Shown: positions 1 to 33,652 of the stretch, in pieces
How the letters are laid out: every line of letters begins with the position of its first letter
Numbering within the stretch: the first letter of the stretch is position 1
Assembly (NCBI GenBank): GCA_949293285.1
Contig: CASFCU010000031.1
Location: 1 to 33,652 of the forward strand
Source: an uncultured bacterium
GTDB lineage: Bacteria; Bacillota_I; Bacilli_A; RF39; UBA660
Reading direction: 5' to 3'
Length of the DNA: 33,652 bases
Notes under the pieces: generated by a model
The model's database searches: none
What the model was told of the DNA's origin: nothing
Seen by the model: the letters and a program-made list of their open reading frames with translations, nothing else
Program-made: the position numbers and the translations under genes

Positions 1-258
1 CAAATCCTAGATAAAATAATAAAAGACATCAACAAACGTCTAGAAGATAAAAAAATCAATGTCAATTTAACAGAAAATGCTAAAGAATACATCATCGAAA
101 ACTCTTATGATGAAAAATACGGAGCAAGACCTATCAAAAGATTTGTCTCTAGAAACATCGAAACCCTAATTGCAAAAGCAATTATTGATGATAAAATAAA
201 ATATAATGATAGCATTACAATCGATGTTCATCATGATCAATTAGCTATTGAAGACTAA
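1..258 (+). CDS. clpB: ClpB-type disaggregase ATPase, C-terminal end (partial)
   Basis: The frame starting at base 1 is open for 85 codons and ends in TAA at 256-258; the start lies outside the window. The peptide contains YDEKYGARPIKRF followed by an IETLIAKAII stretch, the conserved small D2 domain of the Clp/Hsp100 C-terminus, where the RP Arg is the sensor-2 arginine. Together with DnaK this family extracts polypeptides from aggregates in the cytosol. ClpB rather than ClpC is favoured by the spacing and by the short acidic tail (ending in AIED), but with only the last 85 residues ClpC cannot be fully excluded. It is the only plus-strand gene in the first 18 kb and is closed directly by a hairpin terminator. 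Confidence 0.8.
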   Translation, partial: QILDKIIKDINKRLEDKKINVNLTENAKEYIIENSYDEKYGARPIKRFVSRNIETLIAKAIIDDKIKYNDSITIDVHHDQLAIED

Positions 259-262
259 AAAG

Positions 263-285
263 ACGAGGAAAAACCTCGTTTTTTT
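263..285 (+). terminator. Rho-independent terminator, probably bidirectional
   Basis: ACGAGG, loop AAAAA, CCTCGT, then seven T on the plus strand, five bases after the clpB stop. Read on the minus strand the same hairpin is followed by CTTTTT, so it can also end transcripts of the convergent nagZ gene, which stops at 298. Confidence 0.85.
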
Positions 286-297
286 GTTTAGCCTTGT

Positions 298-1503
298 TCA
301 ATACTGAATTTTTGCTAAGATATCTTGATGTTCTTTACTATTAAGATAGCTGTTTGGTAAATAAGTATGATAATCATCCTCAATCTCTTCATACTTTAAT
401 GTAAGAATTTTTCTTACAGATTCATTAATTCTCTCTTCACTAATTCTACCCTCAAGAACTGCTTTTTTCAAAGCAGCAAGTGCACTTCTAGAAGAAGAAG
501 GCATTAAAAGAATATCCACTCCTGCTTCTACTGCTTTTACATAAATTTCATCTTGTGAATAATAATTAGTCAAAGCACTCATATTTAAAGCATCGGTAAT
601 GACGAGCCCTTCATATCCCATTTCTTCTTTTAAAAAATCTGTAATTAAGGTTTTAGAAAGAGAAGCAGGAGTATAATCTCCCGTAATACTAGGAACCGCT
701 AAATGCCCAATCATGATTACTGGTGCTGAAGAATTAATGGCATCTATAAATGGAATTAAATCGAGTGCATAAAGTTCTTCTTTTGATTTATCTACAATCG
801 GCAGAGAAACATGAGAATCAACCGCTGTATTACCATGACCCGGAAAATGTTTATATACAGGAATGACTCCATTATCATACAGTCCCTTTGCTAAAGAAAC
901 TCCCATCTTACTAACAAGAGTAGCACTAGTACCAAAAGATCTTTTCCCAATAACGGTATTATCAGGATTAGAATAAACATCCACATCCGGAGCAAAATTC
1001 ATATTAATTCCAAAAACTCTCAGCTCTTCAGCAATAACTTTACCAATATCTTCTGAAATACTCTCATCATTAGTAGCCCCCACATAATACATATATGGAA
1101 TATTAGAAACTTCCATATCTTGCAAAGAAAGAAGTCTTTGAACATTTCCACCCTCCTGATCAATGGAAATAAACATAGGAATATCAGAAGAATCCTTAAT
1201 TTCCTTTATCAATGACAAGGTATCCTCATAGGTAGTAATATTTTCCTTAAACAGAATAAATCCACCAGGCTTTACCTCACTAAGCGTTTTTCTAAGAGTA
1301 TCATCAGCATAAGGAACTCTATAAAAAACCATCAACATCTGCCCTATCTTCTCATCAAGCGTCATATTATTTAAAGTATCCGTAACTCTCTTAGTAGACA
1401 AATCTTCTTCCCCATGCTCAATCTCATTAATAGAAAAATTGCTTCCACAGCCACAACTGAAAAGAAAAACTAAAAAAACTAAGATCCATCTAAATTGTTT
1501 CAT
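298..1503 (-). CDS. nagZ: Beta-N-acetylhexosaminidase, glycoside hydrolase family 3, lipoprotein
   Basis: 401 aa. It hydrolyses terminal beta-linked N-acetylglucosamine, typically from muropeptides in cell-wall recycling. The N-terminus is a lipoprotein signal with lipobox LFSC (Cys17), so the enzyme should be anchored outside the membrane, as Bacillus NagZ-type enzymes are. Visible family motifs are GKRSFG (about 187-192), KHFPGHGNTAVDSH (218-231, containing the Asp-His catalytic pair used by NagZ) and ITDALNMSA with the nucleophile Asp304. Length fits a single-domain NagZ without the extra C-terminal domain. The start is preceded by GAGGTGAGTT and by a TTGTTC-18-TATAAT promoter. It is a single-gene unit, convergent with clpB. 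Substrate could also be a host or dietary chitobioside; the family assignment is firm, the physiological substrate is not. Confidence 0.92.
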   Translation of the reverse strand: MKQFRWILVFLVFLFSCGCGSNFSINEIEHGEEDLSTKRVTDTLNNMTLDEKIGQMLMVFYRVPYADDTLRKTLSEVKPGGFILFKENITTYEDTLSLIKEIKDSSDIPMFISIDQEGGNVQRLLSLQDMEVSNIPYMYYVGATNDESISEDIGKVIAEELRVFGINMNFAPDVDVYSNPDNTVIGKRSFGTSATLVSKMGVSLAKGLYDNGVIPVYKHFPGHGNTAVDSHVSLPIVDKSKEELYALDLIPFIDAINSSAPVIMIGHLAVPSITGDYTPASLSKTLITDFLKEEMGYEGLVITDALNMSALTNYYSQDEIYVKAVEAGVDILLMPSSSRSALAALKKAVLEGRISEERINESVRKILTLKYEEIEDDYHTYLPNSYLNSKEHQDILAKIQY

Positions 1504-1520
1504 AACTCACCTCTATGATG

Positions 1521-1550
1521 ATTATACAAGAAAACATAAAAAAAGAACAA
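1521..1550 (-). promoter_or_regulatory. Predicted sigma-A promoter of nagZ
   Basis: On the minus strand TTGTTC (1545-1550), 18-bp spacer, TATAAT (1521-1526), about 20 bp before the nagZ start. The rest of the 236-bp gap to the next gene (1551-1739) is AT-rich with no gene or clear hairpin that I can support. Confidence 0.6.
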
Positions 1551-1739
1551 GACTTTCTCTTCGTAAATAAAAATGTTTTCAAGAAAAGTTAAACAAATAC
1601 TTGCAATACAGTATTTATTTTTTTTGCCAAACACCTCATATGATTGATAACATCCTACGCAATTAATCTAGTCTAATAAACCTTCTAAAAACAAATACAA
1701 AAACGGATATTCTAAACCCAAAAAAGCTGAAAAAGAGAG

Positions 1740-2579
1740 CTAACCTTTAATCTCTAATATTCTTTTTTTGACATTAACTCTACTTAGATCTTCATTTCTC
1801 ATATCACATAATTGCAGGTAAAAATCCGTACTAATTGGCATTCCCCAAGAAATTTTTGTTATATTATCATAATTTTCTGAAAAACTGATTCTATCAAATT
1901 CATCACTCTTACCTCTTACCTGATAATAATACTCAGAAGCACTAATAAGTCCAGAATTCAAAGAATCCATTTTATAATTTTTTATACATGTTTCCAATAA
2001 CATTCGATTAAAATAAAGACATTCTCCTCTACTAATAATAGAAAGTTCATTTGCTAAATCTAAAAGTCTAAACAAAGAAGAAATAGCAGCATCTCTCTCA
2101 AAGAGGAATTTATCATAAAAAAAATGATAAAAAAGCCTCTCCCTAAAATTGACATGATTCGGAAGCCTACTTCCAAAATCCAATCCTTCATCAATAATAC
2201 TTTGCAATGAACTTCCTACACCAGCACTTTTTTCCCTATACTTTCTCATCTGCTCTACATGGCAAGACTCATGAAAAATAATATTCAAACAATTCAAATT
2301 ATAAAAAGTGGCAAATGATTTTTTACTAGGATAATTACTAACCTGCGGCAATAAATTAAAAGAAAGAAAATAAAAAGTTTTAGGATTAATAACCAGCCTC
2401 TTAATATTAGAAATATAAGAACCATGGTTTTTTTTCGATGTATTAATAGAGATATCATCTACATATTCACTTAATCCATCATCTAAAATAGTAGATTTTA
2501 CTAAAAAATAAACATCATTATCATCAAACATTTTATAGGAATCGAACTTTTCTTTAATAAAATCCTTATAACAACACAC
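1740..2579 (-). CDS. Unknown protein with an HExxH zinc-protease-like motif
   Basis: I do not recognise the family. The central part contains IIFHESCHVEQMRKY, an HExxH motif (HESCH) in a helix-like context, which suggests a zincin-type metallopeptidase or a relic of one. No third zinc ligand is obvious; candidates are downstream Glu/Asp residues in the helical second half. No signal peptide or clear membrane segment is seen, so it is probably cytosolic. Start choice: the longest open frame begins with a TTG at 2633, but that codon is part of the predicted -35 box (TTGACA, 2628-2633), so translation cannot begin there. The first well-placed start is GTG at 2579, preceded by AAGGGTGAG; this gives 279 aa. 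It is a single-gene unit behind its own promoter. Confidence 0.65.
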   Translation of the reverse strand: MCCYKDFIKEKFDSYKMFDDNDVYFLVKSTILDDGLSEYVDDISINTSKKNHGSYISNIKRLVINPKTFYFLSFNLLPQVSNYPSKKSFATFYNLNCLNIIFHESCHVEQMRKYREKSAGVGSSLQSIIDEGLDFGSRLPNHVNFRERLFYHFFYDKFLFERDAAISSLFRLLDLANELSIISRGECLYFNRMLLETCIKNYKMDSLNSGLISASEYYYQVRGKSDEFDRISFSENYDNITKISWGMPISTDFYLQLCDMRNEDLSRVNVKKRILEIKG

Positions 2580-2604
2580 AAAACTCACCCTTTTCGTGTC
2601 AATT

Positions 2605-2633
2605 ATAATATAACAGAATAGTAAATATGTCAA
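2605..2633 (-). promoter_or_regulatory. Strong sigma-A promoter for the HExxH gene
   Basis: TTGACA (2628-2633), 17-bp spacer, TATTAT (2605-2610) on the minus strand. Transcription should begin near 2598, which rules out the TTG at 2633 as the start codon of the downstream gene. Confidence 0.75.
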
Positions 2634-2636
2634 ATA

Positions 2637-3512
2637 TCAATAAGGATTCACATGAATCATACAATGCTTAACAAAAGAAATTTCTTCTTCTACAATATCA
2701 TGTATTCGTCTTGCCACTTCATGACTATCAAAAAGACTTCGATTTCCATCAAGAGAAATTTCTATATCCACATATATTTTGTTACCGAACAACCTAGTTT
2801 TTATCTCATCTATTTGTACTAACTCATCTTGACTTTTTATAATACTTACAATTTGATCCACAACAGCATCATCACATGATTTATCCACTAACTTATTTAC
2901 AGAATCTAAAAAAATATCAATACTTATTTTACAAATACAAAGTGATATTAGAATACTAGCAATAGAATCTAAAACAAAAAAACCCATTCTAGCACCAAAA
3001 ATTCCTAAAAAAGCACCAACCGAAGATAAAGCATCACTTCTATGATGCCATGCATCTGCTAACATTGCCTGAGATTCTATCTTTTTAGCAGCAAATCTAG
3101 TATACCAATACATGATTTCTTTTACCAAAATAGAAATTAAAGAAGCAACAAGCGCTAATAGGCCAGGAGCTTCCACCACACTATAGTGATCACTAAAAAT
3201 ACTCTCTATACTAGACCAACCGATTGCAAATCCAGTAACAAACAAAAGAAAAGAAAGCAAAACAGAAGCAATAGGTTCCATTCTATCATGTCCATACTGA
3301 TGAGTTTTATCCGCTCCTCTTCTAGATAACCTAATACCGATAATTACAACAACAGTACTAAAAACATCAGATAAAGTATGTACAGCATCACTCAACATTG
3401 CCTTACTATGAGAAACAATTCCCGAAAAAAATTTTAAAATAAAAAGAAAAATATTAAAGAAAATAGTAATAGCAGAAACTCTAGTTGCAAGATCAAACTT
3501 CTTAAAATGCAT
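2637..3512 (-). CDS. Cation diffusion facilitator (CDF) family divalent-metal efflux transporter
   Basis: 291 aa, the usual CDF length. These are proton-coupled antiporters exporting Zn2+, Fe2+, Mn2+ or Co2+ across the cytoplasmic membrane. The sequence shows the CDF layout of about six membrane segments followed by a cytosolic metal-binding domain (last 80 aa). Signature pieces are LSDAVHTLSD in TM2, HQYGHDRMEPI after TM3 and LADAWHHRSDALSS in TM5. The TM2 D-x-x-x-H-x-x-x-D pattern is present, and TM5 gives D-x-x-x-H-x-x-x-D (DAWHHRSD), so the transport site looks intact; metal specificity cannot be read. Start: ATG at 3512 follows GGAGGAATAAA at ideal spacing; the open frame extends 19 codons further but without a ribosome site. 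Stop lies four bases from the -35 of the next gene. Confidence 0.9.
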   Translation of the reverse strand: MHFKKFDLATRVSAITIFFNIFLFILKFFSGIVSHSKAMLSDAVHTLSDVFSTVVVIIGIRLSRRGADKTHQYGHDRMEPIASVLLSFLLFVTGFAIGWSSIESIFSDHYSVVEAPGLLALVASLISILVKEIMYWYTRFAAKKIESQAMLADAWHHRSDALSSVGAFLGIFGARMGFFVLDSIASILISLCICKISIDIFLDSVNKLVDKSCDDAVVDQIVSIIKSQDELVQIDEIKTRLFGNKIYVDIEISLDGNRSLFDSHEVARRIHDIVEEEISFVKHCMIHVNPY

Positions 3513-3559
3513 TTTATTCCTCCACATAATATGTATATGTGAAAAAAAAGAAAAGGTAC

Positions 3560-3590
3560 AAAAAAACACTTGTAACTATATTACAAATGT
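3560..3590 (-). terminator. Rho-independent terminator after the HPt-receiver gene
   Basis: Minus strand: ACATTTGTAA, 5-nt loop, TTACAAGTGT (10-bp stem with one G-U), then seven T. It begins at the base next to the stop codon of the HPt-receiver gene (3591) and closes the histidine kinase operon. Confidence 0.85.
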
Positions 3591-4373
3591 CTACTCATCA
3601 TTCATAGCCAGTAATTCTACTACCTTTTTAACATTAGTCTCATTAAAAGGCTTCTCTAAAATTGCCATCACGGGATAATCAGAAATATGATCTAAAACAG
3701 ATTTTGAATCACTACCAGTTATGATAGCAACATCAACAGACTTAAACAAATCATTTGTTCTCATAAATTGGAGAACCTCATATCCATTCACATTAGGCAT
3801 ATTTAAATCAAGAAGCATTCCAGCAATCGTCTCTGGATAATTAGCTAAAGTATCAATTGCCTCTGCTCCATCTTTAGCAACAATCACTCGATAGGTACCA
3901 TTAAAAATCTTAGTTATAAAATTAGCAATAATATTCGAATCATCTACCACTAAAATAGTATTATTTTTCTTAATCGGAACTTTTCTTTGTTCAGAAGAAG
4001 AATCTTCCGAAACAGAAACCCCCAAATACATTTTAACAATCTCAATAATTCTTTTAGCTTCCTCTTTTAACTCATCATAATGCAAAGAAACATAATACAT
4101 ATTATTTGACTTACTTTCCATTTCATGATGATAAGCAATATCTGCCAACTTTTCAAATCCAAAATACCTAGCATCACTCTTAAGAGAATGAACTAATATA
4201 CAATAATTAGACATATCTCCACTCTCTTTATACTTTCTAATATCACTAAGCTTCCCCTCAACATCTCTAAGAAAATCACTTAAAGTTTCATTGTATGTAT
4301 TCATATCTCCAAACAATTCCAAACTTTTCTCTAAATTAACACCATTATCTATTAATATTTTCTCATTAAACAT
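3591..4373 (-). CDS. HPt domain - response receiver protein of a phosphorelay
   Basis: 260 aa, two domains. Residues about 15-115 form a four-helix HPt domain with the phosphorylatable His in ILVHSLKSDARYFG. After a short linker, residues about 135-258 are a CheY-like receiver: acidic pair in ILVVDDSN, phospho-acceptor Asp in LLDLNMPNVNGYE, Thr in ITGSD and Lys in LEKPFN. There is no DNA-binding, cyclase or other effector domain. It lies 66 bp downstream of a hybrid kinase with its own receiver, so the likely flow is kinase His, kinase Asp, HPt His, receiver Asp, then an unlinked target. Regulation is probably through the kinase promoter at 6272-6300; a terminator follows immediately. Domain calls are firm; the signal and output are unknown. 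Confidence 0.88.
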   Translation of the reverse strand: MFNEKILIDNGVNLEKSLELFGDMNTYNETLSDFLRDVEGKLSDIRKYKESGDMSNYCILVHSLKSDARYFGFEKLADIAYHHEMESKSNNMYYVSLHYDELKEEAKRIIEIVKMYLGVSVSEDSSSEQRKVPIKKNNTILVVDDSNIIANFITKIFNGTYRVIVAKDGAEAIDTLANYPETIAGMLLDLNMPNVNGYEVLQFMRTNDLFKSVDVAIITGSDSKSVLDHISDYPVMAILEKPFNETNVKKVVELLAMNDE

Positions 4374-4439
4374 ACTGACACATCCTTATCATTACAAACT
4401 AATTATACCATCAAACGATAAAAGTGAAAAGAAATTAAA

Positions 4440-6251
4440 CTACTTTTTATCAATAATAAATCTTTTTAACACTCTATTCAATTCATTTTTCTCAATAGGT
4501 TTTACTAAATAATCATCAAATCCTTCACTCAAATATTTTTCCTTCATACCTGCTATAGCATTAGCAGTCAAGATAACGGTTGGGCTATGATAAGACTGTA
4601 TTTTTTTCAATTCAGAAAAAGTCTCCACACCAGTCATTTTTGGCATCATATCATCAAGCAAAACTAAATCATAATCATTTCCAGCCTTTATCTTATCAAG
4701 ACATTCTAATCCACTAGTTGCAGTATCTATATCCAACTGATACTTTTCAAGCAATTTAAAAGCCACTTTTAAATTAAGATTATTATCATCCACTACTAAT
4801 ATCTTCTTACCAGAAATATCAAAAGTATCGGTAGTTAAAACCGTACTATGCGCATCTTCAAGAACCATACTACTAGGATTTGCAACGATTTTCTGATCAA
4901 GAGCAATCGTAAACTTAGAACCCTGACCATAAATACTTTGAACCACAATCTGACCACCCATCAAATCAACCAACCTCTTTGTAATAGCCAATCCTAACCC
5001 CGTTCCTTCAATAGTAGTATTTTTCTCTTCAAATCTTTGAAACTTCGTAAATAATTTATTCAGATTTTCTTTCTTAATACCAATACCAGAATCTTCCACA
5101 GATATAATAAGTCGACATATGTCATCCTTGATGACTGAATTCACTTTAAACTCTATAAAACCACTATTAGTATACTTAACTGAATTTGTAAGAATATTAA
5201 GAATTACTTGTTTAACACGCAACTTATCCCCAAATAGCACCTTAGGAATACTATCATCATAATACGTCTTTAACACAATATCCTTATCTCCTAATCGAAC
5301 TCTAGCAAGAGAAACTAAATCATCAAATATTTTCTCAAAACGATATTCATCATTGATAATCTCTAATTTATTAGCTTCTATCTTAGAAATATCAAGAATA
5401 CCATTAACAATTTCTAGAAGACTATCACTTGCTGAAATAATATCTTTAACTTGTTCTTTTACACTATCAGGAATATTTTCTTCATATAAATTTTGACTAA
5501 ATCCTACAATTGCATTCAACGGAGTTCTAATCTCATGTGACATACTAGATAAAAAATCAGTCTTTGCATTATTTGCTTTCTCTGCTTGTTCCTTTGCCAA
5601 CTCCAACTCCTCTATTAATCTCATATCCGGGTTTTCAATCGTAAAATACATTAATGTCGTAACAATAGAATTAGAAAACAACAACAAAGTTAATTCTGGA
5701 TCCAATATTTGAATAATAACAACAGCTAAAGTAAGAAAAACAAAAACCAACAAAGGAATATACTTTTTCTTCTGAACACTTTTTCTAATCTTCAAAAGAC
5801 AAAAAATCATTATGGCAATAATTAGAAATCCAACAAGATAAGCCATAACCACGCCAATACCATAAGTATAAGCAACAATACCTTCATAATAAATATCAAT
5901 CGGTAATAACAAAACCAAAAAACAAAATAATAAAAAAGGGATTAAAAGATTCTTTACCTGACCTTTAATCAAAAAAGTAAGATTCAAAATATAAATCATT
6001 AAAGAAAAAGCATAACTCATAAAATAAACTAAAAATAACTTGGCAATCAAAATACTTAATGGATTTTCTATACCAAGATAATTAAAAGATAAAAATCCCA
6101 CTAAATCAATCACAACACCAATTAAATTAATAATCAGAATACATGTAAAAATAGTATTATCAAAATTTTTTATTTTTTCTTTTGAAAAATAAAACAAAGC
6201 AATAATGAATAAAAAAATAAAACAACAAACTGAAAATGAAATACTTACCAT
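4440..6251 (-). CDS. Multi-span membrane hybrid sensor histidine kinase with C-terminal receiver
   Basis: 603 aa. The first 210 residues hold about seven hydrophobic segments with almost no extracytoplasmic domain, so sensing is probably within the membrane. A short coiled coil leads into the dimerisation domain with H-box FLSSMSHEIRTPLNAIVGF. ATPase motifs follow: NILTNSVKYT (N box), EDSGIGIKKENLNKLFTKF (G1/F) and EGTGLGLAITKRL (G2). The final 120 residues are a receiver (ILVVDDNNLN, LLDDMMPKMTG, LTANA, LVKPI) with acceptor Asp in the D-D-M-M-P motif. The start is ATG at 6251 after AAGAGGAT; the upstream in-frame TTG at 6272 lies inside the -10 element and is rejected. It is the first gene of the two-gene phosphorelay operon with the HPt-receiver gene. 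Confidence 0.9.
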   Translation of the reverse strand: MVSISFSVCCFIFLFIIALFYFSKEKIKNFDNTIFTCILIINLIGVVIDLVGFLSFNYLGIENPLSILIAKLFLVYFMSYAFSLMIYILNLTFLIKGQVKNLLIPFLLFCFLVLLLPIDIYYEGIVAYTYGIGVVMAYLVGFLIIAIMIFCLLKIRKSVQKKKYIPLLVFVFLTLAVVIIQILDPELTLLLFSNSIVTTLMYFTIENPDMRLIEELELAKEQAEKANNAKTDFLSSMSHEIRTPLNAIVGFSQNLYEENIPDSVKEQVKDIISASDSLLEIVNGILDISKIEANKLEIINDEYRFEKIFDDLVSLARVRLGDKDIVLKTYYDDSIPKVLFGDKLRVKQVILNILTNSVKYTNSGFIEFKVNSVIKDDICRLIISVEDSGIGIKKENLNKLFTKFQRFEEKNTTIEGTGLGLAITKRLVDLMGGQIVVQSIYGQGSKFTIALDQKIVANPSSMVLEDAHSTVLTTDTFDISGKKILVVDDNNLNLKVAFKLLEKYQLDIDTATSGLECLDKIKAGNDYDLVLLDDMMPKMTGVETFSELKKIQSYHSPTVILTANAIAGMKEKYLSEGFDDYLVKPIEKNELNRVLKRFIIDKK

Positions 6252-6271
6252 ACTATCTATCCTCTTAATCA

Positions 6272-6300
6272 ATTATAACATTGCTTTAATTATTTGTAAA
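6272..6300 (-). promoter_or_regulatory. Promoter of the phosphorelay operon
   Basis: TTTACA (6295-6300), 17-bp spacer ending TGT, TATAAT (6272-6277) on the minus strand: a -35 plus an extended -10. Predicted start of transcription is about 10 bp before the SD of the kinase gene. Confidence 0.7.
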
Positions 6301-6383
6301 TTTTCACATAGTTAACTTTTATAAACGAATCCAAGAACAAAACTTCCATAAAATTTCAAAAAACATTTTATCTTGATTTTCAT

Positions 6384-6620
6384 TTAATGATTTTTATTCA
6401 AACTTTCTATTTTTTGCAATTGAAATCGATATTTTTGACCATTCATATTCACTTCATCAAAAAAACAATCATATGGTCTACACCATAATCTACAATCCCC
6501 ATATAAAGCTCTATAAGCAACCATTTTTTCACACGTCTCACTATGATATATGATATCTTCGACGATATATAAATCTCCCTTATAATGCCTATAAACGCCA
6601 TGAATTTTTAATTTTCTCAT
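6384..6620 (-). CDS. DUF1653 family small protein
   Basis: 78 aa. The pattern GVYRHYKGDLYIVEDIIYHS, followed by YRALYGDCRLWCRPYDCFF and KYRF, is the DUF1653 signature (HYKG, HSET, YRALYG, W-RP). This is a small SH3-like or beta-barrel domain of unknown function, sometimes found fused to NUDIX enzymes. It is not fused here. ATG at 6620 follows AGGTG at 6 nt; a GTG three codons upstream would overlap the ribosome site. An extended -10 (TGTTATAAT, 6647-6655) sits just upstream, and the terminator of the upstream AMP-binding gene at 6665-6696 isolates it, so it is probably monocistronic. Confidence 0.82.
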   Translation of the reverse strand: MRKLKIHGVYRHYKGDLYIVEDIIYHSETCEKMVAYRALYGDCRLWCRPYDCFFDEVNMNGQKYRFQLQKIESLNKNH

Positions 6621-6646
6621 ACTTAACACCTACACCTTTCAAGCAT

Positions 6647-6655
6647 ATTATAACA
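6647..6655 (-). promoter_or_regulatory. Extended -10 promoter of the DUF1653 gene
   Basis: TGTTATAAT on the minus strand; no good -35 at 17 bp (TCTTTT), consistent with an extended -10 class promoter. Confidence 0.55.
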
Positions 6656-6664
6656 CTCTGATAA

Positions 6665-6696
6665 CAAAAAAAAGACACTTCCAAAATGAAGTATCT
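6665..6696 (-). terminator. Terminator of the AMP-binding gene
   Basis: Minus strand AGATACTTC, 6-nt loop, GAAGTGTCT (9 bp, one G-U), then seven T; 17 bp after the stop codon at 6714. Confidence 0.85.
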
Positions 6697-6713
6697 TCAC
6701 AATCCAATAAAAA

Positions 6714-8648
6714 TTACTTTTCTCTAAATGATAGACTCTTTTTTAATACTTTACCATGATCTCTATCAAAATCAATATCAGCTTGTTTCCTTATCAATCC
6801 TTGATCGATTTTACCACCCGCATTAATTGGTAATTCATCAACAAATACAAAATCAACAGGTACAGAAGGTTGCTCTAAATTTTCAGTGGATTTAGACAAT
6901 AACACACTTCTTAAATCTTCATCGGTTCGATGGTTTCTTTGACTTTCATCAATTTGAACAAATGCAACAGGAACAGCCTGTTCTTCAGGATGCTCAAACC
7001 CGATTACAGCACTATTAACAACAAACGGTAATTCATTCAAAAATTCAGCAATTTGAGCAGGATGAACATTAAAACCTGTTCTCATAAATATATTTTTTAT
7101 ACGATCCACATGATAAATATGTCCTGTTTCATCAATATATCCAATATCTTTTGTATGAATCCATCTTTCTCCATCAGCATGCACTTTAATAACAGCATCT
7201 GTTTCTTTTTGATTATTCAAATATTCCTTCATTACTGTTGGTCCTGTTATACAAATCTCACCTTGTTCATTATAAGGAAGCTCTCTATCAGTTCCCGGCT
7301 CAAAAATTCCCACATTTTCATAGATAATAGGAATTCCTATACTTCCAAATTTATACCATCCTCGTTTATTGTAAGCACCTACTGCAGCATTCTCACTAAG
7401 TCCAAATCCTTGTCTAACTTTCAAATCTGAATTAGAAACCCCTCTTTCTTCATAATCTTCATCTACTTTGTTAAGACCCTTTTCTACACTTCTAGGTAGA
7501 CTAGCTCCACCAGAAATAAAGTTTTCGACCTGAAAATCCTGTTTTTCACAAAGATTGCTCTTAATTAAATTAATATAATGAACCGGTCCACCAGGGAAAT
7601 TATCTGGTTTCAATTTTTCCACTGCTTCTGGAAATTTAGTAGTTAATAATTCTGGTATTAAATACACATAACGTCCAGAAGCCGCTTGATAATGAATCAT
7701 AGAAATTCCATATCCGATAGAAGGAAGCAAAGCATCCATAAAATTCCCTTCAAAATACTCTCCATTGATATAAGAAATAGCAACAGCGTTTACATTTTCA
7801 TCAGTTAAACAAACACCTTTAGGTGTCCCCGTCGTACCACTAGTTCCAATAATCACAGCAACATGATCTTTCTTGTAATGTGGAACTAAGTCTCCTTGAA
7901 TTTTTTTACCACAAGAGCAAAAGTCATCCCAAGACATAATTCTTTTATCACTTTCAATAATCCTATCTACTTCATTATCCTCATGCTTTGCCAATTTTTC
8001 TATTTTTTTAGCAAGCTTAAAAAACAAAGGAAACATTTCTGTACCATCTAAATAAACAATATGTTCAATATTACTATTTTCCAAGGCTTTTCTATATTTT
8101 GGATAGAAAGCTTTAAAGATAAACACGGTTTTAACCGAATTTTCTTTAATAATAGATTCCAACTGATTAACTGCCAAAAGAGGTGATATAGGATAAGATG
8201 TTGACCCTACTACACTATTTGCATAAATAAGCTCTCTTGCTTCTTTAACATTAGGTAAAATAATCGGAACAATTTCATCTTCTTTAGTACCAATTACAGA
8301 TAATGATTTTGCTATTCTATTAATATTTTTCAAAAACTGTCCGTAAGTAACTTTTATTCCCTTAGTAAAACCATTTGCACTACTACGAATATCAAAAGCT
8401 ACTTGATCTTTCTTCATTGAAAGATTATCGTAAATAAGTTGATAAATTGATTTTTCTGGGAAAGTATACGTAATTTTCTCATCACTATAACTAGGTAACC
8501 ACGGCTGATCAATGCTAGGATATCCCACTGATGGCCCTTCTATCTTTCCACTTGCTAAATCCTTAAGATACAAAGCCCTTTGTTTTAACTCTTCATCATC
8601 TAATGTACTTAAAAATCTTTTTAATTCTCGTAAATCTTCACTTTTCAT
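6714..8648 (-). CDS. AMP-binding (ANL superfamily) acyl-CoA synthetase-like enzyme
   Basis: 644 aa. It belongs to the adenylate-forming acyl/aryl-CoA synthetase family, which activates a carboxylate with ATP to an acyl-AMP. Motifs: P-loop-like IGTSGTTGTPKGVCLT (A3), GFGLSENAA (A5), WIHTKDIGYID (A7), DRIKNIFMRTGFNVHP (A8 hinge) and the A10 lysine in ELPINAGGKID. No carrier-protein or condensation domain is attached and no NRPS/PKS gene is nearby, so an acyl-CoA ligase or acyl-AMP donor role is likelier than peptide synthesis; the substrate cannot be read. About 110 N-terminal residues precede the core, longer than minimal ligases. Start: ATG 8648 with GGGGA five bases before; an in-frame ATG at 8660 has no ribosome site. 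Single-gene unit with its own terminator. Confidence 0.85.
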   Translation of the reverse strand: MKSEDLRELKRFLSTLDDEELKQRALYLKDLASGKIEGPSVGYPSIDQPWLPSYSDEKITYTFPEKSIYQLIYDNLSMKKDQVAFDIRSSANGFTKGIKVTYGQFLKNINRIAKSLSVIGTKEDEIVPIILPNVKEARELIYANSVVGSTSYPISPLLAVNQLESIIKENSVKTVFIFKAFYPKYRKALENSNIEHIVYLDGTEMFPLFFKLAKKIEKLAKHEDNEVDRIIESDKRIMSWDDFCSCGKKIQGDLVPHYKKDHVAVIIGTSGTTGTPKGVCLTDENVNAVAISYINGEYFEGNFMDALLPSIGYGISMIHYQAASGRYVYLIPELLTTKFPEAVEKLKPDNFPGGPVHYINLIKSNLCEKQDFQVENFISGGASLPRSVEKGLNKVDEDYEERGVSNSDLKVRQGFGLSENAAVGAYNKRGWYKFGSIGIPIIYENVGIFEPGTDRELPYNEQGEICITGPTVMKEYLNNQKETDAVIKVHADGERWIHTKDIGYIDETGHIYHVDRIKNIFMRTGFNVHPAQIAEFLNELPFVVNSAVIGFEHPEEQAVPVAFVQIDESQRNHRTDEDLRSVLLSKSTENLEQPSVPVDFVFVDELPINAGGKIDQGLIRKQADIDFDRDHGKVLKKSLSFREK

Positions 8649-8695
8649 AAAATTCCCCATAATCTATTTCATATTTTACTACAAATTCATCGTAT

Positions 8696-8704
8696 ATTAT
8701 AACA
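8696..8704 (-). promoter_or_regulatory. Extended -10 promoter of the AMP-binding gene
   Basis: TGTTATAAT on the minus strand, about 48 bp before the start codon; weak -35. Confidence 0.5.
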
Positions 8705-8735
8705 AATATTTTGAATAAATAAATACCCAATTTTC

Positions 8736-9623
8736 TTATTTTGTCCTATTAGTCAAACTTTTTAAAGGATATTTTGCTTTTTTTGCACCACTATACGTAT
8801 TCACTAAAGTTTGAACATATTCATTATCGATAAAATTTTTGGAAGCACCATTTTCCAACGTAGCACTACTAAGAAGATGAATAAAATTTAAAAAAGCTTC
8901 ATCGGTTTCTTCTTTACTTCCTACTTGATCTTTTTCCTTTAAAATCTTCGACCTGTAATCAGCCACGCCAGATAAAATTTGAAAATTAAAACGGTTACTA
9001 TTCTGAGTTAAATCAACATTTTTAAAAAAACTCTTGGCAAACACTAAAGAAACATCATCTCTATCATTTTCAATATCCGTTACTAATTGAACAATATCAT
9101 CAAGTTCCATCATAAAAGAACATTTTAAATCATAATCAACTTTCTTTTTTTCATACTGTCTTCGATATGTATTCTCTTTTACTGTTTTGACTAACTTACA
9201 AGGCATACTGAGAATAGCAACAGAAAAAGGAATTGCTAGACTTAAAATGCATCTAGATAAATTTTTTGAAGTAAAATCTGCAATAGACATAAAAGTTTTT
9301 TCTACTTCTTTCAAAACTAACATATCACTCTGACTTCCCGTATACCCCAAATTTAAAAGCAAAGAAGCACCAACAAAAACAACTCCTAATGAACCAACAG
9401 CAGAAATTGCACCAAAAGCAATGGATGGAATGGATGATGCAAACAATAAAGTACCATTTTTCTGTTCGCCTAGTGTAAATGTCTCTTCTAAAGAACTACT
9501 ACCAACCTCTTTCATAATAGGTTCTCTAAGACTTCCATTTAGCCTTCTATAACCTCTTTTCAAAGAAAATTTAACATCACGCAAAGTTTTCTTATTCCTA
9601 TCTAAAATTTCACTATTAAACAT
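8736..9623 (-). CDS. Unknown membrane protein
   Basis: 295 aa, no family recognised. Residues about 60-92 are hydrophobic and glycine/alanine-rich, and a second hydrophobic stretch lies near 125-148 (CILSLAIPFSVAILSM), so it probably crosses the membrane twice with a short external loop. Both flanks are charged: the first 55 residues are Lys/Arg-rich and the C-terminal half is soluble and mixed-charge, probably helical and cytosolic. There is no signal peptidase site. The start follows GGGGGATATT and lies behind a consensus promoter (9648-9676), so it is likely well expressed as a single gene. Function cannot be inferred. Confidence 0.72.
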   Translation of the reverse strand: MFNSEILDRNKKTLRDVKFSLKRGYRRLNGSLREPIMKEVGSSSLEETFTLGEQKNGTLLFASSIPSIAFGAISAVGSLGVVFVGASLLLNLGYTGSQSDMLVLKEVEKTFMSIADFTSKNLSRCILSLAIPFSVAILSMPCKLVKTVKENTYRRQYEKKKVDYDLKCSFMMELDDIVQLVTDIENDRDDVSLVFAKSFFKNVDLTQNSNRFNFQILSGVADYRSKILKEKDQVGSKEETDEAFLNFIHLLSSATLENGASKNFIDNEYVQTLVNTYSGAKKAKYPLKSLTNRTK

Positions 9624-9647
9624 AATATCCCCCTTAAAAATAGCTGT

Positions 9648-9676
9648 ATTATATCACAAAATAAGAATAATGTCAA
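9648..9676 (-). promoter_or_regulatory. Consensus sigma-A promoter
   Basis: Perfect TTGACA (9671-9676), 17-bp spacer, TATAAT (9648-9653) on the minus strand, driving the unknown membrane protein gene at 8736. Confidence 0.85.
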
Positions 9677-9700
9677 AACTACTTGCAACCCTTTTTAATT

Positions 9701-10816
9701 CTATTTTTTGCATCTATCAATAACAATTAAAGGTACAAATATTTCATCTTCAGTATAACCAGCATGATGAGACTTTAATATCTCACTTCCTATATACAAT
9801 AAAGCTTTGTCTGTTGTAGCAATTGCCAGGTAATCTCCTAATGAATCTCTAAATATTTCATTTTCCTTTCCTTCACCAAACAACTTAGAATGAATGATAT
9901 CTTCTTTATTATATAATTCAAAATCATTTGAAAAGTATTTATTAAATAATTCAACAAACTCTTCCTTCTTTTCATTTTTAATAAAGAAATTTACTGCTCT
10001 TGGCTCTATTGATGTATTTCTAACTAGGCATTCAATGATATCAGGGTATTCATTTAAATCAATGTTAGTAATATTTTTGTGTCCATGATCTGCTACTACA
10101 AAAATGATTGTATCCTCTATTCTTGTACACAAATTCTCGATTCTTTTATTTAAATCCAATATTAGTTCTTTTACAGGGGCACAATCAGTTCCTAATTCAT
10201 GCATCATGCTATCCGGTTCTGTACTATATGCATAAATATATTTTTTACCTTCTTCATTACATTTTTCTATAATAATATGAAACATATCATCTAAATCATC
10301 ATATGCATTCTCACCAAAAGGAAATAATGTATAAGCACTATATTCTGTTTTTTCATTAATTTCTTCCATTATTGATTTAGTTTTCATGTGTTTTTCTTTA
10401 AAATCTATAGCTTCTTGTAAAGGTTTATATTCTAAATCTCCTTTTTCAGAATTTAAAAATGTAGTGATTGTCTTATCTATATCTTTAAAATACATATCCC
10501 AACCAAGCATTCCAGATTCAACTGGATTTAGTCCTGTCATCATAGACGTTGTTGCAGCTACTGTGGTTGCAGGAAAAACGGTAGTAATATCTTTTAATCT
10601 GTTTACAATGAGAAATGAATTCTCATCTAATACTCTATCAATAATTTTTGACCCCATACCGTCACATAGTATAGTAACTATATTTTTAGGTTTTTTTGCT
10701 TCTAAAAGTTCATCAATATAACTTAAAGTATTATGTTTATAGTCTAACCCAAAATATTTTCTAATAGAACATGCTAAATTGGTTAAACATTCATGATAAT
10801 TATTTTTTACTAACAC
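9701..10816 (-). CDS. Alkaline-phosphatase-superfamily phosphodiesterase/nucleotide pyrophosphatase
   Basis: 371 aa. It matches the type I phosphodiesterase/nucleotide pyrophosphatase (PF01663-like) branch: metal-binding Asp in TILCDGMGSK, nucleophile Thr in TTVFPATTVAATTSMMTG, metal-binding Asp in YSTEPDSMMHELG, the DHGH motif in FVVADHGHKN and a final His in KSHHAGYTEDE. Such enzymes hydrolyse phosphodiester bonds of nucleotides or lipid head groups with two zinc ions. There is no signal peptide, so it appears cytosolic, unlike many secreted relatives. Start is GTG at 10816 after AAGGAGAG. It lies 20 bp downstream of aspS with no terminator between, so it should be co-transcribed and share the T-box switch. 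The substrate is unknown. Confidence 0.85.
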   Translation of the reverse strand: MLVKNNYHECLTNLACSIRKYFGLDYKHNTLSYIDELLEAKKPKNIVTILCDGMGSKIIDRVLDENSFLIVNRLKDITTVFPATTVAATTSMMTGLNPVESGMLGWDMYFKDIDKTITTFLNSEKGDLEYKPLQEAIDFKEKHMKTKSIMEEINEKTEYSAYTLFPFGENAYDDLDDMFHIIIEKCNEEGKKYIYAYSTEPDSMMHELGTDCAPVKELILDLNKRIENLCTRIEDTIIFVVADHGHKNITNIDLNEYPDIIECLVRNTSIEPRAVNFFIKNEKKEEFVELFNKYFSNDFELYNKEDIIHSKLFGEGKENEIFRDSLGDYLAIATTDKALLYIGSEILKSHHAGYTEDEIFVPLIVIDRCKK

Positions 10817-10836
10817 TTTTATTCTCTCCTTTTTTC

Positions 10837-12150
10837 CTATGGTTCAATTCTAGTTGGCCCTCTAAATATAAACATTGTCTCTTTTAAAGAACCCGTTTCT
10901 AATAATAACATAGTTACTCTATCTACTCCAAGAGCAAACCCTCCATGTGGTGGACAACCATATTTAAAAAATTCAAGATAGAACTTAACATCTGCTCCTA
11001 ACCCTTTTTCTTTTGCTTGCTCACATAAAATTTCGTAACGATGTTCTCTTAAAGCTAAAGTAGTAGTTTCACATCCCTTCCAAATAAGATCTGCTCCTTG
11101 AGGTATTCCCTTTTCTCTTTTATGGTAAAATGCTCTTTTTTTAGCACTAAAATCTGTTATAAATACAAACTCGTGTCCATATTTTTCCATAACATATTTG
11201 GAAGCTAGTTTCTCCGATTCTGCATTCATATCTCCGACATCTTCATAGTTCATTTTAAATCCATACTCGTTTTCTAGGACTTGATATAATTCTTCTAATT
11301 TAATTCTAGGAAATGGTTTCGATGGAATAACAACATCTACATTAAACAATTCTTTTATTTGTTCACCATACTGTTCTTTAACAGCGGATAATCCCGCTAT
11401 GAATAAATCTTCTTCAAAATCCATTAATTCCTCTAATGATTCAATATAACTCATCTCAATATCAAATGATGTAAAATCCGTTGTATGTCTATAGGAATTA
11501 GAATTTTCTGCTCTAAAAGCTGGAGCAATTTCAAATACTTTTTCAAACCCACTACACATAGCCATTTGCTTATAAAATTGTGGACTTTGTGCTAAATAGG
11601 CTTTCCTGTCAAAATATTTTACTTCAAATACTTCTGCACCTGATTCACTTGCCGCACTAATAATTTTAGGAGTGTGAATTTCTGTAAAATTATTTTTTAC
11701 TACAAACTCTCTCATTGCATGAATCATACAGGTTTGAACTTTAAACATAAGAATATTTTTTTCACTTCTTAAATCTAAAAATCTGTAATTCAATCTAGTA
11801 TCCAATAGTGCGGACCTGCTATCTTTATAGTTCAAAGGTAACTCCTCTAAACATCTACTAGTTATAATGATGTTGCTTGGTATGAATTCCATTCCATTAA
11901 GTTTTACTTTTTCATTTTTAAATAGTGTCCCAGTAATTTTAACTGTACTTTCTACTGTTAAATTAGAAACTATTTCATTTAATTTACTATTTTCTTCATT
12001 TTTCTCAATGGTTAATTGAACTTTACCAGTAGTATCTCTAACAATTAAAAACTGAACATATTGTAAATTACGAATATTATCAACAAAACCTTCTATTGTT
12101 ATTTCTTGTTCAAAATATTCGTTTAAACTTTTAAAATATATTTTTTTCAT
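10837..12150 (-). CDS. aspS: Archaeal-type aspartyl-tRNA synthetase (AspRS2)
   Basis: 437 aa, class II synthetase. An N-terminal OB-fold (about 1-100, FVDNIRNLQYVQFLIVRDTTG) is followed by the catalytic core: motif 1 region with HTPKIISAASE, motif 2 FRAENSNSYRHTTDFTSFDIEM, and motif 3 GGFALGVDRVTMLL. The length and the lack of the GAD insertion domain mark the short archaeal/AspRS2 type rather than the ~590-aa bacterial AspS. In bacteria this form is often non-discriminating, charging tRNA-Asn with Asp for GatCAB; whether this one is cannot be decided from visible residues. AsnRS is the alternative, but the T-box specifier reads best as GAC (Asp). SD AGGAGGAAGTAAG. First gene of an operon with the downstream phosphodiesterase. 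Confidence 0.85.
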   Translation of the reverse strand: MKKIYFKSLNEYFEQEITIEGFVDNIRNLQYVQFLIVRDTTGKVQLTIEKNEENSKLNEIVSNLTVESTVKITGTLFKNEKVKLNGMEFIPSNIIITSRCLEELPLNYKDSRSALLDTRLNYRFLDLRSEKNILMFKVQTCMIHAMREFVVKNNFTEIHTPKIISAASESGAEVFEVKYFDRKAYLAQSPQFYKQMAMCSGFEKVFEIAPAFRAENSNSYRHTTDFTSFDIEMSYIESLEELMDFEEDLFIAGLSAVKEQYGEQIKELFNVDVVIPSKPFPRIKLEELYQVLENEYGFKMNYEDVGDMNAESEKLASKYVMEKYGHEFVFITDFSAKKRAFYHKREKGIPQGADLIWKGCETTTLALREHRYEILCEQAKEKGLGADVKFYLEFFKYGCPPHGGFALGVDRVTMLLLETGSLKETMFIFRGPTRIEP

Positions 12151-12173
12151 CTTACTTCCTCCTATTCAATATA

Positions 12174-12435
12174 TAATAAAAAACAGTTATATTATCCACA
12201 AAGGGACGAATAACTGAAAATCCGCGGTACCACCCAATTTATTATATATGTAAATAGAATTATATATATAATCACTCAATGAGATAACGGTTCATATCCG
12301 ACTTATTCTACTATTAAATATTAATTTCAAATAAGTAGCTCGTAGGTGTCGTTCATCTTCTATTCATGTTATTTTCCACCAAACAATAACTCTCTACAAA
12401 AAAATACAAAATTACTCTTCCTAGTCTTTGCCGAT
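12174..12435 (-). promoter_or_regulatory. T-box riboswitch leader of aspS (probable Asp specifier)
   Basis: On the minus strand the invariant T-box GGGTGGTACCGCG lies at about 12223-12235. Upstream are Stem I features: AGAGAG, then TTGTTTGGTGGAAAA (distal loop). The probable specifier codon is GAC at 12348-12350, in GAACGACACC, followed by A as usual. Downstream is the terminator hairpin CAGTTAT...ATAACTG (12184-12216) with six T. Uncharged tRNA-Asp should stabilise the antiterminator and allow aspS and the phosphodiesterase to be transcribed. An overlapping AAC could be read as Asn; GAC fits the alignment better. Confidence 0.9.
12177..12217 (-). terminator. T-box-controlled terminator hairpin
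   Basis: CAGTTAT (12210-12216 on the minus strand) pairs with ATAACTG (12184-12190), with partial inner pairing, then a T run to 12178. It directly follows the T-box sequence, as the switch requires. Confidence 0.75.
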
Positions 12436-12441
12436 ATAGAA

Positions 12442-12470
12442 AGCATAACACTTTCTATATTTTTTGTCAA
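12442..12470 (-). promoter_or_regulatory. Promoter of the T-box/aspS operon
   Basis: TTGACA (12465-12470), 17-bp spacer, TATGCT (12442-12447) on the minus strand; the predicted transcript starts about 200 nt upstream of the T-box sequence, the usual leader length. Confidence 0.8.
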
Positions 12471-12507
12471 AAACAAACAACTACTACTTTATCACATGAA
12501 AAAGCAC

Positions 12508-13110
12508 CTATTTACTTAAAAAATCTAAAAGCTCTTCATAACGGCTATAATCAGAAGGAATAACAAATTTCTTAGTAGCACTACTTTTTTTCAACTCATA
12601 ATCTCCCTCAGCAAATTTTCTTCCACAAAAAGTCCACTGAAAGAAAATACCACTTGCCTTAACTACAAAATGCTTAGAACTTTTCCTAGAATATTCAATA
12701 TTCTCTACTTCAAACAAATCAATTCCCCAAAATAAAGAATCATGGTTTAAAATCTTTTCTATATTTTGTGAATTGGAAACTATTTTTTTAAATGCACTAT
12801 AACTAATCAAAGAATCTTCATATTCCCTACTAAAAGAATGAGGAAACAATACGTACATTTTTTTATCTCGAATAACATAAACACAAATTCGATTATCAAT
12901 TAAATAATGAATAATAAAACAAAATGAAATAAGATAAGATAGTAAAAGTGATGTCGATATAGCTCTTTCTAGATAATTTTCATTACCAATAAAAAAATAA
13001 AAAAACAAAAAGAAACAAATAAAACAAATGACAAAACAAAAAACAACTTTTTTCCAATCTACCTTATCAAACCAATAATTCTTTTTATCATTACACATAT
13101 ACACTTTCAT
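12508..13110 (-). CDS. Unknown two-span membrane protein
   Basis: 200 aa, family not recognised. Two hydrophobic helices (about 22-43 and 52-72, very Phe/Ile-rich) are followed by a soluble, probably cytosolic, C-terminal region with beta-strand-like alternation (ICVYVIRDKKMYVLF). The layout resembles small membrane proteins with a PH-like C-terminus (YcxB-like), but I cannot confirm this. Its start has AGAGG five bases before and lies 8 bp after the stop of the GNAT gene, so the two form an operon. No clear terminator is seen before the aspS promoter. Confidence 0.7.
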   Translation of the reverse strand: MKVYMCNDKKNYWFDKVDWKKVVFCFVICFICFFLFFYFFIGNENYLERAISTSLLLSYLISFCFIIHYLIDNRICVYVIRDKKMYVLFPHSFSREYEDSLISYSAFKKIVSNSQNIEKILNHDSLFWGIDLFEVENIEYSRKSSKHFVVKASGIFFQWTFCGRKFAEGDYELKKSSATKKFVIPSDYSRYEELLDFLSK

Positions 13111-13118
13111 AATAACCT

Positions 13119-13529
13119 CTAGACTTTCTTATAAAAAACATTCGTATCTCTTTGCAAATATCCCAAAGAAGTATAAAGCATCCTAGCCTTTTTTCTTTTT
13201 CGATTAGAAGTAAACTGAATATAATCAATAGATTCTTTGAAAGCAAGCTGTTCCATTTCCCTCATGAGCATTGTGCCTATTCCTTGATTCTGATACTCAT
13301 CAAGAACAGATACATAATCCAAATAATAACTTTTCACTCCTTTCACAGGGTCCTCTTTTAAAGTTATCATAATAGCACCTACTATTTTATCTATATCAAA
13401 AGCACACAAAAATCTAATATTCTTTCTTTGGCATTCTTGGATATCTATGATAGGACATTCGATATGGAATACCTCTGAAAAAAGATAAGATAATGATGGA
13501 TTATTCTCTTTTAATAAACATATTTTCAT
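13119..13529 (-). CDS. GNAT family N-acetyltransferase
   Basis: 136 aa. The GNAT acetyl-CoA site is clear: VSVLDEYQNQGIGTMLMREME contains the Q-x-x-G-I-G pyrophosphate loop, preceded by strand YYLDYVS and followed by the ARMLYTSLGY motif B region. These enzymes transfer an acetyl group from acetyl-CoA to an amine; the acceptor cannot be predicted. Start: ATG at 13529 gives a protein beginning MKICLLKE. The open frame extends 19 codons upstream, but that part contains the promoter (TTGTAC-17-TATAAT, 13546-13574). The SD (AAAGG, 11 nt away) is somewhat distant. First gene of an operon with the membrane protein at 12508. Confidence 0.82.
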   Translation of the reverse strand: MKICLLKENNPSLSYLFSEVFHIECPIIDIQECQRKNIRFLCAFDIDKIVGAIMITLKEDPVKGVKSYYLDYVSVLDEYQNQGIGTMLMREMEQLAFKESIDYIQFTSNRKRKKARMLYTSLGYLQRDTNVFYKKV

Positions 13530-13545
13530 ATAATCACATACCTTT

Positions 13546-13574
13546 ATTATAATACTATACATAAAAAGGTACAA
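13546..13574 (-). promoter_or_regulatory. Promoter of the GNAT operon
   Basis: TTGTAC (13569-13574), 17-bp spacer, TATAAT (13546-13551) on the minus strand. It shows that the open frame upstream of 13529 is not translated as part of the GNAT protein. Confidence 0.65.
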
Positions 13575-13594
13575 AAAACTTTGCACCCTTCATA

Positions 13595-14746
13595 TTAAAA
13601 TGCCTTTGTAAACAAATCTTCCAAAATATCGGCATCGACATATCGTGGATTGCCCCCTGTACAAGGATCAACTAGAGCCTTCTCTGCAAGCATTCTAATA
13701 TCCTCCTTTTTTCCACCAATTTCACTAATATGTTGAGGTATATCTAACTTTATAGCCAAATTTCTTACTTCATTACTTACTTTTTCTACTACCTCTACAT
13801 CGGTCATATTACTCAAATCCAGCCCGAACACCTCTCCTATTTTTCTCATTCTCTCTGGACATTCTACACCATTAAACTCCATGATATAAGGAAGCAAAAG
13901 AGCATTGGCAACTCCATGTGGAGTATCATAAACGGCACCTAACTGATGAGCCATAGAATGGACAATTCCAAGTCCAACATTAGAAAATCCCATACCAGCT
14001 ATATATTGAGCAAGAGCCATATTGAAAACAGCCTCCTTATCTTTTTCTTTTACGGCCTTTTCTAGATTATGATAAATCAGTTTAATTGCTTCCAAATGGA
14101 ACATATCTGTCATTTCCCATGCTGATTTCGTGATATATCCTTCAATAGCATGAGTAAGAGCATCAAGACCTGTTGCAGCAGCAACACTTTTAGGCATACC
14201 TAACATAAGCTCTGCATCGACAATAGAAAGAGTTGGTATATCATTAGGATCAACACAAACCATTTTAACTTTTCTTTCCTCATCAGTAATAACATAATTA
14301 ATAGTAACTTCCGCTGCAGTACCACTTGTAGTAGGAAGCACTATCAAAGGCATACCCTTATTCTTAGTATCTGACACACCCTCAAGACTAACAATATCCA
14401 CTCGTTCTGGATTATTCATAATAATGGAAATAGCCTTTGCAGTATCTATAACACTACCTCCACCAACGGCAATAAGATAATCAGCACCTACTTTTTTACA
14501 AACCTCTAATCCTTCTAACACATTTGCTATAGTAGGATTTGGCTTTACATTATCAAACACACTATATAGGATACCATCATGATCCAATATATCCAAAACC
14601 ATTTTAGTAACACCACAGGACATTAACGTCTTATCAGTAACTAACAAAGCTTTATTTAATCCCCTTTTTCTTATTTCTTCAGGCAAAACCTCTCTAGCAT
14701 GATAACCAAAATAAGAAGTTTCATTAAGCACCATTCTATTTATCAT
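13595..14746 (-). CDS. Iron-containing (group III) alcohol dehydrogenase
   Basis: 383 aa, the FucO/DhaT/butanol-dehydrogenase family length. It reduces aldehydes to alcohols (or the reverse) with NAD(P)H. Motifs: dinucleotide-binding GGGSVIDTAKAIS, LPTTSGTAAEVT, and the iron-binding residues in GLDALTHAIEGY (Asp, His), IVHSMAHQLGA and YDTPHGVANALLLP (His, His). All metal ligands look present. Lactaldehyde reductase, 1,3-propanediol dehydrogenase and alcohol fermentation enzyme are all possible; no pathway partners are adjacent. ATG at 14746 follows AAAGGGTGATAAA; the open frame continues 21 codons upstream without a ribosome site. Downstream genes have their own promoter, so it is probably monocistronic. 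Confidence 0.92.
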   Translation of the reverse strand: MINRMVLNETSYFGYHAREVLPEEIRKRGLNKALLVTDKTLMSCGVTKMVLDILDHDGILYSVFDNVKPNPTIANVLEGLEVCKKVGADYLIAVGGGSVIDTAKAISIIMNNPERVDIVSLEGVSDTKNKGMPLIVLPTTSGTAAEVTINYVITDEERKVKMVCVDPNDIPTLSIVDAELMLGMPKSVAAATGLDALTHAIEGYITKSAWEMTDMFHLEAIKLIYHNLEKAVKEKDKEAVFNMALAQYIAGMGFSNVGLGIVHSMAHQLGAVYDTPHGVANALLLPYIMEFNGVECPERMRKIGEVFGLDLSNMTDVEVVEKVSNEVRNLAIKLDIPQHISEIGGKKEDIRMLAEKALVDPCTGGNPRYVDADILEDLFTKAF

Positions 14747-15163
14747 TTTATCACCCTTTCCTAATAAACATATCATCATTTTATCACTAATATAAAAAAA
14801 AGAAACCAAAGGAAAAGAAATTAGGCATTAATTGACATTATTTTTTTTAATGGAAACAAGAAAAAACTTCATTTGATAGATGTCTCTTAGTACAAACAAA
14901 ATAGGTACCAAAATAAGTAGTTATTACATAAAAAAGCAATACGGTAACAGGAATATAAAAACAAATTAAATAATCAAACTTATTATCTATGACAATACTA
15001 AGTGCCAATATCCAATAACTAGGATATACTAGAAAGGTAATTCGAAGAAAATGATAATGAATCAAAAATAAATAAAAATAGCTATTTTAAAAAGAAAAAG
15101 TTTAAAGCTTAAATGAAAAAAAGGAAAACTACTTACTTAAGAAAAAAGATTAAAAATATTATT
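14747..15163 (-). other. Intergenic region with a doubtful 72-codon hydrophobic ORF
   Basis: This 417-bp gap is very AT-rich. A minus-strand open frame at 14847-15065 could encode a 72-aa, two-span hydrophobic peptide (YWILALSIVI; YIPVTVLLFYVITTYFG), but it would begin with TTG, lacks an SD and has no promoter I can see. It may be a remnant of a membrane gene or chance. No hairpin terminator or RNA gene is recognised. Confidence 0.35.
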
Positions 15164-16270
15164 TTACCTACTTACCTTTTCTTTCTTTTTAGGTAAATAG
15201 CTCGAAATATTTAACCTTGCAACTCGGATAATCTCTTTCCAAACACTAATAAATAACATTTTATCTTCAGGATTTAATTTCCTATAATGAGCAAGTAATT
15301 CTTTAATATTCTTTATCTTTTCTTTAGACAAATCTTTAACTGTTCTAGCACCAGTAGAAGTAAGTATTTGATAAAGGATTTCAAAAAATTGTTTCTTCCT
15401 CTCATCACTCATCAAAACCAAAGAACTCATGACTTTATCAATATATTGACTTTTTTTATTGATAGAACGCATTCTAACAAACTGACAATTAACAATATCT
15501 ATTTTCCAAGAATCCGGATCATGCTGCATAATAAGAGACCTATTACTTTTAATTACAATTATTTTTTCTCTATGATACAAAAGCATACCAATAATAGAAG
15601 TTTGTGGAACATAAGTATAAATTTTATCCAATATCTGTCGATATTTTTTACTTTCTATAATTTCATTAAAAAAACCTGGTCCATCATTGTTATAAACAGC
15701 AACGATTCTTTTTTTATACTTATTTTTACAAAAAATGGCAGAATACATTGCTAAGTTTCCCCCTTTAGAATGTCCTCCAATCATAACGTTACATCGATTC
15801 CTTTTAGCTATATTTTCTAAATATTTAACACTTTCTTTTTGTGAAGGAATATGCACCATATAAGTCATATTAAAATCTTCTTTTAATGCTACTAAAGTCT
15901 CATCAGTCCCACGAAAACAAACATAAATAAAACCTGGTAAATAAAAAGTTAAAGCCGAAAATTGTTTTTCTAACAATACGTTGATAACATTAACATAATT
16001 TCCAATCAATACATCTTTAAACCTTTTACTTTTAGCAACTTTTTCAAAAAACTTCACAGTCTTTCTATCAAAAGAAATATTTTCAGCATTCATTTTCTTA
16101 AAAAAAAGAAAACGATGATAAGCCTCACTAATAGATGTTTTCTCATCGAAAGCTAATATTCCATCAAACTTAAAATAAGCTAATCTAGAAAAAACTAAAT
16201 TATCTATCTCATTAAAACTGGCCTCTTCAAAAGTTTTTGTATTCCTTTCGACGTAATCAAAAATATTCAC
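15164..16270 (-). CDS. DUF2974 (Mbeg1-like) alpha/beta-hydrolase
   Basis: 368 aa. The lipase-type nucleophile elbow is GGHSKGGNLAMYSA, with an upstream strand FIYVCFRGTDET and downstream VYNNDGPGF; these are the DUF2974 signature. The fold is that of a class 3 lipase-like serine hydrolase. Asp in NNDGPG is a candidate acid; the catalytic His is not assigned with confidence (HRE or HDPDSW nearby). No signal peptide, so cytosolic. Bacillota often carry several copies, of unknown substrate. Start is GTG at 16270 with AAGGGAAG seven bases before, behind an extended -10 (16291-16299). Confidence 0.85.
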   Translation of the reverse strand: MNIFDYVERNTKTFEEASFNEIDNLVFSRLAYFKFDGILAFDEKTSISEAYHRFLFFKKMNAENISFDRKTVKFFEKVAKSKRFKDVLIGNYVNVINVLLEKQFSALTFYLPGFIYVCFRGTDETLVALKEDFNMTYMVHIPSQKESVKYLENIAKRNRCNVMIGGHSKGGNLAMYSAIFCKNKYKKRIVAVYNNDGPGFFNEIIESKKYRQILDKIYTYVPQTSIIGMLLYHREKIIVIKSNRSLIMQHDPDSWKIDIVNCQFVRMRSINKKSQYIDKVMSSLVLMSDERKKQFFEILYQILTSTGARTVKDLSKEKIKNIKELLAHYRKLNPEDKMLFISVWKEIIRVARLNISSYLPKKKEKVSR

Positions 16271-16290
16271 GATAACACTTCCCTTTTATG

Positions 16291-16299
16291 ATTATAACA
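16291..16299 (-). promoter_or_regulatory. Extended -10 promoter of the DUF2974 gene
   Basis: TGTTATAAT on the minus strand, about 20 bp before the GTG start; no matching -35. Confidence 0.55.
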
Positions 16300-16360
16300 C
16301 ACTTAAATATTCTTTATTGACAAAAAAACTACGTTCTTAATAAAATGAATAATATGATAC

Positions 16361-16396
16361 AAAAAAGATCCGTTTCCATTCTAGTAAACGAATCTT
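16361..16396 (-). terminator. Terminator of htpG
   Basis: Minus strand AAGATTCGTTT, 10-nt loop, AAACGGATCTT (11 bp with one G-U), then TTTT; six bases after the htpG stop. Confidence 0.88.
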
Positions 16397-16402
16397 TACT
16401 TG

Positions 16403-18286
16403 CTATTTATTAGATATAATTTCACATATTAAGTTACTTATCTCAGTAGGATTATCTATAGGAAGACCCTCAATAAGTCTAGCTTGTGAATACAATATTT
16501 TAGTATATTTCTTTAACTCTTCTTTATTATTATGATAAAGATCTTTCAATTTTTCTACGATTGGATGATTTTCATTGATTTCAAGAATAGTTTCCGCTTT
16601 TACTTTTTCGTCTGTAGGCATAGAATTAATTACTTTTTCCATCTCAATAGAAACTTGACCCTCACTAGTTAAACAAACAGGATGATTTTTAAGTCTTCTA
16701 GTAAATCGAATATCTTTAACCTCATCTTTTACTGCCTCTTTCATAAGTTCAAACATTTCCTTATTCTCTTCATTATTCTTTTTAAGCTCTTCTTTTTCTT
16801 CCACAGTTTCTAAATCTAATTTTTCACTAGAAATATTAGCAAAAGGTTTCTTATCATATTCCATAAGAACTTGAAGTGCAAATTCATCCACATATTCAGT
16901 TAAATATAATATCTCATATTCCTTATCTTTAACCAACTCAACTTGTGGCAATAAATCGATCTTATCCACACTTTCTCCACAAGCATAATAGATTTTATCT
17001 TGCCCCTCTTTCATCCTTGAAACATATTCTTTAAAAGTAACTAGTTTTTTCTCAGTAGAAGAATAGAACATAACTAAATCCTTCAACGTATCCTTATGAG
17101 CACCATACCCATTATAAATACCAAACTTCAATTGAATTCCAAAAGTCTTAAAGAATTTTTCATAATCCTCTCTAGCTTCTTCTAACATACTCTCAAGTTC
17201 TTTTTTAATCTTAGTCTCGATACTCTTAGCAATAATATTAACCTGTCTATCTTGTTGAAGCATCTCACGAGAAATATTTAATGAAACATCTGGCGTATCC
17301 ACAAGACCTTTTACAAAACTAAAATAATCTGGTAAAAGAGAAGAACATTTTTCCATAATTAGAACACCATTAGAATATAACTCCAATCCCTTTTCATATT
17401 CCTTCGTATAAAAATCAAAAGGAACTCTTCCAGGAATAAATAAAAGTGCATTGTAACTACATTGACCCTCAACATTACTATGAATTACTCGAAGCGGTTT
17501 TTCATAATCATAGAACTTATCCATATAAAATCTATCATAATCTTCTTCTTTCACTTCTTTTTTATTTCTTTTCCAAAGTGGAATCATACTATTAACAGTC
17601 TCTTCATGTATGTGCATCTCATATTCGTCCTTGCTACCTTCTTTTAACTCTTCATGTTCAATATCCATTTTAATTGGATATTTAATATAATCAGAATATT
17701 TTTTAACAAGTCCTTCTACTGTAAAAGTATCTAAATATCTCGAATATTTTTCATTGTCATCATCTTTCTTCAAATGTAAAACTACACTAGTACCATACTC
17801 ATCTTTCTTAGTCTCCTCAATAGTATATCCACTAGCACCTTCACTCTCCCAAATATAGGCCTTATCTTCTCCATACTTTTTACTAATAACTTCGATTTTA
17901 TCACTTACCATAAAAGCCGAATAGAAACCTACTCCAAATTGTCCAATAATATCCACATCTTTTTTCTTATTCTCTTCCTTAAAAAGAAGGGTTCCACTTT
18001 GAGCAATAGTACCAAGGTTTTCTTCAAGCTCTTCCATAGACATTCCACAACCATTATCACTAACTGTCAAAGTATTCTTATCTTTATCAATATCTATCTT
18101 AATATAAAAATCATCACGGTTCAATTTCACCTTACGATCGGTTAAAGAACGATAATAAAGCTTATCAATTGCATCACTAGCATTAGAAATAAGTTCTCTT
18201 AGAAAAATCTCTTTATTCGTATAAATAGAATTAATCATTAAATCTAACAATCTTTTAGACTCTGCCTTAAATTGTTTCTTCTTCAT
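16403..18286 (-). CDS. htpG: Hsp90 family chaperone HtpG
   Basis: 627 aa, typical for bacterial HtpG. It is a cytosolic ATP-dependent dimeric chaperone. The N-terminal GHKL ATPase shows [15 protein letters not shown] (catalytic Glu and Mg-binding Asn), [13 protein letters not shown] and [13 protein letters not shown] (lid and glycine-rich loop). The middle domain carries the conserved NISREMLQQ with the ATP-sensing Arg, and the C-terminal dimerisation domain ends the protein. The region about 485-505 is an acidic/lysine-rich segment. SD AGAGG, 6 nt from ATG. Single-gene unit with a strong promoter, a 16-bp inverted repeat in its leader and its own terminator. No CIRCE element is present. Confidence 0.97.
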
Positions 18287-18300
18287 ATAACGCCTCTTTC

Positions 18301-18316
18301 TGTTGACTTATCAACA
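18301..18316 (-). repeat. Inverted repeat in the htpG leader
   Basis: Perfect TGTTGA-N4-TCAACA lying between the predicted transcription start and the SD of htpG. It could be a repressor site or a small RNA hairpin. It does not match CIRCE (TTAGCACTC) or a CtsR heptad repeat. Confidence 0.55.
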
Positions 18317-18322
18317 AAATTT

Positions 18323-18351
18323 ATGTTATCACTTTTTTTGGCACTTGTCAA
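18323..18351 (-). promoter_or_regulatory. Promoter of htpG
   Basis: TTGACA (18346-18351), 17-bp spacer, TAACAT (18323-18328) on the minus strand, about 37 bp from the start codon. Confidence 0.75.
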
Positions 18352-18449
18352 TCTTGTTTGCTAATTTTATATAAAAGAAAGTTACCATCATCTTTTACAA
18401 GGTTTACATAATCTGATACGAATATTGTTAGAATTATCGACTGTCATGA

Positions 18450-18455
18450 TATAAT
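18450..18455 (+). promoter_or_regulatory. Extended -10 of the YwaF-like gene
   Basis: TGATATAAT (TATAAT at 18450-18455) on the plus strand, 48 bp before the start codon; a TTGTTA at 18425-18430 is 19 bp away and only a weak -35 candidate. Confidence 0.5.
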
Positions 18456-18502
18456 TGTTTCAAAATACTTATTCTAAAATTTAAAATAGAGGTGAAAACG
18501 CA

Positions 18503-19255
18503 ATGAGAGAATTTTTTCTAGATGAAGAAATAAAAATTCCTTTTATTCTTTTTGGGAAGACACATATTGGTTGTATCATCATTGGATTAACAGGATTATT
18601 ACTAATATATTTATTAAGAAATCAAATAAAAAAAATTGACAAAAAAAAACATCGATTGATTAAATACACAATGTTTATCATATTATTTGGCAATATGGCC
18701 ATATATTATGGCAGTTATCTTTATTATGGAGTCTACAATTGGAAAGTGCATTTGCCACTACATTTCTGTTTTATTGCCGGAATATTATTTATGATATATT
18801 TATTAACAGGAAAAAGAAAATTATATAAAATTATATTTCCTCTTACCTTTATAGGTCCTCTTCCTGCCATATTTTATCCAGAATTAACAAGTAGTTTTGA
18901 TCATTTCTTATTCTATCAGTACTTTATCAGTCATCACTTATTGATGATATTTAGTTATTTTATTCTCTACTTAGAAGATTTCACCATTACATTAAAAGAC
19001 ACAATAAAAACATTTATCACTGCTAATTTAATCTTTCTCATCATGTCTATTTTTAATATGATTTTCAAAACAAACTACATAATGTCAGGTGGATTACCAA
19101 ATTTTCTAACAGAACTCTACCCATTTCTTAATCACATCTTTCCACCTATCGTATTAGAGACAGTAGGAATTATAGTATTATTTTTAATATCTTTACTAAC
19201 ACATATTAAAAACAAAGAAGATAACTTACTAAAGAATAAAACAAAAAAAGACTAA
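18503..19255 (+). CDS. YwaF/TMEM164-type multi-span membrane protein
   Basis: 250 aa with about six or seven membrane helices. The pattern HLPLHFCFIAGI in a mid-protein helix, the GPLPAIFYPE loop and YQYFISHHLLMIFSYF match the YwaF family (TIGR02206), related to eukaryotic TMEM164. In TMEM164 the HxC centre is reported to be an acyltransferase site; here the His and Cys of LHFC are conserved, so an acyl- or lipid-transfer role is possible but inferred. Start ATG with AGAGGTG eight bases before. Its stop (TAA, 19253-19255) overlaps the stop of the convergent tspO gene by two bases, so no terminator fits between them. Confidence 0.82.
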   Translation: MREFFLDEEIKIPFILFGKTHIGCIIIGLTGLLLIYLLRNQIKKIDKKKHRLIKYTMFIILFGNMAIYYGSYLYYGVYNWKVHLPLHFCFIAGILFMIYLLTGKRKLYKIIFPLTFIGPLPAIFYPELTSSFDHFLFYQYFISHHLLMIFSYFILYLEDFTITLKDTIKTFITANLIFLIMSIFNMIFKTNYIMSGGLPNFLTELYPFLNHIFPPIVLETVGIIVLFLISLLTHIKNKEDNLLKNKTKKD

Positions 19256-19716
19256 TTCAATAAATAGATTTGAAAATTTAAATAGGCTGCAAAAACAAGC
19301 CATAATAAATAAGGAACCAATAAAGCAAAAGAAACCTTACTTCTCTTACAATACATATAGGACATAATTCCAACAAAAACAATTAACAATAAAATCCAAA
19401 AAAAGGAAAAAAAGAAAGCTTTTAATCCAAAGAAGATGAATGTCCAAAAAGAGTTTACTATCATTTGCACAATATAAATCATATAGTAGTTTATATTGTC
19501 TTTTTTTATATCATTAGTTACTAAATACAAAGAAATACTCATGAGTATATATAGAACAATCCAAGCAATAGGAAAAATAAACCCAGGTGGAGCTAAGGAA
19601 GGTTTTACAATTTCTTCATATATATCAGTTGACACAAAAAAACTAAAAAAACTACCTATTAAAATAGTGAAAACAATAATTACAAATATTTTTTTTAAAT
19701 TTATTTTATTTTTCAT
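19252..19716 (-). CDS. tspO: TspO/MBR family membrane protein
   Basis: 154 aa, five predicted helices, the standard TspO size. Motifs are KPSLAPPGFIFPIAWIVLYILM in the first loop and TM2, NSFWTFIFFGL in TM3 and PYLLWLVFAAYLNFQI in TM5, covering the Trp-rich porphyrin/sterol-binding cavity. TspO proteins bind tetrapyrroles and are linked to stress responses and porphyrin handling. Start: ATG at 19716, giving MKNKINLKK. The open frame continues 33 codons upstream but runs into the tRNA-Glu gene, so that part is not coding. The SD is poor. It may be transcribed from the tRNA promoter. Confidence 0.88.
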   Translation of the reverse strand: MKNKINLKKIFVIIVFTILIGSFFSFFVSTDIYEEIVKPSLAPPGFIFPIAWIVLYILMSISLYLVTNDIKKDNINYYMIYIVQMIVNSFWTFIFFGLKAFFFSFFWILLLIVFVGIMSYMYCKRSKVSFALLVPYLLWLVFAAYLNFQIYLLN

Positions 19717-19787
19717 ATTATATTCATATGTCAGAAAATCTTTTTTATTCCAAAAAAAATAGTCACAAAGACTACTTAAACACAAAA

Positions 19788-19864
19788 TGGTGACTCGTAT
19801 GGGGTTCGGACCCATGAATACTGCCTTGAGAGGGCAGCGTGTTAAACCACTTCACCAACGAGCC
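19788..19864 (-). tRNA. tRNA-Glu (anticodon CUC), CCA encoded
   Basis: Minus strand. Acceptor GGCTCGT pairs with ACGAGTC, discriminator A, encoded CCA (19788-19790). Anticodon arm CTGCC-CTCTCAA-GGCAG gives anticodon CUC (reads GAG). T arm ATGGG-TCCGAAC-CCCAT is complete. The D arm (GTG/CAC with AAGTGGTTTAA loop) is shaped as in Bacillus tRNA-Glu. It stands alone rather than in a tRNA cluster. Confidence 0.95.
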
Positions 19865-19974
19865 AATAATAATATCTCTTTCTCAAAAGATATTATCATT
19901 TTATCACTAATTGATTTTTTTTACAATAGCTCGACTGGATTTTGTAATTTTTTATATAAAAATATCAATAAATA

Positions 19975-20003
19975 AAAAAGAGGACTTAATTATGAATCAA
20001 GTC
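19975..20003 (-). terminator. Probable terminator after the class II aldolase-like gene
   Basis: Minus strand GAGACTT, loop, AAGTCCTC (one bulge), then six T. The 5' arm begins near the stop codon at 20004. Imperfect stem, hence moderate confidence. Confidence 0.6.
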
Positions 20004-21041
20004 TCATCTTTTTCTTACTAACTTTTTTGCATACTGATTTTCAGGTAATTTTCTACCTATCATATCAATATTCATTAATTGTTCTGGAGTCTTACTCATC
20101 ATAATACTTCCATGCCCTACTAAATTAATTAAATAAAAATCTTTTTTTAAATCGTTGTTATACTCTTTTTCCAATAATCCTAATATCTCTCCTACTTCTT
20201 CTACTGCTCCACATGGTAAAGACTTTTGTGTAAATGGAGCACCATCAATATAACAATGAGAATGTATCATATAATTTATATTAGGTAATAATTCATACAA
20301 TCTAACTTGGATTGGCGTATCAACAGATGGTTTACTATCTCCACAACAATATACTCTTCTATTTTCTAAATATACTGGATCAAATTCATCAATTCCAATA
20401 AATTCTTTATTAACATTTCTTTTACTTACAAAAATATATTTACCTTCTCTAAATGATGGAAAACCTTTAGGACATCTAAACGAAGCATTCCCTAAAAATC
20501 TCTTAACATCTTTTGTTTCAAATGTTGCTTCAGCAAATTTAGAAGCATATTCTTTTACAAGATTAAAAAATACTTTTTTAACAGGAATAGTTGGATTACT
20601 ATCAGATTTATACATTTCTTCTTTAAACATATTAAAAAACCAAGCCAAAGCACCAATACCTTCTTCTGAAGAAACGGTTGATTCTCTTGTTATGCTTTTT
20701 ATAAAATTTAATCTATCTATTAATTCTTTAGAACATTCTTTAATATTTGTTCCTTCATACCATGCGTTACCAAGTGGATCAAATAATTTCATACTATATA
20801 AATCATTATTTTTGCTAAACTCTATTGTTAAACTTGATTTTAATGCAAAAGATCTTTGAAGTAAATCTTGAAAAGAATGTTTATTATCTACATTTCTTTT
20901 TGAAGAAACAAGCATTGTTTTATAATTTATATCTTTAACATTTCTAATTTTAGGTAATTCATTTGGGACATTTGCCCACCAAATAACAACATCATAATTT
21001 TGTATTTGTTCATTTATCTTTCTTGTTGATAACCCTACCAT
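20004..21041 (-). CDS. Class II aldolase/adducin-domain protein with extra N-terminal domain
   Basis: 345 aa as read. Residues about 165-335 are a class II aldolase/adducin domain: FVSKRNVNKEFIG, the GDSKPSVDTPIQVRLYE stretch, zinc ligands in MIHSHCY (His260, His262) and NLVGHGSIM (His310). Family members cleave phosphorylated sugars or dehydrate/epimerise them. Residues 1-150 form a separate domain that I do not recognise (YDVVIWWANVPNELPKIRN; LVSSKRNVDNKHSF; LFDPLGNAWYEG). The start is doubtful: ATG at 21041 has no SD, and the +1 frame upstream (from 21101) encodes MSKLKNKRD... ending KIISLYG just where this frame begins, so the 5' end may be frameshifted. It follows the SufB-like gene by 93 bp with no clear promoter. 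Confidence 0.7.
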   Translation of the reverse strand: MVGLSTRKINEQIQNYDVVIWWANVPNELPKIRNVKDINYKTMLVSSKRNVDNKHSFQDLLQRSFALKSSLTIEFSKNNDLYSMKLFDPLGNAWYEGTNIKECSKELIDRLNFIKSITRESTVSSEEGIGALAWFFNMFKEEMYKSDSNPTIPVKKVFFNLVKEYASKFAEATFETKDVKRFLGNASFRCPKGFPSFREGKYIFVSKRNVNKEFIGIDEFDPVYLENRRVYCCGDSKPSVDTPIQVRLYELLPNINYMIHSHCYIDGAPFTQKSLPCGAVEEVGEILGLLEKEYNNDLKKDFYLINLVGHGSIMMSKTPEQLMNIDMIGRKLPENQYAKKLVRKR

Positions 21042-21134
21042 ATAATGAAATAATCTTTACTTCTGTACCTGATACATCTCTTTTGTTTTTTAGTTTCGAC
21101 ATTACTAACTTTTTTAATAAAAAAAGAAAAAAGT

Positions 21135-22052
21135 TTATTTTAAAAATCCATGAATAATCATATCTTCTGCTTCCTTTGCATTAAGACCTAATGACATTAA
21201 TTTAGTAAACTGATCCCCTGCAATCTTTCCTATCGTAGCTTCATGAACTAAATTAGCATCTACACTCTTAGCATAAATCTCAGGAACTGCCCTTACTTTT
21301 CCTTCATCTTTGATAATGGCATCACATTCCACATGACCATAACAAGAACCATGACCAATAATATTAGAATTAAACTCTTGATAAGAAAAATCTTCAGCAA
21401 CCGATCTAGAAGTAACATGAGTACTAGAATTTTCTCCCAATAAATCCACTAAAAAATCCGTCTTAGCATATTGTTCTCCTGTAGTAAGAATTTTCTCTGT
21501 AATAACTAAAGTAGCATTATCGTACAAAGTAGCCTTTGTTTTTCTTAAAGTATTATCTACTCCTTTTAACTGTACAGAATCCATTAACATATAAGAATTT
21601 TTCTTCATGGTAATCTCTGTTACCGGATTCAAAACTTTCTTACCACTTCCTAATCCCTCTCCATAATGTATTTCTATATATTTTACTTTAGAATTCTCCT
21701 CTAAAAAAAACCTATGAATTCCATCGTGTTCTGAGTGATCACAAGAATCATTATGAATGGCGCAACCAGCAATGATAGTTACATTAGCATTTTTACCGAT
21801 ATGAAAATCATTATAAACAACATCTTTCAGTCCACTTTCTGTAATAATAACAGGAATATTGATAATACCGAACAAAGTATCTTCTTTCACATATATATCA
21901 ATACCCGATCCATCTTCTTTCGAATCGATACTAATATAGGGATTTACTTTTCGTTCTACACATTTTCCATTTTTTCGAATATTATAAACATCTGCTTTTT
22001 TTACATCACTTGGCAACACTTCTTTTAACAAAGACTCATCGGTTTTATTCAT
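21135..22052 (-). CDS. sufB: SufB/SufD-like Fe-S scaffold protein (SMS-type)
   Basis: 305 aa. The C-terminal motif GKIAGDQFTKLMSLGLNAKEAEDMII and the beta-helix core (HVTSRSVAEDFSYQEFNSNI, GHGSCYGHVECDAI) identify a SufBD core domain. With SufC it assembles Fe-S clusters. It is much shorter than classical SufB (~465 aa) and SufD (~420 aa) and is the only SufBD gene here, matching the two-gene minimal SUF (SMS) form known from archaea and some anaerobic bacteria. The start, ATG at 22052, has AGGAGG eight bases before and overlaps the sufC stop by 8 bp, so translation is coupled. No cysteine desulfurase, SufU or SufE gene is in the window. Confidence 0.88.
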   Translation of the reverse strand: MNKTDESLLKEVLPSDVKKADVYNIRKNGKCVERKVNPYISIDSKEDGSGIDIYVKEDTLFGIINIPVIITESGLKDVVYNDFHIGKNANVTIIAGCAIHNDSCDHSEHDGIHRFFLEENSKVKYIEIHYGEGLGSGKKVLNPVTEITMKKNSYMLMDSVQLKGVDNTLRKTKATLYDNATLVITEKILTTGEQYAKTDFLVDLLGENSSTHVTSRSVAEDFSYQEFNSNIIGHGSCYGHVECDAIIKDEGKVRAVPEIYAKSVDANLVHEATIGKIAGDQFTKLMSLGLNAKEAEDMIIHGFLK

Positions 22053-22773
22053 CCATATCACCTCCTAAGCAGCATTTCTTTCCACTAAAAAATCCTGTCA
22101 TAAAATGATCTTTAGTATCCATTTTTGCAATTTTACCAGACTCCATCAAAATAATCATATCTGCTATATTCAAAATTCTCTCTTGATGAGAAATAACCAA
22201 AGTAGTCCCACTTAAGGAGCTACGAACATCTTTAAATACCCTAATTAAATTTTTAAAACTCCACAAATCTATCCCAGCTTCTGGCTCATCAAAAATAGCA
22301 AACTTCGGATTTTTAGCAATAATAGTAGCTATCTCTATTCTCTTTAATTCTCCACCTGATAAAGTTTTATTAATCTCTCTATCCACATACTCTAAAGCAC
22401 ATAATCCGACTTTAGATAATATATTACAAGCCTCTTCTTTAGTAATTTTCTTCCCTTTAGCAACATTTAATAAATCATATACAGTAATCCCTTTAAAACA
22501 AACAGGCTGTTGAAATGCAAAACCAAATCCTAATTCTGCTCTTTTATCTAGACTCATATCCGTAATATCCACCCCGTCAAATAAAATTCGACCAGAATCA
22601 GGTTTTTCTATTCCCATAATAATCTTAGCCAAAGTAGATTTTCCACTCCCATTAGGACCTGTAATAACATAAAACTTATCAGACTCTAAACACAAATTAA
22701 CATGGTCTAAAATTTTTTTATTTTCTCTAAAAAAACAAATATCCTTTAACTCTAACAATCTAATCATCCCCAT
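22045..22773 (-). CDS. sufC: SufC-like ABC ATPase of the Fe-S scaffold
   Basis: 242 aa. Walker A GPNGSGKSTLAKIIMG, a Q-loop in FAFQQPVCFKGI, signature LSGGELKRIEIATII and Walker B FAIFDEPEAGIDLWSF. The PEAGID in place of the more general ABC sequence and the ELKRIEI signature are typical of SufC. It drives conformational change of SufB for cluster assembly in the cytosol. Start: ATG 22773 or ATG 22767 (MIRLLELKD); neither has a good SD. The open frame extends to 22839 but that includes the promoter. First gene of the sufC-sufB pair, behind a TTGTTT-17-TATAAT promoter carrying a partial Fur-type box. Confidence 0.9.
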   Translation of the reverse strand: MGMIRLLELKDICFFRENKKILDHVNLCLESDKFYVITGPNGSGKSTLAKIIMGIEKPDSGRILFDGVDITDMSLDKRAELGFGFAFQQPVCFKGITVYDLLNVAKGKKITKEEACNILSKVGLCALEYVDREINKTLSGGELKRIEIATIIAKNPKFAIFDEPEAGIDLWSFKNLIRVFKDVRSSLSGTTLVISHQERILNIADMIILMESGKIAKMDTKDHFMTGFFSGKKCCLGGDMDE

Positions 22774-22798
22774 TGCAAAACAGTTAATTTCTATAAAA

Positions 22799-22813
22799 CC
22801 GTAATCATTATCA
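22799..22813 (-). promoter_or_regulatory. Candidate Fur/PerR-type operator at the sufCB start site
   Basis: Minus strand TGATAATGATTACGG matches the 7-1-7 Fur-family box TGATAATNATTATCA at 12 of 15 positions, with the last three bases deviating. It overlaps the predicted transcription start, a position suited to repression under iron sufficiency. Half the palindrome is degenerate, so this is a candidate only. Confidence 0.45.
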
Positions 22814-22818
22814 AAACA

Positions 22819-22847
22819 ATTATAATGTATCAAAAGCAAAAAAACAA
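22819..22847 (-). promoter_or_regulatory. Promoter of sufCB
   Basis: TTGTTT (22842-22847), 17-bp spacer, TATAAT (22819-22824) on the minus strand. The -35 sits right behind the nrtR stop codon (22849), so sufCB is separable from the NAD genes. Confidence 0.65.
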
Positions 22848-22848
22848 A

Positions 22849-23667
22849 TCATTTTGTTTTATACCGGAATAAATACGATGGTCTATGACCACCACCAGTC
22901 CTCATTTTATCAGTTTTTTCTACTTTATTAGATATAATCCTTCTAAATGCTGGGTCTAAAAGCTTTTTCCCCAGTATCACTTCATATACCCTTTGTAACT
23001 CACCTAAAGTAAAATACTCTGGCATCATATTAAATACAATATCCGTATACGCTATTTTATTTTTTAATCTTTCTATTCCACTGACAATAACCAAAGGATG
23101 ATCAAAAGCAATACGATCATTTTCTAAAACCTTAAACTGATATCTATCCGTAGTCTTCTCCTTCAAACTTTTCCCTACTTTAAATTTTATAGTATCTATC
23201 CCATTATCAAGTGTAACTAATATTTCTTTATCATCTTCCAAAAGAGAAATATGAAACCAAGAAGCATTACTAGAAATCTTTGAATCTAACTTATTCTTAT
23301 CAATCAAAGCCATATAAGAAACAGATACAATACGCATTCTAGGATCTCTTTTCGGATTACCAAACGTATAAAGTTGCTCCAAATAAATATCCGATATATT
23401 TGCTTCATCTTTTAAAATTCTTTTAGCCGCATCTTCGATATCCTCATCAATAGCAACAAAACCTCCAGGTAAACACCAAGTATCTTTAAATGGATAATTC
23501 TCTCTTTTAACCAATAACACACTAAAATGCTTCTTATTAAGTTTTCTATAATTATCACTAACTTCATCTGATACACTAAATATCAAAATATCCGCAGTCA
23601 AAGAAAGCCTCTCAAACTGACTAGGATCATATGCTTTTAAAAACTCTTCTTCACTATGAAATTTCAT
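22849..23667 (-). CDS. nrtR: NrtR-type Nudix-related transcriptional regulator of NAD metabolism
   Basis: 272 aa. Residues about 25-165 are a Nudix fold (DTWCLPGGFVAIDED...). The remainder fits the NrtR winged-helix DNA-binding domain: FTLGELQRVYEVILGKKLL, FRRIISNKVEKTD, and a basic GGHRPSYLFRYK tail. In NrtR the Nudix pocket senses ADP-ribose or another NAD-derived ligand. The Nudix box is degenerate: instead of R-E-x-x-E-E it reads RILKDE, losing catalytic Glu, as expected for a sensor rather than a hydrolase. SD AAGGAGTGATAAG; the stop of the decayed gene upstream overlaps this SD. The NAD salvage genes lie directly upstream and carry palindromes that are plausible targets. A catalytic Nudix enzyme is the less likely alternative. 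Confidence 0.88.
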   Translation of the reverse strand: MKFHSEEEFLKAYDPSQFERLSLTADILIFSVSDEVSDNYRKLNKKHFSVLLVKRENYPFKDTWCLPGGFVAIDEDIEDAAKRILKDEANISDIYLEQLYTFGNPKRDPRMRIVSVSYMALIDKNKLDSKISSNASWFHISLLEDDKEILVTLDNGIDTIKFKVGKSLKEKTTDRYQFKVLENDRIAFDHPLVIVSGIERLKNKIAYTDIVFNMMPEYFTLGELQRVYEVILGKKLLDPAFRRIISNKVEKTDKMRTGGGHRPSYLFRYKTK

Positions 23668-23671
23668 CTTA

Positions 23672-24300
23672 TCACTCCTTCTTTATAACCAATACATAAG
23701 TACTATCAGGTAATGAAACCACATTCATATCACTATCGTAAATAGCTTTTTAGAAAGTAAATGAAGTAAATACCAAAGCCGTACTATAAATAATATTACT
23801 ACCAGGAAGATTTCTCTTAACAAGCTCTTCTTATCTGCTAGGAGTAAAGTAATCAAATTGCTCTTCTACCTCATGTGGATAAAGAGACTTTTAATGCCTT
23901 TTTTAATCACAACCTAATTAAATTTCATACTGTGATATTCTATATAAGAAAATAATGCATGAATAACCAAAAATAAATAATAGTACTATCTATTTGTCTT
24001 TTTTTTAATACTTCTCTAAAGTCAAAAGTTTTCCCTTCACAAAATAATAACATATCTCTTCTATCACCCGTTTTCGAAACATCACTCCAAAGAAGAACCT
24101 CTTTAACTAAATAAATCAATTATCATCAGTAAGATCTTTTGAATCAAGTATTTCTAAATTTCTAATAATATACTTCAAAACAAAAGTACTCCAATGTTTT
24201 CATAGATTTTAAAGAAGCTGAATGATAATTTTTTTCTTTCGTATCCAAAAGATGCTTAACAGGATAAACACTTTTGTCCTTGTTTTAAACTTGCTCTAAA
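23672..24300 (-). pseudogene. Decayed gene between pncC and nrtR
   Basis: No long ORF exists in this 630-bp stretch, but the minus strand still has an extended -10 (TGCTATAAT, 24322-24330) and TAAGGAG (24301-24307) with no start codon in place. Coding-like fragments in shifting frames follow: YPVKHLLDTKEKNYHSASL, EVLLWSDVSKTGDRRD (about 24075-24120), YPHEVEEQFDYFTPSR (23834-23881), ending DSTYVLVIKKE and TGA at 23672-23674. Stops interrupt the last frame at 23831-23833 and 23750-23752. The original protein (about 200 aa) is not recognised. Its location suggests it belonged to the NAD-linked operon; several lesions make simple sequencing error unlikely. Confidence 0.75.
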
Positions 24301-24321
24301 CTCCTTAACATATATAACTAA

Positions 24322-24330
24322 ATTATAGCA
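24322..24330 (-). promoter_or_regulatory. Extended -10 before the decayed gene and nrtR
   Basis: TGCTATAAT on the minus strand. It may still transcribe nrtR through the pseudogene. Confidence 0.5.
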
Positions 24331-24351
24331 TATATTGAAAAAAAAGCTTAT

Positions 24352-24816
24352 TTAAATAACAGAAATAAGACTCTTTATAATCTCTTCAACAATATATTTT
24401 TTATTTTCTAGTCTATTATCTTTAATAGAGGTAAAACTACTATCATAATATTGATCAGTATCCTTATCATAGATACTTACATAAACCTTATCATCACTAC
24501 CGAAAGGATTATGAATATCAGCTCGATTAAACTTTCCTGTTACTCCAATACCATAATTAGAATTTGCAAACAAAGCAATATTTTTAGCCATAGAACGTGC
24601 TACTTCTATACTGTAAACAGAATACGTATCAATTAATGCTTTGTCTACTCCCATTTTTATTTTATATTCATTAGAATAAGTAACAGCTGAAAATCTTAAA
24701 ACTTCACTAGCAGAAGGAATATCCGTAATACAACTAGCTACATAACCTCCTGTACATGACTCCATCGTACTAATAGTTTTATTCTTTGCCTTTAAAGCTT
24801 CTACTATTCTTTTCAT
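24352..24816 (-). CDS. pncC: Nicotinamide-nucleotide amidase (PncC, CinA C-terminal domain)
   Basis: 154 aa, a stand-alone CinA C-terminal domain. The signature TMESCTGGYVASCITDIPSAS contains the catalytic Ser region, followed by SNEYKIKMGV and YGIGVTGKFN. PncC converts NMN to nicotinate mononucleotide plus ammonia, feeding the same intermediate that PncB makes, which fits the neighbours exactly. GNPFG-type nucleotide contacts appear as ADIHNPFGSDDKVYVSI. SD AAGGAGG, 5 nt from ATG. It has its own predicted promoter (24862-24891), 98 bp after nadD. Confidence 0.88.
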   Translation of the reverse strand: MKRIVEALKAKNKTISTMESCTGGYVASCITDIPSASEVLRFSAVTYSNEYKIKMGVDKALIDTYSVYSIEVARSMAKNIALFANSNYGIGVTGKFNRADIHNPFGSDDKVYVSIYDKDTDQYYDSSFTSIKDNRLENKKYIVEEIIKSLISVI

Positions 24817-24861
24817 AAGAACCTCCTTAGATTAACTAATAAAAAAACTTCCCTATTTCTT

Positions 24862-24891
24862 ATTGTATCGTATTTAACCAATCCATGACAA
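24862..24891 (-). promoter_or_regulatory. Promoter of pncC
   Basis: TTGTCA (24886-24891), 18-bp spacer, TACAAT (24862-24867) on the minus strand. Confidence 0.55.
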
Positions 24892-24914
24892 CTTTCTTTT
24901 GAAAGAAAAACTTA

Positions 24915-25496
24915 TCAAATATACAACTTATTTTTTTTAATATAATCTAAAACATCAGCAGTAACATAATTAGAAACACTATCTTGAGAAGACTTAAGTA
25001 ATCCTCTAACAAAAGTAGAAGATACCTTAGCAAAAAGATAAGGAATAAGAATAATATTTTCTTGATAACCTTTCAACTCTTCTAAGATAGAATCTAAATT
25101 CTCTTTATCTCTTTTTATAACTAAAATCTTATACTTAGTTAAAATTTCTTCAAAATTTTTCCACTTAGTAATTTCCTTTAAATTATCACTTCCACAAATA
25201 AAATATATTTCATCACAAACATATTTTTTTTGAAAATAATCTAGAGTCTGATAAGTATAAACTAAATAATCTTGAATTTCATAAGAAGAAACCTCCAGAT
25301 TTATACAATCTTTTACCATTAAAGATAACATATGAAAACGATCCTTTGCATCAACTAATTCTTTCTTTTTATATCTATTACCTGTTGGTACAAAAATTAC
25401 TTTATCTAAATATCCATATTTTACCAAACTTGTTGCAATTTTCTTATGAACTTTATGAGGAGGATTAAAAGACCCTCCGAAAATTCCAATTCTCAT
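24915..25496 (-). CDS. nadD: Nicotinate-nucleotide adenylyltransferase
   Basis: 193 aa. It joins NaMN and ATP to nicotinate adenine dinucleotide. The nucleotidyltransferase signature GIFGGSFNPPHKVHKKIA (T/HxGH-type) starts the protein; FVPTGNRYKK, YFICGSDNLKEITKW and the C-terminal KVSSTFVRGLL (ISSTxIR motif) complete the NadD pattern. Start ATG at 25496 with GAGGG five bases before; an upstream GTG (25508) overlaps the nadE stop and the SD. It follows nadE with an 8-bp gap and so should be co-transcribed and coupled. Confidence 0.94.
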   Translation of the reverse strand: MRIGIFGGSFNPPHKVHKKIATSLVKYGYLDKVIFVPTGNRYKKKELVDAKDRFHMLSLMVKDCINLEVSSYEIQDYLVYTYQTLDYFQKKYVCDEIYFICGSDNLKEITKWKNFEEILTKYKILVIKRDKENLDSILEELKGYQENIILIPYLFAKVSSTFVRGLLKSSQDSVSNYVTADVLDYIKKNKLYI

Positions 25497-25504
25497 AATA
25501 ACCC

Positions 25505-27433
25505 TCACTCTAAATTTTCAAGTTCTTCTATAAAACTTTCATAATCAGCATCACTAGGGAATCTTAAATCTCCTCTAGGAGAAAGACTAACACTTCCTAC
25601 CTTGATACCGTCAGGTACACAATTTCTTTTAAATTGAGAAGTAAAAAATCTCTTAATAAATACGATTAACCATTTTTTAATCTCCGAAGAAGAAAAATTA
25701 GAAGAAAAGGTATTTTTAGCTAAAAAGTAAATTTTTTTAGGACTAGCACCATATCTCAAAAAATGATATAAAAAGAAATCATGCAACATATAAGGACCAA
25801 TATTAGACTCTGTTTTTTGAAGAATTTTTCCCTTTTTATCTAAAGGTAATAACTCTGGAGAGATAGGAGTATCTAAAATATCATAGATAATCTTTTTTTT
25901 GTTAGAACTACTATGATCTGCTACAAAACGCACTAAATATTTTACCAAAGTTTTAGGAATACTAGAATTAACAGAATACATGCTCATATGATCCCCATTA
26001 TACGTACACCACCCTAAAGCAAGTTCTGATAAATCTCCAGTACCAATCACAATACCATTTTCTTTATTAGCAATATCCATAAGAATTTGCATCCTCTCTC
26101 TTGCTTGAATATTTTCAAAAGTTACACTTCGATTTTGACTTTTTAATCCAATATCTTTCATATGAAGTAAACAGGCTTTTTTAATATCCACTTCTAAAAA
26201 AGAAGCACCATACTCTTTAATAAGAAGACAAGCATTCGCATAGGTTCTATTACTAGTACCAAATCCTGGCATTGTAACAGCAATAACATTTTTCATATCC
26301 AACTGAAGCTTCTCATATGCCTTTTCTATTACCAAAAAAGCAAGTGTAGAATCAAGACCTCCGGATATTCCAATCACACACTTTGGAAAATGTAACTGAA
26401 TTAATCTTCTTGCCAAAGCAGAAGCCTGAATATTGAGAATCTCTCTACATCTTTCATCCTTTTTGTCAACATCGATAGGAACAAAAGGATATGGGCTATA
26501 AGTCCTTTCTAATTGTTGCCCCTTATCTTTTATATCAATAGAGATAACACGATACAAAGAAGAAACACGAAAATTCATGTAACTAGTATTTTTAGCTCTA
26601 TCATGAGTTAATCTTTTAACATCAACATCAGCATATATTAAAGTACTATCCAACAAAAATCTTTCATTAGAAGAAAGACAAGTACCATTCTCAAAAATAA
26701 GACAACTCCCTCCAAATAAAAGATCACTAGAAGACTCCATCATACCACTAGAAGCATAAACATAAGCACAAATAGCTTTTCCAGACTGCATAGAAACTAA
26801 CTTTCTACGATATTCATCCTTTCCTACGATCTCATTACTACTAGATAAATTAAAAATAATAGTAGCACCATGCAAACAGTGATAATTGCTAGGAGGATTT
26901 ACAGCCCATAAATCTTCACAAATTTCTAAAGAAAAGCTAATCTCTTTAAACCTTTTGTCAACAAATAATAAATTCGTATCAATTGCTACATGAAACCCTA
27001 GAAAAGAAATTTCTTTATTTATCAAATCTTCACTAGAAGAAAACCATCTTTGCTCATAAAATTCAGCATAATTTGGAATATACGTTTTAGGAACCATTCC
27101 CAAAATTTTTCCTTTCTGAATAACAATTGCCACATTGAACAATTGATTATCATGCCGAATGGGAGCACCAACAATAAAAATAATATCCATATTTTTACTA
27201 TTTTCAAGTAGATAACGAATAGCAGACTCCACACAAGATAAAAGATTATCATGAAAGAATAAATCTCCACAAGTATAACCTGTAAGAGACAACTCTGGAG
27301 TAGTAACAATATCAATACCACAAGAATCTGCCTTCTGAACCATTTTTAATATCTCATGAGCATTACGTATAGGACTTGCAAGAAATAACTGATTACTAAT
27401 AGCACCCACTCTAACAAAACCAAATTGTTTCAT
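25505..27433 (-). CDS. nadE: Glutamine-dependent NAD synthetase
   Basis: 642 aa. An N-terminal nitrilase-type glutaminase domain (about 1-270) has catalytic residues visible in TPELSLTGYTCGDLF (Glu), the MVPKTYIPNY Lys loop and FSLEICEDLW (Cys). The C-terminal synthetase has the ATP pyrophosphatase loop GISGGLDSTLAFLV, and DLSELALGWCTY. It amidates deamido-NAD to NAD using glutamine-derived ammonia channelled between domains, the last step of both salvage and de novo routes. ATG 27433 with AGAGGAT; five bases follow the pncB stop. Core gene of the pncA-pncB-nadE-nadD operon. Confidence 0.96.
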   Translation of the reverse strand: MKQFGFVRVGAISNQLFLASPIRNAHEILKMVQKADSCGIDIVTTPELSLTGYTCGDLFFHDNLLSCVESAIRYLLENSKNMDIIFIVGAPIRHDNQLFNVAIVIQKGKILGMVPKTYIPNYAEFYEQRWFSSSEDLINKEISFLGFHVAIDTNLLFVDKRFKEISFSLEICEDLWAVNPPSNYHCLHGATIIFNLSSSNEIVGKDEYRRKLVSMQSGKAICAYVYASSGMMESSSDLLFGGSCLIFENGTCLSSNERFLLDSTLIYADVDVKRLTHDRAKNTSYMNFRVSSLYRVISIDIKDKGQQLERTYSPYPFVPIDVDKKDERCREILNIQASALARRLIQLHFPKCVIGISGGLDSTLAFLVIEKAYEKLQLDMKNVIAVTMPGFGTSNRTYANACLLIKEYGASFLEVDIKKACLLHMKDIGLKSQNRSVTFENIQARERMQILMDIANKENGIVIGTGDLSELALGWCTYNGDHMSMYSVNSSIPKTLVKYLVRFVADHSSSNKKKIIYDILDTPISPELLPLDKKGKILQKTESNIGPYMLHDFFLYHFLRYGASPKKIYFLAKNTFSSNFSSSEIKKWLIVFIKRFFTSQFKRNCVPDGIKVGSVSLSPRGDLRFPSDADYESFIEELENLE

Positions 27434-27438
27434 ACTAA

Positions 27439-28911
27439 TCAATCCTCTTTTCTTTTCATAGTTTTAACAAGTTTTTTAGAAGAAACAAGATCTTGATGTT
27501 GATGAATTAAGGCTTGCTTCAAACTTCGTAATTTCTCACTTAAATCCACATAATATTCACTTGGTTTCATAATTCTAGTAACTTCTTCATAAAACGTATT
27601 CACTTCATTATCACAATACGTTTTTTTATCATCCAAACCTGGATCACAATAAACCAAAACTCCATTTTTAAAAATAGGAACCTGTAATTCTCTTACTCTA
27701 TAATGATTAAGCAACCTACTCTTCCAAGTCTCACTTTCATGAACTAAGGTATAAGATTCTTTGGAAATTTCTTCTTCTGCAAGGCAGATAACATCCCCTA
27801 ATGCATAACCTGTATCATTATCATAAAAACGATATACCTTCTTATACCCTGGATTAATCGTCTTAATACTATCATTACTAACTTTAATTCTAGGTTCGAC
27901 TTTTCCCTCTTTTTCTATAGCAACTAGTTTATACACTCCACCTACTCTCTCTTTAGAAGCAGCAATATTATCACCAACTCCCAAAGAATCTATCTTTGCT
28001 CCTTGCATCAACAACTCACGAATGGTAAACTCATTAATACCATTAGAAAGACAAATACCAGTATCCGTATATCCGCTTCTATCCAACATTTTTCTTGCCT
28101 CTTTAGATAGATAAGCCAAATCTCCACTATCAATACGGATACCTTTAAATGAATATCCATTAGGTTTCAAGTATTCATCTGCTACTTTAATTGCATTAGG
28201 AAGACCACTTCTTAAAGTATCATAAGTATCCACTAAAAATACACAATTATTAGGATTACTCTTAGCATACCCTAGAAAGGCATCATATTCACTTTCTGCC
28301 TCTGTAACTAAAGAATGTGCCATTGTTCCAAGAGCAGGTATTTTATATTTTTTAGCCGCATAAGTATTAGAAGTTCCAACACAACCACCAATATAAGCAT
28401 CCTTACTAGCTTCTATTGCAGAATCTATTCCTCTAGCACGTCGTGCTCCAAACTCCATAACAGGAATATTACCAGCTTCTCTTGTAATTCTTTTAGCTGC
28501 TGTAATTACTAAACTTCCATGATTAAAATTAGTAAGCAAAGCCGTTTCTAATAATTGTGCAGTAATTAAATCAGCTTTTACTGTGAGTACTGGTTCATTA
28601 GGAAATACCACTGTTCCATCTTCTACCGCATATACATCTCCCTTAAATTTTAAATTTTCAAGATGACTTAAAAAATTCTCACTAAAACAACCTAACTCTC
28701 TAAGATATTCTATATCTTCTTTCTCGAATTTAAAATTTTGAATATACTCAATAATTTCACTTAATCCCCCACTTATCGTATAGCCACCATCAAAAGGATT
28801 TTTCCTAAAAAACAAATCAAAATACGCAATTTCTTTGGCTTTTCCTTCATTAAAATATGTCTGAGCCATAGTTAACTCATAAAAATCTGTCATTAAAGTT
28901 TTATTTTCCAT
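27439..28911 (-). CDS. pncB: Nicotinate phosphoribosyltransferase
   Basis: 490 aa. It makes nicotinate mononucleotide from nicotinate and PRPP, with ATP hydrolysis coupled through a phospho-His. Motifs: MTDFYELTMAQTYF at the N-terminus, MEFGARRARG, GGCVGTSNTYAAK, GTMAHSLV (the phosphorylated His) and RIDSGDLAYLSKEARKM. Length matches the Bacillota ~490-aa subtype with a C-terminal extension. Start ATG at 28911 with AGAGGTGGTAAT; the 14 extra upstream codons of the open frame are the duplicated operator/SD leader. It lies 48 bp after pncA and 5 bp before nadE. Confidence 0.96.
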   Translation of the reverse strand: MENKTLMTDFYELTMAQTYFNEGKAKEIAYFDLFFRKNPFDGGYTISGGLSEIIEYIQNFKFEKEDIEYLRELGCFSENFLSHLENLKFKGDVYAVEDGTVVFPNEPVLTVKADLITAQLLETALLTNFNHGSLVITAAKRITREAGNIPVMEFGARRARGIDSAIEASKDAYIGGCVGTSNTYAAKKYKIPALGTMAHSLVTEAESEYDAFLGYAKSNPNNCVFLVDTYDTLRSGLPNAIKVADEYLKPNGYSFKGIRIDSGDLAYLSKEARKMLDRSGYTDTGICLSNGINEFTIRELLMQGAKIDSLGVGDNIAASKERVGGVYKLVAIEKEGKVEPRIKVSNDSIKTINPGYKKVYRFYDNDTGYALGDVICLAEEEISKESYTLVHESETWKSRLLNHYRVRELQVPIFKNGVLVYCDPGLDDKKTYCDNEVNTFYEEVTRIMKPSEYYVDLSEKLRSLKQALIHQHQDLVSSKKLVKTMKRKED

Positions 28912-28922
28912 ATTACCACCTC

Positions 28923-28943
28923 TTATTAACGTTTTATTAATAA
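28923..28943 (-). promoter_or_regulatory. Candidate NrtR operator, copy 3, in the pncB leader
   Basis: Plus strand TTATTAAC-GTTTT-ATTAATAA: the same 21-bp imperfect palindrome as at pncA (20 of 21 identical to copy 1), just before the pncB SD. There is no convincing -35 here, so it would act as an internal operator or roadblock. Confidence 0.6.
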
Positions 28944-28958
28944 CAAAATTCAAAAAAA

Positions 28959-29558
28959 TTATTTCTTTTTAATTAGTTTAATACCTTGCTGTTCCATAAG
29001 CAATTTTGCAGCCTCACTGTATTTACCACGTCCATGAAAAACAGAATCATACGTTTCCACTGCATCTGTATGAACATAAATATCTACTCTTTTGTTTCTC
29101 TCATCAAAATAATTCGATAATCCAAGCGTACCATTTGCCACACAAATATCAGTACAACATCCTATAACATCTACTCTTTTCAACCCAGTCATCTCCGCAA
29201 TAAGACTTCTAAACTGAGAAGACTCCATAAAACTAGTAGAATTTTTTTCAATAAAAACGACATTATCATAATCTTCAAACTCTCTAAATTCCTCTACTAA
29301 CTCTGCTTCACGACTTCCTCTTATACAATGTTGTGTATTTCCAAATCTTTGAAACTCTACCGAATTTTCAGTATGACTGTCCTTAATAAAAACAAGAAGA
29401 TCCCCATTATATAAAGAACTTCTTACAATTTCTAGCTGTCTAGGAATCACATCAGCAATTTTCTTATCATGTAGAACTCCTTCCCTAACGAATCCATTAA
29501 CCATATCGATAACAATCAAACAGTTATTATACACTTGCAAATTTTTAATTTTTTTCAT
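28959..29558 (-). CDS. pncA: Nicotinamidase (isochorismatase-family)
   Basis: 199 aa. It hydrolyses nicotinamide to nicotinate and ammonia, the entry step of the salvage route. Catalytic triad residues are visible: Asp in LIVIDMVNGFV, Lys in LVFIKDSHTENS and Cys in DVIGCCTDICVANG; the last motif also carries the cis-peptide V-I-G-C region of the family. The usual metal-binding His cluster is weak (HTENS only), so metal dependence is unclear. ATG at 29558 with AGAGGTGATGGC; the open frame's upstream part is the promoter/operator. First gene of the operon, behind a TTGACA-17-TAAAAT promoter. Confidence 0.9.
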   Translation of the reverse strand: MKKIKNLQVYNNCLIVIDMVNGFVREGVLHDKKIADVIPRQLEIVRSSLYNGDLLVFIKDSHTENSVEFQRFGNTQHCIRGSREAELVEEFREFEDYDNVVFIEKNSTSFMESSQFRSLIAEMTGLKRVDVIGCCTDICVANGTLGLSNYFDERNKRVDIYVHTDAVETYDSVFHGRGKYSEAAKLLMEQQGIKLIKKK

Positions 29559-29569
29559 GCCATCACCTC

Positions 29570-29590
29570 TTATTAACATTTTATTAATAA
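29570..29590 (-). promoter_or_regulatory. Candidate NrtR operator, copy 1, over the pncA -10
   Basis: Plus strand TTATTAAC-ATTTT-ATTAATAA, an imperfect 21-bp palindrome that contains the whole -10 element (TAAAAT, 29578-29583), the classic position for a repressor site. A near-identical copy lies before pncB and another upstream. Confidence 0.7.
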
Positions 29591-29606
29591 CAAACATTTT
29601 TGTCAA
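29578..29606 (-). promoter_or_regulatory. Promoter of the NAD salvage operon
   Basis: TTGACA (29601-29606), 17-bp spacer, TAAAAT (29578-29583) on the minus strand, flanked and overlapped by the two palindromes. Confidence 0.85.
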
Positions 29607-29610
29607 CTAC

Positions 29611-29631
29611 TTTTTAACATTTTGTTAAAAA
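29611..29631 (-). promoter_or_regulatory. Candidate NrtR operator, copy 2, upstream of the -35
   Basis: Plus strand TTTTTAAC-ATTTT-GTTAAAAA, an 8-bp perfect inverted repeat around 5 bp. It matches copy 1 at 18 of 21 positions, and the centres are 41 bp apart (about four helical turns), which would put two bound repressors on the same face. Confidence 0.65.
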
Positions 29632-29637
29632 CATAGC

Positions 29638-29670
29638 AAAAAAATAATATAATGCCAACAACATTATATT
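29638..29670 (-). terminator. Terminator of the surface-protein locus
   Basis: Minus strand AATATAATG, 7-nt loop, CATTATATT (perfect 9-bp stem), then A and seven T; 26 bp after the stop of the exported protein gene at 29696. Confidence 0.85.
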
Positions 29671-29695
29671 ACTTTACATCAAAATCACAATGATA

Positions 29696-31366
29696 CTAAA
29701 AAGAAAGAACAATTCGAAAGGAGGTATTCGCACTTGCAGAGCCATTTTTACCTTCAAATCTAAACACCCCAGTCCCAGCTATTGCACTTGAAGCCACTTG
29801 TTTCTCTCCCCCACGGGAAAACCATGAATATCTTAAATGAACGAAACTGGCGTAATCTGAATACCAAGAACTAGAAGTATCAAAAGGTCCTAACTCTCCT
29901 GTAGCATCCCCTAATATTCTACCAATTTTGCTAACTGGTTGGGCAACGTTATAATAATAACCATCGTAATACTTACTATCAATTCCATTTGCAACGGAGG
30001 TAACCTCATCAAAAGAACCTCCCATAACATACTCATTAGCTCCTCCTGACATATCATATATTCCAGTGATATTACCTGTAGTACTTGCTAAATATCCTAT
30101 CTCCGTATTCCACATTTCTGAATACGATGCATACCCTGTTCCAAAATTTAAATTACCATTCATTCTTATCTCACCGTTGATTCCATACATTGAATGAGAT
30201 AAATAAGCTACTGCCCCCCATTCTGTATTCTTCATCATATGAGAATCTAAACCTCTTTGATAATGATAACTTACCGTAAAAGCATTAGCTACTTGGATAT
30301 TTCTCCAACTATATACATTGGGTTTAATAATCACTTTACTAGACTCAGTAGTATCTTGTCGAGCGTCTCTTTCATTAGTTGCCCCATCATAACCTGTTTC
30401 AAACTTTCCCACCCAAATTCCATTGGTATTAAAAGCCAAGAAAGCTGGATGGGTCATATAGTCTCCCACTCTACAACTTCCAACTTCTCCTGATACTCCC
30501 GGAGTTGTACATTCTCCTTCAACGCTGTCCGTTGTATTTTGAGGTCCAAACCTAATATCTATAGCATGAACTTTACTATCATCTACTGCAGTATCATAAA
30601 TATAATTTCCTAAATCCCATAATTTATAACTATACTTTGGAATCCACACAAAATAACTTTGAATATTATCTTCGGGTATAACATCACCTTTTTCATACTC
30701 GACACTCTCATCTTTTAAGATGATTGCATTTGCCCATATTTTCTCTTCATAACGATACCATGCTGTCGAAGTATCAGCTTTTTTTACCGTTCCATCATTT
30801 TCTATCGTTACCGCCAATAAATTATTTTTTATGATAGGATCGGTTCCATTCAATATTTTTTCTTTATAAACAAACGAAAAATTCAAATAACAATTCAATG
30901 TATTATTTTCTAAAATCTCATCGGAATAAAACGTAATAGAAAACGTAACACTACTCTTCCCTTCTAACTCATCTCCAATTTCCAACCCCTCCAACGAAAA
31001 CTTTATCGATTCATTATCATAAAATGCTTCATCATACGTTACTCCATCAAAATCATACGTATCATTCGTACTATTATAAATAGTAACCTCATAACTAATA
31101 GAAGATTTCTCTACCACACTAGATAAAACTACCTTACTATTTAACATCGTTTGATAAAAATTCACTACTTTCGAATTTACTACATCTGCATTCTGATTAG
31201 TATCATAAACTACATCCGTAATAAAAATACCTTCCTGTACATTTGCTAATACTTTCCCCTCGATACCACTATACACCGAACTAATCCTTGCATAACCAAC
31301 TCCCATCAATAAACTAGAAACAAAAACTACCAAAGATAATAATCTAATCTTACTTTGACTACTCAT
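29696..31366 (-). CDS. Exported surface protein with SipW-type signal and C-type-lectin/FGE-like C-terminus
   Basis: 556 aa. The N-terminus (IRLLSLVVFVSSLLMGVGYA followed by RISSVYSGIEGKV) is the TasA/camelysin-like signal processed by SipW-type peptidases. Residues about 30-180 look like a beta-sandwich (YEVTIYNSTNDTYDFDG). From about 235 onward, FVWIPKYSYKLW, HPAFLAFNTNGIWVGKFETGYD, NTEWGAVAYLSHSMYG, GIYDMSGGANEYVMGGS, WFSRGG and the end SFRIVLSF give the formylglycine-enzyme-like C-type-lectin fold found in bacterial surface and diversified proteins. Enzyme activity is not implied. The start, ATG at 31366 with AGGAG, overlaps the DUF5305 stop by 8 bp, so it is translationally coupled. Likely the substrate of the adjacent signal peptidase; function as adhesin or fibre component is inference. 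Confidence 0.8.
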   Translation of the reverse strand: MSSQSKIRLLSLVVFVSSLLMGVGYARISSVYSGIEGKVLANVQEGIFITDVVYDTNQNADVVNSKVVNFYQTMLNSKVVLSSVVEKSSISYEVTIYNSTNDTYDFDGVTYDEAFYDNESIKFSLEGLEIGDELEGKSSVTFSITFYSDEILENNTLNCYLNFSFVYKEKILNGTDPIIKNNLLAVTIENDGTVKKADTSTAWYRYEEKIWANAIILKDESVEYEKGDVIPEDNIQSYFVWIPKYSYKLWDLGNYIYDTAVDDSKVHAIDIRFGPQNTTDSVEGECTTPGVSGEVGSCRVGDYMTHPAFLAFNTNGIWVGKFETGYDGATNERDARQDTTESSKVIIKPNVYSWRNIQVANAFTVSYHYQRGLDSHMMKNTEWGAVAYLSHSMYGINGEIRMNGNLNFGTGYASYSEMWNTEIGYLASTTGNITGIYDMSGGANEYVMGGSFDEVTSVANGIDSKYYDGYYYNVAQPVSKIGRILGDATGELGPFDTSSSWYSDYASFVHLRYSWFSRGGEKQVASSAIAGTGVFRFEGKNGSASANTSFRIVLSF

Positions 31367-32447
31367 ACTTCTCCTCTTCTTGTACACTATCTTTCACTTT
31401 TAAACAATAAGTATACAATATCTTACTACTAGGTATCACAAAATAAGTTCTTGTTTTCTCCTTATTTTCCACCATTAAAATAGGTGACTGAATCGTATCT
31501 CTAATTTCCAACATATCATGAAACGTATCTATTTTCAAAACTTGATATCCTTCTAATTCTAATTCATTATTTACTTTCTGAATATAAGAACCATAATTAT
31601 TCAATATCTTTCTTAACTTTCTTGCATAAACTCCCTCTTTCGTTTTAGTCTCTATTACATAACGACCAAATCGAATCATCATATATATATCCAATATCAA
31701 TAGCACAATAAACAAAATAAGTATCCAATAATGATAAGAAGAAAAACTATCATATCTCAAAACATTCTCATCATTTGCCACTAAATTCGAACTAATATCG
31801 ATAGCCATCGTTTTACTTGTCAATGGAATCACCAAAGATACCACCGACTTCTCTTCCTCTTCTTCCTCCACACTCCCACTAGTTCTCACAATCAAATCAA
31901 TCGTTAATGTACTATCCACCCCATCCAAATCATAAGTACTAATAAACTTCTTAATTAAATTATTATAAGCATGATAATCTATTTCAACTTCTTCTTCTAT
32001 CGTAAACTTTGGCTGTTGTTTTAAAGAATAAGTCTTCTCTTCTAACATCACTTCTTCTACTTCATATAACGTATTCCCTGTAACCTTATCTTTCACATTT
32101 ACGATAGAGACTATCTCATAAGAATACTGATAATCTATTCTTTCTCCCTCTAACATAAACTCATAATAAAAATCTGCCGTAATATAATCTATTAAACTAG
32201 CAATATATTGCTGATCTCTTTCTAAATATTCTTCTTCAAAAAATTCATTACTTTTTAAATATACCTCGTAATCTACCTTCCCTCTTTCTTCATAACTAAC
32301 ATACTGTTTCCTACTTTTATTTACAAATACCACCAAAAAAGACAACGCAATCACGCTCAATACGATAATCAAACAAATATAACTACAAATTCCTCTTCTT
32401 CTTTTCGTCTGTTCTACCAATATCTCATTCACTCTATCTTTTCTCAT
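31359..32447 (-). CDS. DUF5305-like membrane protein
   Basis: 362 aa. A signal-anchor helix (about 20-43, after a basic RRR stretch), a ~200-residue extracytoplasmic domain, a second helix (about 240-260, HYWILILFIVLLILDIYMMI) and a cytosolic tail of ~100 aa. The outer domain pattern (VDYEVYLKSNEFFEEEYL, YIASLIDYITADFYYEF, YSYEIVSIVNV, later DLIVRTSG) fits DUF5305, a family found beside archaeal and bacterial signal peptidase I genes. It contains an EEEEEE run near 198. Its start follows GGAGGGGAG at a rather long distance, 21 bp after the peptidase stop. Probably a partner of the peptidase in secretion or assembly of the exported protein; function unknown. Confidence 0.72.
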   Translation of the reverse strand: MRKDRVNEILVEQTKRRRGICSYICLIIVLSVIALSFLVVFVNKSRKQYVSYEERGKVDYEVYLKSNEFFEEEYLERDQQYIASLIDYITADFYYEFMLEGERIDYQYSYEIVSIVNVKDKVTGNTLYEVEEVMLEEKTYSLKQQPKFTIEEEVEIDYHAYNNLIKKFISTYDLDGVDSTLTIDLIVRTSGSVEEEEEEKSVVSLVIPLTSKTMAIDISSNLVANDENVLRYDSFSSYHYWILILFIVLLILDIYMMIRFGRYVIETKTKEGVYARKLRKILNNYGSYIQKVNNELELEGYQVLKIDTFHDMLEIRDTIQSPILMVENKEKTRTYFVIPSSKILYTYCLKVKDSVQEEEKYE

Positions 32448-32468
32448 ACTATCTACTATCTCCCCTCC

Positions 32469-33404
32469 TCACGAAAATATTTCTCTAACTATCAACGTCG
32501 GATAACCTATGTACTTTATTTTTAACTTTACCATCCCTACAATATCTTCTTCTCTTATATATCCTTCATCTGCACTCTGGTTTGCATCTCCCTTGGTATA
32601 ATAACGATTCTCTCCATTAACTACCTTGATATCCACCACTCTATGCACGATTTCTAAATCCTCTTTTTGAAATATGATGACATCTCCTTTTAATATCTGT
32701 TCCTCTTCATACTTCTCAAATAATACCACATCTCCCTTATCTATACTTCCTCTCATACTACTAGATCCTATTACCAATACTCCATATTTCCCTTCACAAG
32801 ATACTAACATGATAATCACACTCGTAATAACTACCAGTACACTGATTTCTACTGCCTGCCTCTTTTTATCTCGATAAGCTACGACATGATTTCTTTTTGC
32901 ATAACTATACTCTAAAACTAAATAAATTACATATGGATATAGCATCCTTAAAAAAGATCTTAAAAATATATACACATTTGGTACATACGGTATCAGATAA
33001 ACGTACATTACACTAATAAATCGATAAACTATTATCGGTTGAATTCCAAATCGTATCACCACATAATTATAAAGTAAATTACAAGATATCGATGCAAATA
33101 GCACATATCCCATAATACTTAAAAATCCATCTAACGTCCCTATATCATATACACTTGCATAAATCAACAAATCAATGACTACCGTTATGACTTCTACTAT
33201 TACTTTTGTAAATTTATTTTTTTGCGCTAATAATACATTTCTTATCATCTCTGTGGTTATAATAATAACGGTTAATGGTATGATATAATGAATAATCGAC
33301 CAATAACTAAATTCCACACTCGCTTTTGTATACCCAAAATATAAACTCAATAGATAATATCCTACTACATACACAATGGCAAATCCTAACATTAATATCG
33401 TCAC
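32469..33404 (-). CDS. sipW: SipW/archaeal-type signal peptidase I with multi-span N-terminal half
   Basis: 311 aa. The catalytic part (about 205-311) shows IGSSSMRGSIDKGDVV with nucleophile Ser216, KGDVIIFQ, EIVHRVVDI with general-base His254 in place of the bacterial Lys, and YYTKGDANQSADEG (Asp273). The Ser-His pair is that of SipW and archaeal/ER-type enzymes (TIGR02228-like), which mature TasA/camelysin-type proteins. Unusually, about 200 residues with roughly six membrane helices precede the catalytic domain; typical SipW is ~190 aa in total. The start is GTG 33404 (or ATG 33392), weak SD, one base after the upstream gene's stop. Operon with the DUF5305 and exported protein genes. Confidence 0.88.
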   Translation of the reverse strand: MTILMLGFAIVYVVGYYLLSLYFGYTKASVEFSYWSIIHYIIPLTVIIITTEMIRNVLLAQKNKFTKVIVEVITVVIDLLIYASVYDIGTLDGFLSIMGYVLFASISCNLLYNYVVIRFGIQPIIVYRFISVMYVYLIPYVPNVYIFLRSFLRMLYPYVIYLVLEYSYAKRNHVVAYRDKKRQAVEISVLVVITSVIIMLVSCEGKYGVLVIGSSSMRGSIDKGDVVLFEKYEEEQILKGDVIIFQKEDLEIVHRVVDIKVVNGENRYYTKGDANQSADEGYIREEDIVGMVKLKIKYIGYPTLIVREIFS

Positions 33405-33587
33405 TTACTTTTTATACATCGATATCATGTTTCTTTTCTTGATGATATGAACCATAATCACGCTAAAAATAGCTAACACGATACTGATCATGGTTCTATC
33501 TAATATATTTGGTACAAAAAGGGCAAACAAGAGAAATATCATTAACACGATCTCTAAAATATAAACTTTTACTTCTGCTTTTTTCAA
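33405..33587 (-). CDS. Small two-span membrane protein
   Basis: 60 aa: two hydrophobic helices (about 9-25 and 30-48) separated by NILDRT, with lysine-rich ends. No family recognised. The TTG start has AAGGG six bases before. It ends directly at the signal peptidase gene, so it belongs to the same operon and may be an accessory subunit; that role is inference. Confidence 0.62.
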   Translation of the reverse strand: MKKAEVKVYILEIVLMIFLLFALFVPNILDRTMISIVLAIFSVIMVHIIKKRNMISMYKK

Positions 33588-33624
33588 TATAATCCCTTCT
33601 TTACCTATTTTTTATCAAATATCA

Positions 33625-33652
33625 TTATGGTTGCACTGGACTTGCTGTAATT
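33625..33652 (-). CDS. C-terminal end of an upstream gene (partial), possibly TasA/camelysin-like
   Basis: Reading the last 27 bases on the minus strand gives ITASPVQP and a TAA at 33625-33627. An ending of alternating hydrophobic residues followed by A-x-x-V-Q is common in TasA/camelysin-like proteins and would fit a SipW locus. The other frame (ending DKK at 33605) cannot be excluded from so few bases. Confidence 0.35.

Follow-up and report, generated by a model that had tools for sequence, protein, structure and literature searches.

The NAD-salvage operon in the window, as we call the whole 33,652-nucleotide stretch analyzed, carries 21-bp palindromes around its promoter that are very probably operators of the NrtR protein encoded in the same cluster, which would block the promoter and be released by ADP-ribose. 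Observed directly were the position of the palindromes, their conservation, their co-occurrence with nrtR, and a change of the operator that goes along with the recognition helix of NrtR; by analogy with studied members of the family, we infer binding, repression, and the ADP-ribose signal for this NrtR. A block relieved by ADP-ribose is proposed because of the NrtR proteins that have been tested (PMC6800001, PMC12735969) and because three ADP-ribose-contacting residues are conserved.

Table 1. Promoter elements, palindromes, and genes of the NAD-salvage cluster (positions in the window)
Feature	Position	Strand	Remarks
O1	29611..29631	-	21-bp palindrome, end 4 bp upstream of -35; proximal A-rich arm in UP-element position
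-35 TTGACA	29601..29606	-	same distance kept in relatives
O2	29570..29590	-	21-bp operator-like palindrome overlapping -10; downstream end abuts pncA Shine-Dalgarno
-10 TAAAAT	29578..29583	-	17-bp spacer; TATAAT or TAAAAT in relatives
pncA Shine-Dalgarno AGAGGTG	29564..29570		
pncA-like nicotinamidase, isochorismatase fold	28959..29558	-	first gene of operon; PF00857 8e-17
Third copy	28923..28943	-	exact match, immediately upstream of pncB Shine-Dalgarno
pncB, nicotinate phosphoribosyltransferase	27439..28911	-	NF006695 1e-184
nadE, NAD synthase (long form)	25505..27433	-	NF002730 3e-255
nadD, nicotinate-nucleotide adenylyltransferase	24915..25496	-	TIGR00482 4e-45
pncC-like NMN deamidase, CinA C-terminal domain	24352..24816	-	PF02464 1e-26; TIGR00199
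nrtR, proposed repressor	22849..23667	-	PF21906 NrtR_WHD 5e-18, PF00293 2e-12

The pattern TTWTTAAC-N5-RTTAAWAA is matched exactly at O2 (TTATTAACATTTTATTAATAA), over the -10, and at O1 (TTTTTAACATTTTGTTAAAAA), upstream of the -35 (Table 1). A preliminary description had reported these two palindromes as framing the promoter, and their coordinates, their identity at 18 of 21 positions, and the centre-to-centre distance of 41 bp were all confirmed, as was the overlap with the -10, which falls in the middle of O2. O1 does lie just upstream of the -35, but the gap is 4 bp and not 5 bp as had been claimed, and although the two palindromes are real, a third exact copy (TTATTAACGTTTTATTAATAA) in the gap between pncA and pncB had been missed. 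This copy is identical to O2 at 20 of 21 positions, and the approximately 30 bp around it, comprising the palindrome and the Shine-Dalgarno sequence, repeat the pncA leader with one difference. The promoter itself (TTGACA-17 bp-TAAAAT, 11 of 12 matches) is the best sigma-70-like site in the region 18000-31400, and an Rfam search at this location found no known RNA element. Across the entire 1.217-Mb genome the exact pattern occurs at three places only, all in the NAD operon, and the reversed pattern, used as a control, does not occur. When up to three mismatches were allowed, 30 matches were found in the window compared to 32.6 expected from shuffles; because this search gave no excess, the main claims below are confined to sites that are exact or have one mismatch.

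The genes are arranged in the order pncA, pncB, nadE, nadD, pncC, a gap with a decayed methyltransferase-like gene, nrtR, sufC, and sufB, which places nrtR about 6 kb downstream of the palindromes within the same cluster, where it is the only regulator-like gene recognized. The encoded protein combines a Nudix-like domain with a C-terminal winged helix, and both domain matches are above their cut-offs; its best NCBIfam match has an E value of 1e-48 over two stretches, but the score of 166 bits does not reach the curated cut-off of 400. The Nudix signature (GFVAIDEDIEDAAKRILKDEANI) contains RILKDEANI in place of REUXEEXGU, and judged from these residues the catalytic signature of the domain is impaired. 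A predicted model of the protein matches the SoNrtR-DNA structure 3gz6 (E 7e-14), AraR (5bs6, 2e-18), and the Enterococcus structure 2fml. Its recognition helix (residues 238-245) starts with DPAFRR (238-243), a sequence that is invariant or nearly so among typical members. Residues Y13, R55, and R110 are invariant in 25 orthologs and align with the ADP-ribose contacts Tyr10, Arg41, and Arg98 of SoNrtR; the position aligned with SoNrtR Asn43 is variable among orthologs.

We then turn to conservation. In a set of 59 relatives, the genomes with an uninterrupted NrtR of at least 60% identity have a palindrome upstream of pncA, and in all but one, this palindrome and nrtR are on the same contig. 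Among 80 loci picked solely for encoding this NrtR and not by the motif, a set of uncultured Bacilli (including Candidatus Caccenecus, Coprovivens, and Scybalousia) that overlaps partly with the genomes searched earlier, 74 exact sites were found, compared with 1.5 in shuffles and 1 for the reversed pattern. A site was present within 1 kb upstream of 36 of the 37 usable pncA genes in these loci (0.007 expected per kb). The preliminary description had named absence of the palindromes upstream of NAD genes in nrtR-carrying relatives as evidence that would speak against its reading; the 36 pncA genes show that they are conserved there. In 386 genomes of the family, the exact motif was present in 89 of 119 genomes with nrtR and in 46 of 267 without it (odds ratio 14, p ~1e-27), and the nrtR-positive genomes that lack an exact copy mostly have copies with one mismatch at the same place and spacing. 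Some matches in other genomes are intragenic or far from NAD genes (e.g. L138, L143, L144, L172, L177, and L178) and were treated as background. Two loci of the same genus that share the order nrtR-sufC-sufB (L068 in G008 and L069 in G009) have an interrupted nrtR with no detectable pncA nearby, and G008 retains a pncB remnant; the NAD-salvage unit is in the process of being lost in these genomes.

The arrangement of operator and promoter is also shared. Relatives keep the composite of an O2-type palindrome and a -10 in some 120 distinct promoters, and at 64 of the 69 places that were compared, a -35 accompanies the -10 palindrome at a 17-bp spacer. Some of the O2 conservation is that of the promoter, given the A+T-rich composition of the motif and its overlap with promoter elements. 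A palindrome downstream of O2 (O3) with at most one mismatch is most often located at +53 to +56 (34 cases). When up to two mismatches were allowed, 45 of 121 distinct family promoters had the upstream site and 88 had the downstream site. Neither the hairpin at the start site nor the downstream site, both known from many relatives, is present in the window, and O2 directly abuts the Shine-Dalgarno sequence; the leader looks like the product of a deletion that removed what lay between two operator repeats. The hairpin, of at least 6 bp at the predicted transcript start after the -10 palindrome, was found in 48 of the 121 promoters versus 8 in shuffles (examples are L148, L152, L154, and L066) and may protect the end of the mRNA.

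Within the NrtR reading, we see an even chance that the two promoter operators act independently, O1 by blocking the UP element and -35 and O2 by blocking the -10; this is a variant of that reading and not an alternative to it. In every one of the 23 compared promoters with both O1 and O2 at no more than one mismatch, the window's included, the two are spaced by 41 or 42 bp; such a distance is near four helical turns and would also suit contact between dimers. Yet each palindrome is anchored to its own promoter element, O1 to the -35 and O2 to the -10, which accounts for the 41 bp, so that cooperativity between O1 and O2 is not established. In three genomes of the same genus (G003, G004, and G011) there is no -10 palindrome, and O1 still keeps its 4-5 bp to the -35, with the next palindrome 68-69 bp away. 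Independent action also fits the optional nature of O1, which is missing in most family promoters, and the looser spacing of 43-59 bp between O2 and O3. Thus, of the earlier proposal of cooperative repression by NrtR via a lineage-specific operator, NrtR and the lineage-specific operator are well supported, whereas the word cooperative goes beyond these data.

Since nrtR and pncB have been gained and lost together within the family, their co-occurrence with the palindromes is not enough to tell an NrtR site from a site for some other protein linked to pncAB, and this tight linkage is what favors a different repressor associated with the NAD operon as the binder. No clean control carrying pncB and lacking nrtR was found inside the family or order (all matches listed for the sample of the order came from one family). 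In 11 genomes from other families of Bacilli that have pncB and lack nrtR, zero sites with up to one mismatch were detected within about 1.5 kb on either side of pncB. The operator is conserved upstream of NAD genes, co-occurs with nrtR, and is absent outside the nrtR-carrying lineage, in agreement with its initial description as lineage-specific.

Natural variants of the recognition helix bear on the same question. In G115 and G392 the helix reads DAPFRR (DPAF to DAPF), and the clearest palindromes have ATC/GAT arms (TTTTTATC-N5-GATAATAA). The helix of G026 is KANFQR, and its palindrome (ATATTATC-N5-GATATTAA) likewise has ATC/GAT arms instead of AAC/GTT. In G042 and G053, members of another family with the helix KANFRR, the AAC version is absent altogether and their own operator is less clear. 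The altered helix residues align with base-contacting positions of the AraR-DNA complex, in which the contacts K179, R180, N181, and K184 align with D238, P239, A240, and R243 of the protein described here (PMC4666351). As read from these alignments, the operator arms change along with the NrtR recognition helix (AAC to ATC) in a few lineages, namely a genus with two species, another single genome, and a different family in which the operator is less clear. Together with the control outside the family, this change singles out NrtR from other pncAB-linked binders, and the comparative data thus side with the original assignment of NrtR as the binder. The length of the operator also fits the footprint of NrtR and AraR, no other regulator-like gene is recognized in the cluster, and NiaR is absent, making a different repressor improbable. 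The pairing of natural helix variants with changed operators makes NrtR specificity testable. A divergent NrtR-like clade (L216-L222, L224, and L226; helix INSAFRRV in most) adjoins Nudix hydrolase, adenine phosphoribosyltransferase-like, or DHH-like genes and not NAD genes.

Two known regulators were considered as binders. NiaR (YrxA) of Bacillus and Clostridium is likewise a repressor of genes for NAD synthesis and salvage in Firmicutes and is a 3H-domain protein unrelated to NrtR. The genome under study has no match to its domain (PF02829), and the sampled family has one weak match below the cut-off (G021); NiaR was rejected given its absence from the genome and from the sampled family above the curated cut-off. 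Rex was rejected on sequence order alone, as the arms of its operator (TTGTGA...TCACAA) are opposite in order to those of the palindromes here.

In the mechanism we propose, an apo-NrtR dimer would occupy each 21-bp palindrome. NrtR on O2 would cover the start site together with the -10, and NrtR on O1 would cover the sequence directly preceding the -35; RNA polymerase would be shut out, and pncA-pncB-nadE-nadD-pncC would be repressed when NAD is plentiful. Turnover of NAD would raise ADP-ribose, and binding of this ligand in the Nudix-like domain would release NrtR and turn NAD salvage on. The third copy, before pncB, would probably be either a site within the operon at which elongating polymerase is slowed, or a spare operator.

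The position of this third copy is part of a recurring pattern. Palindromes close to the Shine-Dalgarno sequence in the pncA-pncB gap were found in 13 of 91 loci at up to one mismatch (0.14 expected from shuffles) and in 20 of 91 at up to two (about 1.8 expected), and the copy in the window fits this pattern. Their recurrence just before ribosome-binding sites is the less expected feature of the NrtR operator set and raises the question of NrtR control of genes inside the operon. The pre-pncB palindromes, of which the window, L150, L184, L210, and L258 provide examples, often lie just past a T-run behind the pncA stop codon. We tentatively entertain a multi-site NrtR array, with one operator upstream of the -35, another on the -10, a third just ahead of the first ribosome-binding site, and, in part of the genomes, more before internal genes, in which downstream copies may serve as roadblocks that give different outputs within one operon and helix/operator pairs may form a readable specificity code. 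In many genomes copies immediately precede ribosome-binding sites, which would also suit action at the mRNA level (on translation, for instance) by the copies near Shine-Dalgarno sequences (28923-28943 in the window, O3 in relatives) rather than a role as DNA operators. This is very unlikely: the stems would consist almost only of A-U pairs and be weak, the same sequence also serves ahead of the start site, outside the transcript, and the arms keep to the operator consensus, with G115 and G392 showing its ATC version. It is scarcely credible that the repeats are mere A+T-rich promoter sequence, or chance sequence, to which no protein binds. In favor of this, the three-mismatch pattern is as common as in shuffles and O2 contains the -10, but exact copies are about 50 times commoner than in shuffles in NrtR loci, and O1 and the pncA-pncB copies are conserved though they lie outside the -10 and -35.

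Further sites in relatives are located before prs (PRPP synthetase), before a short nadE, and, in one genome, upstream of nrtR itself. One nrtR-positive genome (G223) has a site (L132, 3373-3393) upstream of a PTS_EIIC_2 membrane protein, which may be a transporter under NrtR control. The uncultured gut Bacilli of this large family thereby receive an operator and a small regulon (pncA, pncB, nadE, nadD, pncC, and prs); a literature search on NAD regulation in this order returned nothing relevant, and the papers searched named no regulator of vitamin B3 use for the family.

The system resembles the NrtR regulons of Shewanella, Synechocystis, Streptococcus, and Mycobacterium, in which a repressor with Nudix and winged-helix domains is encoded beside NAD genes and palindromic operators lie over the promoter (PMC4666351, PMC6800001, PMC12735969). 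ADP-ribose is the antirepressor in several tested cases (PMC4666351, PMC6800001, PMC12735969). NrtR operator motifs are highly variable between lineages (PMC4666351), and a match to a published consensus is therefore not a defining feature of an NrtR operator. The operator of the window and family, TTWTTAAC-N5-GTTAAWAA, differs from the consensus of both Mycobacterium (GTTTTCGA-N7-TCGAAAAC) and Streptococcus (ATA-N-TTTA-N3-TAAAA-N2-ATA) (PMC6800001), and in contrast to the known regulons, a promoter here can have an array of as many as three sites, and copies also lie before internal ribosome-binding sites. Bacteroides AraR, a member of the NrtR family, shares the 21-bp site and a recognition helix in the same place, and its tandem sites upstream of an operon are 3 or 42 nt apart; it differs in controlling arabinose genes with L-arabinose as ligand (PMC4666351). 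Assignment to a known type of system, NrtR with lineage-specific operators, is well supported by these sequence comparisons; the operator departs from the Mycobacterium and Streptococcus consensus, and the number and placement of the sites are unusual.

Two other features of the window were observed. The stretch 23668-24351 is a methyltransferase-like gene in decay that is intact (about 650 amino acids) in L186 and L190. A T-box leader (12199-12437, minus strand) lies upstream of a 437-amino acid open reading frame (10837-12150) that reads like an Asn/Asp-tRNA synthetase.
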